Shown one piece after another: positions 1 to 64,000 of a stretch of 64,000 bases of DNA; position 1 is the first letter of the stretch; every line of letters starts with the position of its first letter. The DNA is from Rhizobium favelukesii (GTDB lineage: Bacteria; Pseudomonadota; Alphaproteobacteria; Rhizobiales; Rhizobiaceae). Location: NCBI RefSeq assembly GCF_000577275.2, contig NZ_HG916852.1, positions 1,491,001 through 1,555,000 of the forward strand. The letters run 5' to 3'. A model generated the notes under the pieces. The model made no database searches. It worked only from the letters and a program-made list of their open reading frames with translations, and was not told the origin of the DNA. Position numbers and translations under genes: made by a program.

Positions 1-488
1 TCTCCAAACTCATCGATCACGACAGTCCAGGTCTCCGATTCCACGTCCGGGTCGGTCTTCAAATAGATCATTGCAAAGAGCCCCGGCTCCTTGAGTATGC
101 CGGAGGAGTTTTCGGGCCTGATGTCGGTGACATAGGGCCTGAGATCGTTGAGTTCCTGCAACTCCACCGTCGAGGCGATGGCTGGTCCGCCGTCGCCCTG
201 CTCGATCTGTTGCAGATAGATCTTGGCCGTGCGGTCTGCTTGCCTGACAGCAAACAATTTGTAGTAGCCGTGGCGCGGTTTTGCCGGAGCGGCAGCGGGC
301 ATCACGGTCTGAGAGGCTGAAGGTGCGCGTTGGACGCCAGGCGTCGTGCCGTCGTCTTCCCAGTAGCCCGTGCTCGTCGCGAATATGATCGAAGCCGGCA
401 GGACTGGGTCGTCTGCCGCAGCGGTCCGAGCGCAGAGTGCGGGCACGGCGAGCAGCAATGCACAAAGCGTCGTTCGTCGCAGGTTCAT
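1..488 (-). CDS. Exported protein of unknown function, C-terminus outside window
   Basis: The frame starts at the ATG complementary to 486-488 and runs off the left edge, so 162 residues are visible. The N-terminus (MNLRRTTLCALLLAVPALCA) is a clear Sec signal peptide: basic start, hydrophobic core and small residues before a likely cut near residue 20-25. The mature part has no motif I recognise. It starts 3 bp after the NAD kinase stop on the same strand, so the two are probably co-transcribed. The protein probably acts in the periplasm; its function is unknown. Confidence 0.7.
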   Translation of the reverse strand, partial: MNLRRTTLCALLLAVPALCARTAAADDPVLPASIIFATSTGYWEDDGTTPGVQRAPSASQTVMPAAAPAKPRHGYYKLFAVRQADRTAKIYLQQIEQGDGGPAIASTVELQELNDLRPYVTDIRPENSSGILKEPGLFAMIYLKTDPDVESETWTVVIDEFG

Positions 489-491
489 CTC

Positions 492-1265
492 TCAGTCCTC
501 AAACTGCTCGGCAAGAATACGATCGGACCATGATCGATCAGGATCGGAGAGAATGCGCGCCGTGGTATGTTCCGATTGAGCGATGCGAATATGAAGCACC
601 GATTTCACTTCCGTGTTGTCGGCAACCGCGTTGACCGGACGTTTCTCCGCCTCGAGAATATGAATATCGACTGTCACCTTGTTGGGCAGTAGCGCGCCGC
701 GCCAACGCCGCGGCCGGAACGCGCTGACCGGAGTCATCGCCAGCAGCGGTGCGTCAAGCGGCAGGATCGGTCCGTGGGCGGAGAGGTTATAGGCCGTCGA
801 ACCCGCGGGCGTCGCCACCATCAGGCCGTCGCAGATGAGTTCGTCGAGCCGGACGACGCCGTCCACCTCGACCCGCAGCTTGGCGGCCTGGTAGGATTGC
901 CGGAACAACGACACTTCGTTGATGGCAAGGGCTGTCAAATTCGTGCCGTCCGAATTCGCCGTTGTCATCTGCAACGGGTGAAAGGCGTTTTCGACAGCCG
1001 CGCAGATTCGATCCTGCAGGTTCTCCGTTCGGTAGTCGTTCATGAGGAAGCCGACAGAGCCGCGATTCATGCCGTAGACAAGCTTGCCGGAATTCATCGT
1101 GCCGTGCAGCGTCTGCAGCATGAACCCGTCGCCACCAAGGGCGACGATGACGTCGGCATCATCAGGGGGCACGTCGCCATAAATGCCAATCAGCTCTTCC
1201 CGCGCCGCCAGCGCCTCAGTTGCCGAGGAGGCAAGGAAGGAAAGCGTCTGAAATGAACGGCCCAT
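492..1265 (-). CDS. nadK: NAD kinase
   Basis: The 257-residue product matches the bacterial NAD kinase family, which phosphorylates NAD to NADP in the cytosol using ATP or polyphosphate. It shows the GGDG motif at about residues 44-47 (VALGGDGFML), the NE motif (LAINEVSLF), and the Gly-rich stretch GSTAYNLSAHGPI that binds NAD. The length is normal for the compact alphaproteobacterial form. It is followed by an exported protein gene 3 bp downstream. The prophage attachment site lies about 200 bp upstream of its start, and the gene is intact. Confidence 0.93.
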   Translation of the reverse strand: MGRSFQTLSFLASSATEALAAREELIGIYGDVPPDDADVIVALGGDGFMLQTLHGTMNSGKLVYGMNRGSVGFLMNDYRTENLQDRICAAVENAFHPLQMTTANSDGTNLTALAINEVSLFRQSYQAAKLRVEVDGVVRLDELICDGLMVATPAGSTAYNLSAHGPILPLDAPLLAMTPVSAFRPRRWRGALLPNKVTVDIHILEAEKRPVNAVADNTEVKSVLHIRIAQSEHTTARILSDPDRSWSDRILAEQFED

Positions 1266-1479
1266 GTAATTCCTTTGTCGTATTCAACGAACGATAACAT
1301 AGTCTTGGCGTCTAGGCGCCAATAAAAGCCGATTTTGTCAAGTGCATCTGCGGCGCTGGACGGAGCCAACGTCAACTCGAAGGGTCGCATTCACGCGAAG
1401 AGCTAGCTCGCCTCGGTTCACACCGTCGGCGCAACAGCCCCAAAGTCAATGCTTAGGTAGTTCTGAGTAGAAGGAGAAG

Positions 1480-1531
1480 GATGGTGCCCCCGGCAGGGTT
1501 CGAACCCGCGACCCCCTGATTACAAATCAGG
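1480..1531 (-). repeat. attL: displaced 3' half of tRNA-Thr
   Basis: These 52 bp repeat 42092-42143 with only two mismatches (1493 and 1509). Read on the minus strand they are the anticodon arm, variable loop, T arm, 3' acceptor strand and CCA of a tRNA-Thr, with no 5' half. The identical core is the 22 bp 1510-1531. This is the copy left behind when the phage entered the 3' half of the gene, and the integrase stop codon is 16 bp away. The two mismatches with attR fall on opposite sides of the T stem and compensate each other. Confidence 0.93.
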
Positions 1532-1546
1532 ATGGAAAGCCTTATT

Positions 1547-2782
1547 TCACAGTGCCTTTACGGAGTCATGCGCCATTTGTGCGCCATCGCCGAAAATGGA
1601 TGTCGAAATCTGGTCCATGACGTTGCGATGGCTGTCGCTTGGAAAGAGGTGCGCATATCTCGACATCGTGACGGCCAGCGAGGAGTGGCCGGCGAACGTC
1701 TGGACGGTCTTTGGCTGTAGGCCAGCCTCGATCCATGTCGATATCGCGAAATGGCGAAGGGCGTGCCAATTGAAGGGCTTGAATTTCTTGCCGCCCTCTT
1801 TTGCCTTGGCGGCTGTCGTGGCCAGGAGAGGCCGGAAATCGCGCTTGAGGATGTTCTTGTGATCGAGGAACCCGCCCTTGGAATTTGGGAATACTAGATC
1901 GTCCGCCTCTGACTTATTGGCGGCTTCTTTCCACTTTCGAAGCTCGGCCAGCATCGCGGACGAGAGAGGAACCTGCCGGAGACCTGCAGTCGATTTGGTT
2001 GTGTCCTCGTTTTTGTAAGCATCGACGCGACCATCGACAGTTAGTTCACCGGCGTTGAAGGCGACGTGCTTCCAGCGGAGCGCATAGAGCTCCGATGCGC
2101 GCACGCCAGCCGAGGCCGACAAGCGCATGCGGATGGCAAGGCTTCCCGTTGCCTGGGCGAGGGCGGCAGCAAGATCCGCTTTGGACGGGGGAACGACCTT
2201 CTTGGATCCTTCTCCGCGCTTGCCAGTCACTCGGATGTTGCTGGCCGGATTGGCTGCGAGGAGATCATTGCCAACGGCATTTTGTAAAGCGCGAGAGAGG
2301 CTGCCGATAATACGGCGCGTGGTTACCACCCCGACGCCAGCGTCGCGCAATCGATCGCGGAAGTCGCCAATGACCTTAGCCGTGCACTGAGAAAGCTTAA
2401 CCGGCCCGACACCACCTTCAAAAATGATTCTCGTCTTTTCTGGCTGCTTGGCTCGATGCTCTTCGGTTGGCGCCACATAATTCCGCAGCTGCCCTTCGAC
2501 CGTTCGAAAGTAGTGCTCTGTGACGTGCTCGCCGCGGTCACGTCTGCCCGCCAGGAGATTTAAATAATCCTTCACTGCGTCATCAACGGTGGTACTCGCC
2601 GCATCTGCTCGAAACGTGCCAGCCGCTACTTGGTGTGTAACTTCGGTGCGGTGGGCCTCAGCTTCCCGCTTTCGCTCGAATTGGTTTCTGTGCCGTTTGC
2701 CAGACGCATCGGTCCAGGCAACCGTCCATGCTTCGTGGTCGCCGCTCTTGTTTACCCATCGCCGTTTAGTGATCGTTGCCAT
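1547..2782 (-). CDS. int: Tyrosine recombinase, prophage integrase
   Basis: The 411-residue protein has the layout of phage tyrosine integrases: an N-terminal arm-binding region, a SAM-like core-binding domain at about 60-190 and a catalytic domain from about 200. The catalytic set is visible: Arg228 (GVRASELYALRW), the Lys region near 258-263, HxxR at His340-Arg343 (HALRH), His366 (AGHSS) and nucleophile Tyr376 (SRYAHLF). It would integrate and excise the phage at the tRNA-Thr site. The gene is the first of the element, and its stop lies 16 bp from the attL core. Confidence 0.96.
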   Translation of the reverse strand: MATITKRRWVNKSGDHEAWTVAWTDASGKRHRNQFERKREAEAHRTEVTHQVAAGTFRADAASTTVDDAVKDYLNLLAGRRDRGEHVTEHYFRTVEGQLRNYVAPTEEHRAKQPEKTRIIFEGGVGPVKLSQCTAKVIGDFRDRLRDAGVGVVTTRRIIGSLSRALQNAVGNDLLAANPASNIRVTGKRGEGSKKVVPPSKADLAAALAQATGSLAIRMRLSASAGVRASELYALRWKHVAFNAGELTVDGRVDAYKNEDTTKSTAGLRQVPLSSAMLAELRKWKEAANKSEADDLVFPNSKGGFLDHKNILKRDFRPLLATTAAKAKEGGKKFKPFNWHALRHFAISTWIEAGLQPKTVQTFAGHSSLAVTMSRYAHLFPSDSHRNVMDQISTSIFGDGAQMAHDSVKAL

Positions 2783-2833
2783 TCATGACCCCCTGATATT
2801 GATGGCGCATGAAAGCACGACGCAAAAAAGTAA

Positions 2834-2876
2834 TCAAGGTAAAAACCTTGACATTTTTGTATGTTTACACCAATGT
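2834..2876 (+). promoter_or_regulatory. Candidate early promoter with overlapping palindrome
   Basis: Between the divergent int and excisionase-like genes lies an inverted repeat TCAAGGT-AAAA-ACCTTGA (2834-2851). Its right arm overlaps a perfect -35 box TTGACA (2848-2853). The matching -10 position (2871-2876, CAATGT) is poor, so the promoter may need an activator. The heptamer GTTTACA also occurs twice in this gap. The layout suits an operator that controls entry into the left operon; the regulator is not known. Confidence 0.4.
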
Positions 2877-2959
2877 GCTGAAAGTGAACAAGGCACAATT
2901 GTCCACGCTCAGAAATAGCACGTTTACAAAAAACCTGTCAACACTAAAGAGGAGAAAAA

Positions 2960-3175
2960 ATGCAGTCAGCAAACGATAACATTATTGAGGGCGATCTTCT
3001 GGTCGGAGCCAAGGCAATTGCAAGGTTCCTCGGCATCACCCAGCGCCAGGCCTACCGCCTTACAACCGACCGCATTATCCCAAGCATGAAGCTTGGCGGC
3101 ACCGTCGCCGCGCGCCGCTCATCGTTGGTTCGATGGATGTCTGAAGCTGAAGCTCAGGCGGCCAGAGCCGCCTAA
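2960..3175 (+). CDS. Excisionase-like helix-turn-helix protein
   Basis: The 71-residue protein fits the small MerR-like/AlpA excisionase fold: ALA-type helix (ARFLGITQRQAYRL), a wing with IPSMKLGGTVAARRSSL and a final helix (RWMSEAEAQAA). Such proteins bind beside att sites to steer the integrase towards excision or act as small regulators. A good Shine-Dalgarno (AGAGGAGAAAAA) precedes the ATG. It is divergent from int and first of the left operon. Residues 4-7 are ANDN, a motif shared with other proteins of this phage. Confidence 0.7.
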   Translation: MQSANDNIIEGDLLVGAKAIARFLGITQRQAYRLTTDRIIPSMKLGGTVAARRSSLVRWMSEAEAQAARAA

Positions 3176-3235
3176 TCACTCATCTGAAAACTTAACTGCT
3201 AAGCCGACCGGCCGAGCGCCGGCGAAGGAGGAAAT

Positions 3236-3652
3236 ATGCACGCAGAAATCAAAGGGCCGTCGCTTGCAGATGTGCTCGCATTCACGATGATCGAAAAGGC
3301 CGCTGACGTAGCTCGTGTCGAGCGTGCCGTAGCTCACCGGATGTCCGTGGTACGCGGGTGGGTGGGCTGGCGGGTGATAGCAACCGAGATGGACGAGGAC
3401 GAGGACGATCTGTGGCGGGTCAAGGTATTCTGCGATCCGATCGGTGGCGGCCACCGCGAACTGGCGGTCTTCCAGTTTCTTGTGAGCCATGGCACCAAGC
3501 GTCGCTCACACCGGTTCGAAAGCTTCGTTGCCGCGTGTGGCCTGAAGGCGATCAGTGACACCGACGACCTGAATAGCAGGTACTTCGCGACAAAGGATGG
3601 AGGCCGGACGGCTGCTGACTTTGGCTCCCTGACAAACGCTATAGTCGCTTAA
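3236..3652 (+). CDS. Unknown phage early protein, 138 aa
   Basis: I do not recognise this family. The start at 3236 has a strong ribosome site (AAGGAGGAAAT). The protein begins with a helical part (ADVLAFTMIEKAADVARVERAVAHR), followed by a beta-rich acidic segment with MDEDEDDLWRVKVFCDP and a C-terminal region without clear motif. It lies between the excisionase-like and replication genes on the same strand with short gaps, so a role in early phage regulation or replication is an inference from position only. Confidence 0.65.
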   Translation: MHAEIKGPSLADVLAFTMIEKAADVARVERAVAHRMSVVRGWVGWRVIATEMDEDEDDLWRVKVFCDPIGGGHRELAVFQFLVSHGTKRRSHRFESFVAACGLKAISDTDDLNSRYFATKDGGRTAADFGSLTNAIVA

Positions 3653-3703
3653 TCAATGAGAGTTCTTTCTCTGTCACCCGCCACCAATCCAGGCGGCGGG
3701 TCG

Positions 3704-3937
3704 ATGAAGGTGGTCGCCACATTCGATCTGCAGTTGACCCCCGACATCGCCGTCTACGGCATGCGCCTTCTTCGAGCGCCAAACGGAGATCACGTCTCGT
3801 ATGCCCCAACCGCATTGGGTGGTCGCCGATCGGTGACATTTGGCCGGTCTCTCGCTGAAACTATCACCGCCGCAGCCCTCAAGACACTAACGGAGCACGA
3901 CACTGCACATGGCGCCACTTCCCAAAAGCAAAAATGA
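3704..3937 (+). CDS. Unknown small phage early protein
   Basis: The frame is open from 3656 (93 aa), but I prefer the start at 3704, because the ordered part begins just after it with VVATFDLQLTPDIAVYGMRL. The preferred product has 77 residues and no family I recognise. Its end overlaps the next gene by 29 bp in another frame, which suggests translational coupling with the primase-like protein and a possible accessory role in replication. The start choice is uncertain. Confidence 0.55.
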   Translation: MKVVATFDLQLTPDIAVYGMRLLRAPNGDHVSYAPTALGGRRSVTFGRSLAETITAAALKTLTEHDTAHGATSQKQK

Positions 3938-6257
3938 GCCTACCGTCGCCTCATTCGACGAGCCTGCGATCCGTGAACATGTCGAGATGCTTCACTCTCT
4001 GGCCGCCGGTCTGGATGGTCTTCTCGTTGTGTCGACGTACCACGCCAATCCGACAGGCGAAACAGACACTCCGGGGATCGTCACGCACCATCGTATTGGT
4101 GATGTCGAAGGCATGGTCGACTCCATTCTCTCCCACGCAGAGACACCCAACGCGAACATCTTCACTGGCCTTCACGTGATGCGTCGCGGGGTTGCTGTGG
4201 GTAAGCGCGGAACTGAAGCAGACATTCTGGCCACGCTCGGCTTCGTCGTCGACCTCGACGCGGATACTGGTAAGATCGGCGATATGCCGATAGAGCCGAG
4301 TCTTGCCTTGGAAACGTCCAGCGGCAACTTTCAGCCATTCGTCTTGCTCGATCGGCCAATTGCGCCAGGTGCAGCGAAGCCATTGGCTGCAGCGCTTAAG
4401 CGCGCGACTGGCAGCGATCATGGAACGGGTGACGTGGCCCATGTCTGGCGCATCCCGGGAACACTGAACTGGCCGAACAAGAAGAAACTCGAACGCGGAC
4501 GCTCTCCCGAGCCTGTGGCAGTAACGGTCGATCTACGTTGGGATGGCAGCCTTACGAGCGTTGATGACCTAAGCGCCGCGCTCGAGCCATGGATGACTGC
4601 ACCTGCAAGTCCCTCAGCGGTGACAATCGGGGATCTACCAGCGCTGGACGGTGTCGAGATTTCCGACCGGGCGGCCGAGTTGCTCGCGTCCAACGACGTC
4701 GGTGATCGTTCGGCTTGGGCCTCAAAGGTCATCGAACAGTTGGCATTCGACGGCCTTACTGCGGAGCACGCGTGCGCCGCTTTCCTGTCGGCGACCGGTG
4801 ACTGGTTCAAGCGCTACGAGAGCAAGGATCCTACGAAGGACTTTGAGCGGATCTGGGGAAAGTTCGCGCTACCGATGATCGAGGCTCGCGAAGAGCAAGC
4901 CGAGGTAGCTCGCCAGTTCGTAGCGAAGGCAACCGCTAGACGCGCTCCGGTCGCGGCCAATGACAACGTGCCGGTAACGGACACGCCAGCGATGCACCCC
5001 AATCCGTTCACCCCACAGGCGGCTGGCGGGCTGCTGGAGAAGATAGCGACATGGGTGAACGATACGGCCATCGTCCCTGTGCCCGAGCTATCGCTGGCCG
5101 CCGCAATTGCTCTTATGGCCGGCTGCTTTGGCAAGATGGCGATCGGGCCCACCAACGCCGGCGTGAATGTCTATTTCGCAACGCTGCTAGCGACGGCCGG
5201 CGGTAAAGGGCACCCTCCTAAAGCAATCCGTACTCTAGGAGATCTCTGCGGAGCCCAGGGCGCGGTTAGTAACGGAGATCCGACCAGTTATGCTGCGATC
5301 GAGCGGATGCTACGAAAGAGCAGTTCCACGGTCGTCACGATGGACGAGTTCGGCGTGACGCTTCAGGACATCAACGGCCGCAATCAGAACTCTGCTTCAG
5401 CCTCAATCCGGAAGATGCTGCTAGCGATCTACGACCAGTCGAACTCGGTTTTTGACGGCCGCATATATGCCAGCAGCGAGACGAAGAAGGATGATGGCCC
5501 AATCGTTGGACCGGCACTCACGGTTCTTGCGATGACGACGCCGTCGACCTTGTACGCAGGGTTGTCAGCTGCTTCCGTGTCGGACGGCTTCATCAACCGC
5601 TTCGTGTTCGTCACTGGGGCGCGGGATGAAGGGGGTATTAGGCCGCCGCGTCTCGATGTCGACCTGAAGCCACCCGCCCACCTTGTCGCATCGTTGCAGA
5701 ACGCCATCACGGGTTTCCCGAAGTCCGGCAAGCCTGGCGCCAAGTACAAGGTCGGATTTGAAGGCGGCGAGGGTGGTGCAGCCTACAGGCGTTGGGGTGA
5801 GATTTTCATGTGGCAGCACCGCCCTGGTTGGGATGAAATCTACAACGACATCAACGGTCGCGCTGCGGAGAACACCGTACGCTTAGCAACAATCCGCGCG
5901 ATCAGTCGCGACGCCCGTTCACCTGCGATAACACTTGAAGATGTCGAGTGGGCTTGGGCTGTTGTCTTCCGGTCAATCGATCTAATCGCCAAGGGCGTAA
6001 GCCGTCACATGTCATCCAGCCCCGCCGAGGCTTTGCGCAAATGTATCGTTGAGATCCTGCGCGAGGCGCCCGAGCAGACCATGGCATATTCCACCCTTCT
6101 GCGGCGCAGGGGCGTCCGCGGGTCCGACCTATGGGAGGTTGATAGCGCACTGACATACCTGATGGAGAGCCGCGAAATCGGGATCATTGGTCGCCCGAAA
6201 CCAGGTGCCGGAAGCAAGTTTCAGCTGCTCGATTTGGCAACGGAAACGGCAACGTAG
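3909..6257 (+). CDS. Primase/helicase-like replication protein
   Basis: The 782-residue protein combines two parts. The N-terminal 340 residues resemble plasmid RepB-type or archaeo-eukaryotic-type primases: an acidic DLDAD cluster at 115-119 and HVWRIPGTLNWPN near 178-190. Residues about 360-700 resemble DUF3987-type P-loop ATPases, with a variant Walker A (GGKGHPPKA near 430) that lacks the usual Ser/Thr after GK, and a Walker B (VVTMDEFG near 475). The linker carries ANDN at 350-353. It probably primes and unwinds phage DNA at the repeat cluster just downstream. The exact biochemical activity is inferred. Confidence 0.78.
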   Translation: MAPLPKSKNEPTVASFDEPAIREHVEMLHSLAAGLDGLLVVSTYHANPTGETDTPGIVTHHRIGDVEGMVDSILSHAETPNANIFTGLHVMRRGVAVGKRGTEADILATLGFVVDLDADTGKIGDMPIEPSLALETSSGNFQPFVLLDRPIAPGAAKPLAAALKRATGSDHGTGDVAHVWRIPGTLNWPNKKKLERGRSPEPVAVTVDLRWDGSLTSVDDLSAALEPWMTAPASPSAVTIGDLPALDGVEISDRAAELLASNDVGDRSAWASKVIEQLAFDGLTAEHACAAFLSATGDWFKRYESKDPTKDFERIWGKFALPMIEAREEQAEVARQFVAKATARRAPVAANDNVPVTDTPAMHPNPFTPQAAGGLLEKIATWVNDTAIVPVPELSLAAAIALMAGCFGKMAIGPTNAGVNVYFATLLATAGGKGHPPKAIRTLGDLCGAQGAVSNGDPTSYAAIERMLRKSSSTVVTMDEFGVTLQDINGRNQNSASASIRKMLLAIYDQSNSVFDGRIYASSETKKDDGPIVGPALTVLAMTTPSTLYAGLSAASVSDGFINRFVFVTGARDEGGIRPPRLDVDLKPPAHLVASLQNAITGFPKSGKPGAKYKVGFEGGEGGAAYRRWGEIFMWQHRPGWDEIYNDINGRAAENTVRLATIRAISRDARSPAITLEDVEWAWAVVFRSIDLIAKGVSRHMSSSPAEALRKCIVEILREAPEQTMAYSTLLRRRGVRGSDLWEVDSALTYLMESREIGIIGRPKPGAGSKFQLLDLATETAT

Positions 6258-6463
6258 CAACGGCTCAAAGCCTCATCCCTTGCATAGTGGCAACGGTTGC
6301 CATTCATTGCAACCATATGGCAACAGAAAAGACTATATATATCAATAACATATATATATTTTTCTTCTCTATTGCCACATTGCCAAGATGCTTTTGAAAT
6401 TGGTTTTTTCCCGTATCTGCCCCTGTCTGAATCCATGTTGGCAATGTGGCAATACGGCAATGG
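6234..6463. repeat. GGCAA repeat cluster with AT-rich core, candidate origin
   Basis: At least ten copies of GGCAA or its complement TTGCC lie between the end of the primase gene and 6463. They include a palindrome TGGCAAC-G-GTTGCCA (6288-6302), TGGCAAC at 6318-6324, and a perfect 16-bp inverted repeat: ATTGCCACATTGCCAA at 6371-6386 and its complement at 6438-6453. A run of A and T with two TATATATAT tracts (about 6332-6370) sits between them. Iterons beside a DNA-unwinding element after a replication gene are typical of replication origins. Regulation of the downstream genes is the other possibility. Confidence 0.6.
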
Positions 6464-6481
6464 CGTTCAATTGGAGGGTTT

Positions 6482-6916
6482 ATGATCAGAACACGAGTTC
6501 AGAATATCGGCGGACCGTTCCCCGGCAAGGGAGCGGCCCCCAGTATGGCACACGACAAGATTCTGCCTCGCGGCCAGCGGGCAGGGTTCGAAAAGCTCAA
6601 CGACGTGGCGGCAATGCGCCCCACGATAACGGATGCCGGCAGCCTTATGGCTGCGAATGACAACACGCCAAAGCCAGAAGCCACGCCGACTTGGTCAAAC
6701 AAAGAACTGCGCTTGACCAAAGCACAGGCGGATTTTCTGGGCAGCGGCCGCAACAGCGTTCATCAACGTGTCGACGATCGGACGCAGTTGATCCTCGAGT
6801 CCCGCAAGATGTTTGGGCCATGGAAACCGAACGGCGACGGCACCTACAGCTTGCCGCTTTCAGCAAAGGGCGAGGCGGCTTTACGGCGCCATCACAATCG
6901 GAAAACGAGGGGATGA
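6482..6916 (+). CDS. Unknown phage protein, 144 aa
   Basis: I chose the ATG at 6482 because TTGGAGGGTTT lies just upstream; an ATG at 6446 would lie inside the repeat cluster. The protein is basic, with a Gly/Pro-rich N-terminus, ANDN at 58-62 followed by a Pro-rich linker, and a C-terminal region of about 75 residues with WSNKELRLTKAQADFL and WKPNGDGTYSLPLSAKGEAALRR-like pattern, perhaps a small DNA-binding domain. The stop overlaps the next start (ATGA). Function unknown. Confidence 0.65.
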   Translation: MIRTRVQNIGGPFPGKGAAPSMAHDKILPRGQRAGFEKLNDVAAMRPTITDAGSLMAANDNTPKPEATPTWSNKELRLTKAQADFLGSGRNSVHQRVDDRTQLILESRKMFGPWKPNGDGTYSLPLSAKGEAALRRHHNRKTRG

Positions 6917-8046
6917 AAATGGAACGCAGCACCGCAGAGCATCGCGCAGCCGTCGAAGCATGGCGGGCCTCGGCTCCCAAGCATGACCATGAAATTTTCG
7001 GCCGAAAACTGAAGACTGAGAAGCCAAGGCACAAGGACCTGTCCCAGCTGTCAGCCTTGCTGGCAATGCGTAGCCGCGCGGTCGGCGTTGCTGAGGGTGT
7101 GGAAGAAGCGGCCGAAATCCCGACAATCTCGACCAATTGGCGCATCGTTGCTGCAAATGACAACCAGCCGCCGGAAGAAGATGAGGGTTTCGGAACCGAA
7201 CGAGCAGTAGAATACGAGCCAAGTCTTGATCTGTTGGAAGCCGAGATTGAACACCTGCCTGTTCGCCATCGCGTCGAGCCAATGGTCCGCGGTGGTCGAA
7301 GTGATCGCGAGGTTCACGCCATCCCGGTTGATGGTGATGTGGCATACGGCACCCACGTCGATGAAGACGACAAGCCGCACAAAGTGATCGTCCGCATCGG
7401 TCGCCTTCGCTTCAGCGACGGCTCACAAACCGAGAAGGGACACAAGCTCGTCATGGACAAGGTCGTCAACACTGACCTCAAAATGCCAGTGGGATCGATG
7501 CTCGGCAGCCGCGAGAAGTCAACTCGTGACCGCGGCGGCGAAGACGACACATCCGGTAGCAACGCTCACTATCGCTGGATCGTAAAAGGTCGCGTTGCCA
7601 CTCCGGCCAAGCTCCACCCCACCAAGGACCAGCGTGTCGAGATCTCGAAGGCCCAGGCGCGACAGATTATTGCCGACGCAATGGCCAAAACTGATGTCGT
7701 GATCACGAAATGCCCCGACGGGTTCCCCTACGGGCCAACCAACCTCCGTCAGCTATTTATCGGTGGTCGGAAAGGCAAGAAGGGCGAATCGGGGTCACAG
7801 GCATGGGCGGATATCTTCACGGAAAAAGAAAACCGCGATGCATTCACTCGCGGACTCGATGCGATGCAGGAGAAGCACGTTCGAGTTCTAACTGAAGCGA
7901 TGACGGCAAAAAGCCTCAGTGCGCTTGGAGAGGCACGCGGTTACCGTGGCCGCCACGCGGTTGATGCCGGGCGTCGTCTTCTTCGGGCAGCAAACGACAA
8001 CTTTACGGAAGCGATGAAGCTCGCGGAGTTTGCTGCGGAGGCGTGA
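6913..8046 (+). CDS. Unknown phage protein with SsrA-tag-like C-terminus
   Basis: The start at 6913 overlaps the previous stop as ATGA; 377 residues follow. No domain is recognised. The N-terminal third is helical and charged. The region at about 100-330 is beta-rich with a Lys/Gly loop (GGRKGKKGESG). ANDN occurs twice: at residues 81-84 and at 360-363. The last 19 residues, AANDNFTEAMKLAEFAAEA, resemble an alphaproteobacterial SsrA degradation tag (Caulobacter: AANDNFAEEFAVAA). This suggests that the protein is turned over by ClpXP with the SspB adaptor. It is the last gene of the early operon. Confidence 0.7.
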   Translation: MKMERSTAEHRAAVEAWRASAPKHDHEIFGRKLKTEKPRHKDLSQLSALLAMRSRAVGVAEGVEEAAEIPTISTNWRIVAANDNQPPEEDEGFGTERAVEYEPSLDLLEAEIEHLPVRHRVEPMVRGGRSDREVHAIPVDGDVAYGTHVDEDDKPHKVIVRIGRLRFSDGSQTEKGHKLVMDKVVNTDLKMPVGSMLGSREKSTRDRGGEDDTSGSNAHYRWIVKGRVATPAKLHPTKDQRVEISKAQARQIIADAMAKTDVVITKCPDGFPYGPTNLRQLFIGGRKGKKGESGSQAWADIFTEKENRDAFTRGLDAMQEKHVRVLTEAMTAKSLSALGEARGYRGRHAVDAGRRLLRAANDNFTEAMKLAEFAAEA

Positions 8047-8822
8047 GGGAAGTTTCTCGCAACTCATCCCCCTATAAAGGTGAAGGGGATGGTGAAGGCC
8101 ATCCCTCATCCTTTCCGGGCGCACAGATTGGTTGCGACGGACGCTCGGCCAGTGATGAGCCGGGCGTAACTATTGGCAAGGCAGGGCTTTGTACACCTTG
8201 CAAAGGCACCTAGAGCAACGCTCCGGCCGTTCCTGCCTTTCGCATGAGCATCCTAGTCCTCTGGCCTGGCGAACTACGGTTGCGCCATGTTCATGCCTAA
8301 CATCCTGAAGCAACAGGAGGGCGCCACTGACGAGTGGTGGCCGGATGCAATCCCATTGCCCACCCACGGCACGATGCTTGCGGCGTGGACGCGGCATTCC
8401 GTTGGGCAACCCCATTACCATGGCGCCGCCTCCTCCGGCGACGTGGTAATCGTGCGGCCGCTCCGCTGCGATGTGCGGTGTTGAGCGGCCGCTTTCGGTT
8501 TCTGGTGCTACCTTTGGCGTTACGATTACGTGTCAAATGGTTAACGTGTTGCACACATTCTGCGTCTCGTCGCGTCAGATGCGTTTAGTCAACGGACATC
8601 ACCTGCGACAATAATGCGTTTGAATTTCGCGCGTTTAATTGCGTCTACATGTGTAGGTTATATTGACGCCGGCCAGAATCTGAACCATATCTCATTACGA
8701 ACTACAGGCGGTTCCGCGTGCGCTTGGATCCTTCGTCCCGTCGGCAGGATAGATTTCCTGGGGGTTGAAACGGTCGCAAAGCGGATATGGCTACCGACGC
8801 CAGAAGGTGGAGTTCGCTTCCA
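8047..8822. other. Accessory stretch without a convincing gene
   Basis: This 776-bp stretch has lower GC and short open frames with no ribosome sites that I trust. It opens with overlapping stem-loops: ATCCCC pairs with GGGGAT, and GGGATGG pairs with CCATCCC (about 8067-8107). Neither has a U tract, so these may end or process the early transcript. I see no tRNA, no repeat array and no recognisable gene remnant in the rest. Confidence 0.5.
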
Positions 8823-9314
8823 TCAGCCGCCAGTTCTCGTCCAGACGATGTCGAGATTTCGAGCCGACGTCGTTGGAAGCGCGGTGGTCACACTCCAAAT
8901 TGCAAGCTCCGGGTCCCACTGTGCAATGACGCGATGGTGGTAATTGTTGTGTTCGCGCAGGAATATAAGACGCCCGTCGTCTTGGGCGGCTATGCGATCG
9001 TAATTCGAGACGACGAAATGAACGTACGCGACCACGCTGTGGTAGCCTAGGCCGGTGAGGTGCTTGAGACGGCGCGCTTCGATATGCGCTGCGCCAAAGC
9101 CACCTTTCGCCCCTTCGACGCCATTGAGGAGCTTGATTGGCCCCTCGTTTTTGTCGATCAACGCCGATATCTCGGCTGTAACAACGCCGAGATCGCCCTG
9201 TCCTGAACTCGTATAAACGGTTCGTTTTTCATTCCGTAGGAGCAGCAGCTTATTCACACGAGGCCTCGTTGTTACGCGGTCGGTCAATTTTATTGTGTCA
9301 GGCAACTGCTGCAA
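8823..9314 (-). CDS. Possible BECR-type (phage-associated RNase-like) protein
   Basis: The open frame encodes up to 163 residues from a TTG; a GTG further in (9260 area) is an alternative, and neither has a clear ribosome site. The C-terminal 90 residues show GGFGAAHIEARRLKHL, a beta-rich middle, and a final IVWTRTG strand. The spacing recalls barnase-EndoU-colicin-RelE (BECR) nucleases found in phages. His in HIEARR would be a catalytic candidate. It lies alone against the direction of the late genes in an AT-richer region, as expected for an acquired gene. The family call is tentative. Confidence 0.45.
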   Translation of the reverse strand: MQQLPDTIKLTDRVTTRPRVNKLLLLRNEKRTVYTSSGQGDLGVVTAEISALIDKNEGPIKLLNGVEGAKGGFGAAHIEARRLKHLTGLGYHSVVAYVHFVVSNYDRIAAQDDGRLIFLREHNNYHHRVIAQWDPELAIWSVTTALPTTSARNLDIVWTRTGG

Positions 9315-9447
9315 ACACTAAATATAGTATTAACAGCGTATTATCGCCTATCTCGGATGTGGCGGTTACGCTCGGAAGCGCACACGCGGGACTACATCGG
9401 CGTGACGAACCTTCAGGTTCGGCAAACCGTCACCATATCGCTGGATT

Positions 9448-9663
9448 TTGAAGGGAACCGGCCTCGTTAATTCCGGTCCAACTGCCGCAGCAACATCTAG
9501 TGCTATTGAGATGGAAACTGCAGATTCCGTCAAGGGGTTGTTTTTAACGAACCGTTCACCACAAGATGTTGTGGATCGGGTTGTGGAGAACGTGGAAAAC
9601 AAACTTCCGAAACAAATTCAACATGTTACGTGCGTTTTCAGTCTTAAGGAGCAAGAAGTCTAA
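9448..9663 (+). CDS. Weak small open frame
   Basis: A TTG-initiated frame of 71 residues ends with a helical segment (SPQDVVDRVVENVENKLPKQIQ) that looks protein-like. No ribosome site is evident and upstream in-frame sequence is open to a TGA at 9403, so the start is uncertain or the frame may be the remnant of a longer gene. No family is recognised. Confidence 0.25.
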   Translation: MKGTGLVNSGPTAAATSSAIEMETADSVKGLFLTNRSPQDVVDRVVENVENKLPKQIQHVTCVFSLKEQEV

Positions 9664-9785
9664 GAAAAGCTGGGACACTGTTGATTTGGTCGCGGCTTTG
9701 CCAATCAAATGCGGCAGCTGATTCGTTGAGATCTCTGCGGCAGTTGATGGCGCGCGCCTCGTTTGTTTTTGTACGTCTTCCGATC

Positions 9786-10028
9786 CTAGAAACCACCCGC
9801 CTCAATCACCACATTAAGATCATGCGCCGGGCCCGTTTCCCAACGACCGACGTATGAGGTCGGCTCGCGCACACGCAGTGTAGCGTTGAGCCGGCCGCTT
9901 CCCGAAAATACCCAATCACCTGGCGCCGATCTCTCCCGGCGACGGTGAGGCACGCGGCGGGTAGAGCGTAGCCAACACCCAGCTCCCTGCCGCGTTGCTA
10001 TTTCAGTCGATTGGCGGCCTTGTCGCAA
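9786..10028 (-). CDS. Weak small open frame before DUF3606 gene
   Basis: The last 40 residues (containing GDWVFSGSGRLNATL and ending VVIEAGGF) have protein-like composition, while the start of the frame is Arg-rich and overlaps the DUF3606 gene by 31 bp, so the true start is probably internal. It follows the DUF3606 gene on the same strand. No family is recognised. The surrounding sequence 9664-9785 shows nothing I can name. Confidence 0.3.
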   Translation of the reverse strand: MRQGRQSTEIATRQGAGCWLRSTRRVPHRRRERSAPGDWVFSGSGRLNATLRVREPTSYVGRWETGPAHDLNVVIEAGGF

Positions 10029-10180
10029 GCATCCCGATCCGAGCCATGCTGATTGATAATCCGCTTTGCGTCCGCGGTTGCGATCCCGTGCTTCTTCGCA
10101 AACGGGGCGACCTCGTAGGGGTCCCGCGTTGGTAGTCCGCCATGATCGGCCTTGCCGCGCCTCGGCTTATTATATGCCAT
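9998..10180 (-). CDS. Small DUF3606-like protein
   Basis: The 60-residue product starts at the ATG complementary to 10178-10180, preceded by AAGGAG at a good distance. It has the pattern DPYEVAPFAKKHGIATADAK followed by RIINQHGSDRDACD, which matches the small DUF3606-type proteins common in rhizobia, with a Lys/His-rich helix-turn-helix-like layout. Function is unknown; a DNA-binding role is possible. It is divergent from the HNH gene and lies on the opposite strand to the late operon. Confidence 0.72.
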   Translation of the reverse strand: MAYNKPRRGKADHGGLPTRDPYEVAPFAKKHGIATADAKRIINQHGSDRDACDKAANRLK

Positions 10181-10212
10181 CTGTGGACTCCTTCGGTACA
10201 TGGGAACAATTC

Positions 10213-10542
10213 ATGGCGTATTCGGCTGAAGACCGGCGGAGCGAAGAGGCGAGGCAATGGCGTCGTCTCTATAGGACCGTCGCATGGAAGAAGCTTCGTC
10301 ACTATCAGTTGAGCATGCAGCCTTTGTGTTCGTTTTGTCTCGAGGTCGAGGACGTCACAGCGGCCGAAGTCGCTGACCACGTAAAACCTCACAAAGGCGA
10401 CCTGAGTCTCTTTTACGATCCAACCAACCTACAGTCTTTGTGCCGCCCACACCATGATGGCACTAAGCAGCGCCTCGATAGCGGATCGGTCGACACTCGC
10501 CTTGATGGCGATGGTTGGCCGGAATGGCGGCACGGCCGATGA
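10213..10542 (+). CDS. HNH endonuclease next to terminase
   Basis: The 109-residue protein has a CxxC knuckle (CSFC), the core ADHVKPHKGD and the closing NLQSLCRPHHDGTK, the usual order of a small phage HNH nuclease. In HK97-like phages the HNH protein directly upstream of the terminase assists DNA cleavage during packaging, which fits here. I chose 10213 because the sequence after it is conserved-looking; 10174 is also possible. It opens the late operon. Confidence 0.88.
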   Translation: MAYSAEDRRSEEARQWRRLYRTVAWKKLRHYQLSMQPLCSFCLEVEDVTAAEVADHVKPHKGDLSLFYDPTNLQSLCRPHHDGTKQRLDSGSVDTRLDGDGWPEWRHGR

Positions 10543-10648
10543 CCCGGAGGGGCTGGGTCCGAAGGTCCTGCCGTCAGACCGGGGTACCGGCGTCGGGGGC
10601 AACTTAGTCTAAACCTGTAGAAAAAAAGTTTCTGATTGGAGAATTTCG

Positions 10649-11077
10649 ATGGCGGCTCGCGGACGCAAGTCGGCGGCTAGCACGGAGATTGTGATCGCCT
10701 CCAATGTCGAGGTGATCAACCGCCCACTGCCGCCACGGGAACTCACTGCCGAGCAGGGAGCGGAGTGGCGGGCGGTTGTAGACCGCATGCCGGCTCATTG
10801 GTTTCCCCGCGAAACCCACGCCATGCTTACGCAGTACTGCCGGCACGTGGTTGTTGCCAGGCGCATCGCACAATTGATCCAGAAAGCGGAGAAGGCCGAG
10901 GCTTTCGACATCGATGGATACGACAAGCTCCTAAAGATGCAAGAGCGCGAGGGTAGAGCGATCTCGTCGATCGCCACGCGGATGCGGATCACACAACAAG
11001 CAACGGTTCGAGCTGAATCGGCGAGGAAGCCGGGGCAGATCATCGCGCCATGGGAAGATGATGGCGAAGACACTTAG
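10649..11077 (+). CDS. terS: Terminase small subunit, P27 type
   Basis: The 142-residue protein starts after GGAGAATTTCG. Its pattern is that of the P27 family: a Pro-rich start (INRPLPPRELTAEQGAEW), a conserved WRAVVDRMP followed by PRETHAMLTQYCRHVVVAR, and a coiled helix with KMQEREGRAISSIATRMRI. Such proteins bind the packaging site and load the large subunit. The gene overlaps the large subunit gene by 20 bp, which supports coupling. Confidence 0.88.
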   Translation: MAARGRKSAASTEIVIASNVEVINRPLPPRELTAEQGAEWRAVVDRMPAHWFPRETHAMLTQYCRHVVVARRIAQLIQKAEKAEAFDIDGYDKLLKMQEREGRAISSIATRMRITQQATVRAESARKPGQIIAPWEDDGEDT

Positions 11078-12626
11078 TCGGGCCGAGCGAAACATCCGCT
11101 GGCTCGAGAAGCACATCAGGATTCCCGAGGGCCGCTTTTTTGGCCAGCCGATCAAGTTGGCGCCGTTCATGAAGGACGACCTCAGGGCTATCTACGATAA
11201 CCCGCACGGCACTCGCCGCGCCATTATCTCCCGTGGCCGTAAGAACGCGAAGACCACAGAATCGGCGATGATCCTCCTGCTGCACCTATGCGGCCCGGAG
11301 GCGAAGCCTAACGGCCAGCTGTTCAGTGCTGCGCAGTCTCGCGACCAGGCAGCCATTTTGTTCGAGTTGGCCGCGAAAATGATCCGGATGTCTCCCGTGC
11401 TCTCAGCGTTTGCCGAACCGAAGGACAGCGGTAAGCGTATCGTGTGTCGAGGGCTGGGCACCGTTTACCGAGCTCTCTCGGCGGACGCTGCGACTGCCTA
11501 CGGCCTGTCTCCAGCCCTCACCATCCACGACGAACTCGGCCAGGTAAAGGGTCCGCGGTCATCGCTCTATGATGCCCTGGAGACGGCTACGGCCGCGCAG
11601 GGCGAGCCGCTTTCGATCATCATTAGCACGCAGGCACCCACGGACGCTGATCTTCTCTCCGTTCTAATTGACGACGCTAAGAAGGGTCGCGACCCGCGCA
11701 CCGTTCTGCGATTCCAGACTGCCCCAGCTGAACTCGACGCGTTTAGCGTAGAAGCGGTCAGGGCTGCCAACCCGGCTTTCGACCTATTCATGAACCAGGA
11801 CGAAGTCCTGGGCATGATGGAAGACGCACGGAATATGCCGGCCCGTGCCGCCGAGTTCGAGAACTTGGTTCTCAATCGGCGCGTTGAAACGAGCAATCCG
11901 TTTGTGTCTCGCAAGGTCTGGATGGAGAATGCCGAGGAGCCAAACCGCGATTTCGGCGAACGCCCCGTGTTCGGCGGCTTGGACCTTAGCGAATGCAACG
12001 ACTTGACGAGCCTTGTGCTCGTAGCGCCTGAGGACGTCGAGGCCGGCACGGTTTGGGATGTTCGGCCGCACTTCTGGCTACCTGGCGAGGGCTTGGCCGC
12101 GAAGTCTCGCATGGACCGTGTCGGCTACGACGTTTGGGCGACGGATGGTTTCATTGAGGCGATCGAAGGAGCCAAAAGCATCGAGTATGAACTCATTGCT
12201 CGGCATATACGCGATGTGTGCGATGAGATGAATGTCCAAAGGATGGCCTTCGACCGGTATAATTTCAGGCACCTACGACCATGGTTGCTGAAAGCCGGCT
12301 TCGGCGAGGAAGAGATAGACGCGAAATTCGTCGAATTCGGCCAGGGCTTCGTTTCTATGTCTCCGGCCCTGCGCACCGCAGAATCCCTTCTGCTCAACAA
12401 CAAAATACGACACGGCAACCATCCCGTACTCACGATGTGCGCGGGCAATGCGGTCGTGAAGAAAGACGACGCGGGGAATCGTAAGCTGACCAAGGCGGGC
12501 AGCCGCGGCCGTATAGACGGAATGGTGTCGCTTGTTATGGCCCTTTCGGTTGCTGAAGAATATGTGCCCGAAATTGCGGCCACATCCCCTTGGGACGATC
12601 CAAACTTCCAATTAATGGCGGGATAA
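11058..12626 (+). CDS. terL: Terminase large subunit
   Basis: The 522-residue protein is the packaging motor ATPase/nuclease of the HK97 type (Terminase_1 family). The Walker A variant SRGRKNAKT is at 59-66, the Walker B LTIHDELG at 154-161 with Asp158-Glu159, and the nuclease half begins with the acidic FGGLDLSECNDL near 310. It translocates DNA into the prohead and cuts it. The stop codon overlaps the portal start (TAATG). The length is typical. Confidence 0.96.
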   Translation: MMAKTLSRAERNIRWLEKHIRIPEGRFFGQPIKLAPFMKDDLRAIYDNPHGTRRAIISRGRKNAKTTESAMILLLHLCGPEAKPNGQLFSAAQSRDQAAILFELAAKMIRMSPVLSAFAEPKDSGKRIVCRGLGTVYRALSADAATAYGLSPALTIHDELGQVKGPRSSLYDALETATAAQGEPLSIIISTQAPTDADLLSVLIDDAKKGRDPRTVLRFQTAPAELDAFSVEAVRAANPAFDLFMNQDEVLGMMEDARNMPARAAEFENLVLNRRVETSNPFVSRKVWMENAEEPNRDFGERPVFGGLDLSECNDLTSLVLVAPEDVEAGTVWDVRPHFWLPGEGLAAKSRMDRVGYDVWATDGFIEAIEGAKSIEYELIARHIRDVCDEMNVQRMAFDRYNFRHLRPWLLKAGFGEEEIDAKFVEFGQGFVSMSPALRTAESLLLNNKIRHGNHPVLTMCAGNAVVKKDDAGNRKLTKAGSRGRIDGMVSLVMALSVAEEYVPEIAATSPWDDPNFQLMAG

Positions 12627-13903
12627 TGGGTATTTTTGAACGACTCTCCCGCCGAAACGCGGACAATGCGCCGGAAACGCGCGCATCCATCGAAAATCCT
12701 ACGGTGCCAGTGAGTGCCGAGAATTTCATGGCATTCTTCGGCGTTCAGAGCGCCAACCTGCCGCACGTCACGATCGACAACGCGCTTAGGGTCCCGGCTG
12801 TTTGGGCTGCGGTTGCATTTCTATCTCGCACGCTGGCCGCGCTGCCTCGGCATGCATATCGCGATACCAAAGATGGTGCGAAACGCGTGGGCGGCAGGCT
12901 TGAGACGGTGGTCAACGCGGCGCCAAACGACACGATTGGCTCCTTCGGGTTCTGGCAGTGGTTCTGGCAGCAGGTATTTACCGGCGGCCGGGGCCTCGCC
13001 TACATCGAGCGCACGCCGCAAGGCATCGACTCGCTCTGGCCGATGGATCCGACAAAGACCACGATCAAGCGCGTCGGTATGCGGGTCGTCTATCAGTTCG
13101 AAAACAAGGAATACGACGCGGCCGATGTGATCGACGTGCCGTTCATGCGCCGCAGCTGCGGATTGAAGCACTACGGGCCGATCGCCCAGGCGTCCAAGGC
13201 GATCCAACTCGCAATCGCCATGAATGATTATGGCTCAAACTTCTTCGCTGGCGGTGGTGTTCCGCCGTTGGCGCTAGAAGGTCCTCTTCCTGCCGGCGCC
13301 GAGGCAATGAAGCGAGCGCAGGCCGATATCAAGCGGTCGGTCGACGCAGCTAAGAATGCTGATGAGCCAATCTTCCCCATTCCGGCAGGATATAAACTAT
13401 CGCCGGTCGGGATTGATCCTGCCAAGGGCCAGATGGTCGAGGCGCGGCGATTCCAGGTGGAAGAAATTTCACGCACCTACCAACTTCCGCCGGTGTTCTT
13501 GCAGGACCTGACCCACGGAACGATGGCCAACACAGAGCAGCAGAACCTAATGCTTGTTCAACACCTGATCGGCCAATGGGCCAAGGCGTTGGAAGACGAA
13601 CTTAATCTGAAATTCTTTGGTCGGAGCGGCGGCTCACGTTACGTGAGACATGTGCTCGACGGGTTAATGCGCGGCGACTTCGCCACCCGCATGGAGGGTC
13701 TAGCAAAGGCCGTTCAGAATGCGTTGCTGACGCCGAATGAGGCACGCGCCTTGGATGATCGTCCTGCGATGCCACATGGCGACGATCTGTTCCTCCAAGG
13801 CGCAACGGCACCTCTGGGAACTGCGACGTATGGCCAGAAAAACAAGGCTGGTGCTCCGGCGCCCGCCAATGACAACGCCGACGACGGGGCTGACGCAGCA
13901 TGA
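12626..13903 (+). CDS. Portal protein
   Basis: The 425-residue protein fits the HK97-type portal family, which forms the dodecameric DNA channel at one capsid vertex. Family features include VPAVWAAVAFLSRTLAALP near 53, the mid-region VIDVPFMRRSCGLKHYGPI, and the helix-rich end with EEISRTYQLPPVFLQDLTHGTMAN. The start at 12626 overlaps the terminase stop. The last 12 residues, ANDNADDGADAA, begin and end like rhizobial SsrA tags; portal C-termini are usually variable, so this may be a degradation signal or a coincidence. Confidence 0.95.
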   Translation: MGIFERLSRRNADNAPETRASIENPTVPVSAENFMAFFGVQSANLPHVTIDNALRVPAVWAAVAFLSRTLAALPRHAYRDTKDGAKRVGGRLETVVNAAPNDTIGSFGFWQWFWQQVFTGGRGLAYIERTPQGIDSLWPMDPTKTTIKRVGMRVVYQFENKEYDAADVIDVPFMRRSCGLKHYGPIAQASKAIQLAIAMNDYGSNFFAGGGVPPLALEGPLPAGAEAMKRAQADIKRSVDAAKNADEPIFPIPAGYKLSPVGIDPAKGQMVEARRFQVEEISRTYQLPPVFLQDLTHGTMANTEQQNLMLVQHLIGQWAKALEDELNLKFFGRSGGSRYVRHVLDGLMRGDFATRMEGLAKAVQNALLTPNEARALDDRPAMPHGDDLFLQGATAPLGTATYGQKNKAGAPAPANDNADDGADAA

Positions 13904-14511
13904 CGACCAACATTGAAAAGCGCAGTTATGTCGGCGCGGTCGAGCACCGTGCTGACGACGGCAAGCGCACGCTGATCGGCTACGCCGCCAAGTTTGAGCG
14001 GCTGGCCATGATCGGGAGCTACTTCCAAGAAAAGATCGCGCCTGGCGCCTTCTCGACCGCGATCGGCGGTGACATTCGGGCTCTGGTAGATCACGACCCG
14101 GGCCGGGTTATCGGCCGCACGAAGAGTGGGACGCTCCGACTTCGTGAGGATGGTGTCGGATTGGCCGTTGAGGTCGACATCCCAAACACTACCGATGGCA
14201 ATGACCTTTGGGAGCTAGTCGAGCGCGGTGACATCAGCGGCATGAGCTTCGGCTTTCGCGTCACCAAGGAGACTTGGGACGAGACAGGCGACGTACCGGT
14301 GCGCACGATCCAGGCCGTGGAGCTCTTCGAAGTCTCCGCGGTTGCATGGCCGGCTTACGAAGACACGACTATTGGCCTTCGCTCGCTAGATGCGGCGAGG
14401 TCAGACGGTGATTCCGCGAGCCGAAACGCAGCGGCCGCGGCCAGACGCGTCGCCGAAAAGCGCGCGGCATTGGAACAACGAATTCGGGGCATCCGGCAGG
14501 AAGCTTCGTAA
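13900..14511 (+). CDS. HK97-family prohead protease
   Basis: The 203-residue protein belongs to peptidase family U35/S78. His65 (VDHDPG) and Ser in DISGMSFGF (113-116) are the expected catalytic residues, followed by AVELFEVSAVAWPAYEDT. The C-terminal tail is Ala/Arg-rich and helical. It would remove the delta domain of the capsid protein during maturation. It overlaps the portal gene by 4 bp and precedes the capsid gene by 86 bp. Confidence 0.95.
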   Translation: MTTNIEKRSYVGAVEHRADDGKRTLIGYAAKFERLAMIGSYFQEKIAPGAFSTAIGGDIRALVDHDPGRVIGRTKSGTLRLREDGVGLAVEVDIPNTTDGNDLWELVERGDISGMSFGFRVTKETWDETGDVPVRTIQAVELFEVSAVAWPAYEDTTIGLRSLDAARSDGDSASRNAAAAARRVAEKRAALEQRIRGIRQEAS

Positions 14512-14597
14512 GTCCACCCGGCTCCGCCGGAGGGCAGGGTCTCCTGCCATTTCATCCTGAAGGCGCCGCGTGGCGCCATTTTCATTTGGAGAAAAGT

Positions 14598-15851
14598 ATG
14601 TCCCTTAAGGAACTGAACGAGAAGCGCGGCAAGCTTGTACATGACGCCCGCGAAGCTCTCGACGCCATCAAGGCAAACACCGACGAAGCGCGTGCAGCTG
14701 AGCTAGACACACGCCACGACACCGTCATGGCTGAGTTCGACAAGATCTCAAAGCTGATCGAGCGCGAGCAGAAGCTCGCTGAGATCGAAGCCCGGTTTGA
14801 GCAGCGTCGTCAGGAGCGCCGTCCGATCTCTGGCGAGGGCGAGCAGCGCGGCCAGGATACTGGCGACAAGATCGAGTACCGCCAGGTGTTCGCGAAGGTC
14901 GTTTGTGGCGGCCTCGACGACCTGAGCCCGGAAGAGCGCGCTGTGCTGAAGCAGGGCGTCGCCAAGTTCGAGCAGCGCGCTCAGACGGCCGGCTCGACGA
15001 CTGCTGGCGGCTACACGGTTCCGACCGAACTGGCCAACGAGATCGTTCGCAGCATGCTGGCCTGGGGTCCCATGTACGACGGTGATGTCGCACGTGTGAT
15101 CACGTCTTCGGCCGGCAATCCGATGAAGGTGCCGACTGTCAACGACACTGCGAAGTCGGCTGGCGCACACACTGAAGGCACTGCGCTGACAGACGACGGC
15201 TCCGAAGACGTTACCTTCGGCCAGAAGTCGCTCGACGCATACGTATTCGACACTGAGTTTATCCGGTGGTCATTCGAGCTCGAAGCCGACTCGATCTTCT
15301 CCATGGAAGCTCTCTTGGCGGACCTCCTCGGCGAACGCCTTGGCCGCATCGCGAACGCCCAGCTCACGCTCGGCACTGGTTCGTCTGCTCCGAATGGTGT
15401 TGTTACGGCATCGACGCTCGGCAAGACCGCTGCTTCGGCGACGGCGCTGACCTGCGACGAGCTTATCGACCTCGAGCACTCAGTGAACCGCGCATACCGC
15501 AAGTCGCCGAAGGCAGCGTTCATGATGAATGACCTGACTGTCAAAGCGGTGAGGAAGCTGAAAAATTCTGACGGAGACTACATCTGGTCAGCCGGCGACG
15601 TCACCCAAGGTCGCCCAGCTACGCTGCTTGGCTACAAATTGAACGTCAATGACAGCATGGCAGATATCGCTACCGGACAGAAGACCGTTCTGTTCGGGGA
15701 CTTCAACAAGTACTTCGTGAGGAAAATTGGTTCACCTGTCATAGGGGTGCTCCGCGAGCGCTTTTGGCCTGACCTCGGGATTGCGGGTCTGATCCGCTTC
15801 GACGGAGAGCTCGCTGACACCGCGGCGATCAAACATTTGATCCAAGCGTAG
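14598..15851 (+). CDS. Major capsid protein, HK97 fold, with delta domain
   Basis: The 417-residue protein starts at 14598 after TTGGAGAAAAG. Residues 1 to about 85 are a charged coiled coil (ELNEKRGKLVHDAREALDAI and following), which acts as the built-in scaffold; there is no separate scaffold gene. The rest is the HK97 fold with typical segments AGGYTVPTELANEIVRSM, the glycine loop GTGSSAPNGVV and the end SPVIGVLRERFWPDLGIAGL. Upstream of the gene, GGCTCCGCCGGAGGGC-like inverted sequence may mark a high-expression leader. Confidence 0.96.
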   Translation: MSLKELNEKRGKLVHDAREALDAIKANTDEARAAELDTRHDTVMAEFDKISKLIEREQKLAEIEARFEQRRQERRPISGEGEQRGQDTGDKIEYRQVFAKVVCGGLDDLSPEERAVLKQGVAKFEQRAQTAGSTTAGGYTVPTELANEIVRSMLAWGPMYDGDVARVITSSAGNPMKVPTVNDTAKSAGAHTEGTALTDDGSEDVTFGQKSLDAYVFDTEFIRWSFELEADSIFSMEALLADLLGERLGRIANAQLTLGTGSSAPNGVVTASTLGKTAASATALTCDELIDLEHSVNRAYRKSPKAAFMMNDLTVKAVRKLKNSDGDYIWSAGDVTQGRPATLLGYKLNVNDSMADIATGQKTVLFGDFNKYFVRKIGSPVIGVLRERFWPDLGIAGLIRFDGELADTAAIKHLIQA

Positions 15852-15906
15852 TGAAACGAGCGGGCTGGCCTTCGGGCTGGCCCGCATCTCTTTCAGGAGG
15901 CGACAT

Positions 15907-16080
15907 ATGCTTTTGAAAATGACTGCGGGCCTTTCCGGTCCCGACTTCAATCTCGCCTCTGGCGACGAATACGATTTCGATGCGGACGAAGCCGAGCGCC
16001 TGAAGGCTGCTGGCTTTGCTGTAGATGCCGAGCCCGAAATTAAGGCTCCGGTTAAGACCAAGAAGGGCAAGGCAGCCTGA
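15907..16080 (+). CDS. Small protein behind the capsid gene
   Basis: A 57-residue frame begins at 15907 with the strong ribosome site CAGGAGGCGACAT. The product (MLLKMTAGLSGPDFNLASGD and then DEAERLKAAGFAV) resembles the small head proteins with a 'sGp.f.l.pGde...d..eA.rlveaGfA' pattern found after capsid genes. It ends with a Lys-rich tail. The stop overlaps the next start as TGATG. A role in head assembly or decoration is inferred from position. Confidence 0.72.
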   Translation: MLLKMTAGLSGPDFNLASGDEYDFDADEAERLKAAGFAVDAEPEIKAPVKTKKGKAA

Positions 16081-16622
16081 TGTGGTATCCGGCCAAAGTG
16101 ACGACGGCAGCGACGGCGGAGCCGGTAACTCTTGATGACGTGAAGCGGCGCCTTCGCGTCGACTTTGCCGATGAAGACGTGGACATCGAATTGATGATCG
16201 CGTCGGCGCGCGATCACGCCGAGAAATACTGCAATGTGCTGTTTGCCGAGCAAACGGTTGAGTTGAAGTGCGATTGCTGGGGCGATCTGGCACGACTGCC
16301 GGTAGCTCCAGTCTCGTCGGTGACATCGATCGCCTACGTCGATACGGACGGAGCCACTCAGACGCTAGCCGCCGACGCCTACGAGCAGCGTCTTGAGGGT
16401 TTGGAGCCGGCAATCGTTCTTGCGTACGGCAAGCAGTGGCCGGCTATTCGGTCGGGCTCGCGGATCACTGTGACTGCGGTTGCTGGATACGAAGAGGCGC
16501 CGCCAGCCGTGAAGCACGCACTTCTCCTATTCATCGCCGACGCCTATGGGACCCGCGAAAACTCGAAGGTCGACGACTGGACGGCGCTCGACGCTCTTCT
16601 TTGCAACTTCAGGCGCGGCTAG
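16080..16622 (+). CDS. Head-tail connector, gp6-like
   Basis: The 180-residue protein matches the gp6-like head-tail connector family: an N-terminal helical module PVTLDDVKRRLRVDFADEDV with a helix ending RDHAEKYCNVLF, a middle LARLPVAPVSSVTSIAYVD and a C-terminal helix PPAVKHALLLFIADAYGTRE. These proteins form the ring under the portal. It is coupled to the preceding small gene by TGATG. Confidence 0.88.
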   Translation: MWYPAKVTTAATAEPVTLDDVKRRLRVDFADEDVDIELMIASARDHAEKYCNVLFAEQTVELKCDCWGDLARLPVAPVSSVTSIAYVDTDGATQTLAADAYEQRLEGLEPAIVLAYGKQWPAIRSGSRITVTAVAGYEEAPPAVKHALLLFIADAYGTRENSKVDDWTALDALLCNFRRG

Positions 16623-16683
16623 CCCGCACAATGACGCTGCTCTACCGATTCCGCGACCCAGCAGTCGCTTTAAGGACCTTTCC

Positions 16684-16860
16684 ATGGCACGTGTCCGTTT
16701 CACCGGTGACTTCGACTACAAGCCTACTACTCCGACCACGATCGGCTACAAAGCCGGCATGGAACTCACTGTGAAGCGCGAGTGCGCTGATCGGGCGGTG
16801 GCAGCGGGAAAGGCTGTCGAGCTTCCATCGGCAGGAAGGCCGGCCGATGGCGCCGAGTAA
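16684..16860 (+). CDS. Small head-tail region protein, 58 aa
   Basis: I chose the ATG at 16684 because AAGGACCTTTCC precedes it. The product (MARVRFTGDFDYKPTTPTTI and onward) has a strand pattern like small 'Phage protein' entries that sit between connector and head-closure genes. Its last 14 bp overlap the next gene. Function unknown. Confidence 0.6.
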   Translation: MARVRFTGDFDYKPTTPTTIGYKAGMELTVKRECADRAVAAGKAVELPSAGRPADGAE

Positions 16861-17197
16861 ACCAACCTCCGGTGAGTTACAGCATCGCGTTGCCTTCGAT
16901 GAGCGAACTACCGTCGACGATGGCCTCGGCAATAGCGAGGGCGTGTTTACGGAGCGCTTCAAGTCGTGGGCTGCATTTCGCTCTCGTGGCGGATCAGAAG
17001 CAGTCGTGGCCGCGCGGCTCGAAGGCCGAAATCTCCTTGGCGTCTACGTTCGTTCGACCGCAGAGACAGTCCAGATCAAAGCGGACTGGCGAATGCGAGA
17101 TGTTCGGACTGGCGACACTTACGCGGTCCGGATCGTTGATGCCGTTTCGGATCGGTATTGGGTTTACCTCGAAGCTCAGACGGGCGTGGCGCCCTAA
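16847..17197 (+). CDS. Head closure (head-tail adaptor) protein
   Basis: The 116-residue protein is a small beta-barrel of the SPP1 gp16/HK97 head-tail adaptor type: GELQHRVAFDERTTVDDGLG, FTERFKSWAAFRSRGGSEAV, a middle with VYVRSTAETVQIKADWRMRD and the end RYWVYLEAQTGVAP. It would close the connector and dock the tail. It overlaps the preceding gene by 14 bp. Confidence 0.88.
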   Translation: MAPSKPTSGELQHRVAFDERTTVDDGLGNSEGVFTERFKSWAAFRSRGGSEAVVAARLEGRNLLGVYVRSTAETVQIKADWRMRDVRTGDTYAVRIVDAVSDRYWVYLEAQTGVAP

Positions 17198-17206
17198 GGA
17201 TCACTC

Positions 17207-17620
17207 ATGAGCGCTGGAAAAGAATTATGGGCCGCCATCTTTGGCGCGCTCAAGGCGAATGCTGCCTTGGTGGCACTCGTCGATGGCATCCACGATAAGG
17301 CGCCGGACCGGCCATGGGGAGCCAAAAACGCTTACATCAGCCGTGGCCCATTCTACGCTTCCACCGACGATGCAGACTGCATCTACGGTCAGGAGATCAC
17401 GGCTCAGATTGATATCTGGTCACGCAAGCCAAGCAGATGGGCCATGGACGACATGATTGCTGAGGTCCGGAGATCTCTCCACGAGAAGGAATTCCCGCTC
17501 GACGAGGTGGCGCTTGCGACCATGGAAGTCCGTCTCTGGCGCGTCATGGACGATCCTGATCCAACAACGCAGCATGGCGTAGTCCAGGTCGTGGCCCTCG
17601 TTGAAGGGGCGGCGGACTGA
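17207..17620 (+). CDS. Tail terminator-like protein, DUF3168
   Basis: The 137-residue protein has the DUF3168 pattern: an N-terminal ELWAAIFGALKANAALVALV, then AYISRGPFYASTDDADC, QEITAQIDIWSRKPSRW and a C-terminal MEVRLWRVMDDPDPTTQHGV. The family caps the tail tube near the head. In many phages this gene follows the HK97 gp10-like gene; here it precedes it. The stop overlaps the next start by 1 bp (TGATG). Confidence 0.85.
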   Translation: MSAGKELWAAIFGALKANAALVALVDGIHDKAPDRPWGAKNAYISRGPFYASTDDADCIYGQEITAQIDIWSRKPSRWAMDDMIAEVRRSLHEKEFPLDEVALATMEVRLWRVMDDPDPTTQHGVVQVVALVEGAAD

Positions 17621-18084
17621 TGGCGCCGAAGATCGAGAACCTGAAACGCCTTCAGGCCAAGCTCGATAGACTGCCCACGAAAGTAAAGCAGCGCATTCGG
17701 GATGCGATGGAGGCAGGCGCAGACGAGATCATCGCCATGGCCAAAGCGCTGGTTCCTGATGATACTGGCGCCCTGCGTGACAGTATCGGATGGACCTACG
17801 GGCGAGCGCCAAAGGGTGCTATGACCTTGGGGAAGGTCGAGTCACTAGGCGGTGACCTGACCATTACGATCTACGCCGGCAACAGCGAATCCTTCTATTC
17901 GCGTTTCATCGAGTTCGGCACCCAAGCACATATCGCTGGTGGCAAGTTCGTCGGCGCGACGATCCCCGCGCAGCCTGCCAGGCCATTCTTCTATGTCAGC
18001 TTTAGAGCCAACCGCAGGCGCGTCAAAGGGCGCATCTCGCGAGCAATCACCAAGGCAGCAAAAGAAGTTGCGGCGGGTGGTTAA
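17620..18084 (+). CDS. HK97 gp10-like tail completion protein
   Basis: The 154-residue protein matches the HK97 gp10 family: an N-terminal helix (ENLKRLQAKLDRLPTKVK), the core DDTGALRDSIGW, the signature SRFIEFGTQAHIAGG and the end PARPFFYVSFRANRRRVKGR. These proteins act at the head-tail joint. The gene order DUF3168 then gp10 is swapped relative to many relatives, but the pair is complete. Confidence 0.9.
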   Translation: MAPKIENLKRLQAKLDRLPTKVKQRIRDAMEAGADEIIAMAKALVPDDTGALRDSIGWTYGRAPKGAMTLGKVESLGGDLTITIYAGNSESFYSRFIEFGTQAHIAGGKFVGATIPAQPARPFFYVSFRANRRRVKGRISRAITKAAKEVAAGG

Positions 18085-18110
18085 ACAGTAACTTCATCAA
18101 GGAACACACT

Positions 18111-18554
18111 ATGGCCCAGCCCTCCACAGCCCGTTTTGGAAAATTCAGGGTACTTCTCGGTGACGATGCGACACCGATTGTCTATTCCGCACCTTGCGGC
18201 TTCACTTCCAAGAGCCTCACGCTCACCAAGGATCTGACCGAAGTCAATTTGCCAGATTGCGCAGACCCCGACGCCGTGGCGTGGATTGGTCGCGACGCAA
18301 GCTCTCTTTCTGCCTCTATCTCGGGCGAGGGCGTTGCTGCCGCCGAATCCATCGAGACCTGGCTTGAAGCTTGGGAAAACGTCGAGAGCGTTCCGGTCAA
18401 GATCGAGATCGAATTCCCTTCCCCCGCGAAGACGATCACTTGGACAGGCCTCATGCATGTCAGCTCGCTCAACCCATCGGCAGAGCAGGGCGGCCGCGTC
18501 ACCCTCTCTGTTGAAATGCAGAGCGATGGCGAACTCGTCCGCGTCGTAGCTTAA
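18111..18554 (+). CDS. Major tail tube protein
   Basis: The 147-residue protein starts after AAGGAACACACT. It has the strand-rich pattern of a siphoviral tail tube subunit: an N-terminal KFRVLLGDDATPIVYSAPCG, TLTKDLTEVNLPDCADPDA and the end GGRVTLSVEMQSDGELVRVV. Copies stack around the tape measure to form the tail. The stop overlaps the chaperone start by 1 bp (TAATG). Confidence 0.85.
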   Translation: MAQPSTARFGKFRVLLGDDATPIVYSAPCGFTSKSLTLTKDLTEVNLPDCADPDAVAWIGRDASSLSASISGEGVAAAESIETWLEAWENVESVPVKIEIEFPSPAKTITWTGLMHVSSLNPSAEQGGRVTLSVEMQSDGELVRVVA

Positions 18555-18970
18555 TGCGCGACGCCAGGATCGAACTGGATTGGGCAGACGGGACGTATTC
18601 GTTCCGTCTTGCCTGGTCTCAGCTAGCGGAGCTTCAGGAGAAGTGCGACGCGGGCCCATACGTGGTTCTCGACCGGCTCCGCACGCATCAATGGCGGGTC
18701 GAGGACATCTCGAGCGTGATCCGGATTGGCCTGATCGGAGGAGGACTAGAGCCTGCAAAGGCCCTCATCCTAACTCGCCGCTACGTTGAGGATCGTCCTC
18801 CGCTTGAGAGCGTTGCTTATGCAGTCGGAATTCTCACGGCTGGCCTGATGGGGGCACCTGACGAGCCATTGGGGGAGGGCGAAGCGCCAAGTCCGAGCGA
18901 GACCGCATCGACGATCTCCCCAACGGAAAACTCAGGTTTGGCGCCGTCTACGGAACCGGAGCCGCAATAG
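18554..18970 (+). CDS. Tail assembly chaperone, GTA gp10-like
   Basis: The 138-residue protein matches the chaperone family of gene transfer agent gp10 (Phage_TAC_11): DWADGTYSFRLAWSQLAELQ, LDRLRTHQWRVEDISSVIRI and GGLEPAKALILTRRYVEDRP. The last 40 residues are a disordered Pro/Ser/Glu tail. It lies between tail tube and tape measure, where phages often make a G and a frameshifted GT product. A second frame at -1 overlaps its disordered tail. Confidence 0.87.
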   Translation: MRDARIELDWADGTYSFRLAWSQLAELQEKCDAGPYVVLDRLRTHQWRVEDISSVIRIGLIGGGLEPAKALILTRRYVEDRPPLESVAYAVGILTAGLMGAPDEPLGEGEAPSPSETASTISPTENSGLAPSTEPEPQ

Positions 18971-19119
18971 GCTACACCCCGCAAGAAGTGAATGCGATGT
19001 CAATGTGGCAGTTCACTGCCGCAGTCGAAGGTTACATTGCCGCCAACTCGCCCGATGACGGCAAGATGGGGGACAAAGAGGCCGACGATTTATTCGCGTG
19101 GCTGAAGTCGAAGGGATGA
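18862..19119 (+). CDS. Second tail chaperone frame, reached by -1 shift or own start
   Basis: In the -1 frame relative to the chaperone gene, the sequence is open from 18862 to the TGA at 19117-19119. It encodes a module like the small tail chaperone after gp10 in gene transfer agents: GYTPQEVNAMSMWQFTAAVE and then GYIAANSPDDGK. The module starts before the first ATG (18997), so an internal start would cut into it. Candidate slip sites in the zero frame are G-GGG-GAG (18871-18877) and G-GAA-AAC (18922-18928); neither is a perfect heptamer. A non-AUG start is the alternative. Confidence 0.6.
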   Translation, partial: RAIGGGRSAKSERDRIDDLPNGKLRFGAVYGTGAAIGYTPQEVNAMSMWQFTAAVEGYIAANSPDDGKMGDKEADDLFAWLKSKG

Positions 19120-19122
19120 CGC

Positions 19123-19437
19123 TCAGAGCTTGCAATAGGCGATCGACTCGCCGTTGCTGAAGGGCGACTTAATCTGAAGCGTCCACCCTGCTTCGAATGA
19201 TGCGCCCCTCTCCTTCATTAGGCCGGCTATCCGCGGGCACACGTCCCTTGCTTCACCGCTGTCCATGTCGACCGTCGCAATGACTGCCGATGACCATGCG
19301 GAAACCTCGCACGGCTTGCTGGCCAGCCCTGAGTTGTCAATCGCAGCGCACAGTGCATAGCCGCTCTTGAGGCTGTCTGCTGCTGCCGACGTCGCGCCCG
19401 CGATTGCAGCGCTGAAAGCCAAAACCCACAATTTCAT
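19123..19437 (-). CDS. Exported small protein antisense to the tail operon
   Basis: The 104-residue product has a signal peptide (MKLWVLAFSAAIAGATSAAA) and four Cys in the mature part (CAAIDNSG, PCEVSAW, VCPRIAG, terminal YCKL), suggesting two disulphides in the periplasm. It is the only minus-strand gene within the structural block, typical of an added 'moron' gene that is expressed in the lysogen. I do not recognise the family. Its start is separated from the tape measure gene by about 50 bp, which must hold its promoter. Confidence 0.7.
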   Translation of the reverse strand: MKLWVLAFSAAIAGATSAAADSLKSGYALCAAIDNSGLASKPCEVSAWSSAVIATVDMDSGEARDVCPRIAGLMKERGASFEAGWTLQIKSPFSNGESIAYCKL

Positions 19438-19446
19438 CGATCCCCC

Positions 19447-19471
19447 AATACCCGTTCACGCGGGTATTTTT
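19447..19471 (+). terminator. Intrinsic terminator before the tape measure gene
   Basis: AATACCCG (19447-19454) pairs with CGGGTATT (19461-19468) across a 6-nt loop, followed by T residues to 19471. It points in the direction of the tail operon, 19 bp before the tape measure start. It may lower tape measure expression or shield the late operon from the antisense gene. Confidence 0.6.
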
Positions 19472-19489
19472 CTATAGGATACAACCGCT

Positions 19490-21718
19490 GTGGCTGCAAC
19501 AGATCTCGAGCGCCTGGTCGTTCAGCTTAGTGCTGATGTCACCAAGTATGAGCGGGCAATGAACCGCGCCAGCAACGTCGCAAACAAGCAGCTTGCGTCG
19601 ATCGAGAAGCGCGCCTTGTCGATGAACAGGAACCTTGGAAACTCTTTCACGACTCTCGGCGTTCGGGTAGGTGCGGCTCTCGCCGGTGCTTTTACGATCA
19701 AGGGTTTTTCTGAGCTTCAGGATTCTTACATCAAGATCCAGAATTCCTTGAAGGCGTCCGGCCTCGCTGGCCAGGAGCTTACGGGCGTCTATAATCAACT
19801 TTATGCGTCGGCACAGAAGAACGCTGCACCGATCGATGCGCTCGCAACTCTATACAGCCGCGTGGCGATCAACCAGAAAGAACTCGGGGTTTCAAGCGAG
19901 CAGGTTGCCGAGCTCGCCGAGACCGTCGCCAAGGCGCTGAAGGCGCAGGGTTCGAGCGCTACCGAAGCGCAGGGCGCGCTTCTACAACTTTCGCAAGCTC
20001 TCGGCTCTGGCAAGGTGCAGGCGGAAGAATGGGGCTCGCTGATTGATGGCGCACCGGTCCTGTTGCGGGCCGCAGCTGCAGGGATCAAGCAAGCGGGCGG
20101 ATCTGTCGCCCAACTTACCAAGCTTGTGAAATCTGGGCAGCTTTCCAGCAAAGCGCTCTTCGATGGTATTCAGGCGGGTGCGCCTGTGATCGACGACATG
20201 CTTGCCGGAGCAAGCGAAACAGCTGCGTCGTCCATGACGCGCCTCGGAAATTCGCTCACGAATGCGGCCGGTCGATTCGGTGAGGCAACAGGCGCGAATG
20301 ACATATTCCAAGGTGCCGTCTCCAAGATGGTCACCTATCTAGATACGGTCTCGTTTGATGGCTTCATCGGGGCTATCAACGCTGTTGCGACAGCACTCGA
20401 CGGTGCCGCAACTAAGTTTTCCAGTTTCATTCAGCGCGCCAACGAGGCCACCGGGCTCACGCCTAAGGTCATTGAGGACCTCAACAAGTTCGGGCCGTCG
20501 ACGGACAAGCAGATCTTTGACGATCTGTACAACGGCGGCATAGAGCGAGCGAAGGAAAAGAAGGCCGCCGAAGAGCGCCTCGATATCGAGCGCAATATCG
20601 CTGCGCTCAAGAGCAACCCGGTTGGCAACTCTGAGCTTCTGCGGGACCTGCAGGAAAAGCGTGACGCCATCCTCTCCGCCAAACAAGAGGCGGCGGCAAG
20701 CGGGCCGGGCAGCGTCCGTAAACCAGTGCAAGGTCCCCTGAATTTCCAAGGGCCAGCCAAGCCAGCAGCCGCGGTCGTCTCTCCGGTGGATATCACCAAG
20801 CCGGAGTATGCAGTAACTGCGACAGGCACTGGCAAGTCCAAGAAGACGCGAACAGACGACTACGAGCGCGAGACGCAGCAGCTCAGGGAGCATACTGCGG
20901 CGTTGAACGCTGAGACGGATGCGCAGGCTAAGCTTAATCCGGTCATCGACGATTACGGCTTTGCAGTCGCTAAGGCCCGCGCGCAGCAAGATCTGCTGAA
21001 CGCGGCACAGCAGACCGGCAAGGTGGTTACTCCGGAGCTCTCAGCTGAGATCGACAAGCTCTCGACGGCCTATGCCGCTGCGGAGGTTGCCGCCAACCAG
21101 CTTGCGGAAAGCCAGGACAAGATCCGCGAGCGTGCGGCCGAAATTCAGGACCTGAACAAAGAGGTGTTTCGCGGCATCGTCGACGGCTTCACCGAGGGCA
21201 AAGACGCGGCTGAGGTGTTCAGCGAGGCGCTTAGCAAGGTCGGCAGCAAGATCCTGGATCTGGCGTTTGACGACTTCTTCGGCACAGGCGGTAAGGCCGG
21301 CGCAGGCGGCGGTGGCGCCAACATCCTTGGCAGCTTCTTCAAGATGCTGGGCTTTGCCGGCGGTGGCTATACCGGCCCGGGCGGGAAATATCAGCCGGCA
21401 GGCATCGTCCACAAGGGCGAATATGTCGTTCCCAAGAACGTCGTCGACCAAGTCGGCGTCGGCAATCTCGAGAAACTTCTAGGCGGATACGCAGACGGCG
21501 GCATCGTTGGAAGCGCGCCCACAATGCCTTCACTGTCGAGCATTGGACGCAGCCCTGCTGTGTCGATCAACTACGCGCCATCTTACGATAACCGCGGCGT
21601 CGACAGCGAACGCCTGGCTCGGCTTGAGCAGATCCAGGAGAAGGATCGCCGGGAATTCTCATCTCGTGCTGTCAACGCGATCCAGAAGGCCCGCAAGGGC
21701 AATGTGAAAGGTCTCTAA
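19490..21718 (+). CDS. Tape measure protein
   Basis: The 742-residue protein starts with GTG at 19490 after AGGATACAACC. The N-terminal half has the tape measure domain: long helices starting LVVQLSADVTKYERAMNRAS, a hydrophobic GVRVGAALAGAFTIKGFSEL and the typical ALGSGKVQAEEWGSLIDGAP. A Gly-rich stretch (GTGGKAGAGGGGANILG) and GGYTGPGGKYQPAGIVHKGE follow near the C-terminus, a signature of tape measure ends. It sets tail length and may help DNA entry. For this size a tail of roughly 110 nm is a rule-of-thumb inference. Confidence 0.95.
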   Translation: MAATDLERLVVQLSADVTKYERAMNRASNVANKQLASIEKRALSMNRNLGNSFTTLGVRVGAALAGAFTIKGFSELQDSYIKIQNSLKASGLAGQELTGVYNQLYASAQKNAAPIDALATLYSRVAINQKELGVSSEQVAELAETVAKALKAQGSSATEAQGALLQLSQALGSGKVQAEEWGSLIDGAPVLLRAAAAGIKQAGGSVAQLTKLVKSGQLSSKALFDGIQAGAPVIDDMLAGASETAASSMTRLGNSLTNAAGRFGEATGANDIFQGAVSKMVTYLDTVSFDGFIGAINAVATALDGAATKFSSFIQRANEATGLTPKVIEDLNKFGPSTDKQIFDDLYNGGIERAKEKKAAEERLDIERNIAALKSNPVGNSELLRDLQEKRDAILSAKQEAAASGPGSVRKPVQGPLNFQGPAKPAAAVVSPVDITKPEYAVTATGTGKSKKTRTDDYERETQQLREHTAALNAETDAQAKLNPVIDDYGFAVAKARAQQDLLNAAQQTGKVVTPELSAEIDKLSTAYAAAEVAANQLAESQDKIRERAAEIQDLNKEVFRGIVDGFTEGKDAAEVFSEALSKVGSKILDLAFDDFFGTGGKAGAGGGGANILGSFFKMLGFAGGGYTGPGGKYQPAGIVHKGEYVVPKNVVDQVGVGNLEKLLGGYADGGIVGSAPTMPSLSSIGRSPAVSINYAPSYDNRGVDSERLARLEQIQEKDRREFSSRAVNAIQKARKGNVKGL

Positions 21719-22357
21719 ATGGCAATCACTTTCCCGCGTGATATCCTGGCGGGCTTTTCGGGCTGGTCGACGAAATTCGAGTTGGCCTATCGCCAGGAAC
21801 GGTCTCGCACGGCCGGCGGCAAGACGTTTGCCAAGGATCTGGGCTCGCCGATCTGGCGGGCCTCATACGTGACGAAGCTTGTGCGAGCGAACACGGTCGA
21901 CAAGTGGCGGGCAATCCTTGCCAGCATGGACGGCGGCATTCAGACATTTATCGGCGTCAACCTGTCCCGTTGCTACCCGATCGCCTATCCGCGCGGCTCA
22001 TGGCCCACCGGTGACGCCTTCGATGGAACGGGCGGCATTACCGGCATCGATTCCAATCGCAAGACCTTCGACGTGCAGGGCTTCCCGCCCGGATTTAAAC
22101 TGCAGGCCGGCGACATGATCCAGGTTGGCGATACGGATCTGCATTGGGTTCAAGCTGATGCCACGGCGAACGTATCTGGCGTGTTTGTGCAGCTCGAAGT
22201 GCGGCCGCATCTCTGGCCGTCCGTCACGATCGGTGCCGAGGTCAGCGTTAAGCGTCCTCACTGCATCATGTCCATTGATCCTGACAGCGTCAGCTCACAG
22301 ACGGACCTTTCGACCGGCATGGGTTCCATTTCATTTGATGCATGGGAGGCCCGCTGA
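21719..22357 (+). CDS. Distal tail protein-like, 212 aa
   Basis: The ATG follows the tape measure stop directly. The N-terminal part begins ITFPRDILAGFSGWSTKFEL, and a later GTGGITGIDSNRKTFDVQGF suggests beta structure. Position directly after the tape measure suggests a distal tail protein (Dit-like) that starts the baseplate. It overlaps the next gene by 1 bp. I do not recognise an exact family. Confidence 0.6.
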   Translation: MAITFPRDILAGFSGWSTKFELAYRQERSRTAGGKTFAKDLGSPIWRASYVTKLVRANTVDKWRAILASMDGGIQTFIGVNLSRCYPIAYPRGSWPTGDAFDGTGGITGIDSNRKTFDVQGFPPGFKLQAGDMIQVGDTDLHWVQADATANVSGVFVQLEVRPHLWPSVTIGAEVSVKRPHCIMSIDPDSVSSQTDLSTGMGSISFDAWEAR

Positions 22358-23025
22358 TGCCTCGCAATATGACTGCCGCCAACGTCGCGGCCTTGCAGGA
22401 GCGCCGGCTGGTTGCGCGCGACTTCCTCTGGATAGTCGCCCGTGATCGGACAACTGGCGAGCTTGTGCCAGATGGCACATGGAGCGATTGGGGCGACGTT
22501 GCAGCGCAGGTCATCAATCCAGATACCGGCCTGACAGAAACCCGCAACTTCTACGGTTCCGGCACACTGATTCAGATGAGCGATATTCCGCTCGTTAAGA
22601 ACTTGAGCGTCCAGAACATCACGATCCAGATGTCGCAGATCGATGACCACGTGCAGCAGCTCGTGCGCGATTATGACATTCGCCAGGCGCGCGTGGAGGT
22701 CTACCGCGGTCTTTTCGATCCGGACACCAGGCAGATGGTTGCGCCGGCTGAAAACCGCTTCGTCGGCTTCGCGGACAATCTCGTCATCGAGACGCCAAGC
22801 GAAAACGAGACGGGCGGCGTTAGCCTTACATGTGTGAGCCATACGCAGGAAATGACTCGAGCGAACGCCGAGACGCGGAGCCATGAGACGCAGGTCCTGC
22901 GGAACGTCGGTGACGCCTTCTACAAGGACGCAGCCACAACCCCGACTTGGAAAATTTGGTGGGGATCTCAAAAGGGCGTCGTGCCCACGCAGAAGAAACG
23001 CAAGAAGTTTCTAGGGATTTTCTGA
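22357..23025 (+). CDS. Tail tip protein, DUF2163-like, 222 aa
   Basis: I chose the ATG at 22357 because it overlaps the previous stop (TGATG). The protein has segments seen in tail hub proteins next to Dit: ARDFLWIVARDRTTGELVPD, LSVQNITIQMSQIDDHVQQL and ARVEVYRGLFDPDTRQMV. It ends with a basic tail (KKRKKFLGIF). The likely role is in the tail tip complex. Its stop overlaps the GNAT gene start by 1 bp. Confidence 0.65.
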   Translation: MPRNMTAANVAALQERRLVARDFLWIVARDRTTGELVPDGTWSDWGDVAAQVINPDTGLTETRNFYGSGTLIQMSDIPLVKNLSVQNITIQMSQIDDHVQQLVRDYDIRQARVEVYRGLFDPDTRQMVAPAENRFVGFADNLVIETPSENETGGVSLTCVSHTQEMTRANAETRSHETQVLRNVGDAFYKDAATTPTWKIWWGSQKGVVPTQKKRKKFLGIF

Positions 23026-23465
23026 TGGACATTTACGAGGCGCGACTGAGCGACCTGTCGGCGCTCGTTGCGCTGGCGGAACGGTTCCATGCAGAAGCTG
23101 GCGGCTCATATCACTTCAGGATCGACCGCGTACGTGCGTTTCTCGCCCAGGCGATAACGAGCCGGGAATATCTCGCGGTCGTCGCTGGCGAGGCGCCTTG
23201 CGGATTCCTGATCGCGAGAGCCGGGGAGAACTACCTGACAGGCGAACGGATGGCTGAAGAGGTGGCGATGTACGTCGAGCCTGACGCTCGATCTGCTTGC
23301 CTGGCGGCAAGCCTCATCGGCAAGTTTGAAGCGTGGGCAGCAGCCACGGGATGCTCTGTTGCCAAACTGACGGCACAGCATTCGGCACGGCCGGCGGCCG
23401 TCGCCAGGCTTTATCGACGAAGCGGCTATGCCGCGGCGGAAACAGCTTTCATCAAAAGGCTTTAA
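23025..23465 (+). CDS. GNAT-family acetyltransferase within tail tip genes
   Basis: The 146-residue protein starts at 23025 overlapping the previous stop. It shows the GNAT order: an N-terminal helix pair (LSALVALAERFHAEAGGSY), strand YLAVVAGEAPCGFLIARAG, the core strand EEVAMYVEPDARSACLAASL with helix, and the end VARLYRRSGYAAAETAFIKR. The usual acetyl-CoA loop Q/RxxGxG/A is weak (DARSACLA). Its tight coupling to tail genes suggests that it modifies a tail protein or the host, but the substrate is unknown. Confidence 0.75.
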   Translation: MDIYEARLSDLSALVALAERFHAEAGGSYHFRIDRVRAFLAQAITSREYLAVVAGEAPCGFLIARAGENYLTGERMAEEVAMYVEPDARSACLAASLIGKFEAWAAATGCSVAKLTAQHSARPAAVARLYRRSGYAAAETAFIKRL

Positions 23466-23468
23466 CTG

Positions 23469-26108
23469 ATGGCAATTTTTACGGCTCTGGCGGCGACATT
23501 TTCCGCTGTCAGCTCCTTTATCGGTAGCCTTAGCGCGTTCGGCACGTTTGCCCTGCGCACGGCCGTCGGCATCGGTCTGAGCCTCGCGGCGCAGGCTCTC
23601 GCAGGCAAGCAGAAAGATAATACGAACTTCTCCATCAACGGAGACATTCAGGGCGGCGGCGATCTTGCGCGTTCGTTCATCCTGGGCCGCTACGCGACGG
23701 CTGGCAGCCTCGTCTGGTCGAATACCTGGGGCAATGATGGAGATACGCCGAACGCCTGGTTTACTCAGGTCATCGCGATTTCCGATTTGCCAATCACCGG
23801 CCTCGTCGAGATCTGGGTCGATGGCAAGAAGGTGACCTATGATCCGGCCGGCAACAACAACACGGCCTTTGGCTACTCCATCCCGGACTACGAAAGCAGC
23901 GGCCCGAACCTCTACGTCAAATTCTACAATGGCAAGCAGACGGCAGCTGATCCGGCGCTCTACACCTATGCCCAGAGCATAGAGCGCCCCTGGGGCGTCG
24001 ACCGCATCGGCTACGGTGTGGCCTATGCGGTTGTGCATGCTCGCGCGACCAGGAACATGTTCAGCGGCTTCCCGGCCGTGACCTTCGTCGTTGACGGCAT
24101 CCCGCTCTACGACCCCTCGAAGGATTCGACCGTCGTTGGCGGCTCTGGGCCTCAGCGCTTCAGCGATCCTTCCACGTGGGGCGGCGACGGCGACAGGCTT
24201 CCTGCCGTGCAGGTCTACAACATCATGCGTGGCCTTCGTTTTGGAACCCGATGGGTATACGGCGTGCAGGGCCTGACGACGGCCCGCCTGCCGGTTCAAA
24301 ACTGGATCACCGCTATCAACGAGTGCCGCAAGGTCATCGTTTCCGTCTCTGGCGATGGTACTCAATACCGATCGGGCGGCGAGATCTCTGTTGATCAGCC
24401 GGTCAATGCGACCGTCGAGAACCTGCTGACGGCGTGCCAGGGCTCGCTCTCCGAGATCGGCGGCGTCTATCGCCTGTTTGTCGGCGAACCCGGCACTCCG
24501 ACGATCAGCTTCACGGATGACGATATCCTGTCGACCGATGGGCAGACGTTCACGCCGTTCTATGGTCTGGCCGACACGATCAACGGCATCAACGGGACGT
24601 ATCCGGAGCCGTCCAATGGCTGGGTGACGCAGACGGCGCCTCCTTACCTGCGGCCCGATCTGGAAGCGAAGGACGGCAACAGGCGGCTCCTGGCTGACGT
24701 TTCCTTTGACCTCGTGCCCTACGCCGAGCAAGTGCAGCGGCTGATGAAATCGGCACTGCTTGCTGCGCTTCGGGCCCGCCGACACACGATCGTGCTGCCG
24801 CCAAGCTTCTGGCCGTATGCGGTGCCCGGCGAGGTCATCCAGTGGACATCGGTCCGCAATGGCTACGCGAACAAGTGGTTCGTGATCGACGGTGCAGTCG
24901 ATCGTGGCAACCTCGATGTGATGGTCGATATCACCGAGGTTGATCCGTCCGACTATGACTGGGATTCGGAAACCGAGTTCCAGCCGCCGGTCGATGGAGC
25001 CGTCGGTCCCGTCGTGCCGCAGCCTCAGCCGATCATCGACTGGTTCGTCGAGCCGTACACGCTACTGGATAACGCCAGCAACAGCCGCCGGCCTGCGATC
25101 CGCATGGTTTGGGATAATTCACCAGGCGGCCTGATAGGCGTCATTGGCGTGCAGTGGGAGGTGCGGGACGCGGCGACCTTCGAAGTCGTCTATCGCGGCA
25201 ACACACTGCGAGCCGACGTCGGCTCGGTCATCATCGCGCAGAACCTCTTGCCGAATAACGCCTATGGGGTTCGCGGCCAGCTCGTGCCGTCCGATCCCGA
25301 CCGGCTCATGGAGTGGAGCGACTGGCTCCCGGTCACGACGCCCAACGTCCTGCTGACGGATATGGATATCTATCTGCCGGGTGTTGTCGAAGGCGTAGAG
25401 GAGTTGGTCAACGACGCGACGGCATGGATCCGGGATGGAACGCGTCAGACCATCCTTGAGGCGCAGCGCATTTCCCGTCTGCAGGCGGACGAGGACTTTG
25501 GCAGCTTCCTGGCGCGTCAGCAGCTCCGGACGGAAATGGTGCTGACGAATGGCAGCATCACGGCCAGCTACCTCAATGCCATCACGATCGCCACCGGGCC
25601 GAATTCGGCTCTGGCGCTGCGCCTGGAGGATCTGGAGGTCTATGTCGATACGACCGTGGCGACGGCGATCGACTCGCTGCAGGTGCAGATCGACGAGCAA
25701 GGCGATGCACTGGCGTCAGCTATTACCTCGCTTTCGGCCGCATCCAATACGGGCGACGTGGCGACGGCAAACTTCCGCATGACGGTCAATGCCGGTCCCT
25801 CTGGCTATGCCGCGCGTATCGGCGCGGAGGCACGGGCGGGAGGCTCTGGCAGCTTCAAGGCTGCTGCATGGTATCTCGATGTCCCAAGCTCACCGTCGCA
25901 GCCCACGCGTTTCCTCGTGGTCGCCGAGCAGTTCGTTGTTGCCAACCAGGCGGATCTTGGCAACGTCAGCAACCCGCTCGTGTTCCAGTCCGGCGTGCTT
26001 TCGCTGAACGTCGCCAATATTGGCACGGTCAACACCGGCATCCTGCAAAGCCCCAACGGCAAGATGGTTATCACCCTGACAGCCGGAACGATCGAGATCT
26101 ACGACTGA
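23469..26108 (+). CDS. Tail tip / host specificity protein
   Basis: The 879-residue protein starts with a hydrophobic helix (TAVGIGLSLAAQALAG), followed by the phage tail tip pattern SFILGRYATAGSLVWSNTWG, YGVAYAVVHARATRNMFSGF and WGGDGDRLPAVQVYNIMRGL. The middle has fibronectin-like strands, and residues about 640-760 form a helical shaft with LRLEDLEVYVDTTVATAIDS. It plays the role of lambda gpJ, contacting the receptor. It overlaps the next gene by 1 bp. Confidence 0.85.
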   Translation: MAIFTALAATFSAVSSFIGSLSAFGTFALRTAVGIGLSLAAQALAGKQKDNTNFSINGDIQGGGDLARSFILGRYATAGSLVWSNTWGNDGDTPNAWFTQVIAISDLPITGLVEIWVDGKKVTYDPAGNNNTAFGYSIPDYESSGPNLYVKFYNGKQTAADPALYTYAQSIERPWGVDRIGYGVAYAVVHARATRNMFSGFPAVTFVVDGIPLYDPSKDSTVVGGSGPQRFSDPSTWGGDGDRLPAVQVYNIMRGLRFGTRWVYGVQGLTTARLPVQNWITAINECRKVIVSVSGDGTQYRSGGEISVDQPVNATVENLLTACQGSLSEIGGVYRLFVGEPGTPTISFTDDDILSTDGQTFTPFYGLADTINGINGTYPEPSNGWVTQTAPPYLRPDLEAKDGNRRLLADVSFDLVPYAEQVQRLMKSALLAALRARRHTIVLPPSFWPYAVPGEVIQWTSVRNGYANKWFVIDGAVDRGNLDVMVDITEVDPSDYDWDSETEFQPPVDGAVGPVVPQPQPIIDWFVEPYTLLDNASNSRRPAIRMVWDNSPGGLIGVIGVQWEVRDAATFEVVYRGNTLRADVGSVIIAQNLLPNNAYGVRGQLVPSDPDRLMEWSDWLPVTTPNVLLTDMDIYLPGVVEGVEELVNDATAWIRDGTRQTILEAQRISRLQADEDFGSFLARQQLRTEMVLTNGSITASYLNAITIATGPNSALALRLEDLEVYVDTTVATAIDSLQVQIDEQGDALASAITSLSAASNTGDVATANFRMTVNAGPSGYAARIGAEARAGGSGSFKAAAWYLDVPSSPSQPTRFLVVAEQFVVANQADLGNVSNPLVFQSGVLSLNVANIGTVNTGILQSPNGKMVITLTAGTIEIYD

Positions 26109-26518
26109 TGGCAGTACGAGTGAAGTTGACGCCCGGCCGCGTGGTGATTTCCAAGCCAGGCTACGATGCCGGCAACCCGGATGGGATCGGAGACCGCAAC
26201 AAGGTTTTCGATTCCAACTGGAATTTCTCTGGAACAATGCTCCAGGCGGGGCGTGCAGCGGGCAACAACGGGGCAAGCAACGCACCAATCACCATCCCGT
26301 TTGGCCGCACCTACACGTTCGTGCCGGCAGCGCGCGTCGTTGCGTTCTTCAGGGCAAACGGCAGCTTTCCGACGATCACCGGATATCAGGCCTACTACGA
26401 CCTGCCGCAGTGGGGCGCCAACTCGCGCATCTATCAGGACCGCATCTACCTGGAGTCCGATACCGACGGTGCGACCGCGTGCGAGTACATTCTCTGGCAG
26501 ATCTACGGAGTTCGATGA
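26108..26518 (+). CDS. Virion-associated protein, 136 aa
   Basis: The start overlaps the tail tip gene stop (TGATG). The product begins MAVRVKLTPGRVVISKPGYD and is beta-rich with aromatic residues (ITGYQAYYDLPQWGANSRIY). With the next two genes it forms a run of small beta proteins between the tip and the fibre, probably fibre or decoration components. I do not recognise the family. Confidence 0.65.
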   Translation: MAVRVKLTPGRVVISKPGYDAGNPDGIGDRNKVFDSNWNFSGTMLQAGRAAGNNGASNAPITIPFGRTYTFVPAARVVAFFRANGSFPTITGYQAYYDLPQWGANSRIYQDRIYLESDTDGATACEYILWQIYGVR

Positions 26519-26998
26519 ATGGCCAAGCGGACCAGAATAGGCCCGCACGTCACGACAGGGGAGCCGGGTGTCTACATCAGTCATCCAGGCGTCGACGTCG
26601 ACAACGTGGCGGTGCCGTACTTGCTGGATTCTCGATACAAGAATCTGGACCTCTTCACGTACGGCGTTGTTGGCATGAACCGCATGAATGCGGTGTCGGA
26701 GACGGTCTACTACGCGACGGTGACGATCGCTGACCTGGGCTACCAGCCGCAGTTCTACGCGAACATGGTTTATGCGTCGAACAATGCCGGCGGCATTCCT
26801 GTTAATTCGGCTTATTGGCCGTCTTCCGGAGTGACGTTCTACGTGAACGCCGGCAACAGCCAGTTCACGCCGCAATCGTCTGGCGTCTGGATGCCTAACC
26901 GCACAACAATCTGCGCGCAGGCCAACATTCTGCAGAACAACGTGAACGGCAACATGGTGCTCTACTACGTCGTCTTCAAAAATCCGGAGGCCGCATAA
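26519..26998 (+). CDS. Virion-associated protein, 159 aa
   Basis: The ATG follows the preceding stop directly. The product has Gly/Tyr/Asn-rich strands (FYANMVYASNNAGGIPVNSA, GNSQFTPQSSGVWMPNRTT) and no signal peptide. It resembles its two neighbours in size, composition and position, so all three may be related tip or fibre proteins. The stop overlaps the next start (TAATG). Function unknown. Confidence 0.62.
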   Translation: MAKRTRIGPHVTTGEPGVYISHPGVDVDNVAVPYLLDSRYKNLDLFTYGVVGMNRMNAVSETVYYATVTIADLGYQPQFYANMVYASNNAGGIPVNSAYWPSSGVTFYVNAGNSQFTPQSSGVWMPNRTTICAQANILQNNVNGNMVLYYVVFKNPEAA

Positions 26999-27354
26999 TG
27001 GGACGGCGCGTTTTCATCGGTAGCGATGCCGGCGTCATGAAGTTTCGGGCGACGAACATGTCGACGATCGATTCCCGCTATGCCGACATCAGCCAGTTGA
27101 CCGTTCACGAGCAGATGGCTCCGATGGTTCCGAAGGACAGCGGGCAGATCACTTTCGGCGGTGCAGGCTCTGCAAACGTCGGCCTGACGAAGTCGTATAG
27201 CTATCCGCCATTCATCTTGCTCAAGTCGAGTATCGGGGTTGTCCCCGGTCACCCGAATCTATGGGCCACGATCAACGTCAACAGCTTCGTCATTACAATC
27301 TCGACACGGTTCGCTCACACCGTGACCTGGTGCGCATTTGATGAGCTCGTTTAG
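26998..27354 (+). CDS. Virion-associated protein, 118 aa
   Basis: The ATG overlaps the previous stop. The sequence starts MGRRVFIGSDAGVMKFRAT and has repeated hydrophobic strands (PPFILLKSSIGVVPGHPNLW, SFVITISTRFAHTVTWCAFD). No family is recognised. Likely a small tail component. Confidence 0.62.
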   Translation: MGRRVFIGSDAGVMKFRATNMSTIDSRYADISQLTVHEQMAPMVPKDSGQITFGGAGSANVGLTKSYSYPPFILLKSSIGVVPGHPNLWATINVNSFVITISTRFAHTVTWCAFDELV

Positions 27355-27366
27355 CCAGGAGCCGCA

Positions 27367-27690
27367 ATGTCTGAAGAGAACAAAATCATCATCTCGCCGC
27401 AGGTGCAGCTTGTAGAAACGGCGGCGCAGAAAGGCTTTCTCGAACAGCGAGTGCTGATGCTGTCTCAGCTTTTGCACGACAAGGCCGAAGAGGTCTCCGC
27501 CCTGCAGCACGACGTCAACGAGCGCAACGAGGGTAACGCCGAGTTGTCCAGGCGAGTGGAGGAGTTGAACGCCCGTCTACAAGCGGCTGAGGCGAACTCG
27601 GCCGAGTTCGAGCGGCAGCTTTACCTCGCTCTCAATCAGCCGGTGGAAAACTTCACCGGCAAACAAACCGAAACCATAGAGGCTGTCTGA
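27367..27690 (+). CDS. Coiled-coil protein before the tail fibre
   Basis: The 107-residue protein begins 13 bp after the previous gene with AGGAGCCGCA as ribosome site. Residues 25-90 form a heptad-like helix (EQRVLMLSQLLHDKAEEVSA, ELSRRVEELNARLQAAEANS). Short coiled-coil proteins beside fibres may be chaperones or trimerising spacers. It overlaps the fibre gene by 1 bp. Confidence 0.65.
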   Translation: MSEENKIIISPQVQLVETAAQKGFLEQRVLMLSQLLHDKAEEVSALQHDVNERNEGNAELSRRVEELNARLQAAEANSAEFERQLYLALNQPVENFTGKQTETIEAV

Positions 27691-29447
27691 TGGCTGCTAT
27701 TCTTCCGTCTTCCTACAAGGAAGGCACCGTAACCATTGCCAACGGCAGCACGGCGGTAACTGGCACCAACACCTTCTGGGGCGATCCGAACGGCGAGGGC
27801 AATCCCATCCTGCCGGGCGACTGGTTTGGCGTGCACAAGGGCTACGCCATCCGTATCGCATCGATCGAGGGCAACGGTGCGCTGACGCTGGCCAACCCTT
27901 GGCCCGGTCCGTCACAGACCGATGCGGCCTATGAGGTTATGCTACAGAGCGACAACGCGCGCATGGCGACGTCGACACGTCAGCTTCTGCAGCAGCTTAT
28001 GAATGGCAACATCGCGGCTTTCACGGGACTGAGCGGCGAGCCCGATACGGTTCCGTATTTCGTCGGACCCGGCGCCATGGGCTTGCTGACGCGGCAGGAC
28101 CTGACGCAGGGCGTGAACTACGATGTGCAGGTTGATACGCTCACGGATCGTGCTGCCTATGACTTGCAGGTTCCCGGCTTCGCTATCCTAGTATCTGACG
28201 TGGGGGACGGACGGGCGGCCATCTATTCGAAGGTAACGGCCGCTTCCGGCGACTGGAGCGATCCGGCCTACATCACCGGGCCGCGCGGTTTGAACTGGAA
28301 AGGCGCATGGAGTGGCGCGACGGCGTACGAGAAGGATGATGCTGTCAGCTACAACAACGCATCCTGGATCGCGCTTGTCGAGAACAACAACGTTGCGCCT
28401 GTAGCGGGCGCCACCTGGGGCTTGCTCGCAGCGCGTGGCGCTACTGGCGCAATCGGTGTCAACCCGCGTGGAGCATACGATAACGCGACGGCCTACGCTG
28501 TTACGGACTCCGTGCTCTACAATGGATCGACCTGGATTGCCATCGCGGCGACCATCGGAAACGCGCCGCCCAACTTGCCGACTACGTCTAACACATGGTG
28601 GCAGTTGCTTGCACAAAAGGGCGTTGATGGAACCGGAACGGGTGATGTCGTCGGGCCGATCGGGGCTGTCGATGGCAACGTACCGGTTTTCGACACGGCG
28701 ACGGGCAAGAAACTGAAGGATGGTTTCCCCGTAACCGCGTACATGAAGACCCTTCTTGATGATACCGATTCGGGCGCAGCGCGCGCGACGCTTGCAGGTT
28801 TCGGCGTCGTCCGGCAGACCGTATTCACCGCATCGGGCACCTTCACCCCTCACGCTGACATGATCTACTGCATCATAGACTGCTACGGTGCGGGTGGCGG
28901 TGGCGGCGGCGCCGCTTTGACGACAAGCAACACAATCAATGGTGCAGGCGGTGGCGGCGCCGGTGCAAAGTCTCGGAAGATCGCCAGCAAGGCGGATATC
29001 GGCGCATCGCAGGCCGTGAGCATCGGGGCGGCGGGTACGGCGGGATCGAGCGCGCCGGGCGATGGCGGTAACGGTGGGACGTCCAGCGTCGGGACACTTT
29101 GTACTGCTCCGGGCGGATCAGGGGGCAAGGCTGCGGGAGCTGGTAGTTCTGGTCTCGGCGGTGCCGGTGGCGTCGCTGGGACGGGCGATCTGTCGTTGCC
29201 TGGATGTCCTGGGGTGACCGGATTTCGGTCGGGGACCACACTCACAATTGTTTACATGCGACAGGGCGGCGACGCGGCTGACAGCGTTGGGTTCGGCGGG
29301 CCGTTGCTGCTCGGCGCGGCGGGGGCTCCCGCGGTCGGATACAGTGCGGGCGGTTCAGGCGGCTCCGATTACAGTGGCGGCGGCACAAAGGCAGGCGGCG
29401 TTGGCGCTAATGGGCTCGTCGTAATCACGCAATTCTGCGCGAGGTGA
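27690..29447 (+). CDS. Tail fibre with carbohydrate-binding-like repeats and Gly-rich tip
   Basis: The 585-residue protein begins with a tail-fibre N-terminal region (SYKEGTVTIANGSTAVTGTN). Two repeats with WSGATAYEKDDAVSYNNASW and YDNATAYAVTDSVLYNGSTW resemble chitin/cellulose-binding modules of families 5/12. The C-terminal 190 residues are dominated by Gly (GAGGGGGGA and several GGxGG runs), which recalls the polyglycine sandwich tips of phage adhesins. It probably binds a host surface sugar and decides host range. Confidence 0.82.
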   Translation: MAAILPSSYKEGTVTIANGSTAVTGTNTFWGDPNGEGNPILPGDWFGVHKGYAIRIASIEGNGALTLANPWPGPSQTDAAYEVMLQSDNARMATSTRQLLQQLMNGNIAAFTGLSGEPDTVPYFVGPGAMGLLTRQDLTQGVNYDVQVDTLTDRAAYDLQVPGFAILVSDVGDGRAAIYSKVTAASGDWSDPAYITGPRGLNWKGAWSGATAYEKDDAVSYNNASWIALVENNNVAPVAGATWGLLAARGATGAIGVNPRGAYDNATAYAVTDSVLYNGSTWIAIAATIGNAPPNLPTTSNTWWQLLAQKGVDGTGTGDVVGPIGAVDGNVPVFDTATGKKLKDGFPVTAYMKTLLDDTDSGAARATLAGFGVVRQTVFTASGTFTPHADMIYCIIDCYGAGGGGGGAALTTSNTINGAGGGGAGAKSRKIASKADIGASQAVSIGAAGTAGSSAPGDGGNGGTSSVGTLCTAPGGSGGKAAGAGSSGLGGAGGVAGTGDLSLPGCPGVTGFRSGTTLTIVYMRQGGDAADSVGFGGPLLLGAAGAPAVGYSAGGSGGSDYSGGGTKAGGVGANGLVVITQFCAR

Positions 29448-29449
29448 TC

Positions 29450-29914
29450 ATGATATTTTGTAAAATCGAGAATGCGGTAGTCGTCGACAGGATCATTGCT
29501 GACGATCTCCCGAGTGACTGGCCAGACCTTTCTTCGTGGGTGCAGGAAGATGAAGCCCAAATCGGATGGGGATACACTGGCGGCGCATTTATACCGCCTC
29601 CTGCACCTGTCCTTCCGGTTGATGTGCCCGCTGAAATATCGAGACGACAGTTCTTCCAGGTGCTTGCAAACCGGCAGTTGATCAGCAAGGGCGAAGCCTT
29701 GACAGCAGTAACGGCTGGCACTCTGCCTGCCGCGCTGGACGCGCTAGTCTCCCAGATCCTCGATGAGGATATCGAGTGGGAGGCCCGCATGCTCTTTGCT
29801 GGTGCGCAGACCTTCAATCGTTCGAATGGCTTCGTGGATTTCTTCGGCGCCATGCAGGGGATGTCCACCGTCGATCTCGATCAGCTATGGCGGGATGCGT
29901 CCGTCTTGGATTGA
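29450..29914 (+). CDS. Fibre-associated protein, 154 aa
   Basis: The frame can start at GTG 29444 or ATG 29450; I give the ATG. The N-terminus (MIFCKIENAVVVDRIIADDL, then WVQEDEAQIGWGY) is like small tail fibre assembly proteins, with a Pro-rich linker (PPPAPVLPVDVPAEISRRQF). The remainder is helical. The position after a fibre gene supports a fibre chaperone or second tip part. Confidence 0.62.
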   Translation: MIFCKIENAVVVDRIIADDLPSDWPDLSSWVQEDEAQIGWGYTGGAFIPPPAPVLPVDVPAEISRRQFFQVLANRQLISKGEALTAVTAGTLPAALDALVSQILDEDIEWEARMLFAGAQTFNRSNGFVDFFGAMQGMSTVDLDQLWRDASVLD

Positions 29915-29924
29915 TCTGCTGACA

Positions 29925-29958
29925 TCAGGGAGCCCGCCGGGGTGGGCGGGCTTCCTGA
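29925..29958 (+). terminator. Long hairpin after the tail genes
   Basis: A 14-bp stem with one G-T pair is formed by 29925-29938 and 29945-29958 around a 6-nt loop (core AGCCCGCC and GGCGGGCT). There is no U tract, so it may be a Rho-independent stop of weak type or an RNA processing site. It separates the tail block from the lysis block. Confidence 0.42.
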
Positions 29959-30068
29959 CGCATTACTGACAGGAGCTGACCGCATCTCGGTCGGCTCGAT
30001 AAAAGCACAACCACGCATTGCTGACGCCTCAGCCAATAGGCGTAGGTTGCCTACCTTCCGGTGAAAAA

Positions 30069-30281
30069 ATGAAACTCATCCCCGACTGGCGCCGGGTGCT
30101 TTCGCGCGCCTGGTCACTGCGGCTTATTGAGCTCGCAGCACTGGCCGACATCATCCTCAATCTGGTTCCGGCCGTGTCTGACTTCCTGCCGTGGTGGCTG
30201 ACGCTGCTGCTGCTTGGCGGCGCGTACGTCGGCCGGATGCTGGCGCAGCCGTCTGGAGAAGAAAATGCCAAAACTGAATAA
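30069..30281 (+). CDS. Small two-helix membrane protein, holin candidate
   Basis: I chose the ATG at 30069. The 70-residue product has two hydrophobic segments (LIELAALADIILNLVPAV and WWLTLLLLGGAYVG), a basic N-terminus (MKLIPDWRRVLSRAWS) and a charged C-terminus. This is the layout of small rhizobiophage holins. It overlaps the endolysin start by 17 bp, as usual for lysis pairs. Confidence 0.7.
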   Translation: MKLIPDWRRVLSRAWSLRLIELAALADIILNLVPAVSDFLPWWLTLLLLGGAYVGRMLAQPSGEENAKTE

Positions 30282-30744
30282 GAAGGCGGTCGCAGCAATT
30301 GCGGCCGTTGCGCTTTCGATCGGCTCGCTGATCAAGCCATGGGAAGGGCTTTCGCTCTCCTCTTATCCCGACATCGTCGGAGTGTGGACGGCCTGCTACG
30401 GCGAGACCCTTGGCGTCCGGCCCGGGCAGAAGTTCACCAGGGCGGAGTGCGACGAGAAGCTGCTGACGCGCGTCATGAACGATTATTACGTGCCGCTCAC
30501 CGGATGCATCGCCGACTTCGACCGCAAGCCGGTTGAGTGGCAGGCCGCAGCAATCTCCGTCACCTACAACGTCGGCGTCGGCGCAGCCTGCAAGTCCACG
30601 TTCGCGCGGCTCGCACGAGAGAACCGCATGAAGGACAGCTGCCAGGCCATGACCGCATTCAATAAGGCTGGCGGCAGAGTGGTGCAGGGGCTCGTCAATC
30701 GGCGCGCTGCTGAACTCAAGCTTTGCCTTAAGGGGGTCGCATGA
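30265..30744 (+). CDS. Endolysin, GH24 lysozyme with signal-anchor
   Basis: The 159-residue protein belongs to the R21-type lysozymes that cut the glycan strand of peptidoglycan. Glu27, Asp36 and Thr42 (KPWEGLSLSSYPDIVGVWTA) are the catalytic set. The N-terminal segment KKAVAAIAAVALSIGSLIKP is a signal-anchor-release type helix, so it probably reaches the periplasm tethered and is freed when holin or pinholin collapses the membrane potential. The end GRVVQGLVNRRAAELKLC is typical. I chose 30265 after a GGAGAAGAAA ribosome site. Confidence 0.94.
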   Translation: MPKLNKKAVAAIAAVALSIGSLIKPWEGLSLSSYPDIVGVWTACYGETLGVRPGQKFTRAECDEKLLTRVMNDYYVPLTGCIADFDRKPVEWQAAAISVTYNVGVGAACKSTFARLARENRMKDSCQAMTAFNKAGGRVVQGLVNRRAAELKLCLKGVA

Positions 30745-30953
30745 ACTCCACCAAGATCAACTACATCGTTTATGGCCTAGCAATCCTCTCATCGATCATT
30801 GCCGGCCTGCAAGTCGTCGACTGGACCGCGTTCCTCACGAAGGATCAGACCATCGCCATTATGGGCGGCCTGAACACCCTTGGTGTGATGATTAAAGGCT
30901 GGATGGCGACCGCGGAGTTGATGGCCAAGCAGATGGCGGGAGCGTCCAAATGA
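30741..30953 (+). CDS. Small membrane protein in the lysis cassette
   Basis: The 70-residue protein has one or two hydrophobic segments (YIVYGLAILSSIIAGLQVVD and TIAIMGGLNTLGVMIKGWM) and a Lys-rich end. It overlaps the endolysin and the i-spanin genes by 4 bp each. It may be a second holin or an antiholin; the sequence alone cannot decide between these. Confidence 0.68.
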   Translation: MNSTKINYIVYGLAILSSIIAGLQVVDWTAFLTKDQTIAIMGGLNTLGVMIKGWMATAELMAKQMAGASK

Positions 30954-31348
30954 TCGGCGCAATCGCAAAACTGCTTGGCGTCGACAAATGGCTTGTCAGC
31001 GCCGTCTGCGCGCTGGTCCTAGCCGTGCTCGTCTTCTTTGCGGCCAGCACAGTCTACAACCGGATTTATGATTCCGGATATCAGGCTGCGGCTGGAAAGT
31101 TCACGGCGGAGATCGCCGAGATGAAGGCGGCGGCCATTACTGCCGCCAACGCCGAAACCGAGCGCCAGGATGCAGCCAACAACGGCGCAAAGGCTCGCGA
31201 AGCGGCCCGCATCGCTGCGATTGAAGCCGAAAACGATTCCCTAGAACAGAAAATCACGGAGCTAGAGCGTGAAGCTAAGCAAGATCCTGATGCTGGCCGC
31301 GCTGCTATTGGTGCTGCCGGGGTGCGTCGCATTAACCAGATCCGATAG
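30950..31348 (+). CDS. i-spanin (Rz-like)
   Basis: The 132-residue protein has one N-terminal membrane segment (VSAVCALVLAVLVFFAASTV) and a long periplasmic coiled coil (ending ENDSLEQKITELEREAKQDP). It therefore fits the inner membrane subunit of the spanin pair, which fuses the two membranes in the last step of lysis. The o-spanin gene lies inside and beyond its 3' end in another frame. Confidence 0.82.
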   Translation: MIGAIAKLLGVDKWLVSAVCALVLAVLVFFAASTVYNRIYDSGYQAAAGKFTAEIAEMKAAAITAANAETERQDAANNGAKAREAARIAAIEAENDSLEQKITELEREAKQDPDAGRAAIGAAGVRRINQIR

Positions 31349-31580
31349 ACTTGTCGTTCCACCGGTGGCTCCTCGCTTGGTGGCTCCGGACTCGGCGCTC
31401 GTGCAGAAGTGCGCTGGCCCGGTCGACATCGGCGACAAGGAGTTGACGCAGGCAGATCTGGAACGCTTGTGGATCTCCGATCGCCAGCGCCTTCTGACAT
31501 GCGTCCGACGCCATCTGGCTCTCGTGGGGTTCTACGCCGACCGTGATGCTGGCCTGTCCGGCAAGGCGGTGCAGAAGTGA
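31269..31580 (+). CDS. o-spanin lipoprotein (Rz1-like)
   Basis: This frame starts with GTG at 31269, within the i-spanin gene (80 bp overlap, different frame). The 103-residue product has a lipoprotein signal (ILMLAALLLVLPGCVALT) with lipobox LPGC and a Pro-rich start of the mature part (VVPPVAPRLVAPD), as in Rz1. It is longer than lambda Rz1, with three further Cys. It pairs with the i-spanin across the periplasm. Confidence 0.8.
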   Translation: MKLSKILMLAALLLVLPGCVALTRSDRLVVPPVAPRLVAPDSALVQKCAGPVDIGDKELTQADLERLWISDRQRLLTCVRRHLALVGFYADRDAGLSGKAVQK

Positions 31581-31882
31581 CACCAGAAGAAATCATGAAG
31601 GCGGTTCTGTTCTTCCTGACGGTGGCCGGCGCTGGCTGGGGCATCTGGTGGCGCATTGAGGCGAAGACAAAGGTCGCCGAGGACAAGGCAAGCAAGATCA
31701 CCGAAGATCTGGCCGATTTTAAATTGCGAGTTGCGGAGACCTACGCCACCAAAGCCGGAATGGAAGCCCAGACTGCTCAGCTGCTCCGGGCCATTGAGAG
31801 CGTTGGGAACAGAATAGATGGACTCCACGAACGGCTAGACCGAGCATTCGAACGCACCACCGGGCGCGCAACGCGGGGGTGA
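31577..31882 (+). CDS. Membrane-anchored coiled-coil protein
   Basis: The frame starts with GTG at 31577, overlapping the o-spanin stop. The 101-residue product has one N-terminal membrane helix (AVLFFLTVAGAGWGIWW) followed by a helix-rich C-terminal part (SKITEDLADFKLRVAETYAT, RIDGLHERLDRAFERT). It resembles small phage proteins that end lysis cassettes. Function unknown. Confidence 0.6.
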   Translation: MTPEEIMKAVLFFLTVAGAGWGIWWRIEAKTKVAEDKASKITEDLADFKLRVAETYATKAGMEAQTAQLLRAIESVGNRIDGLHERLDRAFERTTGRATRG

Positions 31883-31978
31883 CGCAACCTGTAGATTGGT
31901 TGAGACTTTGTAAGTGCAATTGTGATAGAAGCCCCTATATAGAGGACGGAATCAATCGCGCGGACAGGAGGGTATGTA

Positions 31979-32431
31979 ATGTATGACGCACGACATATTG
32001 CCAACTGGTTCGTGAACCGCGCTAGGCAGGACGGCAGGCAGCTGACGATTATGCAGTTGCTGAAGCTTGTCTATATCTCGCACGGCTGGCATTTGGAAAT
32101 GCAAAACTCTCCGCTGGTGATCAACAAGATCGAGGCGTGGAAGTTTGGTCCGGTTATCCCCGACGTCTACAACTCTTTCCGCCCGCAGGGGGTGGTTGTG
32201 GGCGCTCCGTTGCCGTTGAATGCACCGCCGCTCTCTCCACGGGATGTCCATCTGCTGGAGCAAATATACAAGAACTACGGCACCATGTCGGCACAACAGC
32301 TTTCTGATCTCACCCATGAGCCTGGCGGCCCATGGGATCAGGCTACGAGGACTTGGGGCTACTTCGCGCCAATTCCTAACAATCTGATCCTGGGCCACTA
32401 TCAGGAAAAACGTCGGAGAGCGGCGGCGTAG
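31979..32431 (+). CDS. Panacea/SocA-type (DUF4065) antitoxin-like protein
   Basis: The 150-residue protein has the DUF4065 signature: IANWFVNRARQDGRQLTI, LLKLVYISHGWHL, INKIEAWKFGPVIPDVYNSF and later LLEQIYKNYG. This domain is found in the Caulobacter antitoxin SocA, which is also a ClpXP adaptor, and in PanA antitoxins that neutralise unrelated toxins. A strong ribosome site (CAGGAGGGTATGTA) and a likely promoter with TTGAGA near 31898 precede it. The gene 3 bp downstream encodes a membrane protein that may be the toxin. Confidence 0.88.
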   Translation: MYDARHIANWFVNRARQDGRQLTIMQLLKLVYISHGWHLEMQNSPLVINKIEAWKFGPVIPDVYNSFRPQGVVVGAPLPLNAPPLSPRDVHLLEQIYKNYGTMSAQQLSDLTHEPGGPWDQATRTWGYFAPIPNNLILGHYQEKRRRAAA

Positions 32432-32434
32432 TGC

Positions 32435-32893
32435 ATGACAACTGATGTGCCTCTGCCGCAACCTTTTGCGCCTACTGAAGCTCCCCCTTCGACAGAGGGG
32501 GAGATTAACTCCCTAGATGTCCGACTTGCCCAGCTCGAACTTAAAATCGATGAGGCTCGCCTCAGCGGAGAAGCCAAGCATCGCGATCTGCTGATCTCGG
32601 AAGTTCGGCAGCGCATTCGGGTGCGCTATTGGGTCGTAATCATTGCGATGGTGGCCATGTTCTTCATGGGAGTGGTGCTATCGCATGCTGCTCACCATTA
32701 CTTTTGGGGGCCGGTCGTTATCATTCCTCCGGCGGTGGCGATCGCCATGTTCGTAGGCCCTATCATTTCCATCACGACAATCACAATTGTACTGCTTGTA
32801 GGTGCTTTCAGGCGCTTTAAGGATGACGACATGGATCAGATCAATGTCGCCTCCATCGCCGCGGAGGCCACGAAGTCGGTCGTCGGTCGCTAG
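32435..32893 (+). CDS. Two-helix membrane protein, candidate toxin partner
   Basis: The 152-residue protein has a Pro-rich N-terminus, a charged coiled region (LDVRLAQLELKIDEARLSGE), a first membrane helix (YWVVIIAMVAMFFMGVVLS), and a second hydrophobic region (PAVAIAMFVGPIISITTITI and VLLVGAF) with a short soluble tail. It starts 3 bp after the Panacea-type gene and is followed by a terminator, so the two form a closed operon. Membrane-depolarising partners are known for Panacea antitoxins; the toxin role here is inferred. Confidence 0.68.
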   Translation: MTTDVPLPQPFAPTEAPPSTEGEINSLDVRLAQLELKIDEARLSGEAKHRDLLISEVRQRIRVRYWVVIIAMVAMFFMGVVLSHAAHHYFWGPVVIIPPAVAIAMFVGPIISITTITIVLLVGAFRRFKDDDMDQINVASIAAEATKSVVGR

Positions 32894-32927
32894 CAATCAG
32901 CCTAGGCGCACCACGCGCAGTTAATCC

Positions 32928-32970
32928 AGCCGCCCTGCCTTAACCGGGGAGGCGGCTATTTTCGTTTTTA
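32928..32970 (+). terminator. Terminator of the Panacea operon
   Basis: AGCCGCC (32928-32934) pairs with GGCGGCT (32951-32957), followed by ATTTTCGTTTTT to 32970. It closes the two-gene operon. Confidence 0.75.
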
Positions 32971-33028
32971 AGCGATCGTTAATATAAATGGGACATTCTA
33001 GGAAACTTCCGATCGGCGGGAAGGGGAC

Positions 33029-33100
33029 ATGTTTCTAACAAAGCTACTCTTTCTGATGCTGGCCGCGATCTACATTGGGCTTTTCTTCGTTCCCCACTGA
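33029..33100 (+). CDS. Hydrophobic 23-residue peptide
   Basis: A 24-codon frame at 33029-33100 follows a plausible ribosome site (GGCGGGAAGGGGAC). The peptide has a Lys5 followed by an unbroken hydrophobic segment (LLFLMLAAIYIGLFFVPH) that could span the membrane. It lies just after the Panacea operon terminator. It may be a small regulatory or toxic peptide, or a chance frame. Confidence 0.3.
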   Translation: MFLTKLLFLMLAAIYIGLFFVPH

Positions 33101-33390
33101 AGCCCGTTCGCGGCCAGCAGCCGATCATAATAGTCCTCTGCCATTCGCGATGCTTCTCGAGCAGTCGGCTCGAAGCCCTGATGCGGCATTTGCCGCTCGC
33201 GCACCTCCGGCCCATGGCCGCTCCACTGCCATTGTCCGCTCTTCGGGCCGGAATCCTCAAGCCGTATCCGCCCGACCGACACGTCGCCGTCCCATGCCTG
33301 AAAGTCCTGCATCGGCTTGCCGTCGAGGCCGGTCTCACCCGGCCATGTCTCGCGCCATTTGTATTTTGGTTGGTATTCGGGCGTGCGCAC
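33070..33390 (-). CDS. Unknown protein, 106 aa
   Basis: A GTG at 33390 starts a Trp-rich product containing YKWRETWPGETGLDGKPMQD, GRIRLEDSGPKSGQWQWSG and the C-terminal helix REASRMAEDYYDRLLAANG. The composition is clearly protein-like. The start lacks a strong ribosome site. The 3' end overlaps the small peptide frame on the other strand by 31 bp. No function known. Confidence 0.65.
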   Translation of the reverse strand: MRTPEYQPKYKWRETWPGETGLDGKPMQDFQAWDGDVSVGRIRLEDSGPKSGQWQWSGHGPEVRERQMPHQGFEPTAREASRMAEDYYDRLLAANGLQWGTKKSPM

Positions 33391-33556
33391 AGGGCCTCAC
33401 ATGAAAGAGGTTGCCGACAGCCGCTTGTCGATGGTTTGAATTCTCGCTCCGCCCGAGCGTCGTGACAGATGGCGTTGTTCGTCGGCTGCGTCAAGGTCCG
33501 CGATCGCCTATCAGAGCGCAGCTGCCGCTTCGCAGAATCGATGATATAAAGGCGGG

Positions 33557-33817
33557 ATGCCAAGACCGACAGACGATCAAATTCTGGAATACACCAACCA
33601 ATTCGTCGAGGTGATGCGAGAGGACTTTGAGCGTTCATTTGGGCTGAGAGAATTCAGAATTTATGTCGGCGCCGAGTTTGACTTTGATGCTCGCGAAATG
33701 GACGACGATCTCGAGCTTGCCATTATCCGGCGCTTCGATGCCCACTACGACTTAGCGCGCGCTACTTTCGACATGCGTTGGGAGTTCCTTGATTCGTATG
33801 TAGAAGCGCAGCTGTAG
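33557..33817 (+). CDS. Acidic protein of unknown function, 86 aa
   Basis: The ATG follows TATAAAGGCGGG. The product is acidic, with a helix-strand pattern (QILEYTNQFVEVMREDFERS, RIYVGAEFDFDAREMDDDLE). Acidic small phage proteins can mimic DNA, but no family is recognised, so this is only a possibility. It stands alone in a short plus-strand unit; a GCCCCG/CGGGGC hairpin (33864-33886) follows it. Confidence 0.55.
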   Translation: MPRPTDDQILEYTNQFVEVMREDFERSFGLREFRIYVGAEFDFDAREMDDDLELAIIRRFDAHYDLARATFDMRWEFLDSYVEAQL

Positions 33818-34037
33818 CCGGAGGCCATCGCGCTCAGGACGTTTCTTCTTACGGTCCGAAAAGGCCCCGCTGTGAGCACGGGGCAAGTTCCAGGGTGCTT
33901 CGGGGTGGTTACCCAAGGCGATAATTCAACTTAAAATCGTCTTCGGGGTTCCGTTCGGCATATATTTTTTCGACTCATCTAGACGAAAACGAATCACTTG
34001 CCATTTGTTGATTCTGCCTTGTCAAGGAGTTTCGAGA

Positions 34038-34322
34038 ATGGACCTGGACATTCCCGTTTTCATCAAGCCGCTGGAAGTCGAGATCGACGGCCACGGGAAA
34101 TATCGACATGCCGAAACCGTTCAGGATCTCGCGCGGATGCTCCTGAGCAAATGGCCAGGCTCCGAAGGGGAAAAATTCCATAGCGCCCTCATGCGATCCA
34201 TTGAGGCGATGGAGTGGTATGTCGCCGCCGCGACAGCACGCTCAGCCTTCGTCGATGCCGCTCACGAGGCCGGTATGCATGTCCTTCCGGATGACATGGA
34301 CGAGATGAAGAAGGCCAGCTGA
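34038..34322 (+). CDS. DUF982 protein
   Basis: The 94-residue protein starts at 34038 after CAAGGAGTTTCGAG. It matches the rhizobial DUF982 family: VFIKPLEVEIDGHGKYRHAE, then LLSKWPG and the helix IEAMEWYVAAATARSAFVDA. The function is not known. Its stop overlaps the start of the ligase gene (TGATG), so the two are translated together. Confidence 0.82.
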   Translation: MDLDIPVFIKPLEVEIDGHGKYRHAETVQDLARMLLSKWPGSEGEKFHSALMRSIEAMEWYVAAATARSAFVDAAHEAGMHVLPDDMDEMKKAS

Positions 34323-35362
34323 TGGCCAAGACGCCGCGTTCTCAGCCTCTGCAGGCTGACGCACAGCCGCTCCGTTCGCGCGCACGAAAGCCGCGTGACC
34401 CTTCCCAGCCCAAACTCCCCCTTGATCCAATGCCGGCTCGCATAGAGCCGTGCCTGGCGCTGCTCAAACCGCGTCCGCCCGTCGGTCCGGATTGGACCTA
34501 TGAGGTCAAGTGGGACGGGTACCGCATTGCCCTCCATCTCAACAATGGAAATGTCCGGATACTCACCCGTGGCGGCCACGATTGGACGCATCGTTTCCCC
34601 GGGATCGAGGATGCAGCCAAGCGCCTTGGCGTCGGAACGGCTATCCTGGATGGAGAGGCCGTTGTACTTGACGACGAAGGGAGACCTGATTTCGGCAGGC
34701 TGCAGAACTCGCTCGGTGGGCGCGGCGGGAAACTGCCGGCCGGCAATGCGATCATGTTCGCCTTCGACCTTCTGTATTTCGACGGGCACGATATCCGAAA
34801 CATGGAGTTGTCGTCACGCCGGTTCTTCCTGGAGTCGCTCCTTCGCAACGAGGAGGGCGCAATTCGCCTCTCGGAGGAAGTCGAAGGCGACGGTCGCGAA
34901 ATCTTCTCTGCGGCGTGCGAGCACGGCCTCGAGGGCATCATCGCGAAGAACAAGGAAAGTACCTATCGCTCCGGCCGACTTGGCGATTGGGTAAAGGTGA
35001 AGTGCGTCCAGTCTGACAGCTTCATCGTCGTGGGCTACGAACTCTCCACCGTGGCCAGATCGGGGATTGGCAGCATTCTGTTGGCTGCGCGTAAGGGGAA
35101 CGACTGGATCTACGTCGGCAACGTCGGGACAGGCTTCAACGAAAGCAGCGCCGAGTATCTCCGAAAGACACTCGATCGGATCACGCGAAAGACGCCGCCG
35201 GTCAGGTACGAAGGCCGGCGCAGGAACCTCGTCTGGGTTCAGCCGACGCTGATTGCCGAGATCGAGTATCGCGCCTGGACGCATGACGGGAAGCTGCGCC
35301 ATGCGTCGTATAAGGGCCTGCGCGAGGTGCAGGACAGTGCGTCGGTTTACGAAACCGAGTGA
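34322..35362 (+). CDS. ATP-dependent DNA ligase, LigD ligase-domain type
   Basis: The 346-residue protein has the catalytic KWDG at 63-66 (motif I, adenylated Lys63), RGGHDWTHRFP, the motif III region AILDGEAVVLDDEGRPDF, FAFDLLYFDGHD, EGIIAKNKESTYRSGR and the motif V WVKVKC, then an OB-fold ending. It corresponds to the ligase part of LigD without polymerase or phosphoesterase domains. It seals nicks or breaks in DNA using ATP. No Ku gene is in the window. Rhizobia often carry extra copies of such ligases on mobile DNA. Confidence 0.92.
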   Translation: MAKTPRSQPLQADAQPLRSRARKPRDPSQPKLPLDPMPARIEPCLALLKPRPPVGPDWTYEVKWDGYRIALHLNNGNVRILTRGGHDWTHRFPGIEDAAKRLGVGTAILDGEAVVLDDEGRPDFGRLQNSLGGRGGKLPAGNAIMFAFDLLYFDGHDIRNMELSSRRFFLESLLRNEEGAIRLSEEVEGDGREIFSAACEHGLEGIIAKNKESTYRSGRLGDWVKVKCVQSDSFIVVGYELSTVARSGIGSILLAARKGNDWIYVGNVGTGFNESSAEYLRKTLDRITRKTPPVRYEGRRRNLVWVQPTLIAEIEYRAWTHDGKLRHASYKGLREVQDSASVYETE

Positions 35363-35401
35363 CGCCACAATACGCAAGCCACTTCGCCTCGATGTATTTG
35401 G

Positions 35402-35712
35402 TCAAACGCTATCAGGTGGCGCGAAGAAGCAGTTCATGACGGGAGCTCGTTGCCATAAGGAATGAAAAACAGATGGTGTCTCGTGGCTAGGTGATGGTCG
35501 CCAGGATGAATAATGACTGAGTATCCACGGCGCCCTCTTTTCACGTCATACCCGGGAATGGCCTCGCAGTCTCCACCGACATCTGTACCTTTGCAGCATG
35601 CTGGCGGATACGTCCAAGCGCTTTTAGCCTGATGGGCATCGCCCTCCCCAAAAGGGAAGATCAATGCAACTGCGAATAGGATCTCGGAGGCGGTGGAAAG
35701 TGCGACTGTCAT
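35402..35712 (-). pseudogene. Exported protein remnant with internal deletion
   Basis: From the ATG at 35712 a signal-peptide-like start (MTVALSTASEILFAVALIFP) leads into AWTYPPACCKGTDVGGDCEA and RHHLFFIPYGNELPS, then a stop at 35434. Directly beyond, in another frame, is MNCFFAPPDSV and a stop (35402-35404). Rhizobial proteins of this type, as I recall, have a DGxxHxC stretch between such segments and end in CFFAP-like sequence. The simplest reading is a gene that lost a middle piece and its frame. Confidence 0.5.
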
Positions 35713-35989
35713 CTGAGGACTCCAATCGAAGGAATTCCATTCCGGAGAGAGCGATTCTACGCCCGAGCGCTCAATCATGTAAGCGACAACCTGGCACAGC
35801 AGGCATAGGGCCACAAATGGCTGCGAAAGGTGCAGGACAACGCGGCGGTTTATGAGATCAACTCAACTAGTAGTGTCTATTGAGGGATTTTTGCGCAAGT
35901 TCCGCCGCCGTACGCTAGTGCGACGAAACGATTCCCTCAATTGCAGAAGAGCTGGCTAGTTTGTGCACCAATCGTTACGGAGCCCAGCG

Positions 35990-36331
35990 TCACACTCGCG
36001 CAAAACCTTCCTTGAGCAGCTTCTGTCCGACCTCTTCGCCGTTCCGGTCATAGATGTTGACTAACGGCCGGTGTGAAAGAGTCTTGTCCTTTACGCCATA
36101 GAATTCGATCGTAAGGCCACCCTCGGCCAAAATCTCTTTCAGCCTTCCCTTGGCAAGCAGCGCCATCTTGCGTTCCTTCATGCACTTGGCATGACTACCG
36201 ATCTCCGGCGTATCGATGCCGGAGACAAATGGAACGCCTCCTCCCATTAGTCTCAGGTTCTGTCCGTCACACTTCACGGTGTCCCCATCGACGGCGGTAA
36301 GCGATGCACACATCAAAAGCGTTGCGATCAT
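35990..36331 (-). CDS. Staphylococcal-nuclease-like exported protein
   Basis: The 113-residue product has a short hydrophobic start, then AVDGDTVKCDGQNLRLMG, the active-site segment SGIDTPEIG (Asp40, Thr41, Glu43), an Arg at about 88 in LSHRPLVNIYDRNGEEVGQ and the end LLKEGFARV. These match the SNase core with its calcium-binding acids and catalytic Arg and Glu. It is at the short end for the family and ends right after the last core helix. A secreted or periplasmic nuclease is likely. Confidence 0.78.
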   Translation of the reverse strand: MIATLLMCASLTAVDGDTVKCDGQNLRLMGGGVPFVSGIDTPEIGSHAKCMKERKMALLAKGRLKEILAEGGLTIEFYGVKDKTLSHRPLVNIYDRNGEEVGQKLLKEGFARV

Positions 36332-36355
36332 CTACTGTTCACCATCATCGCACAC

Positions 36356-36775
36356 TTACCGTGGGCTCGGCCTAAGCCAATGGATCACCCCTCCGCAAAG
36401 TGCGGCAAATGCAATAGGAGTAAGCATCAGCTTCCAGAGGAATGACCAATCAGAAGATGACCAATAGGATCCGAACGGATCAAATATGAAGACATAGCAC
36501 CACACCGCCACAATCCAAACGAGCGAGCCCGCCGCATAGAATCTCAGCGGTCCTCTGAAGGATACTGGCCGCTGCAACAATCGCGGGAATCCAGTTTCGG
36601 CAAAGCGAGCGCCCGCCATACCAGCAGCCAAAGGACCTAGGAGCCATCCGATCCCGCGAGGCATGTAGTGCTTTCCCGTAGCATCGTTGAGTAAGGCGAA
36701 GAAACCGAATGCCAGGAGATAGCAAAGGGCAACAGCAATCACGAATCCTAGGATACGCGCGCCCCATTTTCTCAT
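36356..36775 (-). CDS. Four-helix membrane protein, unknown
   Basis: I chose the ATG at 36775 because GGGAG lies 8 bp upstream; an upstream ATG at 36796 has no such site. The 139-residue product has four hydrophobic segments (ILGFVIAVALCYLLAFGFFA, IGWLLGPLAAGMAGA, SLVWIVAVWCYVFIF, LMLTPIAFAALCGGVIHWL). No family is recognised. It lies in the minus-strand cargo run. Confidence 0.6.
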   Translation of the reverse strand: MRKWGARILGFVIAVALCYLLAFGFFALLNDATGKHYMPRGIGWLLGPLAAGMAGARFAETGFPRLLQRPVSFRGPLRFYAAGSLVWIVAVWCYVFIFDPFGSYWSSSDWSFLWKLMLTPIAFAALCGGVIHWLRPSPR

Positions 36776-36817
36776 AGAAGTACTCCCACCGTCCAATTTC
36801 GAGCTACACGCAAGTTG

Positions 36818-37156
36818 TCAACCAGCCGCGCAATTCTTGCTACGCATGGCGTTTTGAATTGCCTGCACCTTGCCCTTTGAAACTGCTACCTGGCCTTCTT
36901 TGTCCCCACCAAACGTGCTTGAAGTCGGAACACCGATCAGGAAGACGCCCACAGCATCTCCCGTTGCTGCGTCGTTCTGCTGCTTGGATACCGTTGCGAG
37001 ATTTTGTTGTTCTTTAACGAGCTCTGCCGCGAGTACAGGACAGCTCGACCCGGTGTATGCCGCCATAGGAATATCTACCGGAACGATTGCGTCCGGACGT
37101 TTGGCGCACGAGGTTGCGGCCAGCAGAATTGCCAGCGAAGCGTAGCGAATTTTCAT
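36818..37156 (-). CDS. Small lipoprotein, unknown
   Basis: The ATG at 37156 gives a 112-residue product with a lipoprotein signal (MKIRYASLAILLAATSCAKR, lipobox AATSC). The mature part has a helix (ELVKEQQNLATVSKQQNDAA), a Gly/Val hydrophobic stretch (AVGVFLIGVPTSSTFGG) and KVQAIQNAMRSKNC at the end. This layout is common in small phage- and host-encoded lipoproteins with one hydrophobic stretch. Function unknown. Confidence 0.68.
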   Translation of the reverse strand: MKIRYASLAILLAATSCAKRPDAIVPVDIPMAAYTGSSCPVLAAELVKEQQNLATVSKQQNDAATGDAVGVFLIGVPTSSTFGGDKEGQVAVSKGKVQAIQNAMRSKNCAAG

Positions 37157-37419
37157 GAATGCCCCATTAGAAAGACTCTTAACCCGACCACGAAATATGC
37201 ATGACGTGTCGTGGCTTGAAAGGGATAATTCAAGGTTGATCGTGCTTTTCCACTGCCGCAACCAATCGGCGTGGCCGCAGTGAAGAAAAAGGCCGGCACC
37301 TTCCTCGGCGTCGACCTTTAGATTTCAGGCAATGATAGCAGCCGGAATGCTGATCGGTCTGGCCGCGATTACCTCAGCTTGCACGACGACGCCCCAAAAT
37401 TCAAATCGCGCCGATTTTC

Positions 37420-38314
37420 GGTAGTGTCTCAGTTTGAAATTTGCGGAAACGCCTAATTCGTTTGGCCGAGTTGTGCAAACGCCTATATGCCGCTGCGGAT
37501 GTCGCCTGCCATGGCCGCTGGCGTTGCCGACAAGCTCTGGTCGATGGACGATCTGGTTGCGATGATGGACGCTGTTGCGCCCCGGGTCGCCTCAAGACCT
37601 ACAAAAGCAGCTGGCTGCCGCGGAGTTATGAGGATAAGTTCCAAGTTTCCGAGCCGACGAAACAAAAAGGAGCAAGCCATGAAGTGCAGAGGTTGGTTGC
37701 TCATGACCGCTGTGACTATATTTGGAATGCTCGGCGATCTGTCGGTCGCGCGCTCAGAGTGGAACGGCAACGTTGGCTCTTTTTGTGCCACGTATAGGTT
37801 GCCTGGGGGATGCCTATCTACCGCCGGAGCTAGGTGCCACCGACTAGATTGTTACATAGAGAGGCGGGGCAAGTATAGCCGAGAGGCGAGACAAGAAAGG
37901 GAACCGTTACTTTGTGATGTGTACCCGCAGTGTGAATACAAGGGGCCGGGCATACCTGGCGGCCTCAGCTTAAAGCCCAACACCCCTCCCTTCGCTCCGC
38001 CGCGGCGCTGCGACCCGAACTACAAGGGGAAGGGGGTATGTGTTCCAATCGCATCTGACGTGGATTGCACGGGCGGCTGCGGTAACGGTCCAGCCTTTGT
38101 TACTGGACCGTTCAGGTACACGGGCACTGATGTCTACGGCTTGGATGCCGACCATAATGGGATCGCGTGCGAGCACCCGTGTGAAGATTAGGTTCGCCTG
38201 CTCGGCCGGACTACCAACTAAGCCAAGACCCGTTAGCTTCCCACGCTCTAGCGTTTTCGCAATTTCCGCGTTGACTTGATTGGGAGCCTCAAAATTTCAA
38301 ACTGAGACACTACC
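37420..38314. mobile_element. Non-autonomous transposon derivative with cargo gene
   Basis: The 895-bp element has 23-bp perfect terminal inverted repeats beginning GGTAGTGTCTCAGTTTGA, and perfect 8-bp direct repeats CGATTTTC at 37412-37419 and 38315-38322. Behind the left end lies a degenerate fragment reading PLRMSPAMAAGVADKLWSMD, like the last part of rhizobial IS1-family transposases, with a frame break after it. No complete transposase remains. The GGT ends and the 8-bp duplication fit an IS1-like element; the family is an inference. Confidence 0.85.
37679..38191 (+). CDS. Exported Excalibur-domain protein, transposon cargo
   Basis: The ATG at 37679 follows AAAAAGGAGCAAGCC. The 170-residue product has a signal peptide (WLLMTAVTIFGMLGDLSVAR), a Cys-rich middle and a C-terminal Excalibur-like calcium-binding domain: DVDCTGGCGNGPAFVTGPFR and then DVYGLDADHNGIACE, with the acidic DxDxNG loop. 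Such domains sit in secreted nucleases and surface proteins. Upstream codons in the same frame belong to the transposase remnant. It would act in the periplasm or outside. Confidence 0.78.
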   Translation: MKCRGWLLMTAVTIFGMLGDLSVARSEWNGNVGSFCATYRLPGGCLSTAGARCHRLDCYIERRGKYSREARQEREPLLCDVYPQCEYKGPGIPGGLSLKPNTPPFAPPRRCDPNYKGKGVCVPIASDVDCTGGCGNGPAFVTGPFRYTGTDVYGLDADHNGIACEHPCED

Positions 38315-38447
38315 CGATTTTCAATATCATCCAAGGCATTCCGTGAATCCGGCCTGCAGCCAGGGCTTCAGGCCGGCCAACGCTCTGTCGTGTGCCTACA
38401 GATGGGGCTGGGGCTAGTTGATCGAAGGGCGAAAGCGCAATAAAAGA

Positions 38448-39065
38448 CTATGATGGGCGCGCCGACCATTTGTCGTGGCGATCAACCTCCGCTTTGCCCT
38501 CCTTTGTCACCCGCAATGTCTTTAGTCCGCGATGATCTTTTCCGACCGCGCGGACTAGCCCAGCCGAGACCAACACACTGATCGTGTGTTCACCTGCCCG
38601 GGGGATGAGGTCGATGGTATTGCAATCAGGACGATTGATCATGTAGCGCAGTGCGCGCACTTCTCGCGGATGAAGTCTATGACGAGGTTCATGCTTCAGC
38701 CGATCCTCTTCTTGCCGCCTAATGCGCTCCTGATTTGCAATCTCTTCTTGGCGTTCCTGCTCGTCGATATCCGCCCAGAACCGAGTGTCCTCCGCCCACG
38801 CCGTAACCACATTTTCCAACGGCGGGGCGGTCTCGAGTTTACGCACTACGACGCACCAGCCTGCAGCGCCGTCGTGACTATCGACAAAGACTCTGCGTTG
38901 GACGCTATAAAAGTCGTAAACGTCGTGCAGGTGCCACATGGCATAGGTGTCGCCGACGTTTGGAACAACGCCGCAGAAGTAGTCCTCGTCGACGCCGAGG
39001 ATTGGTTCCAGCGCGCCATCTGGCTGGATTTCGAAAAGCCTTACGCCGAAGCCGCGACTACCCAT
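38448..39065 (-). CDS. Unknown protein in operon with XRE regulator
   Basis: The 205-residue product begins 3 bp after the XRE gene stop, so they form an operon. It has an N-terminal beta region (FGVRLFEIQPDGALEPILGV), a charged helix (EQERQEEIANQERIRRQEED) and a C-terminal winged-helix-like part (LRYMINRPDCNTIDLIPRAG, SVLVSAGLVRAVGKDHRGLK). The last part may bind DNA or RNA. A second regulator or a toxin are both possible; nothing decides it. Confidence 0.65.
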   Translation of the reverse strand: MGSRGFGVRLFEIQPDGALEPILGVDEDYFCGVVPNVGDTYAMWHLHDVYDFYSVQRRVFVDSHDGAAGWCVVVRKLETAPPLENVVTAWAEDTRFWADIDEQERQEEIANQERIRRQEEDRLKHEPRHRLHPREVRALRYMINRPDCNTIDLIPRAGEHTISVLVSAGLVRAVGKDHRGLKTLRVTKEGKAEVDRHDKWSARPS

Positions 39066-39068
39066 CGG

Positions 39069-39302
39069 TTAAGCCTGCTGGTCCCGCAGCTTTACGACGC
39101 CATCGCCTCGGTCGTTGTTGATAAACTCTATGCCGGCCACTTCCAGGGCCGATTGAATCGCGCTGAGGGTCCGCGGCATTATTGCTTCTCCGCGCTCAAG
39201 ACGAGAGATCGTATCGACGGCGACGGCCGACATTTTGGCTAGGTCTCGAACTCCCCAGCCAAGCGCCGCGCGAGCCATCTTGCTTTGAACAGAATTTATC
39301 AT
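39069..39302 (-). CDS. XRE-family regulator, candidate immunity repressor
   Basis: The 77-residue protein has a complete XRE helix-turn-helix: ARAALGWGVRDLAKMSAVAV, DTISRLERGE and a fourth helix LSAIQSALEVAGIEFI. It has no dimerisation or peptidase domain. It is divergent from 39395 and its start overlaps one arm of a perfect 11-bp inverted repeat. No other repressor is seen in the prophage, so it is the best candidate for lysogeny control, or else it is an antitoxin-type regulator of its operon. Confidence 0.85.
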   Translation of the reverse strand: MINSVQSKMARAALGWGVRDLAKMSAVAVDTISRLERGEAIMPRTLSAIQSALEVAGIEFINNDRGDGVVKLRDQQA

Positions 39303-39361
39303 GACAATGTACCGAAATCGTATTGACGCACCGATAAAGTGCTGTTATCAGTACATTGTCA
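39302..39361. promoter_or_regulatory. Divergent promoter with inverted operator
   Basis: TGACAATGTAC (39302-39312) and its exact complement GTACATTGTCA (39351-39361) flank the XRE intergenic region. Between them lies a good plus-strand promoter: TTGACG (39323-39328), 17-bp gap, TATCAG (39346-39351). The layout suggests that the XRE protein binds both arms and blocks the rightward promoter and its own start. Confidence 0.7.
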
Positions 39362-39394
39362 CGAAAGCAGTTCAAACGCAATGAGGAGACCTAG

Positions 39395-39742
39395 ATGCAA
39401 GCAGAACAGGCCAATACGCAGAGAATTCAGTTGCCGAGAAGTTTGATTGGCAGACGACACACCTTTCAGTTCTCCTGGAAGTTTGAAGTCGGCCAGGCGG
39501 TCAAGTTCCACGACGTACGCGCCATTGTCACTGGCCGCAGATGTTCAGCGTTGGGTCGCCAGCTTTACGAAATCGCAATGGATTGCGCCGATCGACCGCA
39601 TCGCACGGTACGTGGCGAGTACTTGGTAGCGACCGATGAACACCGAGACACGACGCATATACACGTTAATTCTGTTTCACCGGCAGGGTGGAAAGTGCTG
39701 CTATTGCAACCGCTTCATGATGATATCTTACGAGCCGCGTGA
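39395..39742 (+). CDS. Unknown protein under the XRE-flanked promoter
   Basis: The 115-residue product starts after GAGGAGACCTAG. Residues 30-75 look like a small beta domain (FEVGQAVKFHDVRAIVTGRR, LYEIAMDCADRPHRTVRGEY). The last 36 codons overlap the HNH gene in another frame, so the true C-terminus may be affected by an old frameshift or the genes may just overlap. Function unknown. Confidence 0.55.
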   Translation: MQAEQANTQRIQLPRSLIGRRHTFQFSWKFEVGQAVKFHDVRAIVTGRRCSALGRQLYEIAMDCADRPHRTVRGEYLVATDEHRDTTHIHVNSVSPAGWKVLLLQPLHDDILRAA

Positions 39743-39905
39743 GCGCTGGCGACCCAACGCCGCGACCCTTGAGCATCTTCGGCGCAAGGTAGACGGCGGC
39801 AGGGACAATCGAGATAATTTCGCCGCGGCATGCAAGGACTGCAACAACCGCCGCGGCAAACGCGACTGGCTTTCTTATACCAGCATTAAGCGTAACGAGT
39901 TTTAG
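39636..39905 (+). CDS. Small HNH endonuclease-like protein
   Basis: The 89-residue protein has two CxxC-type pairs (CCYC and CKDC) around the core ATLEHLRRKVDGGRDNRDNF, then AAACKDCNNRRGKRDWLS. This is the common HNH layout, with Glu-His in place of Asp-His at the start of the core. It overlaps the preceding gene by 107 bp and lacks a clear ribosome site, suggesting coupling. It lies under control of the XRE-flanked promoter. The target is unknown. Confidence 0.78.
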   Translation: MNTETRRIYTLILFHRQGGKCCYCNRFMMISYEPRERWRPNAATLEHLRRKVDGGRDNRDNFAAACKDCNNRRGKRDWLSYTSIKRNEF

Positions 39906-40116
39906 GCGCGTAATGCGCGCCGGCCCGCCATGATGGCGTGCCTCTTTTATTCAAAGTCACCTATGGCCGGCGCGGTCACCACCTGCGCCTACACCAGCAG
40001 CGCGCCGGCCGGTCTGGTTCGTCTTACTTTCCGCTCGTATTGCCGCCACAAGCACGCCCGTCCGCATTTTTCAACAGGCGAACATCTCGACGCAAAACGC
40101 AAGGCCGGTTGAGCTG

Positions 40117-41136
40117 TTAAGGCGTGTAATCAAGCTTGAAGTTGAACCCTTGTGCACGGTGACCACCGCCGGTGGGGCACGCACCTTTGTTTGCCTCTCT
40201 GTTCCAGAACATTGAGCGGCAGCGATCACAGAAGCGCCATTCGTCCTGGCCGAACCCTGCATGATCATGTGGTAAGAAGAAATTGTAACCCGCAGCCGCG
40301 TGAGCGCCCCCGGCAGAGCAGACGCCAAGCTGTGCCGGGTCGCCAGCCCAATGCATGCAGTTGCATTTGGTGCAGAAACGCCAGTCGGGTTGCCCCCCGT
40401 CCGCGCCGGGATGCTCATGCGGCAGATAGTATGTCCAACCCGCAGCTTCGTGGCCGCCGCCTGCCGGGCAGACGCCCTTAATTGGAGTGCCATCGAAGAA
40501 CAGTGATCGGCACTTGTGACAGAACCGCCATGCAGCTTGGCCCCGGTTACGCAAGGCAAATGTCATCGTGTAGTCGCCTCCATCGCCTTGCGCTCGCACG
40601 TTGACTCTTGCAGTCTGGCCGGTCTCGGCGAAGGCGATGTCGGCGGGAGTAAAAAAGATTTCGCGTGCCCCGACGACTACGTCGTCCACCATTGGAGCGA
40701 TGTCAGGAATACCGTGCGCTGCGGAATCCACGGCTTGAAGGACTAGATCCCGACGTACGTTCCGATCCTGCACCGCAAGACTCGCGAAGAGAGCGCTGTT
40801 GACTCCCGCCGCAATGATTCCCCGCAGACCCTCTGCACTTCCCTCATCGTTCTCAATAAGGGTGGCGGTAAAGATTGTCGTCGCCTGGTCCAGCGATCGC
40901 TCTTCACCAAAAAGGCCCCAGAACGGTGCGAAACCGTGAGCATGCGTCTCGGCCCCGTCTACGTCACCGAACGGGCCATATCGATAGGCGCGAGAGGACG
41001 GAATCGGGACCGGAACCCCCGCAGCCGGGACAGTAGTGGAAAGATCGGTGGCCGTTACGATAACGTACGGTTCGTCAGAACCGACTTCATCGGTCTCGAC
41101 ATGGCAACGAATGGACTCGAGATAAGCGTAGAGCAT
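40117..41136 (-). CDS. Protein with three tandem Cys-rich repeats
   Basis: The 339-residue protein has an N-terminal half of unknown fold (1 to about 195) and three tandem repeats at about 203-251, 252-299 and 300-339. Each begins WRFCxxC (WRFCHKCRSLFF, WRFCTKCNCMHW, WRFCDRCRSMFW), has a third Cys in GVCPAGGGH-like sequence and a conserved AxGxxxxLPH. The repeats look like small metal-binding or lectin-like modules. There is no signal peptide. It starts after GAAGGAGATCCTGAC. Function unknown. Confidence 0.8.
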   Translation of the reverse strand: MLYAYLESIRCHVETDEVGSDEPYVIVTATDLSTTVPAAGVPVPIPSSRAYRYGPFGDVDGAETHAHGFAPFWGLFGEERSLDQATTIFTATLIENDEGSAEGLRGIIAAGVNSALFASLAVQDRNVRRDLVLQAVDSAAHGIPDIAPMVDDVVVGAREIFFTPADIAFAETGQTARVNVRAQGDGGDYTMTFALRNRGQAAWRFCHKCRSLFFDGTPIKGVCPAGGGHEAAGWTYYLPHEHPGADGGQPDWRFCTKCNCMHWAGDPAQLGVCSAGGAHAAAGYNFFLPHDHAGFGQDEWRFCDRCRSMFWNREANKGACPTGGGHRAQGFNFKLDYTP

Positions 41137-41384
41137 GTCAGGATCTCCTTCGAAAGAAATGATGATGGCTTCTAGGCTAACGGCCTATCATCGCAGGATA
41201 GGCATCTCAGCTTTTCAAACGTGCGGCATCGCCTTCGCGTGACGCAAGATATCGCTGCTTGGTGGAGGCGGCGGCACTAGGCAGAAAATTGGCATCTTAG
41301 ACATGCGTATTCCCGCGCGAACACGAAGGAACGGCGCCGGTGCTGCGCAACTACAATGAGAATTCGCTAAACGCTATGCACGGT

Positions 41385-41526
41385 GCACTGTAGCTTAAAT
41401 CAGCGGGATTTCAACAAGAAGATGCACGGAGTCTAAAATGCAAGCGCCCCTATCTCGTGGGGCAAACGTGCGAGGCGGGCGCAGGCAGTTGCACCCGTCG
41501 GCGCGAATGCCGGCGGGTTTTTCTAT
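41385..41526 (+). ncRNA. Candidate small RNA
   Basis: A strong intrinsic terminator points rightwards at 41493-41522: ACCCGTCGGC pairs with GCCGGCGGGT around GCGAAT, followed by TTTTT. No plus-strand gene precedes it. Upstream is a second hairpin, GCCCC (41446-41450) with GGGGC (41459-41463). Two hairpins with a terminal U tract are the layout of rhizobial trans-acting small RNAs. The 5' end is a guess. Confidence 0.4.
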
Positions 41527-41533
41527 TCAAGTT

Positions 41534-41827
41534 TCAAGTTGCCGCTGCGTTTTTCGATGGCTCGAGATTGGCGCCGAATATGTCGCTTTCTGGCCGTTCT
41601 GGGATGGCAGTCTCGTCGGGCACAATCTCTATCTTGCTTGGTTCCGTGAAAAAGAACTCCGCATTTGGGTCACTTGGCCAGATCGCCTGAAACACTTCGG
41701 ATATCGTTGTGTCAGGTGTGAAAGTATACGCCTTTGTTGGTGCGGCTTCCTTTGCTCCAACCCCGGCGGCGGGCGGAAAAGAAGCTACGACAACAAATCG
41801 AGAGGCCTTGTGGCTCATACTATCCAT
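41534..41827 (-). CDS. Unknown protein, 97 aa
   Basis: The ATG at 41827 follows AAAGGAGATTCGC, a strong ribosome site. The product starts MDSMSHKASRFVVVASFPPA and has an ordered middle (TTISEVFQAIWPSDPNAEFF) and an acidic end. No signal peptide or known family. It is the last gene before attR. The overlapping plus-strand frame is Arg/Cys/Trp-rich and looks like a shadow. Confidence 0.62.
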   Translation of the reverse strand: MDSMSHKASRFVVVASFPPAAGVGAKEAAPTKAYTFTPDTTISEVFQAIWPSDPNAEFFFTEPSKIEIVPDETAIPERPESDIFGANLEPSKNAAAT

Positions 41828-42033
41828 GCGAATCTCCTTTGTGGGACCGCGTGGATTCTATCACATCTGCGATTGCGGAAGCGCCGTCATGCACGCTGTT
41901 CGACTTATTCACAGGGGCGCATTTAGCACGGGCGATCGTGCGCCGTCATGCGCCATTCATGTTCCACGGAATCCCCGCTAAGGCTGAGAAAGCCCGGAAA
42001 ACATGGTAATTCTGGTTAAAGATTTGGCGCATG

Positions 42034-42059
42034 AAAAACCCGCCAACGAAGGGCGGGTT
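42034..42059 (-). terminator. Phage-supplied terminator of tRNA-Thr
   Basis: On the minus strand AACCCGCC (42059-42052) pairs with GGCGGGTT (42044-42037), followed by T residues to 42034. It lies 33 bp beyond the tRNA 3' end, on the phage side of the attachment core, so the phage brought the terminator that now serves the host tRNA. Confidence 0.75.
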
Positions 42060-42091
42060 TAACATCAAGTCACTGATTTCGTTCACAAATC

Positions 42092-42169
<78 letters not shown>

Positions 42170-42298
42170 GATGCCTGCCAAGTACCAGATTCTGCCGTCC
42201 TGTAAAGCAGAAATCGGCGCGATCTTGATTTCTTTGGTGCCACCTGACCGCCGGAGATTGGCGAACGCAACGAGATTGCGGCGTCCGGGTTCCCAAGC

Positions 42299-42427
42299 CT
42301 AATTCTGAGCAGTCTGCCGCACGCTCGCTTGCACGTCGCCGGTCTTCCCGGCGCCTGATGGTGACATCATTGTGATGGTCAGCACCGAGGCAACCATGAA
42401 AACAATGACGGCGATCATCACCCGCAC
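42299..42427 (-). CDS. Small membrane protein, 42 aa
   Basis: A GTG at 42427 follows GAAGGAGAGAAAC. The product (MRVMIAVIVFMVASVLTITM, then a short Gly/Lys/Gln tail) has a single membrane helix. It is a chromosomal gene downstream of another small membrane protein on the same strand. Short proteins of this kind are often missed in annotation. Function unknown. Confidence 0.5.
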   Translation of the reverse strand: MRVMIAVIVFMVASVLTITMMSPSGAGKTGDVQASVRQTAQN

Positions 42428-42501
42428 GTTTCTCTCCTTCAAAATCGTGCGAGGCAAACGCACGGGGCCGATCTACTGTTTCCCGGGCGATCGCCGAGCG
42501 T

Positions 42502-42657
42502 TTACGGCATTGGCGTTGGGATGGGGCGTTCAGGGGCAGGTGCAAGCGGAGAGGGTTCGTGCGTTGGCTGCGACTTGTCGATCCAAGCGATGCTGAGAAT
42601 GATGGCGACGAATACAGCGACGAAGAGAGTGCCGACAATGAGGGAGCGGATGGCCAT
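42502..42657 (-). CDS. Small membrane protein, 51 aa
   Basis: The ATG at 42657 follows AGGAGGAACGTATCCC, a strong ribosome site. The product has one membrane helix (LIVGTLFVAVFVAIILSIAW) and a Pro-rich tail (PLAPAPERPIPTPMP). It is probably an inner membrane protein with a periplasmic Pro-rich end. The region 42658-43042 upstream shows only an uncertain frame. Confidence 0.55.
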   Translation of the reverse strand: MAIRSLIVGTLFVAVFVAIILSIAWIDKSQPTHEPSPLAPAPERPIPTPMP

Positions 42658-43042
42658 ATGGGATACGTTCCTCCTGTTCGAGTGCGGGACAGCTATAGAA
42701 AACGGCAGCGTCAAAAGCGAGGCGAGTTCGTTTTTTTCTGATCATCAGCAATGGCTTGCCGCCTTCCTCGTTGCTTTTCCCGAAGTTGCCGTGGTCCCGC
42801 AGTCGAATGAAAGGGATGCTTCGTTGGCGCTCATCAGTACGAGCCAGAAGCCCTCAATGTGGAAGATCGAAGGATCGAGCCTTCCAATGGCTGTCGCGCA
42901 GTCTCCGGCCGGTGACAGGGCGAAATTGCTATTCGCGTTGGCCGCGTCGCTCAGCGCGCAAACTGGCAAAAAAGTGCCGCCGATCGAAGAACGAAGGGGA
43001 TCGCGGCATTCCCTCTGTTGCCACGATCTGCCGCTGATCCCA

Positions 43043-43933
43043 TCATACTTTCAGATGCAGCCTCGCCGCATAGAGACCGATCGCCGCCGCGTTGGACACA
43101 TTCAAAGACTTGATAGCACCCGGCATGTCGAGCCTTGCAAGTGCGCTGACGGTTTCGCGTGTCTTCTGCCGCAGCCCCTTGCCCTCGGAGCCCAGCACCA
43201 GCGCCACCTTGTCACCTGAGAATGTGCTCTCGAGCGGAGCCGGGCCTTCCGAATCAAGACCAATCGTGAAGAAGCCAAGCTTGTGCAGTTCGCCAAGCGC
43301 GTCTGACAGATTGGTGATCTGAATATAGGGAATGAGTTCCAGGGCACCGGAGGCTGATTTTGCCAGCACGCCTGATTCGGTCGGGCTGTGGCGCTGCGTG
43401 GTGATGACAGCCCCGGCATTGAAGGCAACGGCGGAACGCATGATTGCGCCGACATTGTGCGGATCGGTCACCTGGTCGAGCACGAGAAGCAGCGGGCTGC
43501 CTTTCAGTGCTTCCAGCCGTCGAACGGGCAATGGCCGCGTTTCCAGCATCACACCCTGATGGATCGCGTCGGGGCCGAGGACCTTGTCGATATCCTGCGG
43601 AGAAACGGTCTCGACCGGAATGCCGAGCGTATCCGCATCGATCTCGAGACGGGCAAGCGCATTCTGAGTCACCGACAGCTTGACGTTCTTGCGCTCCTTG
43701 TTGTCGAGCGCAGCACGAACCGTATGCAGGCCGTAAAGATAGACCTGATCAGGCGCGAGTGCCGGAGGTTTCCAGTCCTCGGCGCCGCGCCGGCGCTTCT
43801 GTGGTGTGGGTGTCGGAATCTCGCCGCGCTCGCGCTTGCTGTCGCGATGCGCGCGGCGCAAGTTTGCATAATGTGTGTCCTTGGCGGACTTGTCGTCGGT
43901 GGGCTTGCCACCGGTTTTGTTGTCTTTGCTCAT
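43043..43933 (-). CDS. rlmB: 23S rRNA 2'-O-methyltransferase, RlmB/TrmH (SpoU) family
   Basis: The 296-residue protein has a basic, disordered N-terminal 50 residues, a substrate-binding domain (YLYGLHTVRAALDNKERKNV) and the SPOUT domain with its three motifs: LDQVTDPHNVGAIMRSAVAF, LVLGSEGKGLR and IKSLNVSNAAAIGLYAAR. In RlmB the enzyme methylates the ribose of G2251 in 23S rRNA using SAM. The N-terminal extension is common in rhizobia. The family is certain; the exact nucleotide is inferred. Confidence 0.9.
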   Translation of the reverse strand: MSKDNKTGGKPTDDKSAKDTHYANLRRAHRDSKRERGEIPTPTPQKRRRGAEDWKPPALAPDQVYLYGLHTVRAALDNKERKNVKLSVTQNALARLEIDADTLGIPVETVSPQDIDKVLGPDAIHQGVMLETRPLPVRRLEALKGSPLLLVLDQVTDPHNVGAIMRSAVAFNAGAVITTQRHSPTESGVLAKSASGALELIPYIQITNLSDALGELHKLGFFTIGLDSEGPAPLESTFSGDKVALVLGSEGKGLRQKTRETVSALARLDMPGAIKSLNVSNAAAIGLYAARLHLKV

Positions 43934-44139
43934 GCGGCTTTATAGCGAGGGCGCTTCTTTCCGCATAGGATTTCTTTCAGGAGCCCGGCTTTCCGCTGCC
44001 GATGAAATTTTTCACATTTTTTCCATCGTCATCGTGTTGACATGCGGAAATCGTCCGGTCATATACGCGGCGCAGACCGAGGGGTGGCAACGCTTCGAAA
44101 GTCTGACGAGCTTGGTCTCGCGATCCGGACGAAAAGACT

Positions 44140-44224
44140 GGAGAGATGCCCGAGTGGTTAAAGGGGACGGACTGTAAATCCGTTGGCTCAGCCTACGTTG
44201 GTTCAAATCCAACTCTCTCCACCA
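44140..44224 (+). tRNA. tRNA-Tyr(GUA)
   Basis: The 85-nt gene has the long variable arm of class II tRNAs (GGCTCAGCCTACG region), acceptor GGAGAGA with TCTCTCC, anticodon loop CTGTAAA giving GTA, T loop TTCAAAT and encoded CCA. It is followed by tRNA-Gly 26 bp later. Confidence 0.97.
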
Positions 44225-44250
44225 TTCGTCATTGGATCGGATACCACCCC

Positions 44251-44324
44251 GCGGGTATAGCTCAATGGTAGAGCAGCAGCCTTCCAAGCTGAATACGCGG
44301 GTTCGATTCCCGCTACCCGCTCCA
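44251..44324 (+). tRNA. tRNA-Gly(UCC)
   Basis: The 74-nt gene has acceptor GCGGGTA with TACCCGC, D arm AGCTCAATGGTAGAGC, anticodon loop CTTCCAA giving TCC, T arm CGGG-TTCGATT-CCCG and encoded CCA. It is probably co-transcribed with tRNA-Tyr upstream. Confidence 0.97.
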
Positions 44325-44388
44325 AATTTCCGAAAGTCCGGTATTCACCTAGACGTTTTACACGGCTTGCACTGCTTCTGCGTGGCTG

Positions 44389-44898
44389 CTAGCCCCACAA
44401 GAGCACAAGAGGCGAGGCGAGCGCGATGATGCCGGCGATCATCCACCTCGTCTGTCCGTAGGCACTGAGGTCTTCCCTCGAAAGCCAGGCGCGGACGGCA
44501 ATGAATCCGATTGCTATGATCGCGCTGTAGATCAGGGCGCGCAGCAGGATCGACCAGCCGCCCCCGAAAAGCCCGATGGCGATGCCGAAGCCGGTCAGGG
44601 CACCGAGAATGCCATATCCGACATCGAACATCAAAGTGGTGGTGGCCGAAAGCGGCGTCAGCATCTTCGGGAAGGCGATCGCGAATGCTGCGGTGAGCAG
44701 CCATATGGCCACAATCGCCTGCAGCGTCGACGAGTTGACAATGGATGTCGCCAGAGCCGGAAGGCGCTCGGGCGAGGACAGGCGCAGAAGCTGTGCGACC
44801 CAGTCGATCGCGGCGGCAAGAATCCACAGTATGAATGCGCAGGCGGCAAAGATCAGAAAGTTGCCTGCGGATCGCTTTGCAATTTCCTTCGGTTCCAT
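44389..44898 (-). CDS. Membrane protein of unknown function, 169 aa
   Basis: The product has about five hydrophobic segments (FLIFAACAFILWILAAAIDW, LQAIVAIWLLTAAFAIAFP, YGILGALTGFGIAIGLFGGG, LIYSAIIAIGFIAVRAWL, MIAGIIALASPLVLLWG). There is no ligand motif. It lies convergent with the tRNA-Gly gene and divergent from tuf. I do not recognise the family. Confidence 0.75.
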   Translation of the reverse strand: MEPKEIAKRSAGNFLIFAACAFILWILAAAIDWVAQLLRLSSPERLPALATSIVNSSTLQAIVAIWLLTAAFAIAFPKMLTPLSATTTLMFDVGYGILGALTGFGIAIGLFGGGWSILLRALIYSAIIAIGFIAVRAWLSREDLSAYGQTRWMIAGIIALASPLVLLWG

Positions 44899-45171
44899 TG
44901 CGTTGTCTCCGAGTGCTTCCGCGTGAGCGCAGCAAATGAAGTAGTATCATATTCTTGGCCGGTCGCGCGCGTTCTTCGGGAATATATCTTCGCTGCTATT
45001 TGCAGTGCAGGTTGCCGATTGGATGCTTGCTGCCCTATGCGTGCCCGGGTCAGGAATCGGGCTAGGAATAGCGTCCGCAATTAGGTCTTGCGCAATTTCC
45101 CCGAAAGCCTTAAACGGCGGCACTAAACCGGTTCGCCGGGGTCATCCATTTCGTTCACAGGAAGCATTCAA

Positions 45172-46347
<1,176 letters not shown>

Positions 46348-46368
46348 CGACCTGGATCGAATTGATAG

Positions 46369-46392
46369 AGCCCCGCTGGAAACAGCGGGGCT
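46369..46392 (+). terminator. Terminator after tuf
   Basis: AGCCCCGCTG pairs perfectly with CAGCGGGGCT around a GAAA tetraloop. The following sequence is only moderately T-rich (TATACATT). A second hairpin (GAGGCCGGA with TCCGGCCTC) follows at about 46402-46434. Confidence 0.8.
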
Positions 46393-47000
46393 TATACATT
46401 GAGAGGCCGGAACATTGTGATGATGCTCCGGCCTCTGGTGTGCTTGGGAGGCGTGTCGTCACCGGGGAGCGGGTAAAGGGTTGAACTTTTCCTTGGAACC
46501 CGCGGTTTAAGTGTCTTCGCGCAGCGCGCTGCGGTGGCCCGCCCAACTTCTTCGTAGGAAGTGAACAGGACGTGCTCAATCGACTAGCTGAAGGCCAGAC
46601 CATCGCATTGGAGCCTAAGTGGAATCACCAGCACAGCAAGAGCGCTCCGGCGGACGTCCGGATCATTCATTCCACCCACGCAAAGCCGAATCCGACCCAC
46701 TGCGTCCATCCTGAGAAGACCACTTTCCACCGGTCCAAGACACCTTGGGCGAATGCTCGGGGATAGGCGGCTCGACCGTATCGCCCACTCGGTCAAGAGG
46801 AAATGGGTTCGTGTGAACAGGGCTCTTCGGAGTTAGGCTTCAGTTCTTAACACCCACTCATAAGTCTTCATCCACTGGCCTTGGCCGCCTCATGAGAATG
46901 GAGCGCGTCACCGCGTGGTGACAGCGCAGCGCAGGCAGTGGTCTTGCGCTTGAGTGCAAAGCCTTTATCTATCCCTCCGATTTCATATGCGGAGGAAACT
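46393..47000. other. 608-bp gap with no convincing gene
   Basis: Between the tuf terminator and the epimerase gene I see a second hairpin (46402-46434) and short frames with unusual composition, such as a 64-residue His/Lys/Pro-rich one at 46572. None has a ribosome site or a recognisable family. The segment just before the epimerase (about 46985-47000, GCGGAGGAAACT) holds its ribosome site. Confidence 0.5.
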
Positions 47001-47894
47001 ATGAAAAAGCGTATTCTCTTCACGGGCGGTTCGGGCAAGGCAGGGCGCCATGCGGTGCCATGGCTGGTCAACGCCGGCTACGAGGTTCACAACGTCGATC
47101 TGGTGCCGCTTGATAGCCCCGGTGTGACCAATCTGATCGCCGACATCACCGACAGCGGCCAGATCTTCAACGCGCTTTCGATGCATCGGGACTTTCCCGA
47201 CCTTGATGCGGGCAGGGGCGTCCAGCCTTTCGATGCCGTGGTGCATTTCGCCGCGATCCCGCGCATCCTCATCAAGCCTGACAACGAAACGTTCCGCATC
47301 AACACGATGGGTACCTATAATGTCATCGAGGCAGCGGTGAAGCTCGGCATCCGCAAGATCATCGTCGCCTCCAGCGAGACGACCTACGGCGTCTGCTTTG
47401 CCGAAGGCCATCGCGACTTCCATCAGTTTCCGTTGGAAGAGGACTACGATGTTAATCCGATGGATTCCTACGGCCTCTCCAAGGTGGTGAACGAGAAGAC
47501 AGCCCGCGCTTTTGCGGAGCGCTCAGGTTTCGACATCTACGCGCTGCGCATCGGCAATGTCATCGAGCCGCACGAGTACGAGAAGTTTCCGACCTATTTC
47601 TCCAATCCTGAAATGCGCAAGCGCATCGCCTGGAGCTATATCGACGCCCGTGATCTGGGCCAGATCTGCCACCTCTGCATCGAGAAGGACGGCTTGGGCT
47701 TCCAGGTCTTCAACGCCGCGAACGACACGGTCTCGGCCAATACGCCGTCGAGGGAACTCGCCAGGCGATTCTATCCGAGCGTGCCGTTCACGCGCGAAAT
47801 CGGCGAATACGAGGGGCTGCTCTCCAACCGCAAGATCCGCGAAGTGCTTGGCTTCAAGGAGGAGCACGACTGGCGCAAATATGTGAAAGTCTGA
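47001..47894 (+). CDS. NAD-dependent epimerase/dehydratase (extended SDR)
   Basis: The ATG at 47001 follows GCGGAGGAAACT. The 297-residue product has the nucleotide motif TGGSGKAGRH (TGxxGxxG type), the adenine-side DITDSGQIF, AAIPRI, and the active site SSETTYG with YGLSK as Tyr-xxx-Lys. This is the layout of NDP-sugar epimerases and dehydratases and of uronate dehydrogenases. The substrate cannot be told from the sequence. It is a single gene between tuf and tRNA-Trp. Confidence 0.85.
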   Translation: MKKRILFTGGSGKAGRHAVPWLVNAGYEVHNVDLVPLDSPGVTNLIADITDSGQIFNALSMHRDFPDLDAGRGVQPFDAVVHFAAIPRILIKPDNETFRINTMGTYNVIEAAVKLGIRKIIVASSETTYGVCFAEGHRDFHQFPLEEDYDVNPMDSYGLSKVVNEKTARAFAERSGFDIYALRIGNVIEPHEYEKFPTYFSNPEMRKRIAWSYIDARDLGQICHLCIEKDGLGFQVFNAANDTVSANTPSRELARRFYPSVPFTREIGEYEGLLSNRKIREVLGFKEEHDWRKYVKV

Positions 47895-48034
47895 TCGCAG
47901 GCGTTTCGCGCACCGCAGGATTGGAAAAATAGAAAAACGCACTTGCCAATCCTGCGCTGCCGCCTTAAAGGGAGCGCCATGCTTGCAGTTGCGCTTCGCG
48001 GCCAGTCGGTCAAGAAGCTGAATGTAAAGCGTAA

Positions 48035-48110
48035 AGGGGTATAGCTCAGCTGGTAGAGCGGCGGTCTCCAAAACCGCAGGTCGTGGGTTCGAGCCCCTCT
48101 GCCCCTGCCA
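48035..48110 (+). tRNA. tRNA-Trp(CCA)
   Basis: The 76-nt gene has acceptor AGGGGTA with TGCCCCT, D arm AGCTCAGCTGGTAGAGC, anticodon loop CTCCAAA giving CCA, T arm GTGGG-TTCGAGC-CCCTC (with one mispair or G-T) and encoded GCCA end. It lies just upstream of secE, a very common order in bacteria. Confidence 0.96.
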
Positions 48111-48298
48111 TCTTTCTTGAACGAGTAGAGCGGATATATCGCGGCGGTTCGGACAGAAAGGCGACGTATGGCTAAGTTCGTTAAACTTCGGTTTCCCTCT
48201 TGTGTAATCGGGAATCGATGTTTATGTAGGGTTCAACAGACACGCGGTGCGTGGGGCTGAATTTTCAGCTTTACGCGCCGTAATTGCGTGGGCAGTCG

Positions 48299-48499
48299 AT
48301 GGCATCCAAATCCAATCCGTTTACGTTTCTACAGCAGGTTCGCTCCGAGACGTCGAAAGTTACCTGGCCGTCGCGCCGCGAGACGATGATCTCGACGGTC
48401 ATGGTGCTTGTAATGGTGATCTTTGCCGCGCTGTTCTTTTTTGCCGCTGACCAGCTCATTGGCTGGCTGTTGAGCTTCGTGCTTAACGTCGGCAATTGA
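48299..48499 (+). CDS. secE: Preprotein translocase subunit SecE
   Basis: The 66-residue protein has the short single-helix form of SecE: the amphipathic segment FTFLQQVRSETSKVTWPSRR with the conserved TWPSR, and one membrane helix (TMISTVMVLVMVIFAALFFF). It forms part of the SecYEG channel. I chose the start at MASKSNPF; the upstream ATG adds only five residues. nusG follows after 17 bp. Confidence 0.96.
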   Translation: MASKSNPFTFLQQVRSETSKVTWPSRRETMISTVMVLVMVIFAALFFFAADQLIGWLLSFVLNVGN

Positions 48500-48516
48500 T
48501 CGGGTGGAGTAGTAAC

Positions 48517-49047
48517 ATGGCGGCACGTTGGTACATCGTCCACGCGTATTCGAATTTTGAGAAGAAGGTGGCTGAATCCATCGAGGAGAAGGCCAGGCAG
48601 AAGGGACTCGAGCATCTTTTTGAAGAGATCCTCGTACCGACTGAAAAGGTGGTTGAAGTGCGTCGCGGCCGCAAGGTCGATTCCGAGCGCAAGTTCTTCC
48701 CGGGCTACGTTCTCGTTCGTGCCAATCTCACGGACGAAGCCTACCACCTGATTAAGAACACGCCGAAGGTTACTGGTTTCCTCGGCTCCGACAATAAGCC
48801 TGTTCCGATTCCGGATTATGAAGCCGAGCGTATTCTCGGCCAGGTTCAGGAAGGCGTCGAGCGGCCGAAGGCATCCGTTACCTTTGAGATTGGCGAGCAG
48901 GTCCGCGTTTCCGACGGTCCGTTCGCGTCGTTCAACGGCACGGTTCAGGATGTGGACGAAGAGCGTTCGCGCCTGAAGGTTGAGGTGTCGATCTTCGGCC
49001 GCGCTACGCCGGTCGAGCTGGAATACGCTCAGGTCGAAAAGGTCTGA
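48517..49047 (+). CDS. nusG: Transcription antitermination factor NusG
   Basis: The 176-residue protein has the NGN domain (MAARWYIVHAYSNFEKKVAE, the FFPGYVLVRANL core, LIKNTPKVTGFLG) and the KOW domain (GEQVRVSDGPFASFNGTVQD, DEERSRLKVEVSIFGRATPV). It binds RNA polymerase, suppresses pausing and links to Rho or ribosome. It forms a unit with secE. The start follows GGGTGGAGTAGTAAC. Confidence 0.97.
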   Translation: MAARWYIVHAYSNFEKKVAESIEEKARQKGLEHLFEEILVPTEKVVEVRRGRKVDSERKFFPGYVLVRANLTDEAYHLIKNTPKVTGFLGSDNKPVPIPDYEAERILGQVQEGVERPKASVTFEIGEQVRVSDGPFASFNGTVQDVDEERSRLKVEVSIFGRATPVELEYAQVEKV

Positions 49048-49189
49048 GCGGGCGCGGTGTGAGCCGCGAACCGCGTGGAAGGTGAGGGGTCTTAGCCGGA
49101 CCCTGTGATCCGCACCACGCAACCGCAGCCGCCGGAGAAATCCGGCATCACTGGCCGGGCAACCGGTCATCAATGAAAGGCAGAGAGAT

Positions 49190-49621
49190 ATGGCTAAGAA
49201 AGTTGCAGGCCAGCTCAAGCTTCAGGTCAAGGCAGGATCGGCAAACCCGTCCCCGCCGATTGGTCCGGCGCTTGGTCAGCGTGGCATTAACATTATGGAA
49301 TTCTGCAAGGCGTTCAATGCCGCTACGCAGGAAATGGAAAAGGGTATGCCGATCCCGGTCGTCATCACCTACTACCAGGACAAGTCCTTCACCTTCGCGA
49401 TGAAGCAGCCGCCCGTCAGCTACTGGCTGAAGAAGGAAGCGAAGATCACGTCCGGTTCGAAGACGCCTGGCAAGGGCGCTACCGCCGGCAAGCTCACCAA
49501 GGCTCAGATCAAGTCGATCGCAGAAGCCAAGATGAAGGATCTGAACGCAGCGGATATCGAAGGTGCAATGGCGATGATCGAGGGCTCTGCCCGCGCCATG
49601 GGCCTGGAAGTGGTAGGATAA
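49190..49621 (+). CDS. rplK: 50S ribosomal protein L11
   Basis: The 143-residue protein has the L11 pattern: [35 protein letters not shown] and the C-terminal [19 protein letters not shown] helix with [19 protein letters not shown]. It binds 23S rRNA at the GTPase centre. rplA follows after 4 bp. The start has AGAGAT before it, with GGCAGAGAG as ribosome site. Confidence 0.98.
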
Positions 49622-49625
49622 GACC

Positions 49626-50318
49626 ATGGCTGGCAAGCGCACCAAGAAGATCAACGAAGGTGTTGATCCCACAAAGCTCTACGCTCTGAACCTTGCAATC
49701 GGTATGGTCAAGGAGCGCGCGGTTGCGAAGTTCGATGAAACCATCGAAGTCGCTATGAACCTCGGCGTTGATCCGCGTCACGCAGACCAGATGGTCCGCG
49801 GCGTTGTCAATCTGCCGAACGGCACGGGCCGCGACGTTCGCGTTGCTGTCTTTGCTCGTGGCGCCAAGGCTGACGAAGCCAAGGCAGCTGGCGCAGATAT
49901 CGTCGGTGCTGAAGAGCTCGTCGAAATCGTCCAGGGCGGCAAGATCGATTTCGATCGCTGCATCGCGACCCCGGATATGATGCCGCTCGTCGGCCGCCTC
50001 GGTAAGGTTCTCGGCCCGCGTGGGATGATGCCGAACCCGAAGGTTGGTACGGTTACGATGGACGTCGCTGGTGCCGTTAAGGCATCTAAGGGCGGCGCTG
50101 TTGAATTCCGCGTTGAAAAGGCCGGTATCGTTCACGCCGGCATTGGCAAGGCCTCTTTCGACGCCAGGGCGCTGGAAGAAAACATCCGTGCCTTCGCTGA
50201 TGCGGTCATCAAGGCCAAGCCGGCAGGCGCCAAGGGCAACTACGTCAAGCGCGTAGCGATCTCTTCGACCATGGGCCCGGGCGTCAAGATCGACCCGTCG
50301 TCGGTTACGGCCGCTTAA
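49626..50318 (+). CDS. rplA: 50S ribosomal protein L1
   Basis: The 230-residue protein is complete: [60 protein letters not shown] and the end [21 protein letters not shown]1 binds 23S rRNA and in many bacteria represses its own L11-L1 message. It forms an operon with rplK. Confidence 0.98.
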
Positions 50319-50646
50319 ATAATATCGCCGGGCTTCGGCCCGGTTCATGAATTCCGGCCTCGCAAGGGGCCGGAGTATTCCGGAGAAATCCGGAATCCTG
50401 TCCGAGATTGCAGGTGGTTTTCCCTTAATCACTTCGCCTGCATGAGACGGGTAAGACCCGAATTGCATGAAGTTCTCTTCTAGGAATTTGGTTCGAGCCT
50501 TGGATGCCTTGTGCCTTCGGCCTTTCTTTGGCGCGAAGCGCGAGGGGACAGGATCCTCAAGCGTCGCTTGGGATCTCTTCTGATCCCAGGAGGCAAAGGC
50601 AACCCGGTAGGTCCCGTCAAAAGGTCCTGCCAACTGGAGATAGGCA
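50319..50646 (+). promoter_or_regulatory. rplJ leader with three tandem hairpins
   Basis: This 328-bp gap begins with three stems in a row: CCGGGC-TTCG-GCCCGG (50328-50343), TCCGGCC with GGCCGGA (about 50353-50374) and ATTCCGGA-GAAA-TCCGGAAT (50377-50396). The first may end part of the rplKA message. The remainder is the long untranslated leader that in most bacteria binds the L10-L12 complex for feedback control; a GGATCC-type stem near 50550-50590 would be part of this. The assignment to the L10 leader family is inferred from position. Confidence 0.5.
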
Positions 50647-51165
50647 GTGGAAAGAGCGGAAAAACGCGAATTCGTCACGGAACTGAACGAAGTCTTCAAG
50701 GCTTCGGGCTCGGTTGTCGTGGCCCACTATGCTGGTGCTACAGTCGCGCAGATGAACGACTTCCGTTCGAAGATGCGCGCTGCTGGCGGCACCATCAAAG
50801 TCGCGAAGAACCGCCTGGCCAAGATCGCCCTTCAGGGTACGGAAGCGGAAGGGATTTCCAATCTCTTCACCGGTCAGACGCTGATTGCATACAGCACTGA
50901 TCCGATCACCGCTCCGAAAGTCGTCGTGGATTTCGCCAAGGGCAACGACAAGATCGTTGTACTGGGCGGCGCCATGGGAACAACCACGCTCAACGCCGAT
51001 GCAGTCAAGTCGCTTGCGACCCTGCCGTCGTTGGACGAACTGCGCGCGAAGCTGCTGGGCATGATCCAGACTCCGGCTACCCGCATCGCAGGCGTTGTTG
51101 CAGCACCGGCAAGCCAGCTTGCTCGCGTGTTCTCGGCTTACGCCAAGAAGGACGAAGCCGCATAA
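50647..51165 (+). CDS. rplJ: 50S ribosomal protein L10
   Basis: The 172-residue protein starts with GTG at 50647 after GGAGATAGGCA. It shows [52 protein letters not shown] and the C-terminal helix [20 protein letters not shown] that carries L7/L12 dimers. It anchors the L7/L12 stalk. Confidence 0.98.
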
Positions 51166-51223
51166 GGCGGTTTTTTGCTGTTTATAAAATACCGGTTCGA
51201 ACCGAACAAAAGGAACTGATAAC

Positions 51224-51601
<378 letters not shown>

Positions 51602-51857
51602 TCTTGAACTGCATCTGGGAGGTGGGTTTACCGCCTCCCATTTGCCGTTTAGTCGAACGAATTACCCAAAAGCCGCGTGAGAACGGCTTTTGGGTAATGG
51701 GTTCTTCAAGAGGATGGTCTCGAACCGAGACGCGCAGGCAATCCGGCCTCGCATTTCGGGAAGTGAGACGAGATTGAACTACTCATTGATTGACGGGGCC
51801 GACTGGCCATCGGTTCCCGTCCGTTGCAGGCCCGGATGCAATTTTGAAGGAGCGACG
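51602..51857 (+). promoter_or_regulatory. rplL-rpoB gap with a 15-bp perfect hairpin
   Basis: Two stems lie here. TGGGAGGTGG pairs with CCGCCTCCCA (51616-51640, one G-T pair). A second, perfect 15-bp stem is formed by 51661-51675 and 51684-51698 (core AAAAGCCG and CGGCTTTT) around an 8-nt loop. Neither is followed by a U tract. In other bacteria this gap holds an attenuator and an RNase III site that adjust rpoBC output relative to ribosomal proteins. Confidence 0.65.
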
Positions 51858-55997
<4,140 letters not shown>

Positions 55998-56183
55998 CCA
56001 CCGATAGGGTGTGCGCTGCAACGCAGCGCGCACCGTTCCCGCTCTGGCCCCGTACGTGTCGGCCGGGCAGGGACGATTTCGCCGCATTCTGCGGTTATTG
56101 TCGTTTTGAGCGTTGGCGCGGCTCCCGGGATTTGCCGCCGTCCATGCAAGCTAAGGGCGCATCCGCCCATGAAGGAGACAGGC

Positions 56184-60392
<4,209 letters not shown>

Positions 60393-60417
60393 TCGGCAGT
60401 TTGGTTCTCAGAATTGA

Positions 60418-60455
60418 AAAGCCGCCCGGAGCGATCCGGGCGGCTTTCGTTTTTG
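60418..60455 (+). terminator. rpoBC terminator
   Basis: AAAGCCGCCCGGA (60418-60430) pairs with TCCGGGCGGCTTT (60435-60447) around GCGA, followed by CGTTTTTGG. It is a strong intrinsic terminator and can serve both strands, since the NUDIX gene converges from the right. Confidence 0.88.
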
Positions 60456-60478
60456 GTTCGTTATTATTGGTGGGAGGC

Positions 60479-60907
60479 TCAGCTAAGCAGCGGCAATCCA
60501 TGCTCCATGCCGTAGCCGAGCCGTGTGCGGGCGTGGTCGAAGCTGAGCCAGAAGAAACGGAACAGGATTGGCCCTCCGCCGCTGAACGGCGTCATTTCCC
60601 GATGCAGCCAGGTGGCGGGCTGCCTACCTTCGAGGGAAACGTGGAAGTAGTGCCGCCGGTGGCAAGTTTCGGTGCCGTCTTTGGAAAAGCGATAGTCATG
60701 GACGGCGAGCGGGGCGAGGCGAGTTGCGGGCAGGATCCCGGTCTCTTCCGAGAATTCCCGAAGTGCCGCGGCACCGACATCTTCGCCGGCCTCAACCGTA
60801 CCGCCGGGAACCTGGAGCGCGACCTCGGGAAAGTCGGGCTCATCGAAAACCAGTAGCCGGTCGCGCCACGTGGCATAGATCAGCACCTTGAGCGCATTCG
60901 GCTTCAT
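60479..60907 (-). CDS. NUDIX hydrolase
   Basis: The 142-residue protein has a full NUDIX box: GGTVEAGEDVGAAALREF followed by SEETGI, with the metal-binding REFxEE. The fold starts with KVLIYATWRDRLLVFDEPDF. It would cleave a nucleoside diphosphate linked to some group; the substrate cannot be told. It lies convergent to rpoC and 6 bp after the small gene at 60914 on the same strand. Confidence 0.88.
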   Translation of the reverse strand: MKPNALKVLIYATWRDRLLVFDEPDFPEVALQVPGGTVEAGEDVGAAALREFSEETGILPATRLAPLAVHDYRFSKDGTETCHRRHYFHVSLEGRQPATWLHREMTPFSGGGPILFRFFWLSFDHARTRLGYGMEHGLPLLS

Positions 60908-60913
60908 CGGGTC

Positions 60914-61207
60914 TCAGCTGAAGCGGATGATCGCGACTTCGCCGTCGACGGCTCCCTGGTAAGCGGAGGCGTGCGGCTCCTCTTCTGGTACCTCGGTCAG
61001 CATGCCGATCTGGTCGAGATCTGCCTCGATGAAGCCTTCCTCGGCCAGTGCGTTCAGAGCCTCGCGCACGGCGCTGTCGTCATCGGCGGCCTTGAGCATG
61101 ATGTGGAGGTCGACGCCCTCGCTGTCATCGGACTGATAGCCCTTGCCGATGATGATGAAGACCATCGGGCCTTCGGAATTGTTGTCGTTGTCGGGGGCAG
61201 TAATCAT
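60914..61207 (-). CDS. Conserved small acidic protein, 97 aa
   Basis: The product starts MITAPDNDNNSEGPMVFIII and has a central helical part (ADDDSAVREALNALAEEGFI) and a strand-rich end (QIGMLTEVPEEEP, VDGEVAIIRFS). No motif is recognised. It is in an operon with the NUDIX gene and divergent from rpsL. Its N-terminus has DNDN, close to the ANDN motif seen in the phage proteins. Confidence 0.7.
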   Translation of the reverse strand: MITAPDNDNNSEGPMVFIIIGKGYQSDDSEGVDLHIMLKAADDDSAVREALNALAEEGFIEADLDQIGMLTEVPEEEPHASAYQGAVDGEVAIIRFS

Positions 61208-61691
61208 CGGATGTCCTTCGATTCGAGATTTGAATCTGATGTCATGCGCTTAGCGTCTGCAATCGGTGATTCCATAGCCGCTTTTTGTCGCGATGCTCAA
61301 GTTTATCTTGCCGCGCCGCAGTGAATTCGCCTAGAAGCGCCAAAAGAGCGCGGAATGACCCGGTTTCAAGGCGTTTGGCCGAAGTTTATTTCTCAAGGCC
61401 TTGACGAGACGACGGGAAACCAGTAGTACCCGCGCCATCCGGACCCATGTGAGGCATGGCCATTCGGGGCGACGCGCTCCGGAGATCACCTCAAACAAGG
61501 TCCGAAACGCACGTTGAAGATATGATGCCTGCACGCACGACGCATGTCTTTTGCGTCCTCTGCTCTCTGTGGTCCATCTGCGAAAGCGGATCGGGCCACG
61601 TTTTGCGCATTGAGACAAGCGTGTGATCTTGCCGGAGACGGCGCGAGTTACGCCCGCAAGGGATTGAGATATAAACGTAAGGGATGGTTGA
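61208..61691 (+). promoter_or_regulatory. Divergent gap before the str operon
   Basis: The 484-bp gap between the divergent 60914 gene and rpsL must hold the promoter of the rpsL-rpsG-fusA operon and that of the minus-strand pair. I see a ribosome site for rpsL (AAGGGATGG) but no clear -35/-10 pair that I would stand behind. Open frames on both strands here are Arg-rich shadows. Confidence 0.5.
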
Positions 61692-62063
61692 ATGCCTACC
61701 GTAAACCAGCTTATCCGCAAGCCGCGTCAGGCGAACGTAAAGCGTAATAAGGTTCCTGCCCTGCAGGAAAACCCGCAGAAGCGCGGCGTTTGCACCCGCG
61801 TCTACACGACGACGCCGAGGAAGCCGAACTCGGCTCTCCGTAAGGTCGCAAAGATCCGTCTGACCAACGGCTTCGAAGTCATTGGTTACATTCCCGGCGA
61901 AGGTCACAACCTTCAGGAACACTCTGTCGTCATGATCCGTGGCGGCCGCGTTAAGGACCTTCCGGGTGTCCGTTACCACATCATTCGCGGCGTTCTCGAT
62001 ACCCAGGGTGTCAAGAACCGCAAGCAGCGCCGTTCGAAGTACGGTGCGAAGCGTCCGAAGTAA
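61692..62063 (+). CDS. rpsL: 30S ribosomal protein S12, K43R variant
   Basis: The 123-residue protein is full length ([20 protein letters not shown] at the start, [10 protein letters not shown] at the end). Codon 43 (61818-61820) is AGG, so TTTP is followed by Arg-Lys instead of the Lys-Lys found in nearly all bacteria. K43R, by AAG to AGG, is the classic high-level streptomycin resistance change that leaves translation nearly normal. Lys88 (GRVKDLPG) is unchanged. It opens the str operon with rpsG and fusA. Confidence 0.98.
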
Positions 62064-62129
62064 TTCGGGTTTTTAAGAAATCCGGCGCTGCGTGAGGTCC
62101 TCCGCGTGATAAAGCGCCTTAACGGTTAA

Positions 62130-62612
<483 letters not shown>

Positions 62613-62641
62613 TCCCGAACGGGTTCGAAAGGCAGTCCACA

Positions 62642-64000
<1,359 letters not shown>

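Follow-up and report, generated by a model that had tools for sequence, protein, structure and literature searches.

The window, by which we mean the whole 64,000-nt stretch analysed (Rhizobium favelukesii NZ_HG916852.1, 1,491,001-1,555,000, forward strand; coordinates are window positions), holds a prophage in which five proteins carry the tetrapeptide ANDN (Table 1). Counting by hand, we found six copies, all where a preliminary description had placed them, and no seventh in any of the six frames of the window. They use five codon spellings. From residue frequencies, 0.094 copies are expected in the prophage ORFs (12,664 aa) against the six observed (Poisson P(≥6) = 9e-10, or ~1e-4 when all 160,000 tetrapeptides are allowed for); the shuffle test counts five, because its greedy ORF set leaves out the overlapping gene at 6482. 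Among the six, only the portal copy has a terminal AA at the distance found in SsrA tags (12 residues to the end), and in that tail the last Ala codon together with the stop makes up the ATGA at which the protease gene overlaps; copy 5 lies 18 residues from the end of a protein closing with EA, and the remaining four are internal or N-terminal. Phage ANDN peptides, with their flanks, include VAANDNQPP, PANDNADDGADAA and RAANDNFTEAM.

Table 1 ANDN copies and the prophage genes that carry them (window positions)
Feature	Position	Strand	Description
Excisionase-like gene	2960..3175	+	HTH_17
ANDN copy 1	2969..2980	+	Residues 4-7 of the excisionase-like protein, in its N-terminal tail ahead of the HTH domain (residues 18-62; HTH_17)
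Primase/helicase gene	3909..6257	+	Primase-like and DUF3987 parts
ANDN copy 2	4956..4967	+	Residues 350-353 of the primase/helicase, between primase-like and DUF3987 parts
Small gene with ANDN copy 3, unknown function	6482..6916	+	No PHROG or Pfam match
ANDN copy 3	6653..6664	+	Residues 58-61 of the 6482 product
Gene with two conserved ANDN copies, unknown function	6913..8046	+	phrog_36072
ANDN copy 4	7153..7164	+	Residues 81-84 of the 6913 product, low-confidence (disordered) linker
ANDN copy 5	7990..8001	+	Residues 360-363 of the 6913 product, C-terminal end (AANDNFTEAMKLAEFAAEA)
HK97-type portal gene	12626..13903	+	PF04860; stop overlaps protease gene start (ATGA at 13900)
ANDN copy 6	13865..13876	+	Residues 414-417 of the portal, numbered from the ATG at 12626
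Portal C-terminal tail ANDNADDGADAA	13865..13900	+	ANDN and terminal AA; 12 residues, the length of the host tag ANDNYAEARLAA

The tetrapeptide is the head of the host's own SsrA tag, which we read from the tmRNA in the genome as ANDNYAEARLAA; all six window sites thus carry the head of an SsrA-type degron. The sspB gene adjoins, and its product matches PF04386 (164.2 bits) and has solved relatives (2nys, 2qas, 2qaz). SspB is the host adaptor that hands SsrA-tagged proteins to ClpXP, and ClpX prefers an LAA end; the peptide contacts of alphaproteobacterial SspB were reportedly described by Chien et al. in 2007. We examined 29 more loci from the host's class and recovered tags from 26: 23 start with ANDN, as the preliminary description had stated for alphaproteobacteria, all 26 end in AA, and the middle is variable. 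The elements constant across the class, ANDN head and AA end, are the elements kept in the portal tails.

The preliminary description had proposed counting ANDN in related phages against expectation. Among relatives of the prophage (338,886 residues; a viral set selected for resemblance to two ANDN carriers, the portal and the 6913 protein, with homologues and a few contigs repeated), it occurs 187 times, compared with 2.4 expected by composition (iid) and a mean of 2.7 (range 0-18) for the eleven alternative arrangements of its letters. The enrichment is thus specific to the order, and the other letter orders rule out composition as its source. A host sample (800 kb) holds ANDN only twice in 238,496 aa, which excludes a host linker habit as the source and disposes of the alternative initially offered, a neutral linker habit of rhizobial proteins. 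Neither does a DNA-level signal account for the copies, which show 26 codon spellings with 185 matches in frame; 24 matches lie outside any called frame, some of them in real genes dropped by the ORF set. Protein-level selection, first proposed because codons differ between the window copies, is borne out across the phage hits.

The fairer count is that by family: 21 of the 514 phage protein families contain ANDN, and it has the top observed/expected ratio among tetrapeptides found in at least 8 families, whereas the raw count is repetitive (after merging, 81 loci contain 192 ANDN, 47 of them portal copies). Families with the motif include methyltransferases and exonucleases as well as the virion proteins portal and tape measure, which are odd degradation substrates; one family with ANDN in 1 of 62 members is probably there by chance. 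Ten genome loci gave 34 copies against 0.5 expected but overlap the viral set (1456 and 263 ORFs merge to 1527), and because 192 of the 263 ORFs are identical to ORFs of that set, we did not enter them as separate evidence. The odds that we give to the readings below rest on the by-family and control counts.

Individual sites are strongly conserved. Among the matches listed in the protein searches (120 out of 2134 and 120 out of 135), the portal has ANDN within the last 30 residues in 101 of 120 homologues and an AA end in 114 of 120, and 101 of 120 relatives of the 6913 protein retain its two copies; over 118-119 aligned relatives, ANDN is near-invariant beside variable residues. In 48 sequences, N84 of copy 4 is invariant with N82 and D83 at ≥90%, and the AANDN columns of copy 5 also stand at ≥90%. 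The excisionase-like protein has ANDN in 2 of 2 blastp relatives (a fetched set that includes this phage's own IMG/VR copy), the primase/helicase in 14 of the 20 relatives found directly by blastp and, within the linked family, in 34 of 50 members, and the 6482 product in 7 of 10 relatives, four of them within the last 20 residues and all four ending in AA. A relative in the same PHROG as the 6913 product (L151) ends ANDNLREARNLAA. The proposal that every copy lies in a flexible region stood in part: in the model of the 6913 product, residues 67-83 have pLDDT < 50 and block 81-90 averages 48, but copy 5 sits within a confidently predicted C-terminal helix (residues 347-376). Portal tails and the first 6913 site are conserved islands in variable, probably disordered segments, with the helical second 6913 site as the exception. 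Foldseek returned no match at E ≤ 0.001 with this model (pTM 0.31).

C-terminal ANDN copies often end in AA too, mostly 11-14 residues from the start of ANDN, like SsrA tags. We compared scans for ANDN..AA* with scrambled controls, all four scans fixing the first codon as GCC and retaining duplicates. ANDN..AA* yielded at least 61 protein ends in at least 28 groups (from at least 120 stretches listed, some on contigs of the first set such as L124 and L070), a few of which may be tmRNA, as such short frames were told by length and look; the order control ADNN..AA* yielded 3 (complete scan, 86 stretches). Contigs of the ANDN scan hold 55 further ANDN against 1.07 expected, compared with 2 against 1.19 in viral contigs matching by a short frame alone (presumably tmRNA). 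The terminal AA is owed in part to gene overlap: it is present in 52 of 56 C-terminal carriers whose stop reads ATGA (no gene call at that place is implied) and in 7 of 23 without. Portal tails mostly end in EAA, DAA, QAA or similar rather than LAA.

Order-specific excess, spread over families, conserved islands and tag-like C-termini together argue that ANDN is a short linear motif under selection. It is most likely an encoded mimic of the SsrA tag: as a copy of the tag's conserved head it would be docked by host SspB, and C-terminal copies with AA at tag distance would act as encoded SsrA-like tails. The portal tail would keep the adaptor site while weakening the ClpX contact, allowing removal only upon delivery by SspB, and linker copies may serve as tethers that add affinity. 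From these sequence features we infer docking, degradation by ClpXP and a benefit to the phage, the likely use being to limit, by time or dose, the activity of phage proteins that are harmful if left over (candidates are methyltransferases, exonucleases, helicases, nucleases, the excisionase and unassembled portal). We assign this explanation as a whole a probability of roughly 0.55. Counting against it are phages of the same kinds of host without ANDN, the missing ANDE excess, the helical copy 5, the AA partly forced by ATGA, and virion proteins as odd substrates.

The habit is confined to one phage gene pool. Phage 16-3 has 12 ANDN in its first 50 kb (0.1 expected), whereas the portions examined of phiM12 (30 of 195 kb), 7-7-1 (45 of 69 kb), PBC5 (50 of 57 kb) and RcapNL contain none, and Labrenzia vB_LagS-V1 has one, within its terminase. 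The early suggestion that phage proteins may carry tethers to SspB is supported in part, by protein-level selection and by identity with the host tag head, to which C-terminal copies tend to add the AA geometry; generality over rhizobial or alphaproteobacterial phages is not upheld in the parts examined. Other hosts' tag heads are not enriched in their phages either: the gamma/beta counterpart ANDE..AA* gave at least 15 protein ends against 13 for its control ADNE..AA* (complete, 116 stretches), its contigs held no further ANDE, and AANDENYA was found in 2 stretches, so we rejected a general tag-mimic rule for phages of these classes. ANDE tails on one portal and on three Cro/YdaS-like proteins, of which one passes Pfam's cut-off, look similar but are anecdotal; near-identity searches for the hosts of three ANDE contigs returned no match, no match and one 2% match, and tblastn with two ANDE proteins was uninformative.

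This restriction to one lineage, with no ANDE counterpart in the other phages examined, would also suit a different reader, another host or phage protein that binds ANDN and makes the match with the tag head incidental. Linker copies without a degradation end fit such a reader, as do the flanks, which favour [AP]ANDNxP where the host tag has no P. We nevertheless consider it unlikely: the tetrapeptide standing out by family ratio is precisely the tag head, joined at C-termini by the AA end and the length. Moreover, the window phage has 8 proteins in common with 16-3 (blastp E ≤ 1e-4; first 50 kb, all but the last 10 kb of 16-3), all structural-region genes within 11058-26108, and 6 of these also match the ANDN-poor Labrenzia phage. 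Within that comparison no common early gene turned up that could encode a reader, and we rejected one encoded by both phages.

Alternatively, the copies could be decoys: numerous, chiefly on abundant virion proteins, they would occupy scarce SspB and spare marked phage products, the carriers themselves escaping degradation. Most portal tails among the matches listed place an acidic or polar residue ahead of the final AA, which is in keeping with this, as is the density of copies in 16-3, and SspB is scarce in exponential-phase E. coli, with 176 or 356 dimers per cell (excerpts of PMC9382460). Copies are also found on enzymes and regulators whose levels are presumably low, however, and a decoy has no need of a terminal AA at tag distance, which makes this distinctly improbable. 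A neutral lineage-specific linker habit, or a small linker cassette spread by recombination, would suit a single gene pool and the many copies at insertion-tolerant linkers and ends, but is already disfavoured, and very improbable, given the excess over other letter orders, the many codon spellings with unlike flanks, and the near-invariance beside variable residues.

If the encoded tag mimic is real, the spread of a host trans-translation tag through a phage's proteins would be a new viral use of host protein quality control, and would account for tag-like tails on structural and DNA-modifying phage proteins. At slightly less than even odds, a temperate rhizobial phage lineage may use the host's ribosome-rescue tag as a proteome-wide address label, with the host adaptor and protease timing or dosing its life cycle. 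Just as tentatively, some 20 unrelated families would each have evolved a putative SspB-docking tag head, several also the C-terminal end. The annotated genome of Rhizobium phage 16-3 makes the idea testable.

Literature searches of the open-licence full text of PubMed Central, where subscription journals are mostly uncovered, showed no description of phage-encoded copies of a host tag at the level of titles and abstract openings. The closest system is the SsrA tag with SspB-ClpXP itself, whose ANDN head, AA end and 12-13 residue spacing recur in most portal tails, in a host that has both tag and SspB; unlike it, the phage copies are genome-encoded rather than products of trans-translation, differ in the middle and third-last residues, and are often internal. 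Untagged SspB clients such as RseA and MucA are likewise natural substrates brought by SspB without tmRNA (excerpts of PMC8138137 and PMC13251409), but the RseA degron VRPWAAQLTQMGVAA, as given there, has no tag-like head, whereas the phage proteins copy the tag sequence itself. Phage pf16 also touches the SspB step, although it encodes the adaptor and not a ligand (PMC5587285, in excerpt). A linker site combined with a C-terminal one has a precedent in FtsZ and ClpXP, judging from the abstract of PMC3983244. Finally, the DAS+4 degron (AANDENY-SENY-ADAS) keeps the adaptor site and weakens the ClpX end, and hence depends on SspB (PMC9382460, as excerpted), much as we propose for the portal tails; it is engineered for the E. 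coli adaptor, whereas the phage tails are natural and their role as degrons putative.

All six ANDN copies that the preliminary description had placed in five phage proteins are confirmed, and a six-frame search of the whole window returned no further ones. Residue frequencies predict 0.094 copies in the prophage (P of six or more = 9e-10, or ~1e-4 once every tetrapeptide is allowed). Direct repeats of 22 bp, starting at 1510 and at 42122 and likely attL and attR, bracket the element.

Features delimiting the prophage (window positions)
Feature	Position	Strand	Remark
Integrase gene	1547-2782	-	Prophage start
tRNA-Thr (tgt) genes	1482-1556 and 42094-42169		Flank the prophage; each contains one copy of the 22-bp direct repeat

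The host genome encodes one alpha-type tmRNA, and ANDN is the head of its tag, ANDNYAEARLAA. The tmRNA and sspB adjoin on the same strand (G000:C59:2617019-2617986; loci L001 and L002), the SspB match starting 158 bases after the tmRNA match. Solved relatives of host SspB are 2nys (AGR_C_3712p, from its name presumably an Agrobacterium protein), matched over residues 1-168 of 168, 2qas, and 2qaz, which itself carries the name SspB. A readable tag was obtained from 26 of the best 29 further tmRNA loci of the host's class: 23/26 start with ANDN and 26/26 end in AA around a variable middle, so the head and the last two residues are the constant parts. Tags of the ANDN type are 10-13 residues long.

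Across 71 viral loci related to the window phage (1456 distinct ORFs, 338,886 aa), ANDN occurs 187 times against 2.4 predicted from residue frequencies, and the other eleven orders of its letters occur 0-18 times each (mean 2.7). ANDN counts were 2 vs 1.07 expected in an 800 kb sample of the host genome and 3 vs 1.96 in viral contigs picked by the control order ADNN. Ten genome loci (34 vs 0.5 expected) add little, because their ORFs are mostly exact duplicates of ORFs in the viral set. Rhizobium phage 16-3 is a named relative with an annotated genome; its first 50 kb contain 12 copies against 0.1 expected (1000 within-protein shuffles: mean 0.1, maximum 2). Since homologues repeat, we grouped proteins into families by blastp; ANDN is present in 21/514 families and has the top ratio to expectation among tetrapeptides found in at least 8 families. 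With one representative per family it occurs in 15 families at 41-fold, and the overlapping NDNQ (5 families) is slightly above it in ratio. Dense ANDN clusters in two host-family genomes (G072:C2:13974-30005 and G088:C2:1374197-1376786; 7 and 4 pattern matches) are possibly further prophages.

PHROGs families were matched by 24 of 30 representative carriers. They include DNA methyltransferases of at least 4 different PHROGs, other nucleic-acid proteins (DNA repair exonuclease, RecE-like and exonuclease VIII families, DNA helicase, ParB-like, HNH endonucleases, primase/helicase), virion and lysis proteins (endolysin, baseplate, head morphogenesis, tape measure, portal), a queuine tRNA-ribosyltransferase and an esterase. 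ADLFGEAA, after ANDN, closes two methyltransferases that belong to different PHROGs (L148:1607-2440 and L157:8874-9668); its DLF presumably resembles a sliding-clamp motif. The 12 copies in the first 50 kb of phage 16-3 are spread over 11 proteins, which include portal, tape measure, protease, two exonucleases, HNH endonuclease and helicase. This helicase (L614:47005-48738) ends ANDNTPPPANDNRRNWEWELDDEVPF, with two ANDN and an acidic tip presumably reminiscent of the SSB C-end. Outside 11058-26108, the window phage has no protein in common with the first 50 kb of 16-3 (E <= 1e-4), and therefore ANDN arose in different proteins.

Selection at the protein level, proposed from codon differences, is borne out by 26 codon spellings and by conservation in portal tails and the 6913 family (homologues of the gene 6913-8046 product). 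Among the best 120 of 2134 portal homologues, the window's own included, 101 carry ANDN within the last 30 residues, in 72 different tails, and in 86 of these it lies 12 or 13 residues before the C-terminus; 9 of the remaining 19 retain NDN behind a different first residue. The best 120 of 135 matches in the 6913 family comprise 101 proteins with two copies, 18 with one and 1 with none; a 48-sequence alignment shows N84 invariant and the AANDN columns near the C-end conserved at 90% or above. The claim that every copy is flexible is not borne out: the AlphaFold2 model of the 6913 protein has its first site in a low-confidence stretch and its second in a confident helix.

C-terminal copies often look tag-like. 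We scanned viral contigs for ANDN (GCC first codon) followed by AA-stop after 4-10 codons; among matches from 120 stretches, at least 123 were found, at least 115 in frame, of which at least 61 belong to open frames with >=70 codons, in at least 28 blastp groups. The other in-frame matches listed are short frames, mostly resembling tmRNA tags. The ADNN control scan, complete at 86 stretches, gave 17 in frame and 3 proteins of >=70 codons. Among the matches listed, the 59 contigs that carry ANDN protein ends contain another 55 ANDN (1.07 expected), and the 53 with a short-frame match alone contain 2 (1.19 expected). Among the relatives' proteins, ANDN falls within the last 20 residues in 12 families, seven of which mostly end in AA; the mean AA-ending share of 502 other families is 5%. 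Part of this excess is forced, because 46/47 portal genes terminate in GCATGA, and in the window the start of the next gene falls there. With an ATGA stop, AA ends occur in 52/56 carriers vs 26/162 non-carriers; without it, in 7/23 vs 122/1286. The C-end of one relative of the window 6913 protein (L151, same PHROG) is ANDNLREARNLAA, which closely resembles the host tag.

The habit looks confined to one gene pool: ANDN is absent from the parts read of phiM12 (30 kb), 7-7-1 (45 kb) and PBC5 (50 kb), although their hosts are Sinorhizobium or Agrobacterium, and from RcapNL and Pseudomonas phage D3, and Labrenzia vB_LagS-V1 has one, in terminase. The gamma/beta tag start shows no parallel, with at least 15 ANDE..AA-stop protein ends against 13 in the complete ADNE control scan. 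Ends of this kind are seen on Cro/YdaS-like proteins and on a portal from other phages (L383:13217-13450, L496:9382-9618, L413:1640-1969, L396:1799-3265); their number is not clearly above the order control. AANDENYA occurs in two stretches. In L240:13400-13815 (- strand), a short frame at the contig end finishes AANDENYALAA-stop, a gene-encoded full E. coli SsrA tag, directly preceding another gene that, we presume, recalls a SecB-like chaperone.

That ANDN is a real, selected motif, unusually clear in sequence, is nearly certain; the best reading is that one lineage of temperate rhizobial phages encodes mimics of the SsrA tag. Judged from sequence, SspB is its most likely reader, because the tetrapeptide with the strongest spread over families is the host tag head and C-terminal copies often add the tag end at tag length. 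Host SspB would dock ANDN on phage proteins and degradation would follow; we infer this binding, degradation and a benefit to the phage, and give the SspB mechanism a probability of roughly 0.55. The main alternative, within the same SspB idea, is that the copies act as decoys binding the adaptor. According to reviews, SspB brings tagged proteins to ClpX, and in the DAS+4 tag the ClpX end is weakened, so that SspB decides (PMC9382460, PMC8138137); DAS+4 with E. coli SspB is functional in Caulobacter (PMC9825169). Phage pf16 encodes its own SspB (PMC5587285), which shows that the SspB step can be of consequence for phages. Among portal tails, those with EAA or DAA at the end look like natural versions of DAS+4, and the 6913 protein, with a linker and a C-terminal site, resembles FtsZ, a known ClpXP substrate with the same two kinds of site (PMC3983244).
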